This document shows positions 1 through 64,000 of a stretch of 64,000 bases of DNA, piece after piece (the first letter of the stretch is position 1; every line of letters starts with the position of its first letter). Where the stretch lies: positions 1 through 64,000 of the forward strand of contig JABIJM010000020.1 of assembly GCA_018655525.1 (NCBI GenBank), written 5' to 3'. Position numbers and translations under genes: made by a program. This DNA is from Candidatus Woesearchaeota archaeon. Lineage in GTDB: Archaea; Nanobdellota; Nanobdellia; Woesearchaeales; GW2011-AR9. Below the pieces are notes generated by a model. That model was given only the letters and a program-made list of their open reading frames with translations. It searched no databases and was not told the DNA's origin.

Positions 1-254
1 AAATATCCTAATATACAATTGTCATTTGGACCTGCATTAATAATATCGGACATAATTCCGTCTCCTCCAATACCAACGAGACAATCTAATCGTTTTTTTG
101 CTTCTGTGATGCATTCTTTAAAATCATCTGCAGAAGTAGTATCTAAACCAATGATTGGTGCGTTTAAAACAGCAGCTGCACCTGCAGCCATAAAACGTTT
201 TTCATAAGCATCAACGCCTCCTGAAACAGGATTCATTGCAAGTCCAATTTTCAT
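1..254 (-). CDS. NAD kinase / diacylglycerol kinase-like protein (N-terminal part, truncated by window edge)
   Basis: Minus-strand reading from ATG at 254: MKIGLAMNPVSGGVDAYEKR...LVGIGGDGIMSDIINAG, with a GGDG motif typical of the NAD kinase/DAGK superfamily. Confidence 0.6.
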   Translation of the reverse strand, partial: MKIGLAMNPVSGGVDAYEKRFMAAGAAAVLNAPIIGLDTTSADDFKECITEAKKRLDCLVGIGGDGIMSDIINAGPNDNCILGY

Positions 255-348
255 AAACCTATTTGAGTGGGTCTTTTATAAAAATGTTATGGACAATCCA
301 GCGAAACATTAATAAACAAAAAACCATTCGTATTTTGTATAACTAAAA

Positions 349-867
349 GTGGTGATTCCTATGACAAATGATAATTATGAAATTATTCCCCATCAGTTGC
401 TTTCAGATTTACAGCATGATGTTGAAGCTTTAAAGAATCAGTTAGCAAGTCCTAACACAAAGATGAATGAATTAATTCTTGAAATTGAGAGTATGAAAGA
501 GTCAGTACATGAATTAACAACAGTTTTTCAAAAGGCGTTAGAACATGTGAGAACAGATGGAGATGCATCTGCAAATTTAAGATCAATTGGTGAAAAATTA
601 GAAGCAGTTGTTTCTCAGAATGAAACAATTGCACGAGGGATGGTTGCAATTTCCGATAAGGTAGAAGAATTTGTTTCTTCAGCTGGTTCAGCCCCTTCTG
701 TTGCGCCACAACAACCGGCAAGTATGCCAACGATGCAACATTCTATGGGTGGCATGCCTCCACCTGGTCCTACTAGGACAGCACCAAGACCTACATCAAC
801 AATGCCTGATGATTTTCCTCCTCCACCACCTGGTGCGATGATGAAAAAGAAACGAGGATTATTTTAG
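349..867 (+). CDS. Hypothetical coiled-coil protein with Pro-rich C-terminus
   Basis: Long ORF; may start at 361. Confidence 0.7.
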   Translation: MVIPMTNDNYEIIPHQLLSDLQHDVEALKNQLASPNTKMNELILEIESMKESVHELTTVFQKALEHVRTDGDASANLRSIGEKLEAVVSQNETIARGMVAISDKVEEFVSSAGSAPSVAPQQPASMPTMQHSMGGMPPPGPTRTAPRPTSTMPDDFPPPPPGAMMKKKRGLF

Positions 868-1578
868 ATGATCCCTTTGCGGACGTTTACGTTGTTGAAC
901 ACGCTTGCGGTTGAATATCAAAGAGAATTAGAAAGTTTTAATCGTCAAGAGATTTCTAAGAAAATTAATGAGATTAAATATCTCGCTGGTCAAAAGAGAG
1001 TACCTAAATTGACCTTACGTCGTGAGATTGCTCAGTTAGAACAACGATTAAAAGGTGTTTATGAATTAGAAAAAAAAGTTTTGAAGTTGAAGAAGGTTGA
1101 AAATGTGAAAATTGGATCCTTGAAACGCCAAAACACAATTTTGAAAAAGAAACTTGTTGCTTCTAAGGATAAAAATTTACATCATAAGGTTGGAAAGTTA
1201 TCTCATTTACTTGGCGAGAATCTTGCAAGGAAGGAAATTACACGAGATGTTAAATTACAGAAAGCTGGTAAAGGTAAGAAGAAAGAAGTTGTTGAAGAAT
1301 CCTTAGGTCCAGAACCGGCTCAATTAGAATTATTGTATCACCGATTTAAAGCTGTTAAGCATGAACTTGAGCTCATGAAAGAAATGGAAAAGGATGATGA
1401 CAAAGTAAAATTAATTGAAGCTAAGATTCTATTGTTACAAGAGAAGCTGGAGAAGTTAGGGAACGGAAAACAATTTGTGATTGCTCGTGAGAATCCAAAA
1501 CATACGTTGAAAATGGATCTTCCTAAAGTTTCTGAGAAAGAGTTGCCACTTCCGCCACCACCTAAGATTGAAAGTTAG
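868..1578 (+). CDS. Hypothetical coiled-coil protein
   Basis: ORF directly adjoining the upstream stop; Lys/Leu-rich helical sequence. Confidence 0.7.
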   Translation: MIPLRTFTLLNTLAVEYQRELESFNRQEISKKINEIKYLAGQKRVPKLTLRREIAQLEQRLKGVYELEKKVLKLKKVENVKIGSLKRQNTILKKKLVASKDKNLHHKVGKLSHLLGENLARKEITRDVKLQKAGKGKKKEVVEESLGPEPAQLELLYHRFKAVKHELELMKEMEKDDDKVKLIEAKILLLQEKLEKLGNGKQFVIARENPKHTLKMDLPKVSEKELPLPPPPKIES

Positions 1579-2333
1579 AATTTAGTGCTTTTCTTCCAAA
1601 ACCATTCAAAATAACTTTTGAACGAATCAGCCACTTCTTGATTCACAATTTCAAATGCAAAGGCTTTGTCTGCTAATGGTAACCCAATAACTGTAATATC
1701 TTTATATCCAAGAATCCATGCAGGTGTGGTTACATCCAATGGCATTCTTCGTGCTTGACAGAATTTGAAACTATTTCTATTTTTAAGAACTTTGTTTGTA
1801 ACTTTTTGGTTATAGAGCATTTTACACTTGATTCCTAATTTTGCGCGTTTTTTGTGATCTTTTTCCCAATAAGCGTGATAATACCCTGGTTGTTCTGGAG
1901 GTAAACCAAAGAAAAAGTATTCGTCGCCTTTCTTTAATTTTTCAAAACGCTTATCGTGGACAGTCATGATTCCTTTAAAACCTTCATAAATTGTCGCTTC
2001 GCTTTTCTTAGACATGTTTTGTTTGAGAAGTAATTGTGGAAGAAGTTCTTCAACTTTCTTCTTGTTTTCATCCATCTCTTGCTTTCGTTTTTCTATGTAA
2101 TCTACAAGTTTTTTGGGTGAACTGGCTTGGAAATGTTTTGTTTTATTTTTAATGATGTATGAAACAAGTCCTTTGTCAATTAAACGTTCTAAAATTCTAT
2201 AAATAATTGATTTTGTAATACGTGATTTTTCTAAAATAGGACCAATAGTAGAAAGACCAAGTTCTAGTAGTGCTAAGTATACTTTGATTTCTCCTTCTGT
2301 TAATCCTGCTTCTTTGAGTGGCGCTATGTTCAT
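1575..2333 (-). CDS. TrmB-family winged-helix transcriptional regulator
   Basis: GLTEGEIKVYLALLELGLSTIGPILEKSRITKSIIYRILERLIDKGLVSYI: TrmB-type N-terminal wHTH followed by coiled coil. Confidence 0.8.
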   Translation of the reverse strand: MNIAPLKEAGLTEGEIKVYLALLELGLSTIGPILEKSRITKSIIYRILERLIDKGLVSYIIKNKTKHFQASSPKKLVDYIEKRKQEMDENKKKVEELLPQLLLKQNMSKKSEATIYEGFKGIMTVHDKRFEKLKKGDEYFFFGLPPEQPGYYHAYWEKDHKKRAKLGIKCKMLYNQKVTNKVLKNRNSFKFCQARRMPLDVTTPAWILGYKDITVIGLPLADKAFAFEIVNQEVADSFKSYFEWFWKKSTKF

Positions 2334-2374
2334 GTTATGTTGTAAAGGAGAGTGTTATTTAAATCTTTGGTAAG

Positions 2375-2394
2375 GTGTACCTGCGGTGGTACAC
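2375..2394. promoter_or_regulatory. Candidate operator: perfect dyad GTGTACC-N6-GGTACAC
   Basis: 7-bp perfect inverted repeat between the TrmB-like regulator (minus) and the 2457 ORF (plus), next to a TTTAAATAA-like TATA element. Confidence 0.5.
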
Positions 2395-2456
2395 TAAGGC
2401 TAATAAAGAATTGGTTGATTACTAAAGAGTAAGAAAATCAAATAAGGATTATTAAA

Positions 2457-3482
2457 ATGACAAATAAAGATCAAAAAGAAAAAGTTAGATTATATAAAGA
2501 AACATTCAAGCAAGGCTTTCCATGCGATATTCCAAATTCAGAAAAAGGAAGGGATGAAGAACTTAGAAGACAAGCGTACCCAAATTTTGGTAGACGACAC
2601 CCCTACGATATTAAATGTTACACTGAAAATCATGAAAGAGTGACATTACGATATGGTAATTTTTTTAGACATTATGTTACAAATCTAAGAGAAATGGTCG
2701 GATATGAAGGCGCTGTTAATTTTTCTAAAATTGATGATAAAGGAATGAAGTATGAATTAGAAGCTATTAAAAGAGGAGGGGATGAAAGGAGAGAATTGAA
2801 AGATAGCAGCCAAGAGTTAAGTCTACTTAAAAGGAAAAACGAAGATTTATTTCAAGAAATTGAAAAAGCAAAAGAAGAAATAGACAATAGTGGAAAAGAT
2901 GTTGTAAGCCGCTTAGATTCTGTTTTAGATACAGTAATTTCAGATAGAGAGAGTTATCGTCCTGCAAATCCTCTTTCATTCCCTAATTTTTCAGATCATT
3001 ACACAAATAGAATTAATAATTTTTCTAAACAAATAAGAGGTGAACTAGTAAATCCGATTGGAAGAATAGATAGACGAGTAAAAAAAATCTTAGAAAACAA
3101 ACACAGAATTAATACACTAAATGAAAAATTAGATGACATAATAAATGCAAACACAATACCTAGCGCTTATAGAAGACTTCCCTACATTATGGGAATTGTA
3201 TCTCCAGAAGAACTTGATTTAGTAAGAACTGTAGGTAAGAGGACAACAATAAATCTTGAAAATACTAGAAGAGTTATAGAGTTTGGAAGATACATCGTAA
3301 ACGCCTTAGAAAGTAGGGAGTTTCATAGAGTCCAGTTAGTTGGAGATTTTCGTTATCATAAATATGTTAACGGTTCTCTAGAAAGAGAAGGAAAGGGAGA
3401 GGGGTTCTGGGGCAGATTTTGGTATGGATCCTATGATCCCAGGGTAGTCGACTTCATACTAGATGAGGAAGTAAAAAAATAA
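2457..3482 (+). CDS. Hypothetical protein
   Basis: 341-aa ORF, charged/helical. Confidence 0.65.
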   Translation: MTNKDQKEKVRLYKETFKQGFPCDIPNSEKGRDEELRRQAYPNFGRRHPYDIKCYTENHERVTLRYGNFFRHYVTNLREMVGYEGAVNFSKIDDKGMKYELEAIKRGGDERRELKDSSQELSLLKRKNEDLFQEIEKAKEEIDNSGKDVVSRLDSVLDTVISDRESYRPANPLSFPNFSDHYTNRINNFSKQIRGELVNPIGRIDRRVKKILENKHRINTLNEKLDDIINANTIPSAYRRLPYIMGIVSPEELDLVRTVGKRTTINLENTRRVIEFGRYIVNALESREFHRVQLVGDFRYHKYVNGSLEREGKGEGFWGRFWYGSYDPRVVDFILDEEVKK

Positions 3483-3488
3483 TTTTGG

Positions 3489-3659
3489 TTAAAGATCTCT
3501 ACCCATAACAGTCTTTCTAAGATTCTCTTTAGCACGTTTAACTGAATTTCTAATTAATTTCTCAACTTCTTGATCCAATCGTTCCATGAAGTCATTGGAC
3601 ATGTTACGCATGCCTTCTTCTTTAAGAATATCTTTTACTTGTGTTTTTGCTGTAAGCAT
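3489..3659 (-). CDS. Small histone-fold-like protein
   Basis: MLTAKTQVKDILKEEGMRNMSNDFMERLDQEVEKLIRNSVKRAKENLRKTVMGRDL; the C-terminal 'RAKENxRKTVMxRDL' is histone-fold-like. Start chosen at 3659 rather than the 3860 of the ORF track. Confidence 0.55.
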   Translation of the reverse strand: MLTAKTQVKDILKEEGMRNMSNDFMERLDQEVEKLIRNSVKRAKENLRKTVMGRDL

Positions 3660-3754
3660 GGTATTAAGGAAAATCACAATCTTTATAAAATTTGTTTTTC
3701 TTGTTATGGTTATGAATATGGATTGCGTACAACAAAAACTGGAGGTTTTTGAGC

Positions 3755-4162
3755 ATGCAAGATAAATCTTGCATATTTTGTAAGATTGTAAATGGAGAGA
3801 TTCCTGCTCATAAGGTATTTGAAGATGATGATTCTCTTGCATTCTTAGATAATAAACCACATACGAAAGGTCATACTGTTGTCATTTCTAAGAAACATGG
3901 AGAAACTGTGTTTGAATTTACCAACGATGAATTAAAGGAATTAATGATTGATGTAAAGAAGGTTATGGCTTTATTACAAGAGAAATTAAGTCCCGATGGG
4001 TTTAATGTTGGATGGAATCATAATACTGCTGGTGGTCAGGTTGTCCCACATTTACATGTTCATGTTATGCCACGGTGGAATGGAGATGGTGGTGGGAGCA
4101 TGCATTCTATTGTGAATAATCCCTCAGATGTTGAAGAAGTTGCAAAATTGTTTGAGAATTAA
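3755..4162 (+). CDS. HIT-family hydrolase
   Basis: CIFCKIVNGEIPAHKVFED...GGQVVPHLHVHVMPRW: histidine triad. Confidence 0.92.
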   Translation: MQDKSCIFCKIVNGEIPAHKVFEDDDSLAFLDNKPHTKGHTVVISKKHGETVFEFTNDELKELMIDVKKVMALLQEKLSPDGFNVGWNHNTAGGQVVPHLHVHVMPRWNGDGGGSMHSIVNNPSDVEEVAKLFEN

Positions 4163-4221
4163 GATTATATCTTTGAAGTAGAAATATTTATATAAGAATC
4201 CCCTTATTTTCTAGATATAAC

Positions 4222-4338
4222 GGCGATGTGGTTTAGCCTGGTCAGAACGTCACGCTCATATGTGTTGAGCGATGAGACTTCGGTCGATGACTTAACTGAG
4301 TGACGTGAAAGTCGGGAGTTCAAATCTCCCCATCGCCA
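4222..4338 (+). tRNA. tRNA-Met(CAT) with ~42-nt intron at canonical position 37/38
   Basis: Acceptor GGCGATG/CATCGCC; anticodon stem TCACG/CGTGA; loop CTCATA|intron|A; T arm GGGAG-TTCAAAT-CTCCC. Confidence 0.85.
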
Positions 4339-4351
4339 CTTTATTTCTTAC

Positions 4352-4388
4352 CACACCCCACTCGACAAGTACGGGTAGAGCTTTTAAA
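4352..4388 (+). promoter_or_regulatory. Conserved leader/promoter block upstream of LAGLIDADG ORF (copy 1)
   Basis: cacaccccactcgacaagtacgggtagagcttttaaa; about 33/37 identical to 29356-29392; ends in a TATA-like element. Confidence 0.6.
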
Positions 4389-4420
4389 TGCTAAATATTT
4401 CTCATATAGAATAAATTGAA

Positions 4421-5320
4421 ATGAAAGAGATTATAGATTTAAAAAAGTACTTTCCTAAGATAATTGTCCCAAAGATAGGTGTTGATAGAGAATTAATGAG
4501 GATAGAAAATAATGACAACTATATTCTCTCCTGTACCTTTGCAAAAAAGAAAATAACAATTCCAAAGAGAATAATTCTTAATGCGAATGATTTTATTGCA
4601 ATTGGCCTATACCTAGCTGAAGGATATACAAAAATTAATAGGAAGAAGAAATATTACCACGATGGTTCTGTTACTTTTGTAGGGAGCTATAAAGAGATGA
4701 TTAATCCCATTTGCGATTTATTAGAAAAATTAAATATTTCTAAAGAGAAACTTAAGTGGAAAATTGGAATAAATGTTAACATTAAGAGAAAATTTACAGA
4801 GATTATTAAATACTGGGTTAAGAATACAAATTTGAGAGATGAAAATCTTAGAGCTAAATCAGTTTATTATACAGGAACATTAGGAAAACCCACTATAAGA
4901 TCAGGAATAAATGGTTGTGTCCATATTTTCTTTCCTTCGGTTGTGTTTAGGTCTTTCTTCCTCAATTTTATTAATTTAATTTTTCAAAACAGCCTTAATA
5001 ACAAGAATATAAAAGAACTTTCTTTAATTTTAAAAGGATTCTTTGCGGGAGATGGAAGTGTAAATTATTGTAAAAAGTATAATAGAAGGTTGATTGATTT
5101 TGCTTCAAATAATCCAGAACTGATTGGCAAACTTAAAGAAGCCCTTTCTATTATAGGAATAAGTTCAATAAAAGAAACATACCCTGAACTAGGTAAATCA
5201 AATAACAAATCCCTAAGAATATATAACAAAAAAGATTTTCTAATTTTACAAAAAAATGAAATCCCAAATTTACTTAGTTATAAGAAAAAAATATTTGATG
5301 AATTAATGAATAGCTATTAA
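4421..5320 (+). CDS. LAGLIDADG homing endonuclease
   Basis: Two LAGLIDADG motifs: FIAIGLYLAEGYTK and LILKGFFAGDGSVNY. Confidence 0.85.
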   Translation: MKEIIDLKKYFPKIIVPKIGVDRELMRIENNDNYILSCTFAKKKITIPKRIILNANDFIAIGLYLAEGYTKINRKKKYYHDGSVTFVGSYKEMINPICDLLEKLNISKEKLKWKIGINVNIKRKFTEIIKYWVKNTNLRDENLRAKSVYYTGTLGKPTIRSGINGCVHIFFPSVVFRSFFLNFINLIFQNSLNNKNIKELSLILKGFFAGDGSVNYCKKYNRRLIDFASNNPELIGKLKEALSIIGISSIKETYPELGKSNNKSLRIYNKKDFLILQKNEIPNLLSYKKKIFDELMNSY

Positions 5321-5372
5321 GATACAAAAATATTTTAGAAACAATTAAATACTAAAAAATAATTCTTTTAAT

Positions 5373-5798
5373 GTGGCAATTAAAAAGAGGAAATTAGAAC
5401 TCAGTATTTTCATCTTATCTATTGCAGGTGTTTTATTTGCAGGATATCTTTCTGGTGTGAAATTATTCTTAGGAATTTGTTCTTTTACAGAAAGTTGTCC
5501 GTATGTTTTAGGATATCCTTCTTGTTATTATGGATTTGTAATGTTTGTTGGTCTTTTTGTAACATCATTACTTTTAATACTTAAAAAATATAAAAAAGTT
5601 GATCTTTACAAAACAATATTTGGAATTTCTTTAGCAGGAATTTTATTTTCAGGATACCTTTCAATCCAAGAGTTAGTTTTCAGTTGTCCTTTAAGTGAAT
5701 GTTCTTATGGGTTAGGTTTACCGACATGCACATATGGATTATTTGTTTACATAGGAATATTTGTATTATCCAACATCTTATTGTTTCGTAAGAAATAG
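5373..5798 (+). CDS. Membrane protein with internal tandem duplication, VKOR-like Cys pattern
   Basis: GVLFAGYLSGVKLFLGICSFTESCPYVLGYPSCYYG and GILFSGYLSIQELVFSCPLSECSYGLGLPTCTYG; GTG start. Confidence 0.5.
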   Translation: MAIKKRKLELSIFILSIAGVLFAGYLSGVKLFLGICSFTESCPYVLGYPSCYYGFVMFVGLFVTSLLLILKKYKKVDLYKTIFGISLAGILFSGYLSIQELVFSCPLSECSYGLGLPTCTYGLFVYIGIFVLSNILLFRKK

Positions 5799-5838
5799 GG
5801 GAAATGTTTATATAGGGTCTTTTTTCTGTTCTTCTTAA

Positions 5839-5946
5839 GCCAGCGTGGCACAATCTGGTACTGCGCAAGCCTGGAATTTTGACTTCAGGTCTTCAGTGAA
5901 AGCTTGTTTCCTTCGGGATATCCCGGTTCAAATCCGGGCGCTGGCG
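5839..5946 (+). tRNA. tRNA-Ser(GGA) with canonical-position intron
   Basis: Acceptor GCCAGCG/CGCTGGC, discriminator G, anticodon stem CAAGC/GCTTG, long variable arm (TTCC-TTC-GGGA), T arm CCCGG-TTCAAAT-CCGGG. Confidence 0.8.
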
Positions 5947-5994
5947 CTTTTTTTTACAAAAATATAAAAAGATTCAATTCTTTATAACAATACA

Positions 5995-6147
5995 ATGATT
6001 CCAAATAATGCAAACATTCCAGAAGAAAAGCACTCGAAGGAAAAGAAGAAAAAAGATAAGAAGAATCCATTAGATCATTATCTAGATGAATTGGAATGTT
6101 ATGATGATGGATGTACACCGAATGATTTAATGTCTTCAGGTGAATAG
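5995..6147 (+). CDS. Small hypothetical protein (50 aa)
   Basis: MIPNNANIPEEKHSKEKKKKDKKNPLDHYLDELECYDDGCTPNDLMSSGE; below the ORF-track length cutoff. Confidence 0.4.
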   Translation: MIPNNANIPEEKHSKEKKKKDKKNPLDHYLDELECYDDGCTPNDLMSSGE

Positions 6148-6148
6148 G

Positions 6149-6265
6149 ATGGAAGTAAGAAAGTTCAAAGTAACATGTTGTAAATCTTATTCAACTACTA
6201 AAGGAAGATGTTACACATGTCCTCAAGCAAATAATAAGGATCCTGATGCAGAGGAAACCTATTAA
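6149..6265 (+). CDS. Small Cys-rich protein (CC-x9-C-x2-C)
   Basis: MEVRKFKVTCCKSYSTTKGRCYTCPQANNKDPDAEETY; below the ORF-track cutoff. Confidence 0.4.
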   Translation: MEVRKFKVTCCKSYSTTKGRCYTCPQANNKDPDAEETY

Positions 6266-6312
6266 TTTATTTCTTAAGAAAGTTTTAAAAAAAAGGCACA
6301 TATACGATTAAT

Positions 6313-7077
6313 ATGGGAAAAATCGTTGTTATAGGTGGAGGAGAAATTGGAAGACCAGGATTTCCAGTAGAAACTACTGAACTTGATAAACATACGATTA
6401 AGCTTACAGGAAAATCAAATCCAAATTTACTTTTTCTTCCAACTGCAAGTTCTGATTCTGAAGGATATGTAGATTGTGTTAGGAAACATTTCGGAGAAAC
6501 TTTGGGTTGTAATATAGATTATTTATCATTAATTAGCCAAAGATATTCACATAAAGAACTTTCTGACAGAATATTAGGAGCAAATATCATTTATGTTGGT
6601 GGAGGGAACACATTGAAGATGATGAGAAGATGGCGTTTTCTTGGTGTTGATGTATTACTTAAGAGAGCATATGAAAAAGGAACTGTTTTAAGCGGATTAA
6701 GTGCTGGTGGAATTTGCTGGTTTGATTCTGGACATAGTGATTCAATGCAAATATATGGAAAAGAAAATTGGGAATATATTAATGTTAGAGGACTTGGATT
6801 AATTAAAGGAATTCACTGTCCTCATTTTGATTCAGATACAAATGGTATAAGCAGAAAAAAAGATTTCACTAATTTTATGAAAAAGCGTTCAAAGATGGGT
6901 ATAGGCATTGATGAAAAATGTGCCATTGAATTTGTTAATGATGGATATAGAGTTATTTCTACAAATAATGATTCAAAAGCTTACAAGGTATTCAGGTTAA
7001 ATGGTGAAATTAAAATTGAAGAAATTAAAAAAAGTAATGGATTCAATCCTGTAAGTCAACTTTACGAAAAGTATTAA
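6313..7077 (+). CDS. Peptidase S51 (dipeptidase E / cyanophycinase-like)
   Basis: YVGGGNTLKMM...LSGLSAGGICWF nucleophile elbow. Confidence 0.85.
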   Translation: MGKIVVIGGGEIGRPGFPVETTELDKHTIKLTGKSNPNLLFLPTASSDSEGYVDCVRKHFGETLGCNIDYLSLISQRYSHKELSDRILGANIIYVGGGNTLKMMRRWRFLGVDVLLKRAYEKGTVLSGLSAGGICWFDSGHSDSMQIYGKENWEYINVRGLGLIKGIHCPHFDSDTNGISRKKDFTNFMKKRSKMGIGIDEKCAIEFVNDGYRVISTNNDSKAYKVFRLNGEIKIEEIKKSNGFNPVSQLYEKY

Positions 7078-7101
7078 TAGTTGTTCTTTTACATTTACAT
7101 T

Positions 7102-7854
7102 ATGAAAATTATCTCATGGAATGTAAATGGAATAAGAGCTTGTGTAAAAAAAGGTTTCTTAGATTTTATTGAGAAAGAGAAACCAGATGTTATTTGTTTA
7201 CAGGAAACAAAAGCACATCCGGATCAAGTTGATGATATGTTGGCAGAATACGAACACCATTACTGGAATTCAGCTGAGAAGAAAGGATATGCTGGCACTG
7301 CAATATTTTCTAAGGTTAAACCAATCTCAGTACTATATGGTGATGAACCCATGGATGATGATCAAGGAAGGGTTATTGCAGTTGAGTTTGAAGATTATTA
7401 TCTTGTGACAGTATATACACCAAATTCTAAACGTGGTTTGGTTGGTTTAGATAGAAGAGCGAAGTGGGACAAGGATTTCCATAAATTTATTATGAGTTTA
7501 GAGAAAAAGAAACCTGTCATTTTCTGTGGAGATTTGAATGTTGCACATACAGACATAGATTTAAAGAATTTCAAAGCAAATTATAATAAAAATGCAGGTT
7601 ACACACAGAAGGAAATTGATGGATTAGAGAGATATATTGATTCTGGGTATATTGATAGTTTCAGGGAGTTTGAAAAAGAAGGTGGACATTACACATGGTG
7701 GAGTTATATGTTTAATGCACGTGCTAATAACACTGGTTGGCGAATAGATTATTTTATGGTTTCTAAGAAGTTGAAGAATCAGTTGAAAGATGCGTTTATT
7801 CTGAAGGATGTTATGGGGTCAGATCATTGTCCTGTAGGGATTCTTCTAAAATAG
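7102..7854 (+). CDS. xth: Exodeoxyribonuclease III / AP endonuclease
   Basis: MKIISWNVNGIRACVKKGFLDF...CLQETKAHPDQ...GDLNVAH...SDHCPVGI. Confidence 0.93.
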   Translation: MKIISWNVNGIRACVKKGFLDFIEKEKPDVICLQETKAHPDQVDDMLAEYEHHYWNSAEKKGYAGTAIFSKVKPISVLYGDEPMDDDQGRVIAVEFEDYYLVTVYTPNSKRGLVGLDRRAKWDKDFHKFIMSLEKKKPVIFCGDLNVAHTDIDLKNFKANYNKNAGYTQKEIDGLERYIDSGYIDSFREFEKEGGHYTWWSYMFNARANNTGWRIDYFMVSKKLKNQLKDAFILKDVMGSDHCPVGILLK

Positions 7855-8086
7855 AACCTCCCTTAACAGGTAAAAAATAATTGTTTGGAGCATAATTTTG
7901 TTTGATTCTTTCAAATAAATTTAAAGGAATGTCTTTACTAATGATTCTAATATTTCGATCATTAAATGCATTAGATTTTAGTAAATGAAGGGCATTATGT
8001 TGCATTACTCTCAAACCATTTTCATCAAAAAGATGATAGGATGTATTAGCTTTACCTTGTTTATATCTAATCAAATAATGAGTCAT
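7811..8086 (-). CDS. Hypothetical protein
   Basis: 91-aa ORF, overlaps the end of xth. Confidence 0.45.
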   Translation of the reverse strand: MTHYLIRYKQGKANTSYHLFDENGLRVMQHNALHLLKSNAFNDRNIRIISKDIPLNLFERIKQNYAPNNYFLPVKGGSILEESLQDNDLTP

Positions 8087-8169
8087 AATCCCTCTCCTTT
8101 GAAGAGCTTTAAAAAACTTCTGAAAACTAATTCATAATATATATAATAAATTAGTTCTAAAATCAGTTT

Positions 8170-8610
8170 ATGAACAAAATTCAATCTTTAGCTGCAACGG
8201 TTGCATTATTATTCAACGTAGGGTGTATGACCCCTCTGGAACGTTACACTCATGAAGTTGGACATAAACCCGAGACTATTGAAGAACTTAAGAGCTATGG
8301 TAGATGGAGTGAAGGTCAAGGAGAATATCATGAAGCGATTTCTGCATATAAAGGAATCTTACAAAGATCAAATGACAATAATGATATTGCAAGGTTAGAT
8401 TTAGGTCGTGCATACATCACATGTTTAAAGGGTATTAGAAGACAGATAAGAGGTTCTTTTCCAATACGATCAAGGCCAAGTTTAATATATGAAGGAACAA
8501 AAGTTTGTATGGAGGCAGAAGAATTTATTAAAACACTTCCAGACACAAAGGAACTCTATCCTTTTGGAGAAAATATTAGATATCATTGTGATCACATCAA
8601 AAATCCTTAG
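8170..8610 (+). CDS. Predicted lipoprotein, hypothetical
   Basis: MNKIQSLAATVALLFNVGCMTPLERY: signal peptide plus lipobox-like NVGC. Confidence 0.6.
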   Translation: MNKIQSLAATVALLFNVGCMTPLERYTHEVGHKPETIEELKSYGRWSEGQGEYHEAISAYKGILQRSNDNNDIARLDLGRAYITCLKGIRRQIRGSFPIRSRPSLIYEGTKVCMEAEEFIKTLPDTKELYPFGENIRYHCDHIKNP

Positions 8611-9205
8611 ATTTAGAAGGCCACAATAAATTCATCATTTCTTTAGCACGTTTATGATCATGAGCTGTAATAAGGTCAAGATTAACACGGGCCATTGCCA
8701 TACTTTCATGACAATCAGCATGACATGGAAAATGTGAAATCAACACACAATCTTTACCTCGTTTAGAGAGGTTTGTCCAAGGGTTAGTAGGAGGTGTTTG
8801 AAGATCTGTATTTATTTCAGAAAAATGTTTTTTGAAGTAATCAACACAGCATTCCGGATATCCTAATACCTTACCAAGTTCTCCAGGATTATTCATCATT
8901 TCATGATATGCTGCAAGCCATGATTTTTCTTCGTCCTTAGAAATGTACACAAAAAACATTCCATTTCGTTTATCTGTTTCCGGAATCCGAATACCTTTAT
9001 TGGAATACGAGGAATCATCTGCAAGAAGTACTTTAAAACGAGATTTAACAAGATATAAATGATGTTTTTTGCAATACGATTCTACTTGTGGCAATTCGTT
9101 GTCATAGAATCCTTGTCTCACAACTTGTTTAGCTCCATCTTGAAGAAATAATATTTCTTGTGCTTTTGTTTTAGATCCGAATATAAGAGAGAGCTTTTTT
9201 ATCAT
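8597..9205 (-). CDS. DUF483-like conserved protein
   Basis: LGYPECCVDYFKKHF...LISHFPCHADCHESM Cys pattern. Confidence 0.6.
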   Translation of the reverse strand: MIKKLSLIFGSKTKAQEILFLQDGAKQVVRQGFYDNELPQVESYCKKHHLYLVKSRFKVLLADDSSYSNKGIRIPETDKRNGMFFVYISKDEEKSWLAAYHEMMNNPGELGKVLGYPECCVDYFKKHFSEINTDLQTPPTNPWTNLSKRGKDCVLISHFPCHADCHESMAMARVNLDLITAHDHKRAKEMMNLLWPSKSKDF

Positions 9206-9215
9206 TTTAGTTTAC

Positions 9216-9314
9216 GTATTAAATTCAACTTCCAAGTTATCACGGCACGGCGCTTTAGGATTCGTTACACGAATACGCCTCAATTGGCGGTGATAACCCA
9301 GTTGAACCTAATAC
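9216..9314 (+). ncRNA. Structured RNA family, copy A
   Basis: P1 TTCAACT/AGTTGAA; P2 GTTATCAC/GTGATAAC; core GGCAC...TCAATTGGCG; P3 GGCG/CGCC; P4 ATTCGT/ACGAAT. Same architecture as 12548-12689 and 15056-15153. Confidence 0.7.
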
Positions 9315-9340
9315 TAATACAAAAGCTTATTAATTATAAA

Positions 9341-10027
9341 ATGATTTCTATACTCATGCCTTTACTTATTAAAGATAAAAAGATGGATGGAGTTGATCGG
9401 TTTCAGTTAATATTATCATATTTCATGCAATTAATTGTCATCATAGGAATTGTTATTTTTGCAGTGAGAGGAAATTGGGTAAGTATGGTTGCATGTATTG
9501 GCATTTTATTTCTGACATTTCTTCCTTCAATTGTGAGAAGAAAGTATAATGTCTACCTTCCTTTAGAAATTGATTTTGTTGTGATTGGATTTATTTTTGC
9601 AGCGATTTTCTTAGGAGAGATTCAGGGTTACTACACACGATTTTGGTGGTGGGATTCTTTTTTACATACTGGTTCTGGATTGTTATTGGGATTAACTGGT
9701 TTCCTTTTAATTTATATTCTTAATGAGGAGAAAAGAGTTCATGTGAAAATGAAACCTGGATTCGTTGCATTGTTTGCATTTGCGTTTGCAGTCATGATGG
9801 GTGGAGTATGGGAGATTTTTGAATTTGGTATGGATAGTTTCTTTAGTTTGAATATGCAAAGTTCTGGTTTAGTTGATACAATGTGGGATTTAATTGTTGA
9901 TACGATTGGTGCAGGAGTTATTTCATTGTTAGGTTATTTCTATTTGAAGAAAGGAAAATCGTTAATTTTTGATCGTGTGATTCACAGATTTGTAAAACGG
10001 AATCCACAGTTGTTTAAGAGAAAATAA
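9341..10027 (+). CDS. DUF2238-like integral membrane protein
   Basis: FWWWDSFLHTGSGLLLG...GGVWEIFEFGMDSFF...GLVDTMWDLIVDTIGAGVISL. Confidence 0.6.
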   Translation: MISILMPLLIKDKKMDGVDRFQLILSYFMQLIVIIGIVIFAVRGNWVSMVACIGILFLTFLPSIVRRKYNVYLPLEIDFVVIGFIFAAIFLGEIQGYYTRFWWWDSFLHTGSGLLLGLTGFLLIYILNEEKRVHVKMKPGFVALFAFAFAVMMGGVWEIFEFGMDSFFSLNMQSSGLVDTMWDLIVDTIGAGVISLLGYFYLKKGKSLIFDRVIHRFVKRNPQLFKRK

Positions 10028-10042
10028 TTCTAAATCATACTC

Positions 10043-10101
10043 ATCCTCAGGCTACTTACATATATTCCATAATGGATTTACGTTGGGGCTCATCATAGGA
10101 T
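10043..10101 (-). ncRNA. Candidate C/D box sRNA
   Basis: Minus strand ATCCT-ATGATGA(C box)-...-CTGA(D box)-GGAT; terminal stem ATCCT/AGGAT; ~59 nt; internal C'/D' boxes degenerate. Confidence 0.5.
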
Positions 10102-10210
10102 CTTGAGAGACTAGAGCGGACTTATGTCCACGTGTTAATTAATTGATTAAAAAGAGTCTTCTTTTTTAATTGTTTGTGGTTATTTTTGGAAAGAAAGGTT
10201 TATTTTTTGT

Positions 10211-10444
10211 CTAATAACCATCATCTTTGGTAGCCTTATAACCAAATGCATCTTCTAAACTTTTATTTAAATCTTCTGAAGTCATAATATTTCCCTCAGC
10301 TAATGCATGAGAAACGTAGTCTGGCTTCCTACTTCCCCCCAACATTGTACTGATTATAGCCCCTTCTGCTATTTCCCTATTTCTTTTTTTTACTTCTGCG
10401 GGTGTTGGAGGTTTAGGGGGCATTGGTATTTCATCTATTGACAT
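10211..10444 (-). CDS. Hypothetical protein
   Basis: 77-aa ORF. Confidence 0.5.
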   Translation of the reverse strand: MSIDEIPMPPKPPTPAEVKKRNREIAEGAIISTMLGGSRKPDYVSHALAEGNIMTSEDLNKSLEDAFGYKATKDDGY

Positions 10445-10532
10445 GAAAGAGATAGAAGAAGGAAACTATTTAATCTTTACTGGTCTTCAAAATAAATTTA
10501 TGCCTATCTTTAAACATAAAAATAAGAAAGAG

Positions 10533-10642
10533 CGGACCTGGGAGGATTTGAACCCCCGGTCTATTCCTTGCTTCCCATAATTGAGTAGGAGGGAATCGCC
10601 TTTTCTGGTCAATAAATGATATCCAGACTGGGCCACAGGTCC
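10533..10642 (-). tRNA. tRNA-Arg(CCT) with two apparent introns (D-loop and 37/38)
   Basis: Acceptor GGACCTG/CAGGTCC, discriminator G; D stem GCC/GGC enclosing a ~30-nt D-loop with CTGG...CCAG hairpin; anticodon stem ATTCC/GGAAT, loop CTCCTA|intron|A; T arm GGGGG-TTCAAAT-CCTCC. Confidence 0.75.
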
Positions 10643-10647
10643 AATAC

Positions 10648-11949
10648 TTATGGTTTGTACCGTTCCATGGTTCTAGGGAACGGAATTGCATCTTTAATGG
10701 TATCTAATCCACAGATCCATTTAATAATTCTTTCTACACCTAAACCAAATCCACCGTGTGGAACAGATCCATATCTACGTGTGTCTAGGTAGAATTCGTA
10801 TTCTTCTGGTTTCTCGCCATCATCACGTAATCGTTGTTTGATTTTTTCTAAATCATGTTCTCTATGTGATCCACCAATAATTTCACCATGTCCTTCTGGT
10901 GCAAGGAAATCACATCCTTGGACAACTTTGGGATCTTTTGGATCTTCAGTCATGTAGAAAGCTTTGACTTCTTTTGGATAATGTGTTACAATTACAGGAA
11001 CGTCATAAAGTTTTGTTAATTTTTCTTCTTCAATTGTTCTTAGGTCTTTACCCCAAGGAACATCCATTTTACATTTATCTTTCAAAATCTTTAATGCGTC
11101 TGTGTATGTCATTCGTACAAATGGTTTTTTTACTGTAGGTTCAAGAAGTTTCCAATCTCGTTCAAGAAGTTCAAATTCTGGTTTATGTTTTTCAAGAACT
11201 CTTTTAACAACAAATTTTAGTAAAGCTTCTCCATGATCTTGAATGTCTTTGAAGTCAGCCCATGCCATTTCCATTTCTGCATGCCAGTATTCTGTAAGAT
11301 GTCTACTGGTTTTTGACTTCTCTGCACGGAATGATGGTGAAATTGTATAAATTTTTTCTAATCCAAAGATTGCAGGTTCTGCATAAAGTTGCCATGTTTG
11401 TGCAAGGAATACGTCTTTCTTTCCAAAGTAATCAACATGAAATAAATCAGATCCACCTTCACATTGCACTGCTTGAAAAATTGGTGAATGGTATTCATAG
11501 AATCCTTCTCCTTTGAAGTATTCATCAATTGCGCCAAAAATGGTTGATCTAATTTTAAGAATTGCAGTCATTTTTCGTGATCGTAACCATAAATGTCTAT
11601 GATCTGCAAGGTGTTCAATAGATGTATCTTTTGTGATAGGATATTTATCAGATGCATGAACAATTTCAAGTTTATCTACTTGAACTTCAAATCCTGTTGG
11701 TGCTCTCTCGTCAGCTTTGATTTCACCAGTTAGCATGATTGAAGATTCTACTTGCAATTTGTCAATTGCATCCCATTGAGCGTCAAATTTATCGCGTTTT
11801 AAAACACATTGAATTAACTGAGTAGAATCTCGTAGAACAATGAATTTAAGTTTAGAACTACCTCGTTCTCTGTGGACCCAGCCTCGTAAAGAGACTTTTC
11901 CTGTACCTTTGTCCATTCCTTCTTGAATGGAGATGTATTTTGTTGCCAT
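10648..11949 (-). CDS. asnS: Asparaginyl-tRNA synthetase (archaeal AspRS/AsnRS family)
   Basis: GKVSLRGWVHRERGSSKLKFIVLRD...QTWQLYAEPAIFGLEKIYTISPSFRAEKSKTSRHLTEYWHAEMEMAW...GGFGLGVERIIKW. Confidence 0.88.
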   Translation of the reverse strand: MATKYISIQEGMDKGTGKVSLRGWVHRERGSSKLKFIVLRDSTQLIQCVLKRDKFDAQWDAIDKLQVESSIMLTGEIKADERAPTGFEVQVDKLEIVHASDKYPITKDTSIEHLADHRHLWLRSRKMTAILKIRSTIFGAIDEYFKGEGFYEYHSPIFQAVQCEGGSDLFHVDYFGKKDVFLAQTWQLYAEPAIFGLEKIYTISPSFRAEKSKTSRHLTEYWHAEMEMAWADFKDIQDHGEALLKFVVKRVLEKHKPEFELLERDWKLLEPTVKKPFVRMTYTDALKILKDKCKMDVPWGKDLRTIEEEKLTKLYDVPVIVTHYPKEVKAFYMTEDPKDPKVVQGCDFLAPEGHGEIIGGSHREHDLEKIKQRLRDDGEKPEEYEFYLDTRRYGSVPHGGFGLGVERIIKWICGLDTIKDAIPFPRTMERYKP

Positions 11950-12005
11950 TATCCTATTTGTGAATGTATGTCTTTATAAAAAGGTTTTGGGTTGATTTGA
12001 AAAAA

Positions 12006-12539
12006 TTATTTGAAAACACTATAACTCATCCCATTTCCAATTGTAATAATTTCTGTATCTAATTTAGGATGTACTTGAATTCGTTCTTTAAATTCTTTAC
12101 AACCAGGAAGGTCAATATTATCTGCGATTAAGATACCTTTTTTTGAAAGGATTTTCAAACAAGGTTCTAAAACCTTGATGTATTCTTTATTTGCAAAATC
12201 TAAAAGAATCATGTCAAACTGAATCTTTTCTTGTGCAAGTTCTTCTACGTACTTCACACCATCTCCTAAAATCACATGAGCTGTGATATTAAATTCTTTA
12301 AAATTTTTCATCGCTTCTTGAACTGCGTGTGGACTTGTATCAACTGTTGTTAAGGTTGCTCCTTCTGATGCAAGAATGATACCTGAGTACCCATTTGCAG
12401 TTCCGAGTTCTAGGATTGTTTTCGGTTTATGTTGTTTTATTTTATTTAGAATCCATTTAGCTTTCTCTGGTCCAATAATTGGTACTTTTCGTTCTATTGA
12501 TTCTTGTTCAAGTTTCTTTAGTTGTTCTATAATTGTCAT
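12006..12539 (-). CDS. Class I SAM-dependent (O-)methyltransferase
   Basis: KPKTILELGTANGYSGIILASEGATLTTVDTS. Confidence 0.8.
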   Translation of the reverse strand: MTIIEQLKKLEQESIERKVPIIGPEKAKWILNKIKQHKPKTILELGTANGYSGIILASEGATLTTVDTSPHAVQEAMKNFKEFNITAHVILGDGVKYVEELAQEKIQFDMILLDFANKEYIKVLEPCLKILSKKGILIADNIDLPGCKEFKERIQVHPKLDTEIITIGNGMSYSVFK

Positions 12540-12547
12540 TTTTTCGT

Positions 12548-12689
12548 GGTATGTACGTTCTCAGGGTAGGGCACGCCGCTGGTGATTTTGTTCATAGATT
12601 CACAAAATGCGGCTCAATTGGTTTCCGAAGGAAGCCCCAGCAACTTTGTTGCTCGTGGCGCTACCCTTACACTTGACATATTAGATACC
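12548..12689 (+). ncRNA. Structured RNA family, copy B (with ~37-nt two-hairpin insertion)
   Basis: P1 GGTAT/ATACC; P2 AGGGTAG/CTACCCT; GGCAC-GCCGC-tggtg-ATTTTGT...ACAAAAT-GCGGC-TCAATTGG-[insert]-CG. Confidence 0.7.
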
Positions 12690-12732
12690 AAAATTGTAAA
12701 AATATATAAACGTTTATGCATTTTCTACAAGT

Positions 12733-13437
12733 ATGAAACATAAACATCGGTATTGGGGTTATGTTGGATTGTTAGGAGTAGTCTTAATTTTAGGTTATCT
12801 AAATTATATTGTTGATTTGAAACAATTTGCTGATCCCATTTATGTTCGTGATTTCTTATTAAGTTTTGGAGCATGGAGTTATCTTGTGTATATTGTGATG
12901 TTGCTTGCAACAATTCCATTACCAATTCCTTCAACACCTGTTGTATTAGCAGGAGGATATGTGTTTGGTACAATTCTGGGAACAATACTCTCTTTAATTG
13001 CGGGTGCTCTAGGAAGTAGTATTGCATTTCTATTAACACGTAAATATGGGAAACCTATGTTAGAAAAATTAGTGGACAAACACCACATCCTTCAATTTAA
13101 TCATATCTTCAAAAAACGAGGGACGTCAGCTGCATTTTTATCATATGCAATTCCTACGTTTCCTTCAGATGCTGTGAGTTTGATGTTAGGTTTAACAAAA
13201 ATGAGTTTTCATACATTTTTGTTGTTGTATTTTATATCTCACATTCCTAGATATTTAATTATTAATTCTATTGGAAGTGACTTCTTCCATGGATTTTCTG
13301 CAACAACATTTGTTGTCGTGATTCTTGGAATCGGATTGATCCTTGCTGCATTCTTCAGAGAAAAGTTGAAGAAGGTGTTCTTCAAAGAGCTGCATGAAGT
13401 TGAGAGAGAAGTGAAGAAGTTAGAGAAAGAAATGTAG
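12733..13437 (+). CDS. DedA/VTT (TVP38/TMEM64-like) membrane protein
   Basis: PIPSTPVVLAGGYVFGTILGTILSLIAGALGSSIAFLLTRKYGKPML. Confidence 0.8.
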   Translation: MKHKHRYWGYVGLLGVVLILGYLNYIVDLKQFADPIYVRDFLLSFGAWSYLVYIVMLLATIPLPIPSTPVVLAGGYVFGTILGTILSLIAGALGSSIAFLLTRKYGKPMLEKLVDKHHILQFNHIFKKRGTSAAFLSYAIPTFPSDAVSLMLGLTKMSFHTFLLLYFISHIPRYLIINSIGSDFFHGFSATTFVVVILGIGLILAAFFREKLKKVFFKELHEVEREVKKLEKEM

Positions 13438-13481
13438 TTTTTATCATAAAGACTTTTAAAATAAGTATATTTCTGGTTCAT

Positions 13482-13730
13482 ATGATTAAAGAAGATGGAT
13501 TTCCAAGAGCTTCCTGGTTAGTATCTGTTTATGCGGAAGAAGTAAAACAATATGTTCCTTTATCTAGAGCAGATTTAATAGTTGTAAGGAGAGAATACCT
13601 CCCTCGGATGTTTGAACTTGCTGTTGCTGGAGGAGAATCAAATTATTGTGATCGTGCTGCAGTTTATTCTTTAAGACAATTTTGTTGGGAGTATGGTCTT
13701 GAAAAATATGGTGTGTATTTCACTTATTAA
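13482..13730 (+). CDS. Hypothetical protein
   Basis: 82-aa ORF. Confidence 0.5.
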   Translation: MIKEDGFPRASWLVSVYAEEVKQYVPLSRADLIVVRREYLPRMFELAVAGGESNYCDRAAVYSLRQFCWEYGLEKYGVYFTY

Positions 13731-13733
13731 GAA

Positions 13734-14504
13734 TCAAACTTCAAAGTCAATCATTAAGGGTAAATGATCTGAAAACGCAAAGTGTAATACAGAATATTTC
13801 TTGATTTTTATTTGTGGTGATGTAAGGATCCAATCTAATCTCTTGGAAGGATGCCATGCTGGTTCTGTAAAAGGAATAGATTTTTTATCTAACGCGATCC
13901 TGTCTTTAAGATGCGTTTTCTTCATGAGGTCTTTCATTTCAGATTCACCGTTAAATGTGTTAAAGTCTCCCATGAGGATAACTGGATTTTTGATCTTGTT
14001 TACAATTCCAATTAATTCTTTGATTTGGAGTGCACGTGTTTTTGGCCCTAGTGCAAGATGTGCTGCGAGTAAGGTTACTTTTTTTCCTTTAATTGTAACG
14101 GTTGATTCAATCACCATACGTTTCGTACCTTCATGAAATACATGATATTTAATTTTATTAAGTGGAAATTTTGAAATAATTGCATTTGCTTGTTTATTTA
14201 AGATTGGAACATGATGGAATAATTTCAACCATCCCGTGACAGGATATTTGACTTTCTCAGCGTAATTATTCATCCCTAAACCTTCTTCAAAGAATTTCAC
14301 TTGGTCTTTTCCTCTTGCACGTAAGGAACCTGTATCAACTTCAATTAATGTTACAATATCTGGTTTGAGTTTTTTTAATTGATCCAGAATTTGTTGTTCT
14401 AATTTTGGTGGTGGAAAGAATATTCGCCAGAAAAAAAGGTATTGGTACCATAATCCTTCCATTCCTTCACAGTATTCTATATTGTAGGAAATTAGTTTCA
14501 CCAT
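13734..14504 (-). CDS. Endonuclease/exonuclease/phosphatase family protein
   Basis: LISYNIEYCEG...DIVTLIEVDTGS...VILMGDFNTF...RLDWILTS...SDHLPLMIDF. Confidence 0.85.
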   Translation of the reverse strand: MVKLISYNIEYCEGMEGLWYQYLFFWRIFFPPPKLEQQILDQLKKLKPDIVTLIEVDTGSLRARGKDQVKFFEEGLGMNNYAEKVKYPVTGWLKLFHHVPILNKQANAIISKFPLNKIKYHVFHEGTKRMVIESTVTIKGKKVTLLAAHLALGPKTRALQIKELIGIVNKIKNPVILMGDFNTFNGESEMKDLMKKTHLKDRIALDKKSIPFTEPAWHPSKRLDWILTSPQIKIKKYSVLHFAFSDHLPLMIDFEV

Positions 14505-14563
14505 GTTATAAAGAAAGGTTTTAGGTTTATATATTCTTTGGTAATGTTTAAATAAATAAGAAT

Positions 14564-15097
14564 GTGGTTATGATTATGGTTATTCATTTTGAAAGAAGTT
14601 TACAGGACGCTTTAGAAAAAATAGGTAAACACGAATATCATGAGTTTAAGATTCATTCTTTTGAGGAAGAAGCTAAGCACGAACATGATTTGATTGAAAC
14701 ATATGGAAATGCAAAATGGGCAATTGTTGATATCTTAAATGGGAGATATGGCCTGAATGTAGATTTACAAAATTGGTTGGATCACAAAGAAGATGATGTT
14801 GCATATTTCTTAAATGAAGCTGGTTCCAATAGTTTGCATCATTCGGAATTTAAAGCACCTTATCGGTTGTGTTTATGGTTGGGTGAAAATGGATTTATGA
14901 TTTCAATAGAACAAAAAGGAAAAGGTTTTGATGCTTCTTTTGTTGATTCTCATAGAATTAAAGAGAATGAAGGTGCTGCTTTTGAATTTTATAGAAAGTG
15001 TAAAGGAGAAGTATTTTTTGATGATGAGAAGGAAACAAGAGTTATTTATTACGTAAGTGATATATCCGTTCTATGTGAGCAGGGCACGCCGCAGTAG
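14564..15097 (+). CDS. Hypothetical protein; 3' end runs into structured RNA copy C
   Basis: 177-aa ORF; stop at 15097 lies inside the RNA element. Confidence 0.55.
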   Translation: MVMIMVIHFERSLQDALEKIGKHEYHEFKIHSFEEEAKHEHDLIETYGNAKWAIVDILNGRYGLNVDLQNWLDHKEDDVAYFLNEAGSNSLHHSEFKAPYRLCLWLGENGFMISIEQKGKGFDASFVDSHRIKENEGAAFEFYRKCKGEVFFDDEKETRVIYYVSDISVLCEQGTPQ

Positions 15098-15153
15098 ATT
15101 TTGCAAGCAAAATGCGGCTCAATTGGCGCTGCTCACCCACTTGCTATATCACT
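15056..15153 (+). ncRNA. Structured RNA family, copy C
   Basis: P1 AGTGATATA/TATATCACT; P2 GTGAGCAG/CTGCTCAC; GGCAC-GCCGC-agtag-ATTTTGC-aa-GCAAAAT-GCGGC-TCAATTGGCG. Confidence 0.72.
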
Positions 15154-15199
15154 CACTTCCTACAAAGAACTTTTAAAGTAAGTCCTATAATATAGAAAT

Positions 15200-15439
15200 A
15201 TGGATTTGGATGAATATTATAATCAGGTAAAGAGTTTAAGAACAAAAATTAGAACCAATACAATTGATCAAGATGTTCTTAATGAAGTTGATGGTGATGA
15301 CCCCTGTTGTTATTTCTGTTTTGAGAATCCGGGAGAATTAGTTGTTATTGATCATGAAAGGTTCCCTCTTGACAGAGAATGTTATGAATTAGCGAGAACA
15401 CATTTATATATTGCCGGCAAACCTTATGAAATGAATTAA
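15200..15439 (+). CDS. Hypothetical protein
   Basis: 79-aa ORF, TATA-like element just upstream. Confidence 0.55.
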   Translation: MDLDEYYNQVKSLRTKIRTNTIDQDVLNEVDGDDPCCYFCFENPGELVVIDHERFPLDRECYELARTHLYIAGKPYEMN

Positions 15440-15491
15440 TTCATGTATTCCCTCCAAAGAACTTTTAAAGTAAACTAGTTTTTTAATTTCT

Positions 15492-16409
15492 ATGTATAAA
15501 TTAAAAGTAAAACCTGAAGATTTTATTGTACGTGAAAGAAGTAATGTTAAAATCAAAGATCAAGGTAGATTTTCATATTTCAAATTAACGAAGAAAAATA
15601 GAAACACATTGGATGTTGTGAAAGAAATTGCAAAACAACTTGGTATTAAGGAGAGAGAGATTGGTTTTGCAGGAAGCAAAGATAAACATGCTATTACAGA
15701 ACAATTAATTTCTATTCCACGTAAGAAGGTTGATGTAGATGTGGATGGCGTTTCTTTAGAGTTTGTTGGACAAGGAGATAAACCGATCTCTTTAGGGGAT
15801 TTGAAGGGGAATGAGTTTGAGATCGTGATTTCAGATTATGAAGGAAAGATTGATGCTATTGATTTTAATGTGAATTATTTTGACGAACAACGGTTTTCTA
15901 AGAATAATGCAAAGGTTGGGAAACATTTGGTAAAGAAGGAATTTAAAGAAGCTTGCTCCATATTAGAATTAAAAGTAGAAGGTAATAATTTTATTGGTGC
16001 ATTAACAAAGATTCCAATTAGAATGTTACGTATGTATGTGAATGCGTATCAAAGTTATTTATGGAATGAAACAGTTGCAAAAATATTGAGTAAAAAAGAT
16101 GTTGTTAAGAAAGTTGATTATAGTTTGGGAACGTTTTTCTTTGTTAAAGAAAGAGAAGAGTTGCAAGTTCCATTGATTGGATTTGGTTCTAAGGAATTTG
16201 AAACTGATGATATTAAGGCATTAATGGAGAAGGAAGGTATTCGGTATAAGGATTTTGTGATTAAACAAATTCATCAATTGACATTGGAAGGAGAGATGAG
16301 AGATGTGTTTATTGATGTCAATGATTTTAAGGTTAATGGAAACAAAGTTTTCTTCTTTTTGCAGAAGGGATCGTATGCAACGATGGTTATTAGAAGAGTT
16401 GTAGCATAA
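15492..16409 (+). CDS. truD: tRNA pseudouridine(13) synthase TruD
   Basis: KLKVKPEDFIVRE...GFAGSKDKHAITEQ...YVNAYQSYLWNE. Confidence 0.93.
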   Translation: MYKLKVKPEDFIVRERSNVKIKDQGRFSYFKLTKKNRNTLDVVKEIAKQLGIKEREIGFAGSKDKHAITEQLISIPRKKVDVDVDGVSLEFVGQGDKPISLGDLKGNEFEIVISDYEGKIDAIDFNVNYFDEQRFSKNNAKVGKHLVKKEFKEACSILELKVEGNNFIGALTKIPIRMLRMYVNAYQSYLWNETVAKILSKKDVVKKVDYSLGTFFFVKEREELQVPLIGFGSKEFETDDIKALMEKEGIRYKDFVIKQIHQLTLEGEMRDVFIDVNDFKVNGNKVFFFLQKGSYATMVIRRVVA

Positions 16410-16434
16410 TTATATAAATAAGTATGATATTAAT

Positions 16435-17247
16435 TTGATAATGTCTGCTGTATTAAATACGATTATTAGTGTGGTTATTGTATCACTTGTTTCTTTAGTA
16501 GGTATTTTCTCAATTCTTTTACGAAAGAAAAACACACAGAATTTCTTGTTGTTGCTGGTAAGTTTATCAGCAGGAACCTTGTTTGGAGGTGCATTTTTAC
16601 ATCTGCTTCCTGAAGTAGTTGCAGATCATGGATTTACAATTCAAATTTCACTTTTAGTATTGGCAGGAGTTATGACATTTTTTGTTTTAGAAAAATTTAT
16701 TCATTGGGGCCATTGCCATCATCATCCTGCGTTTGATTTTTTACATTCACATCATGCTACAGATAAAAATCATCATGATCATAAGAAGAAGAATGATAAA
16801 TCTCAAATTGCAGTTTTAAATTTGCTTGCAGATGGAGTTCACAATTTCTTAGATGGTTTAGTGATTGCAGGTAGTTACCTTGTGAGTCCTGCTGCAGGAA
16901 TTGCAACAACAATTGCTGTTATTATCCATGAAGTTCCTCAAGAGATTGCTGATTTTGGTGTGTTGTTGTATGCGGGTTTGAGTAAAAAGAGAGCATTATT
17001 ATTAAATTTCGGATCAGCTGCGATTTCTATTCTTGGAGCTGTGATTGGATTATGGTTTGGTTCTAAATCAGATCTATTCATTCCTTTAATTCTTCCATTT
17101 GCAGCTGGTGGATTCCTTTACATCGCTGGATCTAATTTAGTTCCTGAGTTACATAAGAAATGTGATGTTGCAATTGAATCCTTTTGGCATTTTGTGATGA
17201 TGGTTCTTGGGATTGGATTGATGTATGGATTGACGTTTATTGGGTAG
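16435..17247 (+). CDS. ZIP-family metal transporter
   Basis: SAGTLFGGAFLHLLPEV...His-rich loop...LLADGVHNFLDGLVIAGSYL...VIIHEVPQEIADFGVLL. Confidence 0.92.
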   Translation: MIMSAVLNTIISVVIVSLVSLVGIFSILLRKKNTQNFLLLLVSLSAGTLFGGAFLHLLPEVVADHGFTIQISLLVLAGVMTFFVLEKFIHWGHCHHHPAFDFLHSHHATDKNHHDHKKKNDKSQIAVLNLLADGVHNFLDGLVIAGSYLVSPAAGIATTIAVIIHEVPQEIADFGVLLYAGLSKKRALLLNFGSAAISILGAVIGLWFGSKSDLFIPLILPFAAGGFLYIAGSNLVPELHKKCDVAIESFWHFVMMVLGIGLMYGLTFIG

Positions 17248-17358
17248 AAAGACAAAAGGTTTTTAAAAGACGTATTAGTATGTAGTTCTGTGAGGTTTGT
17301 AGCTTACTCAAAAAGGAGATTCTTTTTTGATTGTTCCAAATCCACTCTTACAAATTGT

Positions 17359-17506
17359 GGGCCTGTAGCATAACCTGGATATGATTCAAAACCCTACCGG
17401 AAAGTGCGGCCGAAGCATTTAATAGATGCTGCCGAAGCTTCGGACCGGTTGACTTGTTCATGGAAATGACAAGGCCGAAATCGGGGTTCAAATCCCTGCT
17501 GGCCCA
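17359..17506 (+). tRNA. tRNA with ~70 nt of intron sequence; isotype unresolved (Val-GAC and Arg-TCG considered)
   Basis: 5' GGGCCTGTAGC...; 3' CGGGG-TTCAAAT-CCCTG-CTGGCCC-A; 148 nt in total, so ~70 nt excess; alternative anticodon stems CGGCC/GGCCG or ACCGG/CCGGT. Confidence 0.7.
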
Positions 17507-17520
17507 CTTTTTATTTTAAA

Positions 17521-17730
17521 ATGAAATACATTGAATTAAACACGTTCTTAAACATCTCAGGAGTTGCTAGTTCTGGTGGGGGAGCGAAACAATTGATCCG
17601 TTCTGAAGCTGTGAAGGTTAATGGAGAAATTGAAACACGTAACAAAAGAAAACTTGTTGCTGGTGATAAGGTTGTTGTTGGTGGAAAGGAGTTAGTTGTG
17701 GAAGAAGAAGTTTGTCAGAAGGAAAAATGA
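17521..17730 (+). CDS. S4-domain RNA-binding protein (YbcJ-like)
   Basis: LNTFLNISGVASSGGGAKQLIRSEAVKVNGEIETRNKRKLVAGDKV. Confidence 0.85.
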   Translation: MKYIELNTFLNISGVASSGGGAKQLIRSEAVKVNGEIETRNKRKLVAGDKVVVGGKELVVEEEVCQKEK

Positions 17731-17783
17731 TTGTTACTATTTAGTGAGTTAATTTTATAAAAAAGAACGATAAATAGATACTT

Positions 17784-18467
17784 ATGAAAAAAATCATTAG
17801 TATATTACTCTCATTAGCACTTTCTGGATGTTATCCCGCAGGAATGTATTCATCCCATGAACCTCAAGAATGTAAGAATGTAAAATATGAAGAAGTCGTT
17901 CAAAACGCAAAGCATGCAAATTTTGGTTTGAAGTATCATATTACAACACTTGTTCCAGAAAATAATTTAGAAAAATGTACTTACCGATCTCCTGTCACAA
18001 AAGCAGTTATGATTAAAGATGGACTTGCTCGAAAGATTGAGATGATAGATGTAGGTGCTAAGGTTTCAAATTGGAAAAGGGATCATCATCCCGCTGGTAT
18101 AATTTATGATGATGAAATGGCCGCAGATTGTACATATAATCCTCATAGATATCGTGATTGGTTTTGTAAAGGCACCAATGGAAAAAATTACACCTTACCA
18201 AATAATAACAATAAAGTTACTGAAGGAGAACTAATTACGCTTGCAGTAAAAACAATTGATTGTTTGAAAGGTAAAGGAAGTAATGTAAAGATTGATTCAA
18301 ATGAAGATATAACAAGCTGTATACAAACACCAAAAGGCAAATTACCACGACATAATCCATTAATTCCATCTGATCCTGGATTTCGTAGAGGACAAGGTCA
18401 TTTCTATAAAAAGATGGATTATGGATTTTGTTATGATGCTCGTGTTCATTGTCGTTTTTCAAAATAG
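17784..18467 (+). CDS. Predicted lipoprotein, hypothetical
   Basis: MKKIISILLSLALSGCYPAG: signal peptide plus lipobox LSGC. Confidence 0.65.
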   Translation: MKKIISILLSLALSGCYPAGMYSSHEPQECKNVKYEEVVQNAKHANFGLKYHITTLVPENNLEKCTYRSPVTKAVMIKDGLARKIEMIDVGAKVSNWKRDHHPAGIIYDDEMAADCTYNPHRYRDWFCKGTNGKNYTLPNNNNKVTEGELITLAVKTIDCLKGKGSNVKIDSNEDITSCIQTPKGKLPRHNPLIPSDPGFRRGQGHFYKKMDYGFCYDARVHCRFSK

Positions 18468-18574
18468 TGATTATGGAATATACAGGTTTACCAAGAAACC
18501 ACTACAAATGGTTATTTCCACATGCTCAGGTATAACCCATAACTTTTATATAACCACTCTTATTCTAGTATAAA

Positions 18575-19915
18575 ATGGTCCTAGACAAGCTCGGAGATTC
18601 ATTAAAGAACACGTTAAATAAGATAACGAAATCAATGTTTGTAGATGAAAAGCTGATAAATGAGCTTGTGAAGGACATTCAACGTGCATTATTACAATCA
18701 GATACAAATGTTCAATTAGTATTCTCCTTAAGTAAAGCAATCAAAGAACGGGCTAAGGAAGATCCTCCTGCTGGTGTAACAAAACGTGAGCAGTTAGTGA
18801 AAGTTGTTTATGAAGAGTTAACAAATTTCTTAGGAAAGGAAGCGTATGAAATTAAAATTTCTAAAAAGCCTACGCAAATTATGTTGGTGGGATTATTTGG
18901 GTCTGGGAAAACAACAACTGCAGGGAAGTTAGCAAAGTATTACAAAAAACGTGGTTTAAAAATTGCAGTGATGCAAACGGATACATGGAGACCGGCAGCG
19001 TATGAACAGTTGCAACAAACTGCTGAAATGGTTGGTGTAGATTTTCTTGGAATAAAAGGAGAGAAGGATCCTGTCAATATTTATTTGTCATTTGAGAAAA
19101 AGTTAAATGATTATGATGTTGTAATTGTTGATACAGCAGGAAGAGATGCGTTATCAGAAGAATTAATTGAAGAATTGAATAAGTTACATGGGGCAGTACA
19201 AGCAGATGAGAAGTTGTTAGTTATTTCTGCAGATATTGGTCAAGCAGCACAGAAACAAGCACAGGCGTTTCATGATACATGCCATGTAACTGGTGTTGTA
19301 ATCACAAAATTAGAAGGAACTGCAAAAGGTGGTGGAGCATTATCAGCATGCGCAGTTACAGATGCAAAAATTGCATTTATTGGAGTTGGTGAAAAAGTTG
19401 ACGATTTAGAAGTATTCCATCCACAACGTTTTGTTGGACGTTTGTTAGGGATGGGTGACATTGAAACTTTATTAGAGAAAGCGAAAGAAGTCATCACTGA
19501 AGAATCTGCGAAAGATATGCAAGCAAAATTCATGAAAGGAAATTTCAATCTTGTTGACTTGTATGAACAAATGAAAGCCATGAAAAAAATGGGTTCATTT
19601 GGAAAAATTATGGAAATGATTCCTGGGATGGGTCAATTAAAGATGCCAAAAGATATGTTAAAAACTCAAGAAGGAAAGTTAGAGAAATGGAAATTCGCAA
19701 TGGATTCTATGACAAAGGAAGAGTTAGAAGAACCAGAAGTACTAGATGCTCAAAGAATTGATCGGATTGCATCTGGAAGCGGTTTGAAAATCCAAGAAAT
19801 AAGAGAATTATTAAAACAATATCGTCAAAGTAAGAAAATGATGAAGATGATGAAAGGTGAAGGCGATATTAATAAGATGATGAAGAAAATGAAGGGACGA
19901 GTTCCTGGTATGTAG
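18575..19915 (+). CDS. srp54: Signal recognition particle 54 kDa protein
   Basis: LVGLFGSGKTTTAGKLAKYYKKRGLKIAVMQTDTWRPAAYEQL...DTAGRD...TKLEGTAKGGGALSA...M-domain. Confidence 0.97.
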   Translation: MVLDKLGDSLKNTLNKITKSMFVDEKLINELVKDIQRALLQSDTNVQLVFSLSKAIKERAKEDPPAGVTKREQLVKVVYEELTNFLGKEAYEIKISKKPTQIMLVGLFGSGKTTTAGKLAKYYKKRGLKIAVMQTDTWRPAAYEQLQQTAEMVGVDFLGIKGEKDPVNIYLSFEKKLNDYDVVIVDTAGRDALSEELIEELNKLHGAVQADEKLLVISADIGQAAQKQAQAFHDTCHVTGVVITKLEGTAKGGGALSACAVTDAKIAFIGVGEKVDDLEVFHPQRFVGRLLGMGDIETLLEKAKEVITEESAKDMQAKFMKGNFNLVDLYEQMKAMKKMGSFGKIMEMIPGMGQLKMPKDMLKTQEGKLEKWKFAMDSMTKEELEEPEVLDAQRIDRIASGSGLKIQEIRELLKQYRQSKKMMKMMKGEGDINKMMKKMKGRVPGM

Positions 19916-20062
19916 TTAGTGTTTATGTAAGTCTTTTTCGGGTATGGGTTTTTCTTCTCTAAATCCACATTCTTTACAATATTTGATGGTATAATATCCA
20001 TCTGGGAACTTATGTTGACCTTCGTGTAATGTACGTTTGCAGTCTGGGCAGTGTGTTAGCAT
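19916..20062 (-). CDS. Small zinc-ribbon protein (48 aa)
   Basis: MLTHCPDCKRTLHEGQHKFPDGYYTIKYCKECGFREEKPIPEKDLHKH; CxxC...CxxC; not in the ORF track. Confidence 0.65.
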   Translation of the reverse strand: MLTHCPDCKRTLHEGQHKFPDGYYTIKYCKECGFREEKPIPEKDLHKH

Positions 20063-20133
20063 GTTCTTTAGTAAAATGATATAATATTTATAGGTTTAGG
20101 TATATTTATAAATTATGAGAGAATTCTTCTTAT

Positions 20134-21186
20134 GTGGCAGATACAATTGAGGGATTTCAGAATTTAATTGGAGAACTAAAAGAAAGCCTAAAATTTTTTG
20201 AAACTGAATCCGTAGATATGGAAACAAATTTACAAAAAATACCTGCTCTTGGAAAGTATTTAATTGAAGAAGAACATAGTGGAAGTACAATTAGAAAAAT
20301 CACAAAAGTTCTTAGAAATGTATATAGAATTGTTAAAAGAATCCAAAAAGCAAGAAAAGAATTTGAAAGTAGACTTGAAGATTTAAATATAAGTATAAAC
20401 AATTTTCTTCCAGGAAGATATAGAAAAAGGTTTGTTCAAAATTCTAAAAAAATGGAAATTATTTCTAATTTTATCCTAAAGTTTTATTCAAAAAGAGGAG
20501 CATTATGGAATAATAGAAAAGATGGAGGGTTATTGCTCACCAAATTAAAAAATTCACAAAGAGGAGGAATAAGACCGCTATTAGCTGTAATTGAATCTTA
20601 CAAAACCTTAATTCTTGATGTAGAAAAAGATTTAGAGAATATTCAATTTAATTTTAATATTGATAATGTTCTAAAAACTGTAGATGCACCAGTAGATCGA
20701 ACTGTAGTGATTATTGATGCGGATTTTGCATCCAATGCAGACCATTATAGAAAAATTAGAAGAAAAATAATTCGTTTAGTTAATAATGCAACATTAGAGA
20801 TCCCTAAAACTGTACTTAAAGAAATGATCAAAATTCCAAAAAATAGAAAAGCTGCTCTTGTCAGCAAAGATTTTCGTCGTCAATTACTTAAATCAGCAAA
20901 TCTTATTTCCATAAGAAAAAATTTAACTTATGAGGATACAATTATCAATTATTGGAAAAAAACACCAAAGGGAAGTTCAAATGAAAATAAAATCAGAGAA
21001 TTTAAAAGAGGAGGAGATATTAAAATCATGTTAAGAGCATTAGAATTAGATCCTATACCTGTTGTAATTCTTTCAAATGATAATGATATATATCAAACAA
21101 TTAGAGCCATGCAGAATGCCGGAATTGCAATACACATTTCAGTCCATGCATTTCAAGATGACGGGACAATTCTTAGAGTGGCATAA
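20134..21186 (+). CDS. Coiled-coil plus C-terminal PIN-like domain protein
   Basis: DRTVVIIDADFASNADHYRKI...EIPKTVLKEM...KRGGDIKIMLRALELDPIPVVILSNDNDIYQTI: PIN-like acidic pattern; GTG start. Confidence 0.55.
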   Translation: MADTIEGFQNLIGELKESLKFFETESVDMETNLQKIPALGKYLIEEEHSGSTIRKITKVLRNVYRIVKRIQKARKEFESRLEDLNISINNFLPGRYRKRFVQNSKKMEIISNFILKFYSKRGALWNNRKDGGLLLTKLKNSQRGGIRPLLAVIESYKTLILDVEKDLENIQFNFNIDNVLKTVDAPVDRTVVIIDADFASNADHYRKIRRKIIRLVNNATLEIPKTVLKEMIKIPKNRKAALVSKDFRRQLLKSANLISIRKNLTYEDTIINYWKKTPKGSSNENKIREFKRGGDIKIMLRALELDPIPVVILSNDNDIYQTIRAMQNAGIAIHISVHAFQDDGTILRVA

Positions 21187-21629
21187 TCTCCTTTAATAGA
21201 ATCAATTCTTTCTTTAAATGTTTGATATTTCTCACCTAAAACTTTTTCAAATTCTGCTAAAGAAGACCTGTGATAAGAAGCAGGAGTCATCATAAATTGA
21301 GAGTTATCTTCATCTTTATCAATTTGTATTAAATGATGATTTAGACTTGTTCTAACCATGACCATATTAACTTCGGAATCTTGACTCCATAAATAACGAG
21401 AAACTGCCCTTTCAAGAGGTCCACCCTTTTCATTTATTAAGGGAATAGAAGAATACATTAATTTATTGTTGTGTGGGTTTTTTTTTGACCCTACTGCAAC
21501 ATGAAATGGGCCTTCATTCATAAAGGCATTATTACGTGTGATAATATAATCTCCTTCTTTTACATCATTTAATTTTAATAGCTCATCAAATAAAATGATT
21601 CTTGAATCAATTGTAGTTGTTGTACCCAT
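21153..21629 (-). CDS. Hypothetical protein
   Basis: 158-aa ORF, overlaps the 3' end of the convergent neighbour. Confidence 0.55.
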   Translation of the reverse strand: MGTTTTIDSRIILFDELLKLNDVKEGDYIITRNNAFMNEGPFHVAVGSKKNPHNNKLMYSSIPLINEKGGPLERAVSRYLWSQDSEVNMVMVRTSLNHHLIQIDKDEDNSQFMMTPASYHRSSLAEFEKVLGEKYQTFKERIDSIKGDYATLRIVPSS

Positions 21630-21683
21630 ATCATCATTTTCAGAATATCTTTTATAAAGATTTCGTCTCTTTTGAGTAAATAA

Positions 21684-22283
21684 TCAAAACTCAATGATTT
21701 TTCCAGTCTTTCCAACATTGATAACTTTTGTTGATCCAATAAGTTCTTCTATACCGTGAGTTTCATGAATGTGACCACAAATGTGGACATCTGGTTTGAA
21801 TTCTTCAATTGCTTTTCTTACTCCGCTTGATCCCCAACCTGGAATTTTCATGGAGATAATTGAATCATTTGGTTGAACATGTGTAACCATAAGTTTCTTT
21901 TTACAGTCTTTAATTGAGTTGTGAGATTGTTTGAGTGTTTGAAAAAATTGTTCTTCATTTAAAGTGTGTAAACCTACATCTCCATAACCACACCCAAATA
22001 TGCCCACATCACCAAATTTTAGGCTGTATCCATGAAGATTTTTAACTTGATATGCATCAACCATTGCATTGATTTCAGCCATCCCTTCATGATTTCCTGG
22101 GACTACGGCAACTTCTAATCCCATTTTTTTGAATGGTCCAATCATACCTTCCTTGAATTGGTCTTCATCAAAGATATCACCTGCAAGAATTACAAGATCA
22201 ACTTTTTCATCTGCACCTTTTTGAGCCATTTTTTGCATAAAGTGGCGATCGTTATGTACGTCTGAGATTGCAAGTATTTTCAT
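21684..22283 (-). CDS. Metallophosphoesterase (calcineurin-like)
   Basis: MKILAISDVHNDR...LVILAGDIFDE...VVPGNHEGM...THVQP...ICGHIHE. Confidence 0.93.
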   Translation of the reverse strand: MKILAISDVHNDRHFMQKMAQKGADEKVDLVILAGDIFDEDQFKEGMIGPFKKMGLEVAVVPGNHEGMAEINAMVDAYQVKNLHGYSLKFGDVGIFGCGYGDVGLHTLNEEQFFQTLKQSHNSIKDCKKKLMVTHVQPNDSIISMKIPGWGSSGVRKAIEEFKPDVHICGHIHETHGIEELIGSTKVINVGKTGKIIEF

Positions 22284-22384
22284 GTGATGTTAAGGATAGG
22301 ATGACTTTATAAACTTTTTGGATTGGTTACTCCAGAGTAGTTATTTTAAAAAGATTTATAAAGGATCATAAAAATAACACTTAT

Positions 22385-22948
22385 ATGAAAATAAATAAAA
22401 TTATAGGATATGTAGTAGCTGGATTAGCAGCATTAACTATTTCAAGTTGCGAAAGGGAATATACCCCAGCAAATCCAGTAGTACATGGAAATGTTGTTAC
22501 CCATGAAGATTCAAATGGAGGAATCGCAATATATCAATTTCATACTCGGAGAGATGAAGAAATCAAAGGTGCGACATTTATTAAACAATTCAAAAATGAT
22601 CGTTTCGGTCAAAAAACTTTAGCAGGTCACTATCAAGATTTAAACAAGAACGGAAAAGTTGACGAGGGAGATTTTTGCTTTGTATCCCAAGGAGAAAATT
22701 GTCAAACACCTCTTGAAGATCGTTTTGTATGTTCTACACATATTCTTAGAACAGTTCATACAGATCATCCTATGAAATACGATGCATCAAACCAATCAGA
22801 AGGTCTTACCGAAGATGGGACATATAAAACGTATACCACAGCAGGAATGTGGCATTTGCGAAATGGAGTAAGAACGCCTCATCAATCTATTGAACAAGCA
22901 AAAGATTGTATTAAAGAATGTCCTTCTAATTTATTAGAAAAACTTTAA
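22385..22948 (+). CDS. Predicted lipoprotein with EF-hand-like loop
   Basis: VAGLAALTISSCEREY lipobox; DLNKNGKVDEGDF EF-hand loop. Confidence 0.6.
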   Translation: MKINKIIGYVVAGLAALTISSCEREYTPANPVVHGNVVTHEDSNGGIAIYQFHTRRDEEIKGATFIKQFKNDRFGQKTLAGHYQDLNKNGKVDEGDFCFVSQGENCQTPLEDRFVCSTHILRTVHTDHPMKYDASNQSEGLTEDGTYKTYTTAGMWHLRNGVRTPHQSIEQAKDCIKECPSNLLEKL

Positions 22949-22963
22949 ACTAATTTTAAAAAA

Positions 22964-24280
22964 ATGACATACAAAAATATAATTAAACATGCAATTGTAA
23001 GAACTGCAATTGGACTAACAGCCCTCTTAGGGGGATGTGATAAGGATAATGATATACCAGACGTACCTATTCCAACAATTCCTGCAGAACCTATAGAATC
23101 TCTTAAGGTTATTGGACCTATTCCTCCAAAAACATCTAAGAAATTACCAATTAAAGACAATTGTGAAGCATTAGATGTAATGATTATGTTTGATAACACT
23201 AGTTCAATGGGACCATATATTAATCAAGCTAAACAAAAAGGAATGGAAGCTCTAAACACCATACGTTCAACTTATCCAGATTCACGAATTGCAATTTCAA
23301 CAGTAGCCGATTTCGGGCATGGAGATATACCCTACGAATTAAAAACAGGATTTACCACAGACACTTCAATAGTTGGACAAGCAATTAATTCAATTAAGTT
23401 ATGTGGTGGTGGAGATGATCCTGAAGCATATTCTCATGCTATACAAAAGGCTTCAAAAGAAAAATGGAGACCAGACGCATATCGTCTTGTGATTCTTGTA
23501 GCAGATTCAGTTGCTCATGATAAAAATAAATTAAAGGCAAATGTTAAAAATTCAAATGAAACACTTGCCGTACTTACTGCAAATGAAGTGAATATCTCTT
23601 ATTGGAAAAGTGTAACACCATTTACTCTTCCTTTAGCATCTCATAAAAATTTAAATTCCTTATTATTACGTTCAATTATGATTTCATGTGGAGATTATCC
23701 AAAAATAGAATATGATACCGCTAAATGGGATCTAGATTCTGAAGATAAAAAAGAACTTGATGGGTTAGTAAAAATGCTTAAAAATAAAAAAAATATTGGC
23801 ATCCAAGTTGACGGCCATACAGATTCTGTAGGTGCAAATTTCAGAAATGATATCCTTGGAATTAGGAGAGCAAAAGGAGTCGCAGCATACCTGAATTCTA
23901 AAGGAATTAAAACTGCTGCTGCAAGTTATGGAGAAGTAAAACCTCTTTGTACTACTGAAACAGAAGATTGTAAACAACTTAATAGAAGGTCACATTTATA
24001 TCCAGTACTTCTATCACCAAAATCATCTAAATTTCCTTCAAAAATGGGAAACTTTTATTTAGCAAAAATTGATGGAGATACCGCAACATATTCATTCATT
24101 CCTACTTCTAGTAAACATTTTGGTTCTGTAATAGGGAATATGTTCAATAAAAAAGATCAAGCAAATGTATTCCATACTGTAGGACATCGTAATATTTCAT
24201 TAGATGCAGATGGAAATAACTCTGCTGGAGACCATATCCGTAAGTTTGAACCAGTATATTTGAAAGCTCGTTCAAATTAA
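22964..24280 (+). CDS. Predicted lipoprotein: vWA domain plus OmpA-like C-terminal domain
   Basis: LTALLGGCDKDN lipobox; VMIMFDNTSSMG MIDAS-like; IQVDGHTDSVGANFRNDILGIRRAKGVAAYLNSKGI...LNRR OmpA-like signature. Confidence 0.75.
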   Translation: MTYKNIIKHAIVRTAIGLTALLGGCDKDNDIPDVPIPTIPAEPIESLKVIGPIPPKTSKKLPIKDNCEALDVMIMFDNTSSMGPYINQAKQKGMEALNTIRSTYPDSRIAISTVADFGHGDIPYELKTGFTTDTSIVGQAINSIKLCGGGDDPEAYSHAIQKASKEKWRPDAYRLVILVADSVAHDKNKLKANVKNSNETLAVLTANEVNISYWKSVTPFTLPLASHKNLNSLLLRSIMISCGDYPKIEYDTAKWDLDSEDKKELDGLVKMLKNKKNIGIQVDGHTDSVGANFRNDILGIRRAKGVAAYLNSKGIKTAAASYGEVKPLCTTETEDCKQLNRRSHLYPVLLSPKSSKFPSKMGNFYLAKIDGDTATYSFIPTSSKHFGSVIGNMFNKKDQANVFHTVGHRNISLDADGNNSAGDHIRKFEPVYLKARSN

Positions 24281-24292
24281 TTTTAGTAAAAT

Positions 24293-25210
24293 TTACCGAT
24301 TCATAAATCCAAGAAATTTCAAAGGATTTACCACTCTTCCTTTGTAATAAATATGTAAATGTAAATGAGGGTTTGTTTTGTAAGGATTTGCTGTTAATCC
24401 TGATAATCCTAATTTGGTATTGTAATTTACTTGTTGTCCTACTTTGACATTAACTCTGCTCATATGTAAATAGAGATGTACATAATCTCCAGATTTAACC
24501 TTCACTGCTTTTCCATTCCATTTCATCCACCAGCCAGTTTTAATTACAACTCCAGGAAGAATGGGATATAAAGGCGTACCAACTTTTGCATAAAAATCAT
24601 GACCTTTGTGCCTTCTACTACCTCTATTAGCACCATACAAATCAAACCGACAAGTATAATGTTGACCATTTTTCTGACTATAATTTTGTGGACTTTCTTG
24701 AGAACACCTATGAAGAACAGGTAATTTTTTTCCACCAAATGGACTTTGAAAACCTTTATTCTTGAAATTAGTAGTATTTGTTTTTTTCTTATTATCTACA
24801 ACTTTTGTAATTTTACGTTTTAGAATTACTTTAGGAATCATAATTTTCTGTCCATTCCTTACTAAAGATGGTTTTTTTAAACCATTAAATTTTGCAAGTT
24901 TTTGATAAGCTTCATTAATATCAGTTACACCATAAAACCTCAAAAGTGTTGAGATATCACAATAATGTTGTACTATTGCACCAAGATTTCGTCTGTGGGA
25001 TTCACTTGATTTTACAATTACAATTATAACATCTTCATTTTTTGCAAGTAATTCAAAGGGAAAACTTGCCAAAGTAGCACTCAATCCAGAAAGACCAACT
25101 AATTTAAGAAATCCTCTTCGACTCAGTTCTTTCGTAGCATCTACATCTGGAAGTTCAGATCCATGATATTTACCTCTTGGAAGGAACTTTTTTAGAAACT
25201 CAAAAACCAT
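24293..25210 (-). CDS. Tat-exported LysM-like plus M23-family metallopeptidase
   Basis: SRRGFLKLVGLSGLSATLAS Tat signal; SLVRNGQKIMIPK LysM-like; RRHKGHDFYAKVGTPLYPILPGVV...TNPHLHLHIY M23 motifs. Confidence 0.82.
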   Translation of the reverse strand: MVFEFLKKFLPRGKYHGSELPDVDATKELSRRGFLKLVGLSGLSATLASFPFELLAKNEDVIIVIVKSSESHRRNLGAIVQHYCDISTLLRFYGVTDINEAYQKLAKFNGLKKPSLVRNGQKIMIPKVILKRKITKVVDNKKKTNTTNFKNKGFQSPFGGKKLPVLHRCSQESPQNYSQKNGQHYTCRFDLYGANRGSRRHKGHDFYAKVGTPLYPILPGVVIKTGWWMKWNGKAVKVKSGDYVHLYLHMSRVNVKVGQQVNYNTKLGLSGLTANPYKTNPHLHLHIYYKGRVVNPLKFLGFMNR

Positions 25211-25308
25211 ATATTGATTACCTCGGTTCCACTTATAATTGTTTGTTGTCCCTTTGGAGTGAATAAAAAAGAAAGATTTATAAAGGATGAAAGGTATAAA
25301 ACAATAAA

Positions 25309-26742
25309 ATGTTAGAAAAATTGGTGAGTGATGAACGACATGAAAGTTTAGCTAGATATCACCCTTCTTCAGAAGAAGTATTTACAAATAATGACAGTTT
25401 TGATTATATAAAAAATGAAGTTCTAAATAGTGATAATCAAAAAGGTTGGAAAAAGGCTGGATTAAAAGGATTAAATGGAGCAGCTCATGCAACATATGGA
25501 TTACTTGAAGGAGTTTCACGTGTAACTGAAAGTGGGTTACGATTAGCAGGAAAAGCAGTTGAATATCTTGGAAGAAATGCAGATGATAAACTCCAAGCAA
25601 TTCAAACAGATCAATATGATGATGAGATCAATTGGCCAAAATCAATTTCACAAAATATTAGAAGTTTATATGGAAGTTTAAAAGAGGGTTTTCTTAGCGT
25701 AACTTCAACAAAAGTAAGAAACAATTTAATGGTAGGATTAGCATTGGGGATTGGACTTTATAGTGGATCTAAAATGTTACCAAATATTGAATTTTCAGGA
25801 GATGAAGATAAAATTGCAGTAGTAACTCCAGAATCATCTTTGCCTAAAACTCCAAAACCATATCCTCTTAGCCCATCTTCACCTCATAAACCTGACCCAT
25901 ATAGTACAAGTCACGGTGTTATCAGTGTAGATGAACTTGTAAAAACTTATGGAAAAGATGACGTTAGATTTGCACAAGAGACAATTAAAAGAGGAGCAAA
26001 ATTAAGAGAGCAAAACAAAACTCGTTGTCAAAGTCCTAAAGACATTTCTAATAAATGTAAAACTTTACGAGGATTACAAGCAAAATATCCAGGAAATTAT
26101 ACTGCTCATTTATTTGGTTTTTTTGATGATAACAGAGAGGTTGCAAACATCACGATGTTACGGGATGCTTACCAAAATGTAATGAAAGAAGCAAATAAAA
26201 AAGGCGTAGAATTACCATTTCATTTCGTTGCTTCAACATTAGCAAAAGAAGGTCATAGCTTAGATGTTGATAATTATAAAAGTAGCAGTACTAATGGATT
26301 TGCACAGTATGGGTTAGATACATTCGGAGATAATTATCAAACTTCAAAGAGTTTACGAACATTATTACCTAAGGGTTTTAATAAGAAATTTACGGCCCAT
26401 GCAGCAACCAATGAACTCGGTCAAGTAGTAAAAACAGCAAATTTCAATTCAAAATCTGATGCATTTCATGCATTTGTTGCAGAATTAGCATGGCGACAAA
26501 TGAACTTTACAAAAAAAGCAAAGTGTGATAGTATGCCTGAAGATCAGAAGCTGTTCTTAACTTATGAATTATACAACTGTGGACAAAATTCACTTAATAA
26601 AAAATTAAGAGCAAAGAATACGTGTAAAACTTTAGAAAAACATTTCAAAGATAAATCATTAAATAAATGTCAAGGAAATGCGCATGTTGCATTAAAAAGC
26701 GCATTATGGTTAGATCAAATGAAAGCGTTTCCAGAATCTTAA
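25309..26742 (+). CDS. Membrane-anchored lysozyme/transglycosylase-like protein
   Basis: TM segment NNLMVGLALGIGLYSG; C-terminal HFVASTLAKEGHSLDVDNYKSSSTNGFAQYGLDTFG resembles a lysozyme-fold catalytic Glu region. Confidence 0.5.
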   Translation: MLEKLVSDERHESLARYHPSSEEVFTNNDSFDYIKNEVLNSDNQKGWKKAGLKGLNGAAHATYGLLEGVSRVTESGLRLAGKAVEYLGRNADDKLQAIQTDQYDDEINWPKSISQNIRSLYGSLKEGFLSVTSTKVRNNLMVGLALGIGLYSGSKMLPNIEFSGDEDKIAVVTPESSLPKTPKPYPLSPSSPHKPDPYSTSHGVISVDELVKTYGKDDVRFAQETIKRGAKLREQNKTRCQSPKDISNKCKTLRGLQAKYPGNYTAHLFGFFDDNREVANITMLRDAYQNVMKEANKKGVELPFHFVASTLAKEGHSLDVDNYKSSSTNGFAQYGLDTFGDNYQTSKSLRTLLPKGFNKKFTAHAATNELGQVVKTANFNSKSDAFHAFVAELAWRQMNFTKKAKCDSMPEDQKLFLTYELYNCGQNSLNKKLRAKNTCKTLEKHFKDKSLNKCQGNAHVALKSALWLDQMKAFPES

Positions 26743-27299
26743 CGTCCTTTCAGCTTCAAATCAAGCACTAAATCTTCTAATTTTCTAAGATCATACTTCA
26801 CAGAATCTACTTTACGCCTGATATCATTATTTCTGAAGTCAAATTTAAGTAATTCTCCATAAATTGCGTCTACTTCGTTTTTAATCTTCTTGACAGCTTC
26901 TACTTTGCCTTTTCCAGCTAAATAGACGGCTTTTCGTACAAGTTCACCAGGAAGGTCTGCTAAACCTAGAACGTAGTGTTCTGGGTGTACATTAAGCTCA
27001 ATAAGCTTCCCTTTCTTGACAAAATTGTAGTATAAGACTCCTTCTGCATATTCTTGGATTGCGACTTTATAACTGCCTTCAAATGCTAGTTTTGCGTTCT
27101 TTTTAGCTATCTGGTTAAGTTTCTTCTTTTCTTGTTCTATTTGTTTAAGAAGCTTAGAAGCTTGAGGCAGATCGTCTCTATGAACTGCATATATGAGTAA
27201 TTTGCTTAATTTAAGGACAACTCTGCCTTGTTTGATCAAAAGTTCTCTATCTGAGTCATATTTTTTGAATTCTTGCTGTAATTTTGTGAAATTTACCAT
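26739..27299 (-). CDS. Translin-family (haxtranslin-like) protein
   Basis: SRELLIKQGRVVLKLSKLLIYAVHR...LAFEGSYKVAIQEYAEGVLYYNFV...LGLADLPGELVRKAV. Confidence 0.8.
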   Translation of the reverse strand: MVNFTKLQQEFKKYDSDRELLIKQGRVVLKLSKLLIYAVHRDDLPQASKLLKQIEQEKKKLNQIAKKNAKLAFEGSYKVAIQEYAEGVLYYNFVKKGKLIELNVHPEHYVLGLADLPGELVRKAVYLAGKGKVEAVKKIKNEVDAIYGELLKFDFRNNDIRRKVDSVKYDLRKLEDLVLDLKLKGR

Positions 27300-27413
27300 A
27301 GATCTATAATATTGGAGTTTCTTTATATAATTAACTTAAATTTTGTCTATATTCCTATTTAACCACAACCTTTATAAAACAAGTCTCTTCTCACAACTAT
27401 ATTAATTGAGGTA

Positions 27414-27647
27414 ATGTTAAAAATGGAACAATCACGACCGTTAGATATGCTTAACCGAGCACGGAATAATACCGTTCTCGTAGATTTAAAAAATGGCTTA
27501 CGATACGTAGGTAAATTACAAGCGTTTGATATTCACATCAATGTCGTTCTTGAAGAAGCAGAAGAACATAAAGATGGCGAACTAAAAAGAAAGTTAGGAA
27601 ATGTATTTATTAGAGGAGATACAATCATAACAATTTCTCCAGCTTAA
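27414..27647 (+). CDS. Sm-like (Lsm) RNA-binding protein
   Basis: RPLDMLNRARNNTVLVDLKNGLRYVGKLQAFDIHINVVLEEAEE...GNVFIRGDTIITI. Confidence 0.95.
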   Translation: MLKMEQSRPLDMLNRARNNTVLVDLKNGLRYVGKLQAFDIHINVVLEEAEEHKDGELKRKLGNVFIRGDTIITISPA

Positions 27648-27658
27648 GGTAAAATAAA

Positions 27659-27826
27659 ATGGTAAAAGGAACAGCAAGTATGGGTAAAAGAAGTGGGAAG
27701 AAAACTCACATCCCGTGTAAACGATGTGGCGGTTTCTCTTATCACGTTCAAAAGAAGAAATGTGCTTCTTGCGGATTTGGTGCAACTAAAACCAAACGTA
27801 AGTATGGCTGGAACAAGAAAAAGTGA
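27659..27826 (+). CDS. rpl37e: 50S ribosomal protein L37e
   Basis: [55 protein letters not shown]; below the ORF-track cutoff. Confidence 0.93.
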
Positions 27827-28006
27827 ACTCACTTTTTCTGGTCAGAAAATTCTTAATTTTCTTGAACAAGAAAAATACAAAGTAATTCTTTTTTATTATT
27901 AATTATAATCTGATATTATTTTTAGGTTGAATTTTTTATAGTTTTTTAGTAGTATTTTTTCTATTCGGTCAAAAAACGAAGATTAGTTTATCCAATAAAA
28001 AAGAAA

Positions 28007-28537
28007 TTAATGAATTATAATAACTAGGCCTTCGAGTTCACGTAGCTGTCCAAATCCACTGCCATCTAAGTTTAAATCTCCTTTTGCAGTTGTGTAATGT
28101 CCAACTAATTTTTTAAGTAATCTTTCCTCAGCAACTTTAAGACTATTTCCACTCACTAAAATTTGATTTTTATCAAAGGAACGATCAGTATTATAATTAA
28201 AACGAAGAAAATGTTCATTTCCCCTTTGTGCATATTCTACACCAAAACTTCCAAATACATACTCACCACTAACACCATCTTTAATAACATGAGGTTCTCT
28301 TTCAAAGCCTTTATAATTTTTAGTTTCAATAAAACCATCTCCAATAAATCTCATCCTATCAGGTGATTTCCTAGATACATTATCATTATCTCGTGCTCTT
28401 AATTTAGAATATTCTCCTTCTACTTCCCTTTCTCCTGAAAGACGTCCTTTAAATGATGAATGTAAAAATATAGCCCTATAAAGTTCAACTGTTCTTGCAT
28501 TACTTGGCCTTACACCACTAATTGGTTGTGTTGTCAT
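28007..28537 (-). CDS. Hypothetical protein
   Basis: 176-aa ORF. Confidence 0.5.
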   Translation of the reverse strand: MTTQPISGVRPSNARTVELYRAIFLHSSFKGRLSGEREVEGEYSKLRARDNDNVSRKSPDRMRFIGDGFIETKNYKGFEREPHVIKDGVSGEYVFGSFGVEYAQRGNEHFLRFNYNTDRSFDKNQILVSGNSLKVAEERLLKKLVGHYTTAKGDLNLDGSGFGQLRELEGLVIIIH

Positions 28538-28628
28538 ATAATTTATTGAAGGGTTGAAATATATAAATCTTCTTGAGGTTTATTAAAAAAAAAAAAACGA
28601 TTTAGAAAAATATTAATAAATAAAAAAA

Positions 28629-29297
28629 TCACTCAGTAATCTTTTCTCTGCACGTGATTCTAAGTTGATTAAAGGTTACTTGATCACATATTTTAAGGTC
28701 ATCCTTCAGTTTTGCAACTTTTGCAATACACACCTCTGAGTTTAACTGGTTACTAATTTTCTTACATACTTCAACATCTTCAGTTGCTTGCGCAATCTTG
28801 TTGAGACAAATCCCTTGATCTGGGTTGTTAAGTATTAAACATAAACCAGCCTTATTTGTTTTTAAGGCCACGTCCATGTAACATTCCATGTACTGGATGT
28901 CATTAAAGATTTCACCACAAAATCCACCTTTCTCTTCCTCTAATGCAAATTTATTATAACAATTATCATGCCAATACACATTTTCTATTTCTTCACATAA
29001 ATTTGGATCATTTTTAGCTATAGCAATTTCTGATTCACAAAATCCTTGTGTTGTTTTATCTTTTACAAGTTTACACGCTTCAAGATTTTCACTTTTCTTT
29101 GCAAGATCTGTAACACAAGTATCTCTGACAACATCACTTTTTATTTTACTACAAGTTCCTGCGTCTAGATAACAATCATCCCTATGTGCACCTTCTAAAG
29201 CAGAACATGGATCATTTGGATCTACTGGTTCTTTGAATAATGTACATCCTGCAAAAAGGAGTGTTAATGTTAATAATAATATGATCAAATATTTCAT
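28629..29297 (-). CDS. Predicted lipoprotein with Cys-rich helical repeats
   Basis: LLLTLTLLFAGCTLFKEP lipobox; repeated C-x-xI/V...DxC periodicity. Confidence 0.65.
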   Translation of the reverse strand: MKYLIILLLTLTLLFAGCTLFKEPVDPNDPCSALEGAHRDDCYLDAGTCSKIKSDVVRDTCVTDLAKKSENLEACKLVKDKTTQGFCESEIAIAKNDPNLCEEIENVYWHDNCYNKFALEEEKGGFCGEIFNDIQYMECYMDVALKTNKAGLCLILNNPDQGICLNKIAQATEDVEVCKKISNQLNSEVCIAKVAKLKDDLKICDQVTFNQLRITCREKITE

Positions 29298-29355
29298 TTT
29301 ATGTGTTTTTAGTGAAATCTGCTTTTAAGTTTTGTGGAAGTGTAGGAATATATAG

Positions 29356-29392
29356 CACACCCCACTAGACAAGTACGCATAGAGCTTATAAA
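29356..29392 (+). promoter_or_regulatory. Conserved leader/promoter block upstream of LAGLIDADG ORF (copy 2)
   Basis: cacaccccactagacaagtacgcatagagcttataaa; see 4352-4388. Confidence 0.6.
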
Positions 29393-29413
29393 TAAAGAAA
29401 ATCTGAGAGAATT

Positions 29414-30103
29414 ATGAACCTAGGTAAAATTAATAAAATTCCCTTAAATAATATCACTGCATATTTAGCTGGTGTAATTATTGGAGATGGAAATGTCTCC
29501 AATGCATCAAAATCTAAAAAAGATAAATCAAAAGATTATAGAATTACAATTGAAGTTACTGATCTTAATTTCTTAATCAATGTTGAAAAATTAATTAAAT
29601 CAATTATAAAAACAAAAAGTACAGTAACAAAAAGATCAAAAATTAAAGAAAAAAGGAAACAATTATATTATTTTCAATTTAGAAATAAAAGTTTTTATTA
29701 CTTTCTTACAAAAGATTTGGAGATTCCAGCTGGAAAAAAGTCAAATATTGTTTTTGTTCCTAATAAAATATTAAAATCTAATGGATTATATCCTTTTTTT
29801 CTTGCTGGGGTATTTGATACAGATGGAGGAATTAGAGGAAAGACTCCTGGATTTACTTCAGCAAGTAAAAAATTAATTGATGGATTAAGTTTTATTCTAA
29901 ATGAACTTAAAATCACCCATTATTTAGATTCATGGGTTAATAAGAGATATAATCAAAGATATTATGGAATTAAGATATCGGTAAAAGATACCGACAAGTT
30001 TTTAAATGGGTTACCATCATGTAACAAAGAGAAACTTGACAAAGTTCTTGTCCATGTGGACGTGCCGGAGCGGTCAAACGGGCTGGAAGGTCTTCCGATA
30101 TAG
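29414..30103 (+). CDS. LAGLIDADG homing endonuclease overlapping tRNA-Leu exon 1
   Basis: ITAYLAGVIIGDGNVS and FFLAGVFDTDGGIRG; stop TAG at 30101-30103 lies within the tRNA intron. Confidence 0.85.
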   Translation: MNLGKINKIPLNNITAYLAGVIIGDGNVSNASKSKKDKSKDYRITIEVTDLNFLINVEKLIKSIIKTKSTVTKRSKIKEKRKQLYYFQFRNKSFYYFLTKDLEIPAGKKSNIVFVPNKILKSNGLYPFFLAGVFDTDGGIRGKTPGFTSASKKLIDGLSFILNELKITHYLDSWVNKRYNQRYYGIKISVKDTDKFLNGLPSCNKEKLDKVLVHVDVPERSNGLEGLPI

Positions 30104-30169
30104 GAAACCTGGCTGAGCTTAGGACCCAGTGGCTTAGTGCCTACGCAGGTTCAAACCCTGCCGTTCACA
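30056..30169 (+). tRNA. tRNA-Leu(TAG) with noncanonical intron 5' of the anticodon loop
   Basis: Acceptor GTGGACG/CGTTCAC, discriminator A, long variable arm GGC-TTAGT-GCC, T arm GCAGG-TTCAAAC-CCTGC; CTGG|~30 nt|GCTTAGGACCCAG gives anticodon arm CTGGG-CTTAGGA-CCCAG. Confidence 0.78.
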
Positions 30170-30176
30170 TCTTTTT

Positions 30177-31748
30177 TTATACACTCTTAAACAATTTCAC
30201 AACTCTTTCTTTTCCAATCTCTAAGATGAATGACGCCAATCGTGGTCCTTGATCTTTATTGATTAAGACATTATACGCTATCTTAAAGAAATCTTTAATT
30301 GGGAATTCTGAGTTTTTACATAAGATATACATCTCTTCATGTAACTCTTTATCTGTCCATTCTTTTTCACCTAGTTTTTTAGCTAATTGATGAAGAATTT
30401 CTTTTTCTTCTTTTCCAAGAGTCACTTGCGAGGTTTTTTGTATAGTAAATGTAAATTCATCTGGAGCATATTTTTTAACCCAATTGGTTGCACATTCTGC
30501 ACGTTTTCTAATACGTTTTTTATCATGCTCATTCTTAAGCTCTTTTTCAAAATATCCAATGACTTTATCTATATCAAATTCATAAATTTGTAAAAGTGTT
30601 GTTAGATGTCTAAAACTTGGTTGGTAAGGAATAGTCTTTGGAATTTTTCCAATATAACTTAATTCATATGCAACCGACATTTTGATTGTATCTTTTTCAT
30701 TGACTTTATGTTCACCATAATACACACGCTCCACTTTATCAAATTCTTCATAGATTGCAATAACATCTACATCAAATGAGATTGCAAATTCTCTATTTGG
30801 ACGAGTTCCTGCAAATAAGTATCGTGTTACTTCTGGTTCATAAATTTCAAGAACGTCTGTTAATGTTGTTACGTTTCCTGAAGAGGAAGACATTTTTCCT
30901 CCACCACCTTTAATACGAATAAAATCGTACATAACATAGGTTGGTGCTTCAAAACCATAAACTTCTTTGCAAATTTGTTTTCCTGTATCAAAACTTCCAC
31001 CCTTTGTAGAATGGTCTTTTCCACCTGGCTCAAAATCTACATTTTCATACATCCAACGCATTGGCCAATCTATTCGCCATTTTAATTTGACATTTCCATC
31101 TTTGCGAATATCTACTGTTTCGGTTGTACCGTCAGTTAATTTGTAGGAAACACCCCATTTACCGTCCCAGGTTAATTCTGTAACATCGTCAGTTCCTAAT
31201 TTTTTAGAGAATACTGCAATAGGCAACCAATCATCTGCTAAAGGGTTTTCTCTATATTGATCAATAATTTTTTTGATTTCTTTTGTATGTTCTAATGCTA
31301 TTTTGATCTCTTTAGCATATGTACCTTTCCGATACATTTTATGTTGATAAATATATTCTGGATTAATTCCAACACGTTTTACAGATTCTTCTACTGCAAC
31401 TTGGTTATGCTGTGCATAACTTTCATGTGAATCATAAGGGTCTGGTACATCTACAATTGCTTTTCGTAATTGTGCTTTAAGTTCTTCTTGTTTTGGCATG
31501 CCTTTTGGAACTTTTCTAAATACGTCATAATCATCCCAGGAATAAATAAATCGGACTTTTTTGCCTTTTTTTTCAAGAGCACGTTTCACTAAATCTACAG
31601 TTATAATTTCTCTAAAATTTCCAATGTGTACAACACCGGAAGGTGTTATTCCTGAAGCAACAGTATATGTTTCTTTATCTCCTTTTTGTCGGATGATGTT
31701 ATCTGCTGCGACATCTGTCCAATGATATGATTTTTGTTCTTTTGCCAT
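30177..31748 (-). CDS. lysS: Lysyl-tRNA synthetase, class I
   Basis: ASGITPSGVVHIGNFREIITVDLV HIGH region; KMSSSSGN KMSKS region. Confidence 0.95.
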   Translation of the reverse strand: MAKEQKSYHWTDVAADNIIRQKGDKETYTVASGITPSGVVHIGNFREIITVDLVKRALEKKGKKVRFIYSWDDYDVFRKVPKGMPKQEELKAQLRKAIVDVPDPYDSHESYAQHNQVAVEESVKRVGINPEYIYQHKMYRKGTYAKEIKIALEHTKEIKKIIDQYRENPLADDWLPIAVFSKKLGTDDVTELTWDGKWGVSYKLTDGTTETVDIRKDGNVKLKWRIDWPMRWMYENVDFEPGGKDHSTKGGSFDTGKQICKEVYGFEAPTYVMYDFIRIKGGGGKMSSSSGNVTTLTDVLEIYEPEVTRYLFAGTRPNREFAISFDVDVIAIYEEFDKVERVYYGEHKVNEKDTIKMSVAYELSYIGKIPKTIPYQPSFRHLTTLLQIYEFDIDKVIGYFEKELKNEHDKKRIRKRAECATNWVKKYAPDEFTFTIQKTSQVTLGKEEKEILHQLAKKLGEKEWTDKELHEEMYILCKNSEFPIKDFFKIAYNVLINKDQGPRLASFILEIGKERVVKLFKSV

Positions 31749-31837
31749 TGAGAGAAGTGAATGGAGGGAATTATATAAACGTTATGGGATTACTTTTATA
31801 AACCTCAATAATTTACTTATTCCTAAAAAGAGGTACG

Positions 31838-32719
31838 ATGATAATCACAAGCTGTGGAAATTCTGTAAAACTAGCAAAATCGCTCGCAAAAAAGCTTCGT
31901 GTGAAATATGTTCCTTTAGATATTGGCGCATTTCCTGATGGGGATATGTATATGCGATTTAAAGCAAAATCTTTTAAGAAAAAGAAAGTAGTCATCGTAC
32001 AATCATTTCAACCAAATCCAGACATGAGTTTATTTGATGTTATTTGGGCTGCAGAAACTGCAAAAGATATTGGGGCAAGGAAAGTAATTCTGGTCGCACC
32101 ATATCTTGCATTTATGCGTCAAGATAAACGGTTCAATTCTGGAGAAGCTGTTTCTTCTCGGATAATGGCGAAATTGTTAAACAAATCCATTGATAAAATT
32201 ATCACAATTGATCCACATTTACATAGATATAAATCATTAAAAGAGATCTTCACAATTTCAGCTAAAAAATTAACAGCAAATCCATTAATAGGTGAATTTG
32301 TGAAAAAGAAAATTAAAAATCCTGTGATTCTTGGTCCTGATTGGGAATCATATCAATGGGCAGATAAAATTGCAAGTCATGTTGGGTGTGATTCTACGTG
32401 TTTAGCAAAAACACGATTTTCTTCTAGAAGAGTAACGTCAAAAATGACGAAAAATGTTGAAATCAAAGGAAAAAATGTTGTGATTATAGATGACATTATT
32501 TCTACTGGACATACGATTATAGAAGCTGCAAAAAAAGCTAAAAAGAAAGGTGCAAAATCAATCACAGCTATTGGAGTTCATGGATTATTTGCAGAGAATG
32601 CAATTTCTAAAATGAAAAAATATGTTGATTGGATTTATACGACTAATACGATTGAACATAAAACAAGTAAGATTGATGTTTTGCCATTAGTGTTAAAAGA
32701 ATTGAAAATATTAAAATAA
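31838..32719 (+). CDS. prs: Ribose-phosphate pyrophosphokinase
   Basis: PDGDMYMRF...YLAFMRQDKRFNSGEAVSSRI...VVIIDDIISTGHTI PRPP loop. Confidence 0.95.
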   Translation: MIITSCGNSVKLAKSLAKKLRVKYVPLDIGAFPDGDMYMRFKAKSFKKKKVVIVQSFQPNPDMSLFDVIWAAETAKDIGARKVILVAPYLAFMRQDKRFNSGEAVSSRIMAKLLNKSIDKIITIDPHLHRYKSLKEIFTISAKKLTANPLIGEFVKKKIKNPVILGPDWESYQWADKIASHVGCDSTCLAKTRFSSRRVTSKMTKNVEIKGKNVVIIDDIISTGHTIIEAAKKAKKKGAKSITAIGVHGLFAENAISKMKKYVDWIYTTNTIEHKTSKIDVLPLVLKELKILK

Positions 32720-32995
32720 TGCTTTCTTAAGATACTTCCCTACTGTTGCTCCTTGATTCAATGCAACCAAGGATAAATATCCAGCAACAACTGCACCTCC
32801 AGCAAGTGTAGCTGCCATGCTACCATTTAAAATTTTATCAGATAAATCGGGATATTGGTGATAAAATTGTGTTTGTTCAATTGCACCATTTAAATACCAT
32901 AAAGACAAAGAACCTAAAAAAGGAGTTAATTTAAATTGTATCAAAGAATCATAAAATTTATTTTTCTCTTGTTTTGTTAAGTTATCTAGTATCAT
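32711..32995 (-). CDS. Small hypothetical membrane protein
   Basis: 94-aa ORF with a hydrophobic segment. Confidence 0.5.
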   Translation of the reverse strand: MILDNLTKQEKNKFYDSLIQFKLTPFLGSLSLWYLNGAIEQTQFYHQYPDLSDKILNGSMAATLAGGAVVAGYLSLVALNQGATVGKYLKKALF

Positions 32996-33600
32996 TAGAA
33001 ACCTGGTCTTATAAATCCTTCATACATGCTTGTTTTCACACAAGACCTATACCTATTATCTGTTCTATTATCTTTGATTTTTTTGAAACCACACATCCTT
33101 TTAGAAGATTTAATACATTCTTTTTCTAATTTTGATGTTGGTCCAAAATGCAATACACTTTCACTATTTTTACGCATATTTTGAACAGTATTCACATAAC
33201 TTCTACATGCATTTATTGTGAATTCGTCACTTTGATTTTTGTAATGATTTTTTACTCTTGGTCGTTTTTTAGATTTTATAAATAACGGAGGAATTACAGC
33301 TCTTCGCTTCTTTCCAATAGAAACATTTGCATCTCTACCTGTTGCATAACCATTGTCCATTTGGCCTAACCCATGAATTCTTCCATAACCATTTCCTGAT
33401 TGATAGCCTAAGCCATCACCAAATTTTGGTGTTGACGGATTCCAAACTGGTGCTTGTTTTGCAATATAAGTTACATTAGGTTCTTCATGAGTTACAGCTG
33501 GTTTCTCAATAGATGTTTGTTTAACTTGTACTGGTGCACAAGCAATAGACATAGCCACTGCAAGTGGTGCTAATTTATGTAGTATATTTGTTAGTATCAT
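32995..33600 (-). CDS. Predicted lipoprotein, hypothetical
   Basis: LAVAMSIACAPVQVKQ lipobox-like; Gly-rich segment. Confidence 0.55.
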   Translation of the reverse strand: MILTNILHKLAPLAVAMSIACAPVQVKQTSIEKPAVTHEEPNVTYIAKQAPVWNPSTPKFGDGLGYQSGNGYGRIHGLGQMDNGYATGRDANVSIGKKRRAVIPPLFIKSKKRPRVKNHYKNQSDEFTINACRSYVNTVQNMRKNSESVLHFGPTSKLEKECIKSSKRMCGFKKIKDNRTDNRYRSCVKTSMYEGFIRPGF

Positions 33601-33605
33601 ATTAA

Positions 33606-34154
33606 TTACATCTCAACATTATGTTTATTACCATCTCTATCTACAGCGACAGCTACTCTGATCCTGGTTTCTGGAACTTGAATGTGATATTCAAATCCAT
33701 TTTTTTGAACACTTATTGTTTGAAGAGCTCTTCCTGTTGATGAATTCCAAGGATAATCTGATTGAACTTTTTGAACTGCTGCATCCAAAACACGGTAACA
33801 TTGTTCAATATCAACACGTTCCATTCCGCCTGAAAGTGTCATGAAATCTCTAGTTTCTTTTGAAGAATCTGTATATTCCCCTCGCATTCCTTGTTCAAAC
33901 CTATTGTGTTGACGTTTAGCTGTTTGATAAATATTTCTAAATGCTCTACGTCGTGTTAATTTTTCATGTTCAAATTCACTCATATCCTCTGTAATATCTA
34001 AAGCATCTCCTAACATTGGAAAAGAATGGAGTAAAGTTTCTGACACAACATATTTATCACTTCCTGGAACAGGAGTTTTTCTTCCTTCCATAATATCATT
34101 ATGCGTAGCCATAAAAATATCTCTTGCTTGAACTAATTTATCATTTATTGTCAT
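33606..34154 (-). CDS. Hypothetical protein
   Basis: 182-aa ORF. Confidence 0.6.
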   Translation of the reverse strand: MTINDKLVQARDIFMATHNDIMEGRKTPVPGSDKYVVSETLLHSFPMLGDALDITEDMSEFEHEKLTRRRAFRNIYQTAKRQHNRFEQGMRGEYTDSSKETRDFMTLSGGMERVDIEQCYRVLDAAVQKVQSDYPWNSSTGRALQTISVQKNGFEYHIQVPETRIRVAVAVDRDGNKHNVEM

Positions 34155-34229
34155 TTTGTGTGTTTACCTCTATTTAAGTATAAAATAGGAGGAATACTTT
34201 ATAAACCTTTCGTCCCTTTTAAGTAGAGA

Positions 34230-34823
34230 TTAAGCAACTCTTTTTTTCTCTATCTTTTTCACGGTTGCAATAAGGGAAGAGATCCATGTTTCTACTGTTT
34301 CAATGGTAGCATCTAAAGTAGAGATATGTTCAATAAGAGAAAGCATAAATTCTTCAAGTTGTTTAACTGAACGTCCTCTTGAAATATGTTGGTCTAAAAG
34401 CATAATCCCTGTCCTCACATTATTAAATGCATGAAATAAAAGATTCATGTGCTCTTTCAAACCTTTTCTTAATTTATCTTGGACTTCTACATAATTCTGT
34501 TGATATTCAAGTGGAACACCTACTTTTTCAAATTCCTTATTTAAATCATTAATATAACGATCAAGTCTAAACGAAGTTTTTGATGCAAAACGTAATTTTT
34601 CTGAAGATTCATTAATATCATTTTTTGTTTGTTTTAAAAGTAACAATTCTTGAGTCCTTAAAACTCCACTTTTATCTTTACGTTGTAAGGATTGTTGTAA
34701 ATTATTTTGAACAAGCATCAATTTTTCTAAATGTTTTTTTGCATGTCCTATATTATCTTTTAATTCATCAACATATTTAAATTCTACAGCAAGCCATTGA
34801 ATTACTTCATCTACACTACTCAT
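34230..34823 (-). CDS. Hypothetical helical protein
   Basis: 197-aa ORF overlapping the adenosyltransferase gene. Confidence 0.6.
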   Translation of the reverse strand: MSSVDEVIQWLAVEFKYVDELKDNIGHAKKHLEKLMLVQNNLQQSLQRKDKSGVLRTQELLLLKQTKNDINESSEKLRFASKTSFRLDRYINDLNKEFEKVGVPLEYQQNYVEVQDKLRKGLKEHMNLLFHAFNNVRTGIMLLDQHISRGRSVKQLEEFMLSLIEHISTLDATIETVETWISSLIATVKKIEKKRVA

Positions 34824-35400
34824 GCGTGTTCACCCCATTAAAATATTTGTAAATTGGTTGTTGTTCTTTAACTTCCAATTCATTGTTTGCACGTCTTGCA
34901 AGAACAAATAGTAAATCACTTAATCGGTTCACATAGCAAAGCACAGAAGGATTTACAAGATGATCATTACTTGCTTTTACTAAGACACGTTCTGTTCTTC
35001 GTGTAATAGAACAGCATAAATGTAAAAAAGAACTTGCAATAGTACCTCCAGGTAAAATGAAAGAAGTTTGAGGTGCAAGAACTTCCGCAATGTGATCAAT
35101 GTGTTCTTCTAAATCTTTAATATGTTGTTGTTGGATTTTTGGAAGGTTATAATCGGGCATATGGGAACTTGCCATATCAGAACCAACAGTAAAAAGATCG
35201 TTTTGAATTTTAGAGAGTAGTTCACGTAACTTTTCATTCTCAATAAAACATAATGTTACACCAATCACAGAATTCAATTCGTCTATAGAACCAAGTACTT
35301 CTATACGAAAATCATCTTTAGAGACTCTTGTTCCTCCATAAAAAGAGGTTTTTCCTTGATCACCTGTTTTTGTATATATTTTCATCTTAATATCCTTCAC
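34816..35400 (-). CDS. ATP:cob(I)alamin adenosyltransferase (PduO type)
   Basis: IYTKTGDQGKTSFYGGTRVSKDDFRIEVLGSIDELNSVIG...CSITRRTERVLV...NRLSDLLFVLAR. Confidence 0.93.
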   Translation of the reverse strand: MKDIKMKIYTKTGDQGKTSFYGGTRVSKDDFRIEVLGSIDELNSVIGVTLCFIENEKLRELLSKIQNDLFTVGSDMASSHMPDYNLPKIQQQHIKDLEEHIDHIAEVLAPQTSFILPGGTIASSFLHLCCSITRRTERVLVKASNDHLVNPSVLCYVNRLSDLLFVLARRANNELEVKEQQPIYKYFNGVNTHE

Positions 35401-37453
35401 CTATGTTAATAACTTGATCTTCATAACTTCCATCCCTATAAATGGTGATACCTTTACATTTAGATTTCCATGCAAGAAGGTATGCTTCTTCAACATCTTT
35501 AATGGATGTTGTTCTTGGGAAGTTGATTGTTTTTGAGATGGAATTATCTACATTTTTTTGTAAGGTTGATTGCATTTTAATGTGCCATTCAGGTGCAATG
35601 TCCTGTGCTGTCACAAAAATGTCCCTTACATCTTTTGGAATTTCTTTAAATCCTTGAATACTTCCTGCTTTTGCAATTTTTCTGATTAATTCTGGTGTAT
35701 AAAATCCTCGTTCTCTTGAAACACGTTCAAAGGTTTTATCTAAATAAATTATTTCTGAATCTCCCAACACCGTTTTTTGATAAGAGATTGCAAATAGTGG
35801 TTCACAACCAGGAGAAGCATCAGCCATGATACTAATTGTTCCTGTTGGTGCCAAGGAATTACAAGTAATATTTCGCATTTTTCGTCCTGCTTTTTGATGA
35901 TCAGACCCATGCCATGCGGAACATACACCACGTTGTTCAGCAAGTTTAGAGGACATTTCGTAGGTTGTAGTTTTAATAAAACTCATCAATTTTTCTGCAA
36001 ATTCTAAACCTTTATCTGAATCATATTTTAAACCTAATTTTATTAAACAATCTGCAAACCCCATCATTCCCAAACCAAATTTTCTAGAACGTTTTGTTCG
36101 TTCTTCAATAATTTTAAGAGGATAACTATTCATATCTATGACATTATCCAAAAAGTGAACTGCAGTTTTGATTGTTTCATAAAGATCATCCCACAATATA
36201 TCCTTTTTTTCTTGATCTACAAATTTGTTTAAGTTTAATGATCCAAGTACAACACCTTCATATGGAAGAAGTGGCGCTTCACCACATTGATTTGTTGTTT
36301 CAATTTCTCCAAGATGTGCTGCTGGATGTTTTCTATTAATTTCGTCAATAAAAATTAATCCTGGATCACCTGTTTTCCATGCATTCTGTGTGATCATAGA
36401 AAAAACATCTCGTGCTCGGAGTTTACCATGATTTTTTCCGGTTTTAGGATCTGCAATCATATAGTCCCTATCAGCTTCAACTGATTTCATAAATCTATCA
36501 GTTACTCCTACAGAAATGTTGAAGTTTTTAAGAGATCGTTTATCACGTTTTGATTCTATGAAACGAATGATATCTGGATGATCAACACGAAGGACTGCCA
36601 TGTTTGCACCTGGCCGGATTCCTCCCTGTATGATTGCACCGAATGCTTTATCAAAAACCTTCATAAATGCAATGGGACCAGCTGCAACACCTTGTCTTCT
36701 ACCAACAGAATCCATTCTTGAACGTAAACGTGAGAATGAAAAGCCAGTTCCTGCACCACGTTGATGAATCAAAGCCGCATCTTTAAGGGTTCCAAAAATT
36801 CCCTCCATCGTATCATTAATTGGAAGAACAAAACAAGAAGAAAGTTGTTGTGTTTTTGTCCCTGCATTTTTTAAAGTGGGAGAATTAGGCATGAATTTTA
36901 ATTCAGACATTACTTCAAAAAACCTTTTTTGGTAATCTTTAATTTCTGTTTCTGTTGCATTATAATGTTTATCAGCTTGTGCAACATTTTTCGCAACACG
37001 TTGTAACATCTGCTGCGGCGTTTCAATTAAACTACCAAATTCATCTTTTTGAAGATATCTTCTCTCTAAAATTCTTAATGCTTGATGTGAAAAATTTAAA
37101 CTTTCTTGAGATTCTTCTGTTCCAAGAATTAATGCTGACGTTTTTCTTTGCTCATCTTTTTTATGTCTGTGAAGAATATATGCTTTTGCGATTTTAACAT
37201 GCCCACGCTCTATAAGAACTTCTTCTACCAAATCTTGAACTACTTCAGCAGAAGGGACACCTTCTTTATGGCGTGCTTTGAGGTAGGTAAGGACATCATT
37301 TGCTAATGCCAAAGATAAAGAACGATCTGCTTGATTTACGGTAAGAGAAGCCTTAAATATTGCATCTGCAATCTTGACAAGATCAAATTTAACAACTTTT
37401 CCACTACGTTTTTTTATATCTTTAAGTTCTGTAATTTTCTGTGAGTCTTGCAT
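35387..37453 (-). CDS. Ribonucleotide reductase, adenosylcobalamin-dependent (class II), ATP-cone type
   Basis: KRSGKVVKFDLVKIADAIFKA ATP cone; FMPNSPTLKNAGTKTQQLSSCFVLPIND; NQCGEAPLLPYEG; CNSLAPTGTISIMADASPGCEP. Confidence 0.92.
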   Translation of the reverse strand: MQDSQKITELKDIKKRSGKVVKFDLVKIADAIFKASLTVNQADRSLSLALANDVLTYLKARHKEGVPSAEVVQDLVEEVLIERGHVKIAKAYILHRHKKDEQRKTSALILGTEESQESLNFSHQALRILERRYLQKDEFGSLIETPQQMLQRVAKNVAQADKHYNATETEIKDYQKRFFEVMSELKFMPNSPTLKNAGTKTQQLSSCFVLPINDTMEGIFGTLKDAALIHQRGAGTGFSFSRLRSRMDSVGRRQGVAAGPIAFMKVFDKAFGAIIQGGIRPGANMAVLRVDHPDIIRFIESKRDKRSLKNFNISVGVTDRFMKSVEADRDYMIADPKTGKNHGKLRARDVFSMITQNAWKTGDPGLIFIDEINRKHPAAHLGEIETTNQCGEAPLLPYEGVVLGSLNLNKFVDQEKKDILWDDLYETIKTAVHFLDNVIDMNSYPLKIIEERTKRSRKFGLGMMGFADCLIKLGLKYDSDKGLEFAEKLMSFIKTTTYEMSSKLAEQRGVCSAWHGSDHQKAGRKMRNITCNSLAPTGTISIMADASPGCEPLFAISYQKTVLGDSEIIYLDKTFERVSRERGFYTPELIRKIAKAGSIQGFKEIPKDVRDIFVTAQDIAPEWHIKMQSTLQKNVDNSISKTINFPRTTSIKDVEEAYLLAWKSKCKGITIYRDGSYEDQVINIGEGY

Positions 37454-37501
37454 TGAAAGATTAAGAAGAAAGGATGTTTAAATATTTATTGGAATGAGAA
37501 A

Positions 37502-40500
37502 TCAATTTAACTTCTTTTTATGAAGACGATGAATTGTAGCTCCTAAAGCCACTACTAGAACTAAAGTGAAGAGAATCACCCAGACTATTGTAAAAGAAAC
37601 ACCTTCTCCAACAAAGTTATCAAGGATTGCACAGCCAACACCAAGTGGGCATCCACCTTTCTTTTCTTCAGCGGTTTCTTCAGAATTTTTAGAAGAAGGT
37701 AGTGACTTCAGTTGTTGGGATTGTTCCCCTATATTAGGTAAAGTAGCTTCTACTAAAACTTCATCTTTTTTTGGAGGAAGACTTCCGCCACCACTACTAG
37801 AAGAACTGCTTGAATCAGAAGTATCTGTTGCTGCTGCTGCCGCTGCTGTAACCACAACCGTATCAGTTGTATTTAAAGAATCAAAGTTTGTTCCAGAACA
37901 ATTTACATCCCATGTAAATGTTCCCGCAGTTGTGAATGCAGAAGTGTTATATTCCCACCGTTCATCCCCACTATAATTAAATTCCATTGACACATTGCTT
38001 ACACTAATATCGGCAATAGTAATATTACATCCTGCATTTGTAAAAGAAGAGGTAATAGCTGTATCATCAGAGCTATTAGTATAGTTTGCATAAAAACCAA
38101 TTAATGTGTTGACTCTTTTCGTCGTTGTATCTGTATCGTCTGTGATGTTAAGTTGAGCTGTTGATCCAGAAACATAACTTGAAAATGAATCTGCAGTCAC
38201 ATTAACATGAGTAGCATTATGTGGAACACAAGTAACTGTATTTGTAACATCAAAACAAATAGAAACATCATCATTACATTTCCAGACTACATCACAATTC
38301 CCTCCAGGGCTGGGTAGTGTCATAGTAAAATTATCTACACCAAGTTGTTGTTGCATTTGTTGCCAGGTACTTGAATTCATAGAAAAGAAATCTCGTCCAG
38401 CAAAATCTCCCGCTAGAGCCTTTGAAGAGTTAAAGGCATTATCAAAATTAAAGCTAGCTGCACGCGCAAAATCAACGCCAGTGAAAGTAATTCCATTAAA
38501 ACCTAATTCCACATTCTTCAAAGAATTTAATGAAAGTCCAGTATTTTCATCATAATCAACAAACCCAGCCCCTAAATTAACTGTCATATTATAGCCGGTG
38601 ACTCCAGAAAAATTAAATGCAAGTTCAGTTTGATTGGATTGAGTGGTAAAATTAAGACAAGAACTAATATATCTATTATCTGCTTGATCAGTAATATTCA
38701 TTTTATAAAAATAAGTTGTACTGTTTTGTAAGGAGGAATCAATGGTAGTATTATCAATATAAATAAAGTGAGTTGAGATGTGATTATTTGATGATGAAAG
38801 AGTGGCATTTCGCTGTGCTTCATCACAGGTACTATTAAGATCGTAATAAATTACTTCACCAAGAACTGGCTCCGTTGCTACAAATCCAATATTTGCATGA
38901 TCATAATCTGTGGTAACTTGACTATTTTTTATTTGTGGAGACTTTGTATCAGATCCCGGATCATAGGAGTTACTACAAGCGGGATCGATGAAACAATCTT
39001 CATCATCACAATCTGTACTTCCATCAACATCATTATCTACATTATCAAAACAAGAATACTCTTGTTTGACAAAATTATGTCCTGGATCGAAGGAAGAGTC
39101 ACATTGATCGGGATTATTGATACAATCTGGAGGGAAAGCATCCATCCAACCGCCATCTCCTAAGACCCCATTACCATCCCCATATTCAAATGATGCAGAA
39201 TCTTCATGACAAAAAGCTCCATAAGGTCCTTCAGTTTCCCAAAGACATAATTTAGAACTAGCACCACACGCAAACTCAGTAACACATATATCACAAAATG
39301 TGTTACAATCAAAATTATCTTGGTTTGGGAAACATCCGTTATTATAAGAATCATAAGTGCAACCAGCAGCAATACATGCAGAAGAATCTCCTTGATAATC
39401 ACCACATCCAACTACACCTGTTATATTTGATTCAAAAATTGTAATGTTAATTGAACTGGTAGTAGCACTAATAGATTGATTACTTGTTACATTAGCAAAT
39501 GCGGAAAAGAAGTGTTTGTTTGATGATGAATCAGCAGTTGCATTCATATTCCAAGAAACAAGTTGGGATTCACCAGAATTTAAGGTTACATTTGATGGAT
39601 TACTTGAATTAACATAATAGGGGTTAGCGCCAATTGTACCATTAACTAAACCAGATTTACTTACAGCTTCATCACCGCCTGCAAAGAAAGAATTTGTTAA
39701 ATCAAAAATTGCAGCAGCAGAAGTAGCACAGCCACTATCTCCTTCAACACAAGTGCAATTACTTGCTGTTACAGCATCATTGCCATTCCTTTGGTAACTA
39801 GGACAATAATAATCATCCCCAAGTAATACATTTGTACATTGACCTGTTCCAGCACCAAGTGGAGTTCCATCACAACCTCCATCAATAATGACGGTTTTTG
39901 TTTCCGAAGCACAACCAAAAATTTCATTAGCCCATTCCGTACTACCAAACCCAAACAAGTCATTACATGCATTTGTACAACTAAGCGTATCCGGGTCACA
40001 ACCAAAGATAGAATCTAAACTAACATTAATTTCTCCACAGTCAGCATCATTACAAGATACGTTGACAGTGAAGGTTGTAAAAAGATTTTTATTAAAATTA
40101 ACATTTGTATTTGGCGTAACCAAGTTAATTCCAATAGTTGCAGGTGTTGGAAGAATTTCAGTTCCAACTATGATTAGATTATTACCATTATTTCCAACAG
40201 AAGTGACATTCAGAGTAACAGAATAATTGTTTGATACACCACTTGCAACTGTAAGTTCAATATCCGAGGTTCCACCACCAACAACATTAGTTAGGGTAGT
40301 GACATTAGACGAAGCTATATCTGCATTACTACTATTGATTACTGAAACTAAATAACTATCAGTATTGGTTCCAGAATTTGTGAGTGTGATGGAGTAGGAT
40401 GCAGAAGATGAATTAATAATTGATTGATTGAAAGGTTGTGAGAGTGAGAAAGCATAAGGAGTAGTAATTGTAAGATTAATTGGACTTGTGGTCGCACTTA

Positions 40501-41998
40501 TATCTGTATTGGTGGTTGTATTTGCAAATGAAAAGATAGGATAAAGTGTTGAAGCAAAATCAGCCGTTGCATTTAGATACCATGTAACCAATTGCGAATC
40601 ACTTGGGTTTAAAGTTATTGTGGAGGGATTAGTTGAATTAAGGTAAAACGGAGAAGTTCCAGTGATATTACTTATCAAACCAGCAGAATTACCACTTGCA
40701 AAAAATTCATGTGTTAAATCAAAACCTGTTGCATTAGAAGAACCAGTACAACCACTTCCTCCGTCCTGACAACCACAATCATCCGATGTAACACCAGAAT
40801 TACTGTTTCTCTCATAACTAGGACAAAAATAAGTATCATCTACCGGAGCAACAAGTGCACATTGACCTGTCCCAGCACCAAGAAAAATATCACATTGTGA
40901 ATCAACAAAAATGACATCAGATGCAGAAGCAGAGCAAGCAAAAGCTCCATCCCAAACCCATCCACTAGTATCTGCACTATACAAACCATCACAAGCATTT
41001 GTACAACTCAAAATATCAGGATCACAACCAGAGGTACGTTCCAAACTCACATTAACTTCACCACAATCAACAACATCACAACTCACATTTACGGTAAAAT
41101 TTGTTAAAACATTTTGTGTGAAATTAGCATTGCCAGTTGGGCTTACTAAACTAATTGATACATTTGCTAATTGAGGATTTACTTCTGTTCCAATTGTGAT
41201 ATTATAACTTAATGAGGTATTTCCTTCAGAAGTAACATTCACCATCACAGAATAATTATCGGGTGTATAACTTCCTACTATAAGAAGAATATCCGAAGCA
41301 CCGGCACTACTAATATTTTCTATTAAAGTTGTATTTATTGATGCAAAATCTGCATCATCAATATTAAGAGAGGTAAGGGTATAATTATCTTGGCTAGTTC
41401 CATCGTTCGTCAAAGTAATAGTATAAGTAGCAACCGTATTATTTCTAATAGATTGATTTGCAGGTTGAGATAAAGAGAACGTAAATGGAGTGCCACCATC
41501 ACCAGCTCCTGCAAAGAATTCATGTGATAAATCAATAAAATCTGAAGCTGTCCCACATGGCCCATCAAATTCAAAACAAACACAATCGCCATTTACAACA
41601 GCAGAATCACCATTTCTTTCATAACTTGGACATTGATACAGTGCGATGGAACCCGTTGCAATTTCTGCACATTGTCCCGCTCCAGGTGTTGCCGCTGGAG
41701 AAATCCCACAATCAGCATTGCCTAAAATGAAAGCCCCTTCTGTATTTGCCTCAAAACATTGACCCAAGTCAGGACCCCATGAAGTTACAGGTAAACCAAT
41801 AAATAAATCATCACAGGTAACTGTACAATCAGCACCATCAGGGTTACAACCAGAGATTACATTTATTGAATAAGAATCTTCATTAACACCAATCACTGCT
41901 CCAGTAATAGAAACATCTGAAAAAACATAAACTGTAAAAACAGCTAGAAAAATAACAACTACAAATAGATACACCCCTTTATTATTTCCCTCAAACAT
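37502..41998 (-). CDS. Giant surface protein (1498 aa) with three tandem Cys-rich modules and C-terminal TM anchor
   Basis: N-terminal TM; repeated GCxPDxxxCTxxC...CPSYxRN...FDLTHEFFA modules; NxT/S-rich; C-terminal FTIVWVILFTLVLVVALGATIHRLHKKK. Confidence 0.75.
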   Translation of the reverse strand: MFEGNNKGVYLFVVVIFLAVFTVYVFSDVSITGAVIGVNEDSYSINVISGCNPDGADCTVTCDDLFIGLPVTSWGPDLGQCFEANTEGAFILGNADCGISPAATPGAGQCAEIATGSIALYQCPSYERNGDSAVVNGDCVCFEFDGPCGTASDFIDLSHEFFAGAGDGGTPFTFSLSQPANQSIRNNTVATYTITLTNDGTSQDNYTLTSLNIDDADFASINTTLIENISSAGASDILLIVGSYTPDNYSVMVNVTSEGNTSLSYNITIGTEVNPQLANVSISLVSPTGNANFTQNVLTNFTVNVSCDVVDCGEVNVSLERTSGCDPDILSCTNACDGLYSADTSGWVWDGAFACSASASDVIFVDSQCDIFLGAGTGQCALVAPVDDTYFCPSYERNSNSGVTSDDCGCQDGGSGCTGSSNATGFDLTHEFFASGNSAGLISNITGTSPFYLNSTNPSTITLNPSDSQLVTWYLNATADFASTLYPIFSFANTTTNTDISATTSPINLTITTPYAFSLSQPFNQSIINSSSASYSITLTNSGTNTDSYLVSVINSSNADIASSNVTTLTNVVGGGTSDIELTVASGVSNNYSVTLNVTSVGNNGNNLIIVGTEILPTPATIGINLVTPNTNVNFNKNLFTTFTVNVSCNDADCGEINVSLDSIFGCDPDTLSCTNACNDLFGFGSTEWANEIFGCASETKTVIIDGGCDGTPLGAGTGQCTNVLLGDDYYCPSYQRNGNDAVTASNCTCVEGDSGCATSAAAIFDLTNSFFAGGDEAVSKSGLVNGTIGANPYYVNSSNPSNVTLNSGESQLVSWNMNATADSSSNKHFFSAFANVTSNQSISATTSSINITIFESNITGVVGCGDYQGDSSACIAAGCTYDSYNNGCFPNQDNFDCNTFCDICVTEFACGASSKLCLWETEGPYGAFCHEDSASFEYGDGNGVLGDGGWMDAFPPDCINNPDQCDSSFDPGHNFVKQEYSCFDNVDNDVDGSTDCDDEDCFIDPACSNSYDPGSDTKSPQIKNSQVTTDYDHANIGFVATEPVLGEVIYYDLNSTCDEAQRNATLSSSNNHISTHFIYIDNTTIDSSLQNSTTYFYKMNITDQADNRYISSCLNFTTQSNQTELAFNFSGVTGYNMTVNLGAGFVDYDENTGLSLNSLKNVELGFNGITFTGVDFARAASFNFDNAFNSSKALAGDFAGRDFFSMNSSTWQQMQQQLGVDNFTMTLPSPGGNCDVVWKCNDDVSICFDVTNTVTCVPHNATHVNVTADSFSSYVSGSTAQLNITDDTDTTTKRVNTLIGFYANYTNSSDDTAITSSFTNAGCNITIADISVSNVSMEFNYSGDERWEYNTSAFTTAGTFTWDVNCSGTNFDSLNTTDTVVVTAAAAAATDTSDSSSSSSSGGGSLPPKKDEVLVEATLPNIGEQSQQLKSLPSSKNSEETAEEKKGGCPLGVGCAILDNFVGEGVSFTIVWVILFTLVLVVALGATIHRLHKKKLN

Positions 41999-42077
41999 CT
42001 ATAGTTAGGAAAATTTTAGACTTTATAAATATGACGTATTATAATAGGCGAGGATAAGAAGAAAAATAAAATAAAAA

Positions 42078-45000
42078 TCAACTACATCCTGTAGTCTCAC
42101 CACACACCTCACAAAGCATGCAAGTTCCATTCTGTCGCATCTGGGATGCACCGCAGGATCTGCATTTCTCCTTTTCATCTTTTGAATCTATTGTTTTAGT
42201 TACAACTGGTTTTTTTACGATTCCAACATCTTCAAACTCTAATAAGAATTCTCTGAGTTCATTTAACACTGGATGTCCATCTGCAGAAAGAAGTTTCTCC
42301 GCAATAAGATGTGAAGACATCCCTTGAGATAAGCTAAAGTTCACAGCATTGACAACTGTGTCCAATAAAACTTTTTGCGCAGGGATTAATTCTTCCATTG
42401 TATATGAAACTTCTTTTAACCTACTTTTATCTTCACGTCCTTTCAGTTCTAACTTTCGTGGACCTACTTTAACTCTCTTGATCACATTATTAATAACAAG
42501 AATACCAACTTCTTTTTCTTCTAAAGGAGTCTCAAAGATTTCTTTAAGTTGTACATTTCCTTCTAAGGTTGAGTTCAAAGGTTGGGAGAGTTTACATCCA
42601 TCTCTGTAAAGAGCGGTTGCTTTGGTCCCCATTTTCCATGCATCGTAATATGCTTGTTTAATTTGATCTACAGTCCAGTCTGTTGGCATGTTAATCGTTT
42701 TTGAAATTGCACCGGAGATAAATGCTTGTGCTGCTGCAAGCATTTTCAAATGCCCATAAGGATGGATGTACCGCTGGCCTTTTTTTCCACATTTGTTTGC
42801 ACAATCAAAAATTGAAAGATGTTCTTCTTTCAAATGAGGTGCACCTTCAAGAGTCATTGTTCCACAAATGTATTCATTAGCTTCTGAGATTTGTTGTTGA
42901 GAGAATCCCAAGATTTCTAAAAGGTCTCCTTCTTTCCCTTGCATTAATTGATTGTATAAATCTTCACCAATTGTCCATTGGTTAAGCACATGACGAATAT
43001 CCATGTTGCTTCCAAGTTGTTTTTCAATATTAACTATTGCTTCTCCCGTGATTCCTTTTGCAGAAAGTGTTTGTGCATTAATATGCGGGCTTCCATTTAA
43101 TGAAGCACGTCCTAAACAATATTTGATAATTGAATCTATTTCAAATTCTGAATATCCTAATTTTCTTAATGCTCCTGGCACAGATGAATTTACAATTTTA
43201 AAGAATCCACCACCAGCTAATTTTTTGAATTTAACGATAGCATAATCTGGTTCAACACCCGTTGTATCGCAGTCCATGACCAAACCTATAGTTCCAGTAG
43301 GTGCAAGAACAGTTGTTTGTGCATTCCTATACCCATATTTTTCTCCAAGAGAAAGTGCTTTGTCCCATGCATCATGTGCAGTTTCCAATAAAGCCTTCGG
43401 GCAGATTTCTTGATCAATTGATTGAGGTAAGACCTCTAATTGTTCATAATCGGTGTTATTATACGCTGCTCGTTTATGATTCCTGATAACTTTCAACATA
43501 TGTTCTTTATTTTTTTCATACATTTGGAAAGGTCCAAGAATTGATGCCATTTCTGCAGAGGTTGCATAAGAATCTCCAGTCATGATTGCTGCCATTGCAC
43601 CTGCATATACACGACCTTCCTCACTATCGTATGGGATGCCTTGTAACATCAGCAAAGTTCCAAGATTTGCATATCCTAATCCTAATGTTCGGAATTGAAA
43701 ACTTTTTATTGCAATTGGATCTGAAGGAAATTGTGCCATAAGTACAGAAATTTCTAAAGTTGTTGTCCACAATCTAATTGCATGTCTATAACCTTCAATA
43801 TCAAATCCTTGTTCTGGTGTGTAAAATTTTACAAGATTAATTGATGCTAAGTTACATGCTGTATCATCTAAAAACATGTATTCAGAACAAGGATTACTTC
43901 CATTGATTGGTCCGTCTTCAGGACAGGTATGCCATTCATTGATTGTAGTATTATATTGTAATCCAGGATCTGCAGATGCCCATGCGCAATATCCGATGTC
44001 ATCCCATAATTTTGATGCAGGCATTGTTTCCATAACTTCTCCTGATCTTCTTGCAGTTAAATTCCATTCACGTCCTTCGTCTAATGCTTTAAAGAATTCA
44101 TTTGGAATTCTGATTGAGTTGTTTGAATTTTGACCTGAAACAGTAAGGTACGCTTCTGATTCATAATGTGTGTCAAATTCTTGGAGAGGTAATTCATAAC
44201 CTTGTTTTGCAAGATCTAATGCACGAACCATATAGTTTACAGGGATATTATCTTTTGCTGCTTGTTGTAAAAGTTTCTTAACCTCTGGATTTTGTAAAGG
44301 ATTTTCCTGTCCTTTAGATAATTGAACTATTTTAGATAATCTTTTCTTCAAAGTTTTACTTCCTGCAACGAGACCTGCAACTTTTTCTTCTTCACGAACT
44401 TTCCACCAAATGAAATCTTGAATTTCAGGATGGTCTAAATCAAGAGAACACATTTTAGCCGCTCTTCGTGTTGTACCACCAGATTTTATACTTCCTGCTG
44501 CTGTGTCAAATATTTTAAGGAAACTCATTAAACCTGAAGAAGTTCCACCACCAGATAATGTTTCTCCTTTGCCCCTAATTTTAGAAAAATTACTTCCTGT
44601 ACCAGATCCGTACTTGAAGATTCGTGCTTCTCTTGTAAGTAAGGAAAAAATTCCCCCATCTGTTACAAGGTCGTCATTTACTGACTGAATAAAACACGCA
44701 TGAGGTTGTGATCTGGTGTATGCATCTTTGGAATATTCCAATTTTCCGGTGACTGGATCTACATAACTATGTCCTTGTGGAGGTCCTGTTAATCCATATG
44801 CAAAATTTAATCCGGTTGTAAACCATTGCGGAGAATTAGGTGCTGCAGATTGGTTAATAACCATATAAGTCATTTCATCGTAAAAAATTTGTGCGTCTTC
44901 AGAAGATGCGAAGTATCCATATTTTTCTCCCCAGTTTCTCCAACATCCTGCTAATCTATGTGCTACTTGTTTAATGGAATTTTCAGATCCTGTGATGACT

Positions 45001-45272
45001 TTTCCGTTTTCGTCTAATAGGAGATCTCCTTTTTCGTTCCTTAGGGGAACACCTGCTTTTCTGAAATATTTCTGTGCAAGAATATCTGTTGCAACTTGTG
45101 ACCAGAAGTTTGGAACTTCTACATCATGCATCTGGAATACCATAGAACCATCAGGGTTCTTGATTTCAGAAGTACGAGATTCATATGTGAACATATCTTC
45201 TGGGTTTACACCTTCTTTTGTAAAGTATCGTGGGATTTTAAGTCCTTGTTTCTGTGTTGTCATTGTTTCCAT
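42078..45272 (-). CDS. nrdJ: Ribonucleoside-diphosphate reductase, vitamin B12-dependent (large NrdJ type)
   Basis: KIPRYFTKEGVNPEDMFTYE...GGTTRRAAKMCSLDLDHPEI...CSEYMFLDDTACNLASINL...APTGTIGLVMDCDTTGVEPDYAIVK; C-terminal CxxC zinc motif. Confidence 0.95.
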   Translation of the reverse strand: METMTTQKQGLKIPRYFTKEGVNPEDMFTYESRTSEIKNPDGSMVFQMHDVEVPNFWSQVATDILAQKYFRKAGVPLRNEKGDLLLDENGKVITGSENSIKQVAHRLAGCWRNWGEKYGYFASSEDAQIFYDEMTYMVINQSAAPNSPQWFTTGLNFAYGLTGPPQGHSYVDPVTGKLEYSKDAYTRSQPHACFIQSVNDDLVTDGGIFSLLTREARIFKYGSGTGSNFSKIRGKGETLSGGGTSSGLMSFLKIFDTAAGSIKSGGTTRRAAKMCSLDLDHPEIQDFIWWKVREEEKVAGLVAGSKTLKKRLSKIVQLSKGQENPLQNPEVKKLLQQAAKDNIPVNYMVRALDLAKQGYELPLQEFDTHYESEAYLTVSGQNSNNSIRIPNEFFKALDEGREWNLTARRSGEVMETMPASKLWDDIGYCAWASADPGLQYNTTINEWHTCPEDGPINGSNPCSEYMFLDDTACNLASINLVKFYTPEQGFDIEGYRHAIRLWTTTLEISVLMAQFPSDPIAIKSFQFRTLGLGYANLGTLLMLQGIPYDSEEGRVYAGAMAAIMTGDSYATSAEMASILGPFQMYEKNKEHMLKVIRNHKRAAYNNTDYEQLEVLPQSIDQEICPKALLETAHDAWDKALSLGEKYGYRNAQTTVLAPTGTIGLVMDCDTTGVEPDYAIVKFKKLAGGGFFKIVNSSVPGALRKLGYSEFEIDSIIKYCLGRASLNGSPHINAQTLSAKGITGEAIVNIEKQLGSNMDIRHVLNQWTIGEDLYNQLMQGKEGDLLEILGFSQQQISEANEYICGTMTLEGAPHLKEEHLSIFDCANKCGKKGQRYIHPYGHLKMLAAAQAFISGAISKTINMPTDWTVDQIKQAYYDAWKMGTKATALYRDGCKLSQPLNSTLEGNVQLKEIFETPLEEKEVGILVINNVIKRVKVGPRKLELKGREDKSRLKEVSYTMEELIPAQKVLLDTVVNAVNFSLSQGMSSHLIAEKLLSADGHPVLNELREFLLEFEDVGIVKKPVVTKTIDSKDEKEKCRSCGASQMRQNGTCMLCEVCGETTGCS

Positions 45273-45277
45273 TTTAT

Positions 45278-45709
45278 CTACCTCATTGATTGTATTTCTT
45301 TTTCTAGTATTTGTGGGTCTTCAATTCCTTTGTAGACCGTTGCATATCTTAGATATGCCATTTTATCATCTTTTTTTAATTCTTGAAGGATGAATTTTCC
45401 AATGTGAATTGTTTTTATAGGATTTGATTTCTTGTTGAGAATTTTTCGTTGTACTTTTGTTGCTAAAGATTTAATGAGTTGAGATTCCACTTTCCCATAT
45501 GCAGGTTTGATACTTCGTTCAATCTTTTCTAAATCAAATTCTTGAATTCGTCCATCCTTTTTTTGAACTTTCAGATTGAATTCTGCACGCTCATATGTTG
45601 TGAATCTGTTGTTGCAAGAAAGACATTCTCTTCTTCGTCTTAGAGTATCATCTACAATTCTTGATTCTAGAACTTTTGTGTCATTGTTGTTACAAAATAG
45701 GCAATACAT
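45278..45709 (-). CDS. nrdR: Transcriptional repressor NrdR
   Basis: MYCLFCNNNDTKVLESRIVDDTLRRRRECLSCNNRFTTYERAEF: zinc ribbon plus ATP cone. Confidence 0.95.
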   Translation of the reverse strand: MYCLFCNNNDTKVLESRIVDDTLRRRRECLSCNNRFTTYERAEFNLKVQKKDGRIQEFDLEKIERSIKPAYGKVESQLIKSLATKVQRKILNKKSNPIKTIHIGKFILQELKKDDKMAYLRYATVYKGIEDPQILEKEIQSMR

Positions 45710-45787
45710 CATCAAACCTCTTTAAAGTTACACAACAGAAAGCATTGCTTTCTGAGCATCACCACAAAACTTCTTTGTAGTGATAAA

Positions 45788-45803
45788 ACGCTAGATGTAG
45801 TGT
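45788..45803 (-). promoter_or_regulatory. NrdR-box-like site 2 (ACACTACATCTAGCGT)
   Basis: Resembles consensus ACACWATATATWGTGT as recalled. Confidence 0.55.
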
Positions 45804-45818
45804 TTTAAGCATGCACTT

Positions 45819-45834
45819 TTGTTTTATCTAGTGT
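45819..45834 (-). promoter_or_regulatory. NrdR-box-like site 1 (ACACTAGATAAAACAA)
   Basis: Half-site match; starts exactly 31 bp from site 2. Confidence 0.4.
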
Positions 45835-45950
45835 TAAGATGATGAAGAAGAAATGTGCGATTTAAATATATTTTAGTTTTTTGATGTGTATTTTGGAGTG
45901 GTTGTTTTGAAAAGGGATATTTTTTAAAGATTTATTATTTTCTTAATTGC

Positions 45951-46466
45951 ATGATTGAATTAATCCTCAAAAGTCTGTACTTCTTTCTTCCCGCATATTT
46001 TGCAAATATGGCGCCAGTTTTTGTGAAGAAAATTCCTTTCTTAGACAGACCTATTTGGACTAAGAAACTTGGAACGCATAAAACATGGAGAGGCGTTGTT
46101 TCTGCAGTTGTATTTGGAGGATTCGTTTTCTGGTTACAAAAAGTCGCATATGTTGCTGGATTCAGAAGTTTAGCAGTAATTGATTATAGTGATTTTTCTA
46201 TTGTGTTAGGATTATTGTTAGGTTTCGGTGCAATCTTTGGAGATGCGGTGAAGAGTTATTATAAACGGATAGCAGAGATCAAGGAAGGAAACCCATGGCC
46301 CGTGTTTGATCAGATCGATTTTGTTGTTGGAGGGTTGGTGTTTAGTTGGTTTGTCTATGTTCCGCAAGCAGAAGTTGCATTGATTGTTTTGGTGTTAAGT
46401 CCTTTATTACATTTCTTAATTAATTATTGTGGGTATTTATTAGGGATTAGAAAAGTCAAGTATTAG
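45951..46466 (+). CDS. carS: CDP-2,3-bis-O-geranylgeranylglycerol synthase (CarS-like)
   Basis: YFANMAPVFVKKIPFLDRPI...LGTHKTWRG...GAIFGDAVKSYYKRI. Confidence 0.88.
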   Translation: MIELILKSLYFFLPAYFANMAPVFVKKIPFLDRPIWTKKLGTHKTWRGVVSAVVFGGFVFWLQKVAYVAGFRSLAVIDYSDFSIVLGLLLGFGAIFGDAVKSYYKRIAEIKEGNPWPVFDQIDFVVGGLVFSWFVYVPQAEVALIVLVLSPLLHFLINYCGYLLGIRKVKY

Positions 46467-47020
46467 TTTATTTTCTTTATTACATGTTGTAATTGCATTA
46501 CTAACGAATAGACAGCTACAACACCTGCTGTTAAATATCCAATAATAAGTAATGTTGTTTCGTAAGGAAAGCCAGGAAAGGTTGCAACTGCTAAAACTGC
46601 CAATGAAGATGTTCTAAGGTACCATGTAGGATAATCTCTTGTTACGTGGAAGAAGATTGCGATTGCATAGAGTCCTGCAATGATATAAGGATAGAAATCC
46701 AGTAAATAATAACCTAATTTAATCAATAATAATACGGCAATAAAATTATCTGTGATGAGATCAAAGTATTTCCCTGTAATCGTTTCTTTGGTTCGTCTTG
46801 CTAAGACACCATCAAATCCATCAAGAATTAAATGTGAGATGCCGAAGATGATAAAGTAGACATAATTATCAAATAGAAAGTAGACTGAAAGTAATCCCGA
46901 GATTAAAGATAAGGTTGTTAACATGTTTGGCGTAACACCAAGTTTTAGTAAGAATGACGAAATTGGTCCTAGGTACTTGCTCCGTGAATGTCTTGAAGAT
47001 TCTACAATTTTCTGAAACAT
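46463..47020 (-). CDS. CDP-alcohol phosphatidyltransferase family protein
   Basis: LGVTPNMLTTLSLISGL...LDGFDGVLARRTKETITGKYFDLITDN: DG-x2-AR-x8-G-x3-D-x3-D-type motif. Confidence 0.88.
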   Translation of the reverse strand: MFQKIVESSRHSRSKYLGPISSFLLKLGVTPNMLTTLSLISGLLSVYFLFDNYVYFIIFGISHLILDGFDGVLARRTKETITGKYFDLITDNFIAVLLLIKLGYYLLDFYPYIIAGLYAIAIFFHVTRDYPTWYLRTSSLAVLAVATFPGFPYETTLLIIGYLTAGVVAVYSLVMQLQHVIKKIN

Positions 47021-47087
47021 AGAGAAATATATATAAAGTAGAACTATAAAAAGGTAATGTTGGTTCTGGTGTCCATAATACTATAAA

Positions 47088-47366
47088 ATGACTGAAAAAT
47101 TATACCAAGTAGAAACGGAAAAGGCAATCGCGAAGATTAAGGAAGTTGAAGCGAAAACTGTATGTATTCAACTACCTGATGGGATGAAACCGTATGCGAA
47201 TGAAATTGAAGCTGAATTAGTTCGTGCAACAGGTGTAAGAGTTTTAATTTGGTTGGGAAGCAATTTTGGTGCATGCGACATCCCTTTAGGTTTAGAAAGA
47301 ATGAAGGTTGATCTTTTGATTAGTTGGGGACATAATAAGTTTGTTAAGAGGGTAGAAGGATGGTAA
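47088..47366 (+). CDS. dph2: Diphthamide synthase Dph2, N-terminal portion
   Basis: CIQLPDGMKPYANEIEAEL...GSNFGACDIP. Confidence 0.75.
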   Translation: MTEKLYQVETEKAIAKIKEVEAKTVCIQLPDGMKPYANEIEAELVRATGVRVLIWLGSNFGACDIPLGLERMKVDLLISWGHNKFVKRVEGW

Positions 47367-48115
47367 ATGTATTATTCTTAGATGCACCGTACTCTGGAAA
47401 AGTGGAATTATGTCAAGAGACCTTAGATTATATTACAAAATTCAAAAAAGTAGCATTATATGCGTCCGTACAGTTTGTTGGTAAATTGGAAAGAGTTGAA
47501 GAACAATTGAAAGAAATTGGCGTTGAGTTTGTAACCTCTAAAGCTGATAGAACATCTGTGAAATCTCAATTATTAGGATGTGATAGCTATCATGATTCTT
47601 TACGTTTAGAAGATGATTTTGACGCGTACCTGTATATTGGTGATGGAAAGTTTCATCCGCTTGCGTTAGTCTATGGTCAAAAAGATTTGAAAGAAATGAA
47701 AGAGATTGTACGAAATGATCCTCTTCAAGAGAAGATGTTTCTTATGGGCGTTGATGAGATTGCAGGCATTCTGAGAAAGTATAGAGGGTCTTTAGTGAAA
47801 TTTTTATCTAAGAGTGTTGTTGGTGTGATTGTCACAATCAAACCAGGTCAAGAGCAATTTCGTCCTGCATTAGCGTTAGAAGAAAAGTTTCCAGACAAGA
47901 AATTTCATTATTTTATTGACAATAATGTGTCATTTGACCAATTAGAGAATTTCAATTTTATTGATACGTGGATTAATACATCATGTCCTCGCGTTGGATT
48001 TGACGACCAAGAGAAGTTTCAGAGAGGGGTTGTAAATTTGAATGATGCGTACTTTGCTGCTGAGATATTGGCCAAAGGTAGTGTTTTAAACAGAGTGTCA
48101 AAAAAGAAAAATTGA
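47360..48115 (+). CDS. dph2: Diphthamide synthase Dph2, central and C-terminal portions
   Basis: LLGCDSYH...YIGDGKFHPLALVYG...NTSCPRVGFDD; overlaps the upstream ORF by 7 nt (ATGGTAA). Confidence 0.75.
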   Translation: MVNVLFLDAPYSGKVELCQETLDYITKFKKVALYASVQFVGKLERVEEQLKEIGVEFVTSKADRTSVKSQLLGCDSYHDSLRLEDDFDAYLYIGDGKFHPLALVYGQKDLKEMKEIVRNDPLQEKMFLMGVDEIAGILRKYRGSLVKFLSKSVVGVIVTIKPGQEQFRPALALEEKFPDKKFHYFIDNNVSFDQLENFNFIDTWINTSCPRVGFDDQEKFQRGVVNLNDAYFAAEILAKGSVLNRVSKKKN

Positions 48116-48310
48116 TTATTAATACAATATACTCCCTTCATTCTGTTCAATTTCTTTTTTGAACACGCCAGTATTCCATTATTGATGGAATACTCAGCGT
48201 TTAAGCACGACAAAAAAGAAAGGTTTAAATACTTATTTTATTTCTTCTACGTCAGAAAACAGAGATTAGTTAACACAATTACAAAAAAACAAGAAAAAGA
48301 GGGATATAAA

Positions 48311-48793
48311 ATGGCAGCACAAGTTGTAGCAAAAGTCGGTGTAAAAAAAGAAAAAGGATGGCTATACTTCTTAGATAAAAACGGAAACGTTTCAGCAGCA
48401 GAAATGAGTAGAGCTGGTCGAAAGAAAGGAAGAGCTAAAAAGAAAGTAGTAGCAAAAGTTGGTGTAAAGAAAGAATCTGGATACCTATACTTCATTGATA
48501 AGAAGGGAAATGTTGCACGAGCTAAAATGGCACGTGGAAGAAAAAAAGGTAAAAAGAAAGTAGCTAAGAAGAAAAAAGTTGCGAAGAAGAAACCAGCTAA
48601 GAAAAAAGCGGCTAAAAAGAAACCAGCTAAGAAAAAAGTAGCTAAGAAGAAGCCTGCTAAGAAAAAAGCACCTGCTAAAAAGAAGAAAGTAGCAAAAAAG
48701 AAACCAGCTAAGAAAAAAGCACCGGCTAAGAAGAAAAAAGTTGTAAAGAAAAAAGCAGCTAAGAAGAAGCCAGCTAAAAAGAAAAAGCGGTAA
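48311..48793 (+). CDS. Lysine/alanine/proline-rich H1-like DNA-binding protein
   Basis: Two VVAKVGVKKExGxLYFxDKxGNVxxAxM modules plus (A/P)KKK repeat tail; Met start at 48311. Confidence 0.7.
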   Translation: MAAQVVAKVGVKKEKGWLYFLDKNGNVSAAEMSRAGRKKGRAKKKVVAKVGVKKESGYLYFIDKKGNVARAKMARGRKKGKKKVAKKKKVAKKKPAKKKAAKKKPAKKKVAKKKPAKKKAPAKKKKVAKKKPAKKKAPAKKKKVVKKKAAKKKPAKKKKR

Positions 48794-48866
48794 ATTTCTT
48801 TAATTTTATTTTTTTTTATTTTATATTTTCTATATATTTTTAAATAAGTGATGTTTCTCATAATAA

Positions 48867-49130
48867 ATGGCAGATAAACATCTTAATGATTTAGTTTTAG
48901 AGATAGGTGATGCAGGTGGAGAAAAAAGAATTCAAGTATCTAGTTCCAAAATGGGTTCTGGAATTGGTCTTATAACACACCAATCCATAAAAGAACCGGG
49001 GATAGAGATACTATTTGGGGAAGGATATGCACATAGAAGGTTAGAGTCCTCCGCAAATGGAAATGGATATGCATTAGCAGAATTAACAGATAAAGGTTAC
49101 ATATTATATGAAGAGCTACAAACTCCCTAA
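48867..49130 (+). CDS. Hypothetical protein
   Basis: 87-aa ORF. Confidence 0.5.
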   Translation: MADKHLNDLVLEIGDAGGEKRIQVSSSKMGSGIGLITHQSIKEPGIEILFGEGYAHRRLESSANGNGYALAELTDKGYILYEELQTP

Positions 49131-50076
49131 ATTCGCAAGTAAAGCATTCTTTGCTCCAATGGCAGGTGTTAGTGATCCTGCATTAAGGTTAGTATGTAAA
49201 GAACTAGGCGCTGGTCTCGTTGTTACGGAATTTGTGAATGTACATGCGATTTCTGCAAAAGAAAAACAATTAGGAGCAGATAGAATCATGGAGTTTGTTG
49301 AGTTTTCTGAAAAAGAGAGACCATTATCTGTGCAATTGTTTGGATCTGATTTGAAGAAGATAGAAGAAGCTGTTAAAGTTGTGACAAAACATTTTGATTT
49401 GATTGATTATAACATGGGCTGTCCTGCGCCACATATCACTTCAGAAATGGCATGTAGTGCTCTGTTACAAGAACCTGAGTTGACACGTAAGATCTTTAAG
49501 ACGTTGGTTAAGCATTCTACTGTGCCTGTTTCTGTGAAGATTAGATCTGGGATTTCATCACCTGACAAGTATTTAGAAATTGGTAAAATAGCAGAGGAAG
49601 AAGGTTTGGCTATGATTACATTACATCCACGAACTGTGAAACAAGGATACTCTGGGAAATCCGATTGGACCTTGATTAAGAAGTTGAAAGAATCTGTTAA
49701 GATTGCTGTATGTGGTAATGGTGATATTGAAACTCCAAAAGATGCTGCACGTATGTTGAAAGAAACAGGTTGCGATTATGTGATGATTGGTAGAGCGGCA
49801 GCAAAGAATCCTTTTATCTTTAAGCAGGTGAATCAGTATATAAATACTGGAAAGTATTCTAAGATTTCAGAAAGAGCAAGGTTGAAGTATTTCTTTAAGT
49901 ACGTTGAATATACGAAGAAGTATAAGAACATCAAAGTTTCTTCCATTAGAATGCAAGCAATGAATTTTAGTAAAGGATGTGTAGGTGGGAAAGAGTTACG
50001 TGGAGCTTTGATTCCTGTGAAGACGCTTGATGGGATTGAAGCTTTGATGAAGAAGTTTTATAATGGGTTGGCGTGA
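49108..50076 (+). CDS. tRNA-dihydrouridine synthase (Dus family)
   Basis: FFAPMAGVSDPALRLVCKELGAGLVVTEFVN...DYNMGCPAPHI...VSVKIRSG...GRAAAKNPFIF. Confidence 0.92.
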   Translation: MKSYKLPKFASKAFFAPMAGVSDPALRLVCKELGAGLVVTEFVNVHAISAKEKQLGADRIMEFVEFSEKERPLSVQLFGSDLKKIEEAVKVVTKHFDLIDYNMGCPAPHITSEMACSALLQEPELTRKIFKTLVKHSTVPVSVKIRSGISSPDKYLEIGKIAEEEGLAMITLHPRTVKQGYSGKSDWTLIKKLKESVKIAVCGNGDIETPKDAARMLKETGCDYVMIGRAAAKNPFIFKQVNQYINTGKYSKISERARLKYFFKYVEYTKKYKNIKVSSIRMQAMNFSKGCVGGKELRGALIPVKTLDGIEALMKKFYNGLA

Positions 50077-50143
50077 ATATATATCGTTGATATTTAATAT
50101 TCTTTTCCACAAATTTATTAAACTTTCATCCTACCTAAAACAC

Positions 50144-50770
50144 ATGGATTATGATAAAAAATTAAGAAAAGCGTCAAGGTTAGTTCATAGAATCAATAAT
50201 TTTCCTTCAGATAATAGATTAGTTCAAACCTTAGAAGCTATTGAATTCACTAAAGAGTTATATGATTCTCATAGAACACCGGAAACCGTTGATATTCTAG
50301 TATCTGCCATATGTCATGCTAATAATTTTGAAGCAGCTGCAAAATTATTAGATGAAGAATTAGAAAGATTCCCAGATGCTAGTGAACTTCATTACGATGT
50401 AGCAGAAATTCATTTAGCTCTTTATCATCAAAGTGAACCAAAAAATCTTGATTTCTTATTAATAGCAAAAAATCACATTAAGCAAGCTGGCAATCTTTCA
50501 CCAAGAGATGGACGATTTCATATGACTCTTGCCGATATTTATTGGTATGAAAGGAAAGAGATTGGTTCTTTTATAGAATATAAAAAAGCTGAAAGAAAGT
50601 TAAGTTTTTCACACTCAACCCCATTCACTGAAACATCAAGAAAAAAACATTTAGCAAATGCAAAAAAAGCAATGAAAGGTATTCAAGAACTTAGAGGACC
50701 GATCCTTACCTCTAAATACTGGCCAATGGGAGATGGTAGATATCATGACATGGGAATACTTGGTAGGTAA
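50144..50770 (+). CDS. TPR-like helical protein
   Basis: TPR-like helical periodicity; start chosen at 50144. Confidence 0.5.
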   Translation: MDYDKKLRKASRLVHRINNFPSDNRLVQTLEAIEFTKELYDSHRTPETVDILVSAICHANNFEAAAKLLDEELERFPDASELHYDVAEIHLALYHQSEPKNLDFLLIAKNHIKQAGNLSPRDGRFHMTLADIYWYERKEIGSFIEYKKAERKLSFSHSTPFTETSRKKHLANAKKAMKGIQELRGPILTSKYWPMGDGRYHDMGILGR

Positions 50771-50835
50771 AGTATTTTCAACATGTCTAAAATTTTAGTG
50801 CATAAAAATATAAACTCATCCACTTTCTCAGAGAG

Positions 50836-51318
50836 ATGGATTACTTTGCACACATTGCCTGGAGTTACATTCTCTTCAATAAAACAAAGAAGCCATTCTA
50901 TGCAATTTTGTTTGGAGTTCTTCCAGACTCTCTTTCTTGGTTATTTTTTACAATCTATCTTTTATTTAAAGGAGAATCATTTCAGCAAGCTGCTGGAGGT
51001 ATTCCAGATTGGGTGTTTACCTTATACAACATATCCCATAGTATGTTTACATTTCTTTTAGTATTGGGTATTGTATATTTAATCTGGAGAAAAATTCCAA
51101 TTTATATCTGGGCATGGCCTATTCACATCTTAATAGATATTCCTACACATACGCGAGAGTTTTTGCCTACTCCATTCCTATGGCCGGTTTCTGAATGGGT
51201 TTTTCCAGGGATTAGTTGGGGCACACCTTGGTTTATGTTTACCAATTGGACTATTATTACATTTGTCCTTATTTCACTTTATATTTTAAAGAAGAGGAAA
51301 AAGAATACAATAATTTAA
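50836..51318 (+). CDS. Integral membrane protein, metal-dependent hydrolase-like
   Basis: MDYFAHIAWSYILF...FGVLPDSLSW...WPIHILIDIPTH. Confidence 0.5.
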   Translation: MDYFAHIAWSYILFNKTKKPFYAILFGVLPDSLSWLFFTIYLLFKGESFQQAAGGIPDWVFTLYNISHSMFTFLLVLGIVYLIWRKIPIYIWAWPIHILIDIPTHTREFLPTPFLWPVSEWVFPGISWGTPWFMFTNWTIITFVLISLYILKKRKKNTII

Positions 51319-51319
51319 C

Positions 51320-53509
51320 CTACTTTTTACAATTTGTTTTATACAAGATACATGGTCCACAAGGATTCTTTTGACAATACTCTCCATCGGGAGGAAGAAT
51401 TGATTCATATCTCTTTCTTGCTTTTTCTTCCATCCAGGTTGGAGGGTTAACATTCATAACTCTATCATATTCCAATTGTGCTAAATTAGGATGACGTCTA
51501 GCTTGTTCAGGAGGAAGTTCAGAATAGGTTGCAGAAACTTCAGGAAAATTTTTAAAACCGTAAGTAAACGAGTAAGGGTATAATCCTGTTTTTCTTTTAA
51601 TTAAATTTTCATAACGCTGACCATATTCTTCTGCTCCTTTTCTCTTCTTTAAACCATTTCCCAAATAATGAAGATTATAAGATAATGCTTTTTTTTCTCC
51701 TAATTCTAATTTAGCAAAATTGACCTTTCTTGATCCTTTAAAAGAATTAACATCTTGTTGTAATCTCTTAAATTCTGGATCCTCTGATAATTCTCTACCT
51801 ATCTTCAACAATTCTTGATTATATAAATCACTAAGTTTAGGAGGTAATTTATCCTTGGAGATACTATTTACATCAGAAGAATATTTATCCGATACATATA
51901 TATCTACAACATGAACAAATTCATGATCTAAAGTTTGCAACACATTATGTCCCCTACCAGGTTTATCATTTCTAGTTGCAGAATCCATCGTTCTTTCTCC
52001 GGCAGTTATCCGACCAAACCCAGCGCCAGCATTTTTTCTAGTATCAAAATAAACATTTTTTACATATTTTTCAATTCCTGGTTTTTCTCTTAACCATTGA
52101 TCCCAACCTTGGGCCATGTTAGCAGTAATTTCACGATAGTTAAAATTATAATTACGTTCATCAATATCGGGTTTATTAAATTTAATTCCAGGAAATTTAG
52201 CTTGTAAATCCGCAGTAGTTTTCATCATATTAACATCAATAGAATCAGAAACTTCCAATCCCTGTGACCTTTTTAACACAGGTTCTCCTTCAATAAGATG
52301 TTCAAACCGGTTTGATGAACTGGTTCTGAACACATCTTCCAAGTTTCCTTTTGAAACAAGTTCAAAAGCAACACTATTCCTATCGTCAATTACACCTTCA
52401 TAATTAAATAAATTTTGAGGAAGTTTAACATTAAGTTCTTTTCCGACAGCTATATCTAATCTACCAGTTTCAATCTTAACATTACCACCATCATGATTAT
52501 GTTTAACTAAAGGCGTTTTTCCAGATGAAGCTCTTGACTCTACTTTTAAACTATCACCGTTTGTGACAGTTATTTCCATTGTATCTTTTTCACTGGGAAC
52601 CAATTTTGGTGGTTTAGTTGAATAATCTCTCTTAACCATATTAAATAATTTATTTCCTGGCTGAGGAATTACTTTAACAGTATTATCTGTTGTCGATTTA
52701 ATGTCTAAATGATTATTTGAAATAGAAACATAATTTCCAGAAGATTTTTTAGTTGAGTCAAGGTAAATGTTAATTGGTTCTTTTCCAGCTACAATATTAT
52801 AATAACCTACCTGAGCGGTAGTTCCTGGTTTAACAAAAGCTTGGCCATTTTTAAAACTAAGTTGTTGAACAGTATAGGTTTCACCACGTTTAGTTTTATA
52901 ATCAATATCTTTAGTTAAAGTAAAACTGTCTTGTTTAGTAACGGTTTTTTCATTAATGGTTGCTGGTTTTAAAACCTGAATCACACCATTTTCATCAACT
53001 GTTATTTCCCACTCTTTTTTTCCTTCAAGTTGAAAACTCCCTTCTTTAGATTTTAGAATCCCATTTTCTATTTTTGCTTCTTTCCCTAAACTAACAACCA
53101 TTACACCGGTCTTAGATTTAATTGCTTCCCTTGCTTTAGCTTCATCAACGTCATTGACCAAATCACCAATTTTTTCTAAATCGTAACTGATTTGTTCAGC
53201 AGTTAGTTGTTTACCTTTTCCTGATAGGATAGCTTTAGCACTATCAACCTTTTCTGCATATTCTGAAGGAATATTATTCAAATTTAAGGAGGGGTTATTA
53301 TAATCAATCTTATCAAAATCAACATTTTTCCAATCCGTGATTGTAGCATAATCTCCTTGAGCATAATTGAAATTATTGGGGTTGTCAGGATTAAAAGTAT
53401 TTTGATCAATTACTGGATTAGGGGTAGAAGTATCATGATTAGTAGCAATTATAGAAATACTTACCAAAATAATAATAAGTACAAACATTAATATTTTATT
53501 CAATTTCAT
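51320..53509 (-). CDS. Secreted protein with HExxH metallopeptidase-like motif
   Basis: N-terminal signal; QTLDHEFVHVVDIYVSDKY. Confidence 0.6.
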   Translation of the reverse strand: MKLNKILMFVLIIILVSISIIATNHDTSTPNPVIDQNTFNPDNPNNFNYAQGDYATITDWKNVDFDKIDYNNPSLNLNNIPSEYAEKVDSAKAILSGKGKQLTAEQISYDLEKIGDLVNDVDEAKAREAIKSKTGVMVVSLGKEAKIENGILKSKEGSFQLEGKKEWEITVDENGVIQVLKPATINEKTVTKQDSFTLTKDIDYKTKRGETYTVQQLSFKNGQAFVKPGTTAQVGYYNIVAGKEPINIYLDSTKKSSGNYVSISNNHLDIKSTTDNTVKVIPQPGNKLFNMVKRDYSTKPPKLVPSEKDTMEITVTNGDSLKVESRASSGKTPLVKHNHDGGNVKIETGRLDIAVGKELNVKLPQNLFNYEGVIDDRNSVAFELVSKGNLEDVFRTSSSNRFEHLIEGEPVLKRSQGLEVSDSIDVNMMKTTADLQAKFPGIKFNKPDIDERNYNFNYREITANMAQGWDQWLREKPGIEKYVKNVYFDTRKNAGAGFGRITAGERTMDSATRNDKPGRGHNVLQTLDHEFVHVVDIYVSDKYSSDVNSISKDKLPPKLSDLYNQELLKIGRELSEDPEFKRLQQDVNSFKGSRKVNFAKLELGEKKALSYNLHYLGNGLKKRKGAEEYGQRYENLIKRKTGLYPYSFTYGFKNFPEVSATYSELPPEQARRHPNLAQLEYDRVMNVNPPTWMEEKARKRYESILPPDGEYCQKNPCGPCILYKTNCKK

Positions 53510-54270
53510 TTTGTCGCGAAGCGTAGACGAACATTTTCATTGTTTATCAAATAATTTTTATTTTCAATCTCAAATATGGAAGTATCATTTTCATTAGAAA
53601 AAATGTTTACCACCATGTCATTTTCAAAAGCTAGATTAGAGAAGCAAGTTAAACAAATTACTTCTTTATCTTGATTTTCAATTATTTTTCTTGCCATGAT
53701 AATATTTTGATGAAAGTCAGGTGCAGGAGTAGATATAATGAAATTGAAAAGTTGAGTGGTTGACGATCCTTTAGAAAAGGTAAGAGGATAATTTGTACGA
53801 ATAATGATCTTCTTTGAAGTTAAAGTTGCTTTACTCTGTGGCTTTTCTTCAGAGATTTTGTATCCTTGATTTTGAAAAGAGGTGAAATTATCCATACAAT
53901 AATTTAACATAGCATCAACATATTTAGCTATTTCATTCGCGATTGTTTGATTTGAAGGAATAAGGTCTTTATCATTCAAAGAATAATAGGGAACATTATC
54001 AAATAAATTTTCTGTAGATTTTTCTGGGAGGATGAAGTACCCTCCTGAATAACTATTTGCTAAGATGGCAGCTTCGGTGGTACTTAGAATACATGAATGA
54101 ACATATTCTTTTATTGAATCTTCAAATAAAATATTTTGTAATTCATTTTCTTCATTTAATTTAACTTCCTGGGTAGCTAGGTAAGAGTTCAAATAAATAA
54201 GGGCAAGTGCAAACATTAGTAAAGCAATTCCTAATATAATGAATACTGTAACTTGTCCTCTTTTTTGCAT
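53506..54270 (-). CDS. Hypothetical protein with pilin-like N-terminus
   Basis: MQKRGQVTVFIILGIALLMFALALIYL; overlaps the secreted-protein gene by 4 nt. Confidence 0.5.
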   Translation of the reverse strand: MQKRGQVTVFIILGIALLMFALALIYLNSYLATQEVKLNEENELQNILFEDSIKEYVHSCILSTTEAAILANSYSGGYFILPEKSTENLFDNVPYYSLNDKDLIPSNQTIANEIAKYVDAMLNYCMDNFTSFQNQGYKISEEKPQSKATLTSKKIIIRTNYPLTFSKGSSTTQLFNFIISTPAPDFHQNIIMARKIIENQDKEVICLTCFSNLAFENDMVVNIFSNENDTSIFEIENKNYLINNENVRLRFATK

Positions 54271-54318
54271 AATAGAAAATAAGTTTATTAGAATATTTAA
54301 ATATGACTATTTAATTAG

Positions 54319-55317
54319 TTAAAGAAGCTTCTTTAATTCCTTGACTGCATGTTCAATGTCATCACTATTTATTTCTGCATCAAATGTCTTTTGTTTTAAG
54401 GTATGACTATAAAGAGGATCATAATAGAATTCTAATAAAATCTTTGCAGCAGTATGATAATCTTGATTATCAATACTTTTAGCTATTTTTTCTTTGTTTT
54501 CTTTGCTTATCAGTTGTCTTAAGGAAAGGGCAATTTCTTTAATTTTGATAATGTTTTCTTCATCTTTAAGATATTCTTCAACTGCAACATTAGCACGTTG
54601 ATTTAAACTTCCTGTGATTAAAATGTTTTTTCCTTTCATAAATTTCTTCCAAAGAGTTTCTGGAATAATAAGGTCTCCGATTCTTCTTCCCTCACCTTCA
54701 ACAAAAACAACCTTCTCCGTATTCAATTTTTCTAATCTTCGTAATAAGAGGTTCTCAAATCTCTTTTGAGTATGTGGATTTAACCCTACGCCACCAAAAA
54801 GGCTGGAACGATGTTGGGCTAATCCTTCAACATCTAAAGAATTTTCAAAATGTGTTAAGATTTTTGTTTTACCTGTGCAAGTCAATCCCCATAACATAAT
54901 TAATTGAGGTTTAAAATCATAATTATATAATCTATCTCTAACATATTCTCTAAATGATTTATAACCACCCTTCAATTGTATTGCATCGTACCCCAATGCA
55001 TTGAGTAATGCGACAGCAGCCCTACTTCTCATCCCTCCTCTCCAACAATTAATGATGATTTTTTGATTCCTATATTGATTAATTTGTTTCATGAATGTAG
55101 GTAATTTTTGAGCAAACAATTCAACACCTTTATTAACAGCATCTTCCCGAGAAACTTGTGTGTATAAAGTTCCTACTACTGCTCGTTCTTCATTTGAAAG
55201 AATTGGTACGTTAATTGCATGAGGAAGATGATCTTCTGCAAATTCTTTGGGGGTTCTGGTATCTATGAATATGTGGTTTGTCTTCAAAGCTTCTGCAACG
55301 GAAATTTTTGGAATCAT
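54319..55317 (-). CDS. mnmH: tRNA 2-selenouridine synthase MnmH/SelU-like (rhodanese plus P-loop)
   Basis: FIDTRTPKEFAEDHLPHAINVPILSNEERAVVGTLY...INCWRGGMRSRAAVALLNALGYDAIQLKGGYKSFR...LWGLTCTGKTKIL...VEGEGRRIG. Confidence 0.88.
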   Translation of the reverse strand: MIPKISVAEALKTNHIFIDTRTPKEFAEDHLPHAINVPILSNEERAVVGTLYTQVSREDAVNKGVELFAQKLPTFMKQINQYRNQKIIINCWRGGMRSRAAVALLNALGYDAIQLKGGYKSFREYVRDRLYNYDFKPQLIMLWGLTCTGKTKILTHFENSLDVEGLAQHRSSLFGGVGLNPHTQKRFENLLLRRLEKLNTEKVVFVEGEGRRIGDLIIPETLWKKFMKGKNILITGSLNQRANVAVEEYLKDEENIIKIKEIALSLRQLISKENKEKIAKSIDNQDYHTAAKILLEFYYDPLYSHTLKQKTFDAEINSDDIEHAVKELKKLL

Positions 55318-55364
55318 TTATTGTTTTCCTGAATATATTATTTTGATGTTTTTCCTCATTGGAA

Positions 55365-55604
55365 TTAATTAACTCCATACTTTTTTTCAGATTCTTTGAA
55401 AGTGTTTTGTTCCCGTAATTCAAGCATATAGGATTCCTCCCTATAATGTTTATGCATAGCTAAAACTAATATGGTCCCAGCTGCTAAACCACCCATAAGA
55501 TATTCGGCAGGTGATAAGATTTGCTTAATGACCGGAACTTTTCGTATGGTAGAATAACCATTACACATTAGTTCTAAACTTCCTATGATACATTGTTTTA
55601 CCAT
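55365..55604 (-). CDS. Small hypothetical membrane protein
   Basis: 79-aa ORF with a TM segment. Confidence 0.5.
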   Translation of the reverse strand: MVKQCIIGSLELMCNGYSTIRKVPVIKQILSPAEYLMGGLAAGTILVLAMHKHYREESYMLELREQNTFKESEKKYGVN

Positions 55605-55680
55605 AAATATGCTAATTAAATAACCTTTTTTTAAACCTTTGTGAGATAAATTTATAACTACCCCACATTTAAAAGCAAAT

Positions 55681-56382
55681 ATGGAAGAAAAACCGATTCA
55701 ACTGCATCGTGTACAGAAGCTTATGAGTAATTATGGATATTGCTCTAGAAGGAAAGCCGAAGAGATTATCCAAGATGGAAGAGTAAAGGTAAATGGGAAA
55801 CCAATCACAATTGGTGATAAGGCAACTGAAGAAGATGAAATTATGGTTGATAATAAACCGATCAAGAAGGAAAGAAAAGTATATTATATGTTAAACAAGC
55901 CCACAAAATGTGTTACGGCATTAACTGATGATAAGTATGAAACAGTTATGGAACATATTAAAGTTAAAGAGAGAGTTTTTCCTGTAGGGAGATTAGATTA
56001 TTTTACGTCCGGATTATTATTATTTACAAATGATGGAGATTTTGCAAACAAAATTACACATCCATCAAATGAAATTAAAAAATCATATGTTGTAAAATTA
56101 AACAGACCTATAGATGAGCAAGATAAGAAATCACTTCAAAAAGGAATCAAGTTAGAAGATGGAAAAACAAGTCCTGCTAGACTTAAGATTCTTGGTCCTC
56201 AGATGGCTGAGATTACAATTCATGAAGGAAAGAATAGAATTGTTCGTAGAATGTTTGAAGCACTTGGTTTTAAATTGTCATTTCTTGAAAGAGTTAAAAT
56301 TGGAAAATTAGATCTTGGAAGTTTACCTCCTGGAAAGTTCAAGGTTTTAAGTAAAAGAGAAAAAGAATTGATTTTTAGTTGA
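55681..56382 (+). CDS. RsuA/RluB/E/F-family 16S/23S rRNA pseudouridine synthase
   Basis: S4 domain RVQKLMSNYGYCSRRKAEEIIQDGRVKVNG; VFPVGRLDYFTSGLLLFTNDGDFANKITHP; EGKNRIVRRMFEALGF. Confidence 0.93.
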   Translation: MEEKPIQLHRVQKLMSNYGYCSRRKAEEIIQDGRVKVNGKPITIGDKATEEDEIMVDNKPIKKERKVYYMLNKPTKCVTALTDDKYETVMEHIKVKERVFPVGRLDYFTSGLLLFTNDGDFANKITHPSNEIKKSYVVKLNRPIDEQDKKSLQKGIKLEDGKTSPARLKILGPQMAEITIHEGKNRIVRRMFEALGFKLSFLERVKIGKLDLGSLPPGKFKVLSKREKELIFS

Positions 56383-56447
56383 ATTCTTTAAAAAGGATTA
56401 ATTTTCTAACCGCAAGGTTTTTATAAGAAATTTATTTAGTTATATCT

Positions 56448-57500
56448 ATGGTGATTAAAGAGGTTCCGGTGGGCACACTGCGTATTAAGGCACATGACCT
56501 TCGTGTGTATGAAAAAACGCAGAAGTCGTGGAAACTCTCTTCTAATAAATTATCTAATGCTTTACAGACGATACATCTCTTTGATGGGCATAAGGAATTT
56601 GATACATTAATTGATCAAAAGAATCCTAGATTCATGAAAGGTATGTTGTTACCTAATGGAAAAACTTCCGGTGCTCGTGTGAATATTCTCCCGAATGGTG
56701 AAACGTTAGAGAAAGCATATTCTTTATTTGCACCGAATTTAAAAATACACGATCAAGATTCACACGACCATTGGGATGTCCTTTACAAGAATGCTGGAGG
56801 TACATTTTCATATGTGTACACTTTAGAAAAACGGGCAGCTCATCGGAAACAGAAGTATAAGAAAGTTGAGAGGTTTGATAAAGTCCATATGAAACTTTTA
56901 ACAAACGTAAAAAGTGCGTTACGGAACAAATCAGATACAATGGCGGTTCCAATGTATACATTATTAACCACACATATGCGTATTGGAAATGAAACTTATT
57001 ACAAAACACATAATCATAAAGGTCTTACAACTTTAAAGAAGGAAGATATTTCTGTGAAAGGTAAGAATGTCATGTTTAATTATGTTGGAAAAGATGGTGT
57101 CCCGATTCAAATTAATAAGAGGTTTGGAGATGATTATGTTAAAAGATTGAAAGGTGCTTTGAAGGCTACGAAGAAAGGAGAGTTTGTTTTTAGAAATAAA
57201 AGAACAGGACATCCTTTAGGGGATGTTTATTTTAGAAAAGCATTCAAACGATATTGCGGTCAAGAATTCTATCCACATATTGTGAGATCACATTTTGCAA
57301 CATCGCAAGTTAAAAGTTTCTTAAGTGCAAATAGAAAGCCTGCAAAGAGTGTGATGAAAGAGTTTTTATTTTCTGTTGCTAATGAACTCGGACATAAAAA
57401 GTTTAGTAAGAAGAATCAAGCATGGGAAGATTCATATGCTGTGACGTTGAATTCTTATGTTCATCCTGAGTATATTAAGAAAGTTCGTAAGTTTCTGTGA
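56448..57500 (+). CDS. DNA topoisomerase IB-like (bacterial/viral type)
   Basis: HMRIGNETYYKTHNHKGLTTLKKEDISVKGKNVMFNYVGKDGV; C-terminal HPEYIKKVRKFL near a candidate catalytic Tyr. Confidence 0.8.
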   Translation: MVIKEVPVGTLRIKAHDLRVYEKTQKSWKLSSNKLSNALQTIHLFDGHKEFDTLIDQKNPRFMKGMLLPNGKTSGARVNILPNGETLEKAYSLFAPNLKIHDQDSHDHWDVLYKNAGGTFSYVYTLEKRAAHRKQKYKKVERFDKVHMKLLTNVKSALRNKSDTMAVPMYTLLTTHMRIGNETYYKTHNHKGLTTLKKEDISVKGKNVMFNYVGKDGVPIQINKRFGDDYVKRLKGALKATKKGEFVFRNKRTGHPLGDVYFRKAFKRYCGQEFYPHIVRSHFATSQVKSFLSANRKPAKSVMKEFLFSVANELGHKKFSKKNQAWEDSYAVTLNSYVHPEYIKKVRKFL

Positions 57501-57502
57501 AT

Positions 57503-57847
57503 TTATTCTAAACACCAAAAACCACGTTGATATCTTCTAAGCGTAAAATCTTCTACATTTAAAGAAAGGTCATTTGTTCCACAAAGAAGATATATTGAAG
57601 CGTTAGGATTGTATCCACGATAAGCCTGAAATTGTTTTGTTAAAAATTTTCCCATGAGACCATGATGTGACTTTACTTCAATAAGAGCTTGCTCTCGTTC
57701 AAAGCCTTCAAGAAGAATATCTATTTCACCTTTAGGAAAATAAATACCAGTTTTTGTTTTTTTGACAGGAAAACCAATTTGTTCTTTAAAATAATCTAAA
57801 TTATCACAAAATATTCCCACAACCCTATCATGATACAATGCTTTCAT
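57503..57847 (-). CDS. Small PD-(D/E)XK-like nuclease
   Basis: KGEIDILLEGFEREQALIEVKSHHG: E..D...ExK pattern. Confidence 0.55.
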   Translation of the reverse strand: MKALYHDRVVGIFCDNLDYFKEQIGFPVKKTKTGIYFPKGEIDILLEGFEREQALIEVKSHHGLMGKFLTKQFQAYRGYNPNASIYLLCGTNDLSLNVEDFTLRRYQRGFWCLE

Positions 57848-57855
57848 ACAATCAC

Positions 57856-59982
57856 CTAACTATTCACGATCCTGAGGATCTCATCACCATACAATTGGAT
57901 CTTTCTCGGACCTAATCCAAAGATGTTGTGTAATTCATTTTTGTTAATGGGTAAGTCTGAAGATAGTTGTTCTATGGATTTGTCGTTGAGAACCATGTAT
58001 GCCGGTACTTCTTTGATTTGAGACATTTCCCTTCGCCATTCTCGTAAGGCTGCATAAATCTGTGTTTCGTTTTTTGTTTTTGAAGTAAATTTGTTGAGTT
58101 TTGCAATAGGATTTACGAATTCCTCTCCTCCTAAGAATTTACGGCTTTCTTTATCTATGAAAGGTGTTAAGGATTTTCCTGTGTATGAAATGTAAAGTTG
58201 TTGTTTTGCTCTTGTGACTGCAACGTAGAATAATCTTCTCTCTTCATCCATTTTGTCGTACTTTTGAAGGTTTAAAGATTCAATTACAGGATGATCTGAA
58301 ACTTTACAAGGGAAGTACATGGAATTACTTCCTAGGACAAAGACAAGTTCTGCTTCCAATCCCTTGATTGCATGAATGGTTGCAAGGGTGATATATCCTT
58401 GCTTAACTTCAGCTGCTTTGGTTTCATCTGTTTTTAGAATATGAGGAATCTTTTTTTCATGTAATTTTTTGGAAAGGTCAGCAAGTTGTTTGTTGGTTCT
58501 TGCAAGTACAAAAATTTCATTATTTGGAAATTTTGATTGTGCTATTTCTCTTGCAACAAAATTGTATTCTTCATCCATTCGTGAGAAGTTGAAAAGTTTT
58601 GCTTCTGGTGTCGTGAAACTACTTGAAGGAATTCCTGCTTCTTGATCTGCGATGTTCATCTTTTTCACAACTTTGTTTGCTAAGCCTACAATGTTTGGAT
58701 GAGATCTATAATTCTGTTTTAAGACAATTGTTGTTGAATCTGGATCTTCATTGAAATCTAAGATGTAATTAATTCTACTACCTCTCCATCCAAAGATTGC
58801 TTGACGCGGATCTCCAACTGCAAAGATGTTTGGAGGATTGAGTAGTTTAAGAAGAGCTATTTGTATTGCATTAACATCTTGATACTCATCTACAAGAATG
58901 TGATCAAATTTTGGGATGAGGTTAGGGAAATTTTCAAAGATTGTGATTGCATCTTTCACTTGATCAGAATAATCACGAAGATGTTGTTCTTTCATGATTG
59001 TCAGAATGTTCTGACATGTATCGTGAAGTATTTTAGCATTGTTTTTTTCTTTGTATTGTGACATCTCTTTATAGAATGGATTTATTTCTTGTCGTTCTGT
59101 TTTATAATGATCAATGACATGGAAGCAATCATTTACAAAAGAGAATAGAAGTCGGTCTTGAGATTTAATTTTTCTTTGACCTGTTGTGAAGTAAATATCT
59201 GCAACACCTGAAAAACTTAAGCCAATTTGTTTAAGCGCTTGTGTGACTAATTTAATCCTATCTGAATATTTGATAATTTTACTTCTTTCTTTATAGATTA
59301 AATTCCAGTTTTGTTGAATAATTTTTTCTGCAAATGAATTAAATGTATGGATATTTACATTATGTACTTGAAGTTGTGCAAGACGTTCTTCCATCTCTAT
59401 TTTTGCTTTCTTTGTGAAGGTGATCGCAAGAACTTTTTCTGGTTTTGTGGATTTAAATTTACAGAGAAATTCAATTCTTTTGGTGAGGACAGTTGTTTTT
59501 CCAGATCCTGCACCTGCAACACATAATAATTTTTTTGATTCTGAGATGATAGCTTTTGATTGTTCCGGATTAAATTGTTTGATGAAAAAGGATAATGAAT
59601 TAATAATTTGATTTTCTTGATCTGAAACAGGTTCAGAATTAAATTCTAACTTGACTTCTTCTTTTTTGGTGAAACCTTTTGGATCTTTCAGTTCTTGTCT
59701 TCCTTTGTCAGAAATGTCAAGAACTTTAATCCATCTGTTTGTAGGAAGTTCTCTGTAAATGAGAAATCCCTGTTCTAATAAAGATTTTATTAACATTGCA
59801 AGTTGATCTTTTGTTTGATCAGAAAATAATCCAAAGTTTGTTGTCTTTTGAAGGTTTGACTTTTTGACTCTTGGATTAGATTCATTTCCTTGAAGAACTT
59901 GTATGAGAAGGTTCATTCCCATATTGAAAGGGAGATTTCTGATTGTTTCTAAGACTTTGAGATAAATTGACACCACCACCAT
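57856..59982 (-). CDS. UvrD/PcrA-like SF1 DNA helicase
   Basis: AGAGSGKTTVLTKRIEFL...VDEYQDVNAIQ...GDPRQAIFGWRGS...QNYRSHPNI...TIHAIKGLEAELVFV...VAVTRAKQQLYIS; start chosen at 59982. Confidence 0.93.
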   Translation of the reverse strand: MVVVSIYLKVLETIRNLPFNMGMNLLIQVLQGNESNPRVKKSNLQKTTNFGLFSDQTKDQLAMLIKSLLEQGFLIYRELPTNRWIKVLDISDKGRQELKDPKGFTKKEEVKLEFNSEPVSDQENQIINSLSFFIKQFNPEQSKAIISESKKLLCVAGAGSGKTTVLTKRIEFLCKFKSTKPEKVLAITFTKKAKIEMEERLAQLQVHNVNIHTFNSFAEKIIQQNWNLIYKERSKIIKYSDRIKLVTQALKQIGLSFSGVADIYFTTGQRKIKSQDRLLFSFVNDCFHVIDHYKTERQEINPFYKEMSQYKEKNNAKILHDTCQNILTIMKEQHLRDYSDQVKDAITIFENFPNLIPKFDHILVDEYQDVNAIQIALLKLLNPPNIFAVGDPRQAIFGWRGSRINYILDFNEDPDSTTIVLKQNYRSHPNIVGLANKVVKKMNIADQEAGIPSSSFTTPEAKLFNFSRMDEEYNFVAREIAQSKFPNNEIFVLARTNKQLADLSKKLHEKKIPHILKTDETKAAEVKQGYITLATIHAIKGLEAELVFVLGSNSMYFPCKVSDHPVIESLNLQKYDKMDEERRLFYVAVTRAKQQLYISYTGKSLTPFIDKESRKFLGGEEFVNPIAKLNKFTSKTKNETQIYAALREWRREMSQIKEVPAYMVLNDKSIEQLSSDLPINKNELHNIFGLGPRKIQLYGDEILRIVNS

Positions 59983-59991
59983 AAAAAAGAA

Positions 59992-60107
59992 CCTAGTTGG
60001 GTTGCTTGTATATTGGGTATTCCTCACCGGCCGTGTGCAAACTTAGTTGCTGGTCGTTAAAGACAATGTGGTCACAGGGACCTAAGCTATACCAACTAGG
60101 CAGTTTT
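59992..60107 (+). ncRNA. Candidate structured RNA enclosed by a 9-bp perfect helix and followed by poly-T
   Basis: CCTAGTTGG...CCAACTAGG then cagTTTTTT; inner hairpin CGGCC-gtgt-GCAAAC-tta-GTTGC-t-GGTCG. Confidence 0.45.
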
Positions 60108-60221
60108 TTGAGAATTAAAGGGTTTATAAGTTTTTTGGAGAGTTATCGTGGTTTACGAATATTTCATTGAAGTCATTATAACACAACAATACTTATTAAT
60201 GGGTCGTTCATCGTTTCTTTC

Positions 60222-60506
60222 ATGAGTTTATATGTAAGCATTGTAAAAAAAGCAATTGTTATGGGAGGGCTTATTGCCATCCTAAGTGGTTGTGATTCTG
60301 AAAGTGTCAGTGGTTGTTATCAAGGTTCCGGTGAGTGTCAGCCTGTAACAGAAAAGAATGTTTGTCACACACAGGAATTAAGTGATTGTCTTGATAATCA
60401 TGTTAAAAGTTGTGGAAGTGATTCTGAGTGTATTTCTCTTTGTAAGAAGAAATGTAGTGAATATATCCTCCCTGGCTGTGAGTTAACACCTTACGGTGTT
60501 CAATAA
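60222..60506 (+). CDS. Cys-rich predicted lipoprotein
   Basis: LIAILSGCDSESVSGC lipobox; many Cys in the mature part. Confidence 0.6.
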   Translation: MSLYVSIVKKAIVMGGLIAILSGCDSESVSGCYQGSGECQPVTEKNVCHTQELSDCLDNHVKSCGSDSECISLCKKKCSEYILPGCELTPYGVQ

Positions 60507-60513
60507 AGAATAA

Positions 60514-61038
60514 TTAAAGTTGGAACTTTCTCTTCTTCTTGTATCGGTGATTACCTTCAATCAATGTATATGAAGTAAATTCAAGATGAGATTTTACTTT
60601 AGGTGTTTGAACGTAAGCAACTTCAACTAATAATTTTCGGTTATGTGGGATTCTCTCCTCAGCATCAAGAATACCTTCTAACAGATTAGCTTCAGGACTT
60701 CCCGGATTAATGAAATTAGCTTTTATTGTCTCCTCGTGATTTATTAAATATCCTCCATTACGACGACTATAAGAAAGAACTCTGTTTGGAAATTTGCTGT
60801 TAGAATCTGCGATGTATTCAGCACATAAGAGTGAATTAAGAATTCTTTTATCACGAATAGATTCTTGTTGAAACATTTTACGAGCCTGTGTTGGACTACA
60901 CCAACGTTCACCGTTGTAATCATCATCGTGAGATTTATTATTATCTTGATTTATTGATCTTAAACCCTGACTAAGAGAAGTATTATGGCGAGCTGGGTTA
61001 CGTTCATTTAATTTCATTATTGTTGCTAAATCTTCCAT
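60514..61038 (-). CDS. Hypothetical protein
   Basis: 174-aa ORF. Confidence 0.55.
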   Translation of the reverse strand: MEDLATIMKLNERNPARHNTSLSQGLRSINQDNNKSHDDDYNGERWCSPTQARKMFQQESIRDKRILNSLLCAEYIADSNSKFPNRVLSYSRRNGGYLINHEETIKANFINPGSPEANLLEGILDAEERIPHNRKLLVEVAYVQTPKVKSHLEFTSYTLIEGNHRYKKKRKFQL

Positions 61039-61104
61039 TTTTTAATACTTATAATAAAACCACTATTGGGATTAAAAATAGAAGGTTTCTTTATAATATA
61101 TTTT

Positions 61105-61180
61105 CATATATATCTTAAGAATTTGGGTGTAGGTGAGATAGTTGGGAAAATATGAATCACTTATTCTTAAGATATATATG
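61105..61180. repeat. 18-bp perfect inverted repeat with 40-nt loop
   Basis: CATATATATCTTAAGAAT ... ATTCTTAAGATATATATG. Confidence 0.9.
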
Positions 61181-61221
61181 TGATAAGTTTATTAAAAAAA
61201 GTTCTATTTTTAATCACAACA

Positions 61222-61458
61222 ATGTATAAGGTAATTGATATTAAAGTTCAAACAAAAGGAAGTTATATTAGTCCAGACGTAGATAGAAAGAGTAATAATT
61301 ATAAAAATGATTTACTGTTAGACGATTCCTTATCTTGTTTCCCAAACTTGAGGGAAATAATAGACAAACATGATTATAGTTTACGTATTCTCTGTGATAT
61401 TGCAGATGAATTTCCTAGACTATTTCCGGAGTTAGTTGAAATGTTATATCACCGATGA
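61222..61458 (+). CDS. Hypothetical protein
   Basis: Start chosen at MYKVIDIK; the ORF-track start at 61180 lies in the inverted repeat. Confidence 0.45.
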   Translation: MYKVIDIKVQTKGSYISPDVDRKSNNYKNDLLLDDSLSCFPNLREIIDKHDYSLRILCDIADEFPRLFPELVEMLYHR

Positions 61459-61536
61459 TTTCTTAGAACGTGTGAAGAAAATATATTTTATTATCAATCA
61501 ACTTCTAACTCAAATTTAAGTATCATAGAAAAGAAG

Positions 61537-61677
61537 CGCCCCCGCCGGGATTTGAACCCGAGTCACTGCCTGTCTTCGTGAGAAGGCCTCAGAAATCTGA
61601 GATTTCTCGCGCGAAAGGGCAGTATGATAGTTTATCCCTGATTCCAGAAAAATCAGTCCGGACTACACTACAGGGGC
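61537..61677 (-). tRNA. tRNA-Glu(TTC) with two apparent introns (D-loop and 37/38)
   Basis: Acceptor GCCCCTG/CGGGGGC; D-loop insertion with CTGATT-TTTCTGG-AATCAG hairpin; anticodon stem CTGCC/GGCAG, loop CTTTCG|intron|A; intron hairpin AGAAATC-TCA-GATTTCT; T arm TCGGG-TTCAAAT-CCCGG. Confidence 0.78.
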
Positions 61678-61821
61678 GTATTTATGCTCAAACAAGTCCC
61701 CTTTAAAAAGATTTCTGAAGATACACCTATTTTTCCTTTCGTAAACTGCAGTCACTAGCGTTCGGGAGTTTACTCAGTTCCTTTCGTAAACCTTATAAAC
61801 ATACTTAGCCCCCACTTAAAT

Positions 61822-62175
61822 ATGAGTGAAAGGGTGGTTTTAGGACTTATTGAAAATATTGTTCTTCTAAATAATAATCAAGAAGAAAAGGTTACAGCTA
61901 GGATTGATACAGGTGCAACAACGTCTTCTATTGATCTGAATTTAGCTGAAAAATTAGGTCTTAAAGTTTCAGATAAGGAAAAAATTGTGAAATCTGCTTC
62001 TGGTATTGAAAAGAGACACATGGTTTTTGCACGGGTAAAAATAAAAGATTTAATGATTGAAGATTATTTTACATTAGCTGACAGACACCATATGACATAT
62101 TCTGTTTTGATTGGTCAAAATATTTTAAAACAAGGTGAATTTATTGTAGATCCTTTAAAGGAGGAAAATCAATGA
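61822..62175 (+). CDS. Retropepsin-like aspartic protease (RimK-associated ATP-dependent zinc protease family)
   Basis: VTARIDTGATTSSIDLNLAEKLGL DTG motif; stop overlaps the RimK start. Confidence 0.85.
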   Translation: MSERVVLGLIENIVLLNNNQEEKVTARIDTGATTSSIDLNLAEKLGLKVSDKEKIVKSASGIEKRHMVFARVKIKDLMIEDYFTLADRHHMTYSVLIGQNILKQGEFIVDPLKEENQ

Positions 62176-63266
62176 AGGCTGCGTTAATATCTTTAGGAAG
62201 TAAAAGTTCTATGATGGCAGCGGATGCGATGAAGAAGTATTTTGATGAAGTTGATATGATTCAACTTCGTGATATTGAAGTGAGTTTAGGAAAAGAAAGT
62301 GATATTCTTTATCAAGGTGAACCAATGAAACAATATGATTGTGTGTTCTTGAAAGGGTCATTCAGATATGCACATATTTTACGTTCTATTGCATCAATGT
62401 TAGAAGGGAAGGTTGCATACATGCCAATTCCAGCTGATGCGTTTAGTACGGTTCATAATAAATTATTAACACATCTCATTATGCAACAACATAATATTCC
62501 GATGCCGAGAACGTATGTTTCTTCTACGGTAGAAGCTGCAAAGGAATTGTTGAATCGTGTGAGTTATCCAATTGTGATGAAATTTCCGGAAGGAACACAA
62601 GGGAAAGGAGTAATGTTTGCAGATTCTGTAAGTTCTGCTGTTTCGTTATTGGATGCATTAGTAGCATTAAATCAACCTGTAATTATTCAGGAATATGTTG
62701 AAACAGGTGGAACAGATATCCGTGCAATTGTTGTTGGTGATAAAGTTGTAGCATCTTACAAAAGAAGATCACAGAAAGAAGATAAGCGATCAAACATCCA
62801 TGCAGGTGGTTCAGGTGAACCAGTTCAATTAAGTTGGCAGGCTGCAAAAGTTGCAGTACAAACAGCAAAGGCATTAGGTGTGGACATGTGTGGTGTGGAT
62901 ATTTTGGAGAGTCCTTTAGGTCCTGTTGTGATAGAAGCTAATTTATCTCCTGGTTTACAAGGTATAAGTCAAATTTCTACAATAGACATTCCAGACGCTA
63001 TGGCACGATTCATGTATGATCAAACGAAAAAAATAGTTGATAAGTCAAGGAATGTTGGTGCGGCTGCAGTATTACGTGATATTTCTTTAGATCAACCTAA
63101 GAAAAAAGAAGGTAACGGTCATGCTATTATTTCTCCTTTGAAATTACGTGGAGATAGAATCATCTTACCTGAGTTTGTAAATAAAATGGCGAAATTTTCT
63201 GAATCTAAAGAATATTCAATTAAAGCTTCTAAAGGCAGTGTTATCATTGAAGAATTTGATATGTGA
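62172..63266 (+). CDS. RimK-like ATP-grasp ligase
   Basis: YPIVMKFPEGTQGKGVMFADS...VIIQEYVETGGTDIRAIVVGDKVVASYKRRS...GVDILESPLGPVVIEANLSPGLQGI. Confidence 0.93.
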   Translation: MKAALISLGSKSSMMAADAMKKYFDEVDMIQLRDIEVSLGKESDILYQGEPMKQYDCVFLKGSFRYAHILRSIASMLEGKVAYMPIPADAFSTVHNKLLTHLIMQQHNIPMPRTYVSSTVEAAKELLNRVSYPIVMKFPEGTQGKGVMFADSVSSAVSLLDALVALNQPVIIQEYVETGGTDIRAIVVGDKVVASYKRRSQKEDKRSNIHAGGSGEPVQLSWQAAKVAVQTAKALGVDMCGVDILESPLGPVVIEANLSPGLQGISQISTIDIPDAMARFMYDQTKKIVDKSRNVGAAAVLRDISLDQPKKKEGNGHAIISPLKLRGDRIILPEFVNKMAKFSESKEYSIKASKGSVIIEEFDM

Positions 63267-63268
63267 AA

Positions 63269-63565
63269 TTATTTCTTAGATTCTTTTTTAGCTGGTTTCT
63301 TAACTGCTTTTCTTTTAACAGATTCTACAATTACTTCTTCAATTTGTTCAGGATCTTTCCGTGGTTTGAATCCTAGAAGATAAATAATTGGAAGAAGTCC
63401 TGCTGTGTTTAATAAGAACATAACTACAAACCATCCTTTCTGATTGTGCTTACCAGCATGCCATAATGCAATGCCTTTCCAGATCATAGTCCATGCAATT
63501 AATGCAATTAATGTTAATGTAACATATCCCGGAGATTGATATATTTGATTTAAGTACCATACCAT
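63269..63565 (-). CDS. DUF5652-like small membrane protein
   Basis: AWTMIWKGIALWHAGKHNQKGWFVVMFLLNTAGLLPIIYLLGF. Confidence 0.7.
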   Translation of the reverse strand: MVWYLNQIYQSPGYVTLTLIALIAWTMIWKGIALWHAGKHNQKGWFVVMFLLNTAGLLPIIYLLGFKPRKDPEQIEEVIVESVKRKAVKKPAKKESKK

Positions 63566-63663
63566 GTTGTATTTTTTAGGTTGAAGTGTATATAAAGATT
63601 GTTGTGTTTAAGTAAACTTTTATAAACAAAAACATCCTCCTATTGTCTATAAAGAGGTACTAG

Positions 63664-64000
63664 ATGAAGTTCTTAGATTGGTTCACAGGAAAGAAGAAGG
63701 TTGAAGGGAATGTTTCTGTACAGAAAGTACATCCCGAAAGTAAGATCCCTCCTCATGCAAAAGTTATGAATAATCAAGTTAAACCTGTTTCTCAACCAAA
63801 TCCTAAAACCGTGAATCAAAAGATTACAGCTCCTCTTGCAAAAATCACCGAATTTACTGGCGCAACTGGAAAGAAGAAGATTGGGTATTGGGTGATTGTG
63901 TTTATTCTTATCAACTCAATTTTAGGTTCGTCATTATTTTATCTTCCATCTCAAGGTGTGCTTAGTTCAGGTGCTGCGTCAATTATTGCATGGATTGTTT
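63664..64000 (+). CDS. Amino-acid permease-like (APC superfamily) protein, N-terminus, truncated by window edge
   Basis: MKFLDWFTGKKKVEG...GKKKIGYWVIVFILINSILGSSLFYLPSQGVLSSGAASIIAWIV. Confidence 0.55.
   Translation, partial: MKFLDWFTGKKKVEGNVSVQKVHPESKIPPHAKVMNNQVKPVSQPNPKTVNQKITAPLAKITEFTGATGKKKIGYWVIVFILINSILGSSLFYLPSQGVLSSGAASIIAWIV

Follow-up and report, generated by a model that had tools for sequence, protein, structure and literature searches.

Gene content of the locus

Within the window, a 64,000-nucleotide stretch of a contig from a Candidatus Woesearchaeota genome of 0.96 Mb, four ORFs were confirmed to lie side by side, with exact coordinates (Table 1). A sequence-only reading had described their products as an EF-hand lipoprotein, a vWA plus OmpA-like lipoprotein, a Tat-exported LysM-like/M23 endopeptidase and a transmembrane-anchored lysozyme-like protein.

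Table 1. Features of the locus, with positions given in the window
Feature	Position	Strand	Basis
Upstream region of the EF-loop lipoprotein gene	22306..22376	+	blastn against promoter region of the G002 anchor gene
Small lipoprotein; lipobox TISSC; one EF-hand-like calcium loop, DLNKNGKVDEGD, at residue 85	22385..22948	+	Sequence; sister ortholog
Lipoprotein; lipobox LLGGC; vWA domain (~71-196); OmpA-like peptidoglycan-binding domain (~248-345)	22964..24280	+	Pfam, NCBIfam, motifs
M23 metallo-endopeptidase (200-298); twin-arginine hydrophobic segment (~30-50); degenerate LysM-like stretch (~100-126)	24293..25210	-	Pfam, NCBIfam, motifs
Divergent intergenic region between M23 and lysozyme-like genes	25211..25308	.	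TTTATAAA, resembling an archaeal TATA box, ahead of the lysozyme-like gene
Anchored protein; N-terminal part of ~135 aa; putative transmembrane segment; Pro-rich linker; C-terminal lysozyme/lytic-transglycosylase-like domain of ~270 aa	25309..26742	+	Homologues, profile, model

The vWA-OmpA gene starts 15 bp after that of the EF-loop lipoprotein on the same strand. Its product is as had been described, with an OmpA-like domain (Pfam, E = 3.1e-13, 50.3 bits against a cut-off of 27.2), a vWA domain (Pfam VWA_4, 2.8e-8), a match to Pal (3e-17) and its lipobox. The MIDAS motifs of the vWA domain were identified as DNTSS and GGGDDPEA, and the OmpA motif HTDSVG...NDILGIRRA was found to keep the ligand Asp and Arg positions, which in Pal and OmpA structures bind diaminopimelate.

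Assignment of the third product to the M23 family was borne out (PF01551, 7.1e-22, 77.9 bits against a curated cut-off of 28.7), with the metal and catalytic residues present (H201xxxD205, H249 and H282-L-H284). This residue pattern (HxxxD, HxH) was matched in 36 of the 41 archaeal M23 loci examined. Peptides other than those of murein can also be substrates of M23 domains, and chitin can be a ligand of LysM. The LysM-like stretch was below threshold as a family match (Pfam, E = 0.21); its pattern recurs in related proteins of two other genera. A twin-arginine motif is present in this protein, the segment SRRGFLKL scoring over the cut-off of TIGR01409. Export by the Tat system is not supported, because TatC was undetectable in all 51 genomes of the family (positive control, 11/14; a very divergent TatC could escape such a search). 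The missing TatC leaves export of the M23 protein unexplained, which counts against the interpretation favoured below.

No Pfam, NCBIfam or PDB sequence match was obtained for the C-terminal domain of the anchored protein, so the description of it as lysozyme-like finds no family match. An invariant Glu-Gly and the motif TYxxxNxG were identified, with the Glu and the Tyr, Asn and Gly positions invariant over seven divergent homologues. Comparison of its profile with those of E. coli MltC, MltE, Slt and MltD gave a score of 29.8, against at most 16.8 for 100 column shuffles. Global alignment of the profiles places the invariant Glu at the region of the MltC catalytic Glu and TYxxYNxG on AYNxG. 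A first structure model (pLDDT 64.7) gave mixed fold matches, with MltC best by probability. After trimming to 211 residues (mean pLDDT 69, pTM 0.75), a second search returned MltE, MltC, FlgJ and endolysin matches with TM-scores of 0.22-0.47 and no significant E-value, and all listed matches with a probability of at least 0.3 were murein glycan-cutting enzymes. The profile, the invariant residues and the moderate model thus weakly suggest a lysozyme/lytic-transglycosylase fold. The proposed membrane anchor corresponds to a single weakly hydrophobic stretch (~138-158), under the hydropathy threshold used, and is plausible by comparison with homologues. Homologues of the lysozyme-like protein with a lipobox or a signal-peptide-like N-terminus, together with the lipoboxes of the two lipoproteins, speak for targeting to the surface. 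A phage or plasmid origin of the domain was rejected, as no relatives were found in viral contigs, phages or plasmids.

For the EF-loop lipoprotein, the lipobox was confirmed. The EF-hand was found to be one 12-residue loop, with no paired loops and no significant family match to EF-hand or dockerin (best match dockerin, Pfam E = 0.19). The region upstream of this gene contains the palindrome TTACT-N4-AGTAG and aligns over 72 bp with the promoter region of the anchor gene of a sister species, G002 (76% identity, blastn E 3e-7).

Archaeal setting and the corresponding slot in a sister species

The domains at this locus are typically bacterial, as would be expected if a contig of bacterial or chimeric origin had been binned with an archaeal genome. 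This explanation is exceedingly improbable and was rejected, because the archaeal neighbours of the locus are collinear in the sister species: the contig encodes SRP54, a class I-type LysRS and translin, its surroundings on either side are collinear with a contig of the congener (71-91% DNA identity), and the GC content of the locus is that of the window. A scan for sigma-70 promoters found fewer sites than in shuffled sequences. Identity as a known defence system was also rejected, with only weak ZorB/MotB matches made through the OmpA domain. A bacterial-looking OmpA locus in another genome (G035) was left out as a possible contaminant, given the 6% contamination of that assembly.

The flanks of the locus are common to both species, namely a metallophosphoesterase (90% identity), the EF-loop lipoprotein (80%) and translin (85%). 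Between them, G002 encodes a YkuD L,D-transpeptidase (E 3e-14; His-Gly and Gly-Cys motifs present) in place of the M23 protein. Its anchor protein is 63% identical and bears a caspase-like domain instead of the lysozyme-like one, the N-terminal part, putative transmembrane segment and Pro-rich linker being common to the two proteins. No M23 or OmpA matches were found in the G002 genome, which is 80% complete. As the slot holds a different set in G002, the four genes are not a conserved unit.

The M23 and OmpA domains each occur once in this genome (Pfam search), and their genes lie 12 bp apart, making their adjacency more than chance in a genome of this size. Across 359 genomes of the order, however, OmpA, M23, YkuD and the lysozyme-like domain did not occur together in a genome more often than expected, and the four genes are therefore not one conserved system. 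Such a system was rejected also because, of 61 genomes searched, this one alone yielded the full-length M23 protein, and because the lysozyme-like domain occurs in 8 of the 359. The M23 domain alone was identified in 159 of these genomes (44%), which weakens the claim that its presence in an archaeon is surprising, while 38 of the 51 family genomes encode M23, YkuD or the lysozyme-like domain. Recent acquisition is not supported, since the nearest bacterial M23 matches within a plasmid collection lie roughly as far off as those in related archaea. Murein-active genes are paired in relatives as well, with GH3, YkuD and M23 within about 5 kb in one genome (G022) and an M23 gene adjoining that of a beta-lactamase-family protein in another (G030).

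The patchy distribution, the chance-level co-occurrence and the twin-arginine segment kept with no detectable TatC would all suit laterally acquired bacterial domains kept by drift with no selected function. Such passenger genes are very improbable: the frames are open, key residues are kept even where identity to bacterial relatives is low, useless genes should be shed by a sub-megabase genome, and the replacement in G002 is another murein-directed enzyme.

Predicted action on bacterial walls

The sequence-only reading was upheld in its archaeal setting and its murein-directed domains, and the active-site residues were found intact. No Mur ligase match was found in this genome, and the 51 family genomes gave at most two each, so the archaeon shows no sign of making peptidoglycan itself and a foreign substrate is the best reading. 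A role in the archaeon's own envelope, on a murein-like or other polymer or at the division septum, would resemble the work of EnvC/NlpD/DipM-type M23 proteins and Pal in bacteria, and housekeeping would also make M23 common in the order. This role is improbable given the Mur ligase counts, the G002 genome lacking M23 and OmpA matches though 80% complete, and a cargo swap between congeners that would be odd for housekeeping.

With moderate probability the locus is a strain-variable set of surface proteins for binding and cutting the wall of a bacterium that the archaeon touches. The first suggestion, of weapons or of a cell-contact system directed at bacteria, stays the best explanation, the idea itself having been published already; we infer the use against bacteria, the surface location, the murein substrate and the lysozyme-like enzymatic activity. 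The vWA-OmpA lipoprotein on the archaeal membrane would hold the murein of a touching bacterium, with diaminopimelate gripped by the OmpA domain and protein partners by the vWA domain. Murein cross-links would be cut by the M23 endopeptidase held at the membrane, and glycan strands by the anchored lysozyme-like domain, so that a local opening in the wall may allow uptake, attachment or killing. Retention of the flanks and anchor with exchange of the enzyme cargo between sister species would be expected where hosts or prey change in the course of an arms race.

Scavenging or defence with no specific host, in which the anchored enzymes digest murein fragments and debris as food or repel competing or predatory bacteria, would need the same domains, and is in keeping with the patchy distribution and with glycosidases of NAGPA and GH3 type encoded close to related genes of other genomes. 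It is rather unlikely, as anchoring and an OmpA grip are better suited to contact than to dissolved debris.

Within the favoured interpretation of proteins acting on a contacted bacterium, a more tentative possibility is that, in this DPANN genus, the fixed slot is an exchangeable arsenal with a shared promoter box, in which a conserved anchor and flanking lipoprotein are combined with murein- or protein-cutting cargo that varies to match the wall of the current bacterial host. The cargo sets might then be M23, lysozyme-like and vWA-OmpA proteins, or L,D-transpeptidase and caspase-like proteins. If true, the locus would be the archaeal equivalent of a polymorphic toxin locus, directed at bacteria and surface-held, not released.

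The locus gives direct targets for the question of whether some DPANN archaea live on bacteria rather than archaea. It encodes a compact set of predicted membrane-anchored proteins that would bind and cut murein, in a genome that gives no indication of murein synthesis, and the specificity of these proteins could point to the host. It also supplies a lysozyme-like family that lacks annotation and a pair of congeners with cargo exchanged on one anchor.

Comparison with known systems

Like Pal/OmpA-like murein-binding lipoproteins, the vWA-OmpA protein combines a lipobox with an OmpA domain that has the Asp and Arg ligand positions. Unlike Pal, it has a fused vWA domain and occurs in an archaeon with no known outer membrane, and it scores far under the Pal and YiaD equivalog cut-offs. 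The M23 protein shares with ShyA, MepM, NlpD, EnvC and ActS a LysM-like stretch followed by M23, and falls under all equivalog cut-offs for LysM-M23 endopeptidases and amidase activators. EnvC/NlpD-type activators have lost the metal and catalytic residues, whereas the protein described here keeps them and also has a twin-arginine segment.

Earlier work has described woesearchaeal enzymes that cut peptidoglycan, as well as bacteria as hosts or prey (PMC8204110; PMC9723730; PMC12352652). In Strock 2025 (PMC12352652) such enzymes turned up across the archaea, Nanoarchaeota prominent among them, and archaeal enzymes were reported to kill bacteria; the study provides experimental precedent in another archaeon with the halophile M23 enzyme 'Woldo'. 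As in those modular hydrolases, the M23 protein here has its active-site residues intact in an archaeon with no sign of murein. The modular enzymes of Strock 2025 combine a catalytic domain with a recognised cell-wall-binding domain, whereas the present protein has no such domain above threshold (LysM E = 0.21), and the modular criterion would probably miss it. It also differs in its predicted membrane association and in its gene neighbours, which encode an OmpA lipoprotein and a lysozyme-like protein.

A similar bacteria-directed case was made for Woesearchaeota by Castelle 2021 (PMC8204110) and Vigneron 2022 (PMC9723730), and the locus fits, though it does not prove, published proposals of archaea living on or attacking bacteria. 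The murein lytic transglycosylase-like proteins of Woesearchaeota and Pacearchaeota (PMC8204110; PMC9723730, GH23) share lineage, proposed target and lifestyle with the present case. The published transglycosylase/GH23 domains are recognised ones, with one family found in proteins of up to 3,000 aa (Castelle 2021, Vigneron 2022), whereas the domain here was recognised by no library tried and is carried on a swappable anchor or lipid. New features are the anchored, swappable cassette, the lipoprotein of vWA-OmpA type and the unannotated lysozyme-like family.

Domains and residues of the four-gene set

Profile searches identified vWA and OmpA-like domains in gene 2, both downstream of a lipobox, as well as an M23 peptidase domain in gene 3, which has ShyA and lysostaphin as its nearest solved relatives; the calls for both genes are solid. 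The sequence-only reading had placed all four ORFs exactly and had named these domains correctly. Motif checks showed that M23 residues H201, D205, H249, H282 and H284 are present in gene 3 and that the OmpA domain of gene 2 bears HTDSVG...RRA, which matches the Pal/OmpA positions touching diaminopimelate in solved structures. Three other calls of that reading were found to be weaker, among them the lysozyme-like domain of gene 4. The "EF-hand" of gene 1 consists of a single loop, and the "LysM-like" stretch of gene 3 fell below threshold (E=0.21), although M23 proteins from two other genera show it too.

The lysozyme-like domain of gene 4 matched no family in family-library profile searches, but profile alignment, invariant residues and a model give the call some support. 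Homologues were found in 8 of the 359 genomes of the order, some being lipoproteins or possessing signal-peptide-like N-termini. Among seven sequences compared, Glu107-Gly108 and Thr211-Tyr212...Asn216-x-Gly218 are invariant. When the family profile was aligned to that of MltC, MltE, Slt and MltD of E. coli, the local score was 29.8 (100 column shuffles, at most 16.8; reversed control, 11.5); in the global profile alignment, the catalytic-Glu region coincides with the invariant Glu, and AYNxG with the Asn-Gly motif. In a fold search with a second AlphaFold model (pLDDT 69, pTM 0.75), MltE, MltC, FlgJ and endolysins were the only listed matches with a probability of at least 0.3, with E-values that were not significant. 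The C-terminal domain of gene 4 is considered likely to adopt a lysozyme-superfamily fold; GH23-type chemistry is possible, and the domain would presumably be catalytically active.

Features of the window and of related loci
Location	Strand	Feature	Remark
22385-22948	+	gene 1	EF-loop lipoprotein
22964-24280	+	gene 2	vWA-OmpA lipoprotein
24293-25210	-	gene 3	M23 endopeptidase; twin-arginine signal-like segment
25309-26742	+	gene 4	anchored lysozyme-like protein
17784-31748		SRP54 to LysRS	hypervariable stretch
17784-18467		variable gene	lipoprotein
20134-21186		variable gene	
21153-21629		variable gene	
28007-28537		variable gene	
28629-29297	-	Cys-rich repeat lipoprotein	
29414-30103	+	ORF like LAGLIDADG homing endonuclease	by eye
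35387-37453 and 42078-45272	-	ribonucleotide reductase genes	one with ATP cone, other with class II B12-dependent N-terminal domain
37502-41998	-	1498-aa ORF	no Pfam match; between the ribonucleotide reductase genes
57856-60027	-	UvrD-type helicase fused to RQC and HRDC domains	unusual combination (domain search)
L123:7075-7863		YkuD lipoprotein	host genome (G000:C23)
L123:7853-10603		large secreted-looking protein	caspase-like His...Cys pattern
L126:6170-7171		lipoprotein of G061	OmpA-like (profile match), then vWA-like (by eye)
L021:7264-9036; L022:6231-7997; L045:2173-3063; L047:2391-3254		other twin-arginine-like proteins	exported-looking

The slot in a sister species

The genome of the host, presumably a DPANN archaeon of the Woesearchaeota, measures 0.96 Mb and is 93.6% complete. 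Neighbours of the set are translin, a domain-search match, together with SRP54 and a lysyl-tRNA synthetase of class I type, both read by eye. Contamination by bacterial DNA was excluded, because the contig of congener G002 is collinear with the window on both sides of the slot at 71-91% DNA identity.

In G002, the slot is flanked on one side by an orthologous metallophosphoesterase and the EF-loop lipoprotein (90% and 80% protein identity) and on the other by translin (85% identical to the window ortholog). Within it, in the strand order of the window, lie genes for three proteins. The first looks secreted and shows a caspase-like pattern of His...Cys (read by eye, without library match). The second is a minus-strand YkuD L,D-transpeptidase (PF03734, 3e-14) that retains its His-Gly and Gly-Cys motifs. 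The third matches gene 4 at 63% identity over 172 residues in its N-terminal part, but carries another caspase-like domain C-terminally. Slot, anchor (N-terminal part, putative TM and linker) and a predicted minus-strand murein-directed enzyme are thereby retained between congeners, while cargo identity differs. Furthermore, a 72-bp stretch containing a TTACY-N4-AGTAR palindrome is common to the promoter regions of the EF-loop gene in the window and of the anchor gene in G002 (76% identical, blastn 3e-7), which hints at co-regulation, the motif being post hoc and weak alone.

Around the set, conserved core genes are interspersed with genes wholly different between congeners; the LAGLIDADG-like ORF is not at this place in G002. 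Other genera of the family (L048, L049) have likewise conserved the Cys-rich repeat lipoprotein close to translin and LysRS, and there it also adjoins the lysozyme-like gene.

Distribution in the order

M23 was found in 159 of the 359 genomes (144 above cut-off), YkuD in 66 and OmpA in 25; at least one of M23, YkuD and the lysozyme-like domain occurs in 38 of the 51 family genomes. By genome, co-occurrence of these four domains was not above chance across the 359, and they therefore represent a recurring theme and no fixed operon. One genome (G022) holds a GH3 glycosidase, YkuD and an M23 protein inside ~5 kb, and in another (G030) an M23 protein adjoins a beta-lactamase-family protein. The G061 lipoprotein reverses the domain order of gene 2, possibly through an independent fusion of OmpA and vWA. 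A second YkuD lipoprotein of the host genome, on another contig (L123), lies next to the large caspase-like protein and near a ribosomal-protein cluster. It is conserved in congener G001 (L124), and the YkuD and caspase-like pairing is also seen in the G002 slot.

Export, origin and probable target

Murein made by the host itself is unlikely, since its genome yielded no Mur ligase and none of the 51 family genomes searched had more than two. Tat export of gene 3, as proposed from the sequence, lost its footing: TatC was found in 0 of 51 family genomes by a search that was positive in 11 of 14 control genomes (three of these archaea), and the twin-arginine segment, although kept in three genera, is therefore no evidence of such export. 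The segment may serve as a signal anchor, or the search may have missed a TatC that is divergent; for such segments in the host family at large, the choice is likewise between a divergent Tat system and a repurposed signal anchor. Recent acquisition also gained no support. An old transfer fits the M23 domain, as relatives within its own archaeal family and the top matches from a bacterial plasmid collection are about equally distant from it (~36-37% identity), and GC around the set is unremarkable.

Overall, the sequence-only reading is upheld in part, both in what it observed and in how it explained it. A function against bacteria is moderately favoured as the best explanation on grounds of homology, in which case the products would be surface-exposed, with a bacterial target and a corresponding biological role. 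Large murein-transglycosylase-like proteins have been described in Woesearchaeota and Pacearchaeota, with bacterial hosts suggested (Castelle 2021, PMC8204110), and vampiristic Woesearchaeota with GH23 enzymes have been proposed (Vigneron 2022, PMC9723730). According to Strock 2025 (PMC12352652), nearly 5% of archaeal genomes encode modular peptidoglycan hydrolases, Nanoarchaeota standing out among them, and archaeal enzymes are reported there to kill bacteria. To these, the present locus adds predicted surface-held enzymes, a putative murein-gripping vWA-OmpA lipoprotein and cargo that appears to be exchanged on a common anchor.
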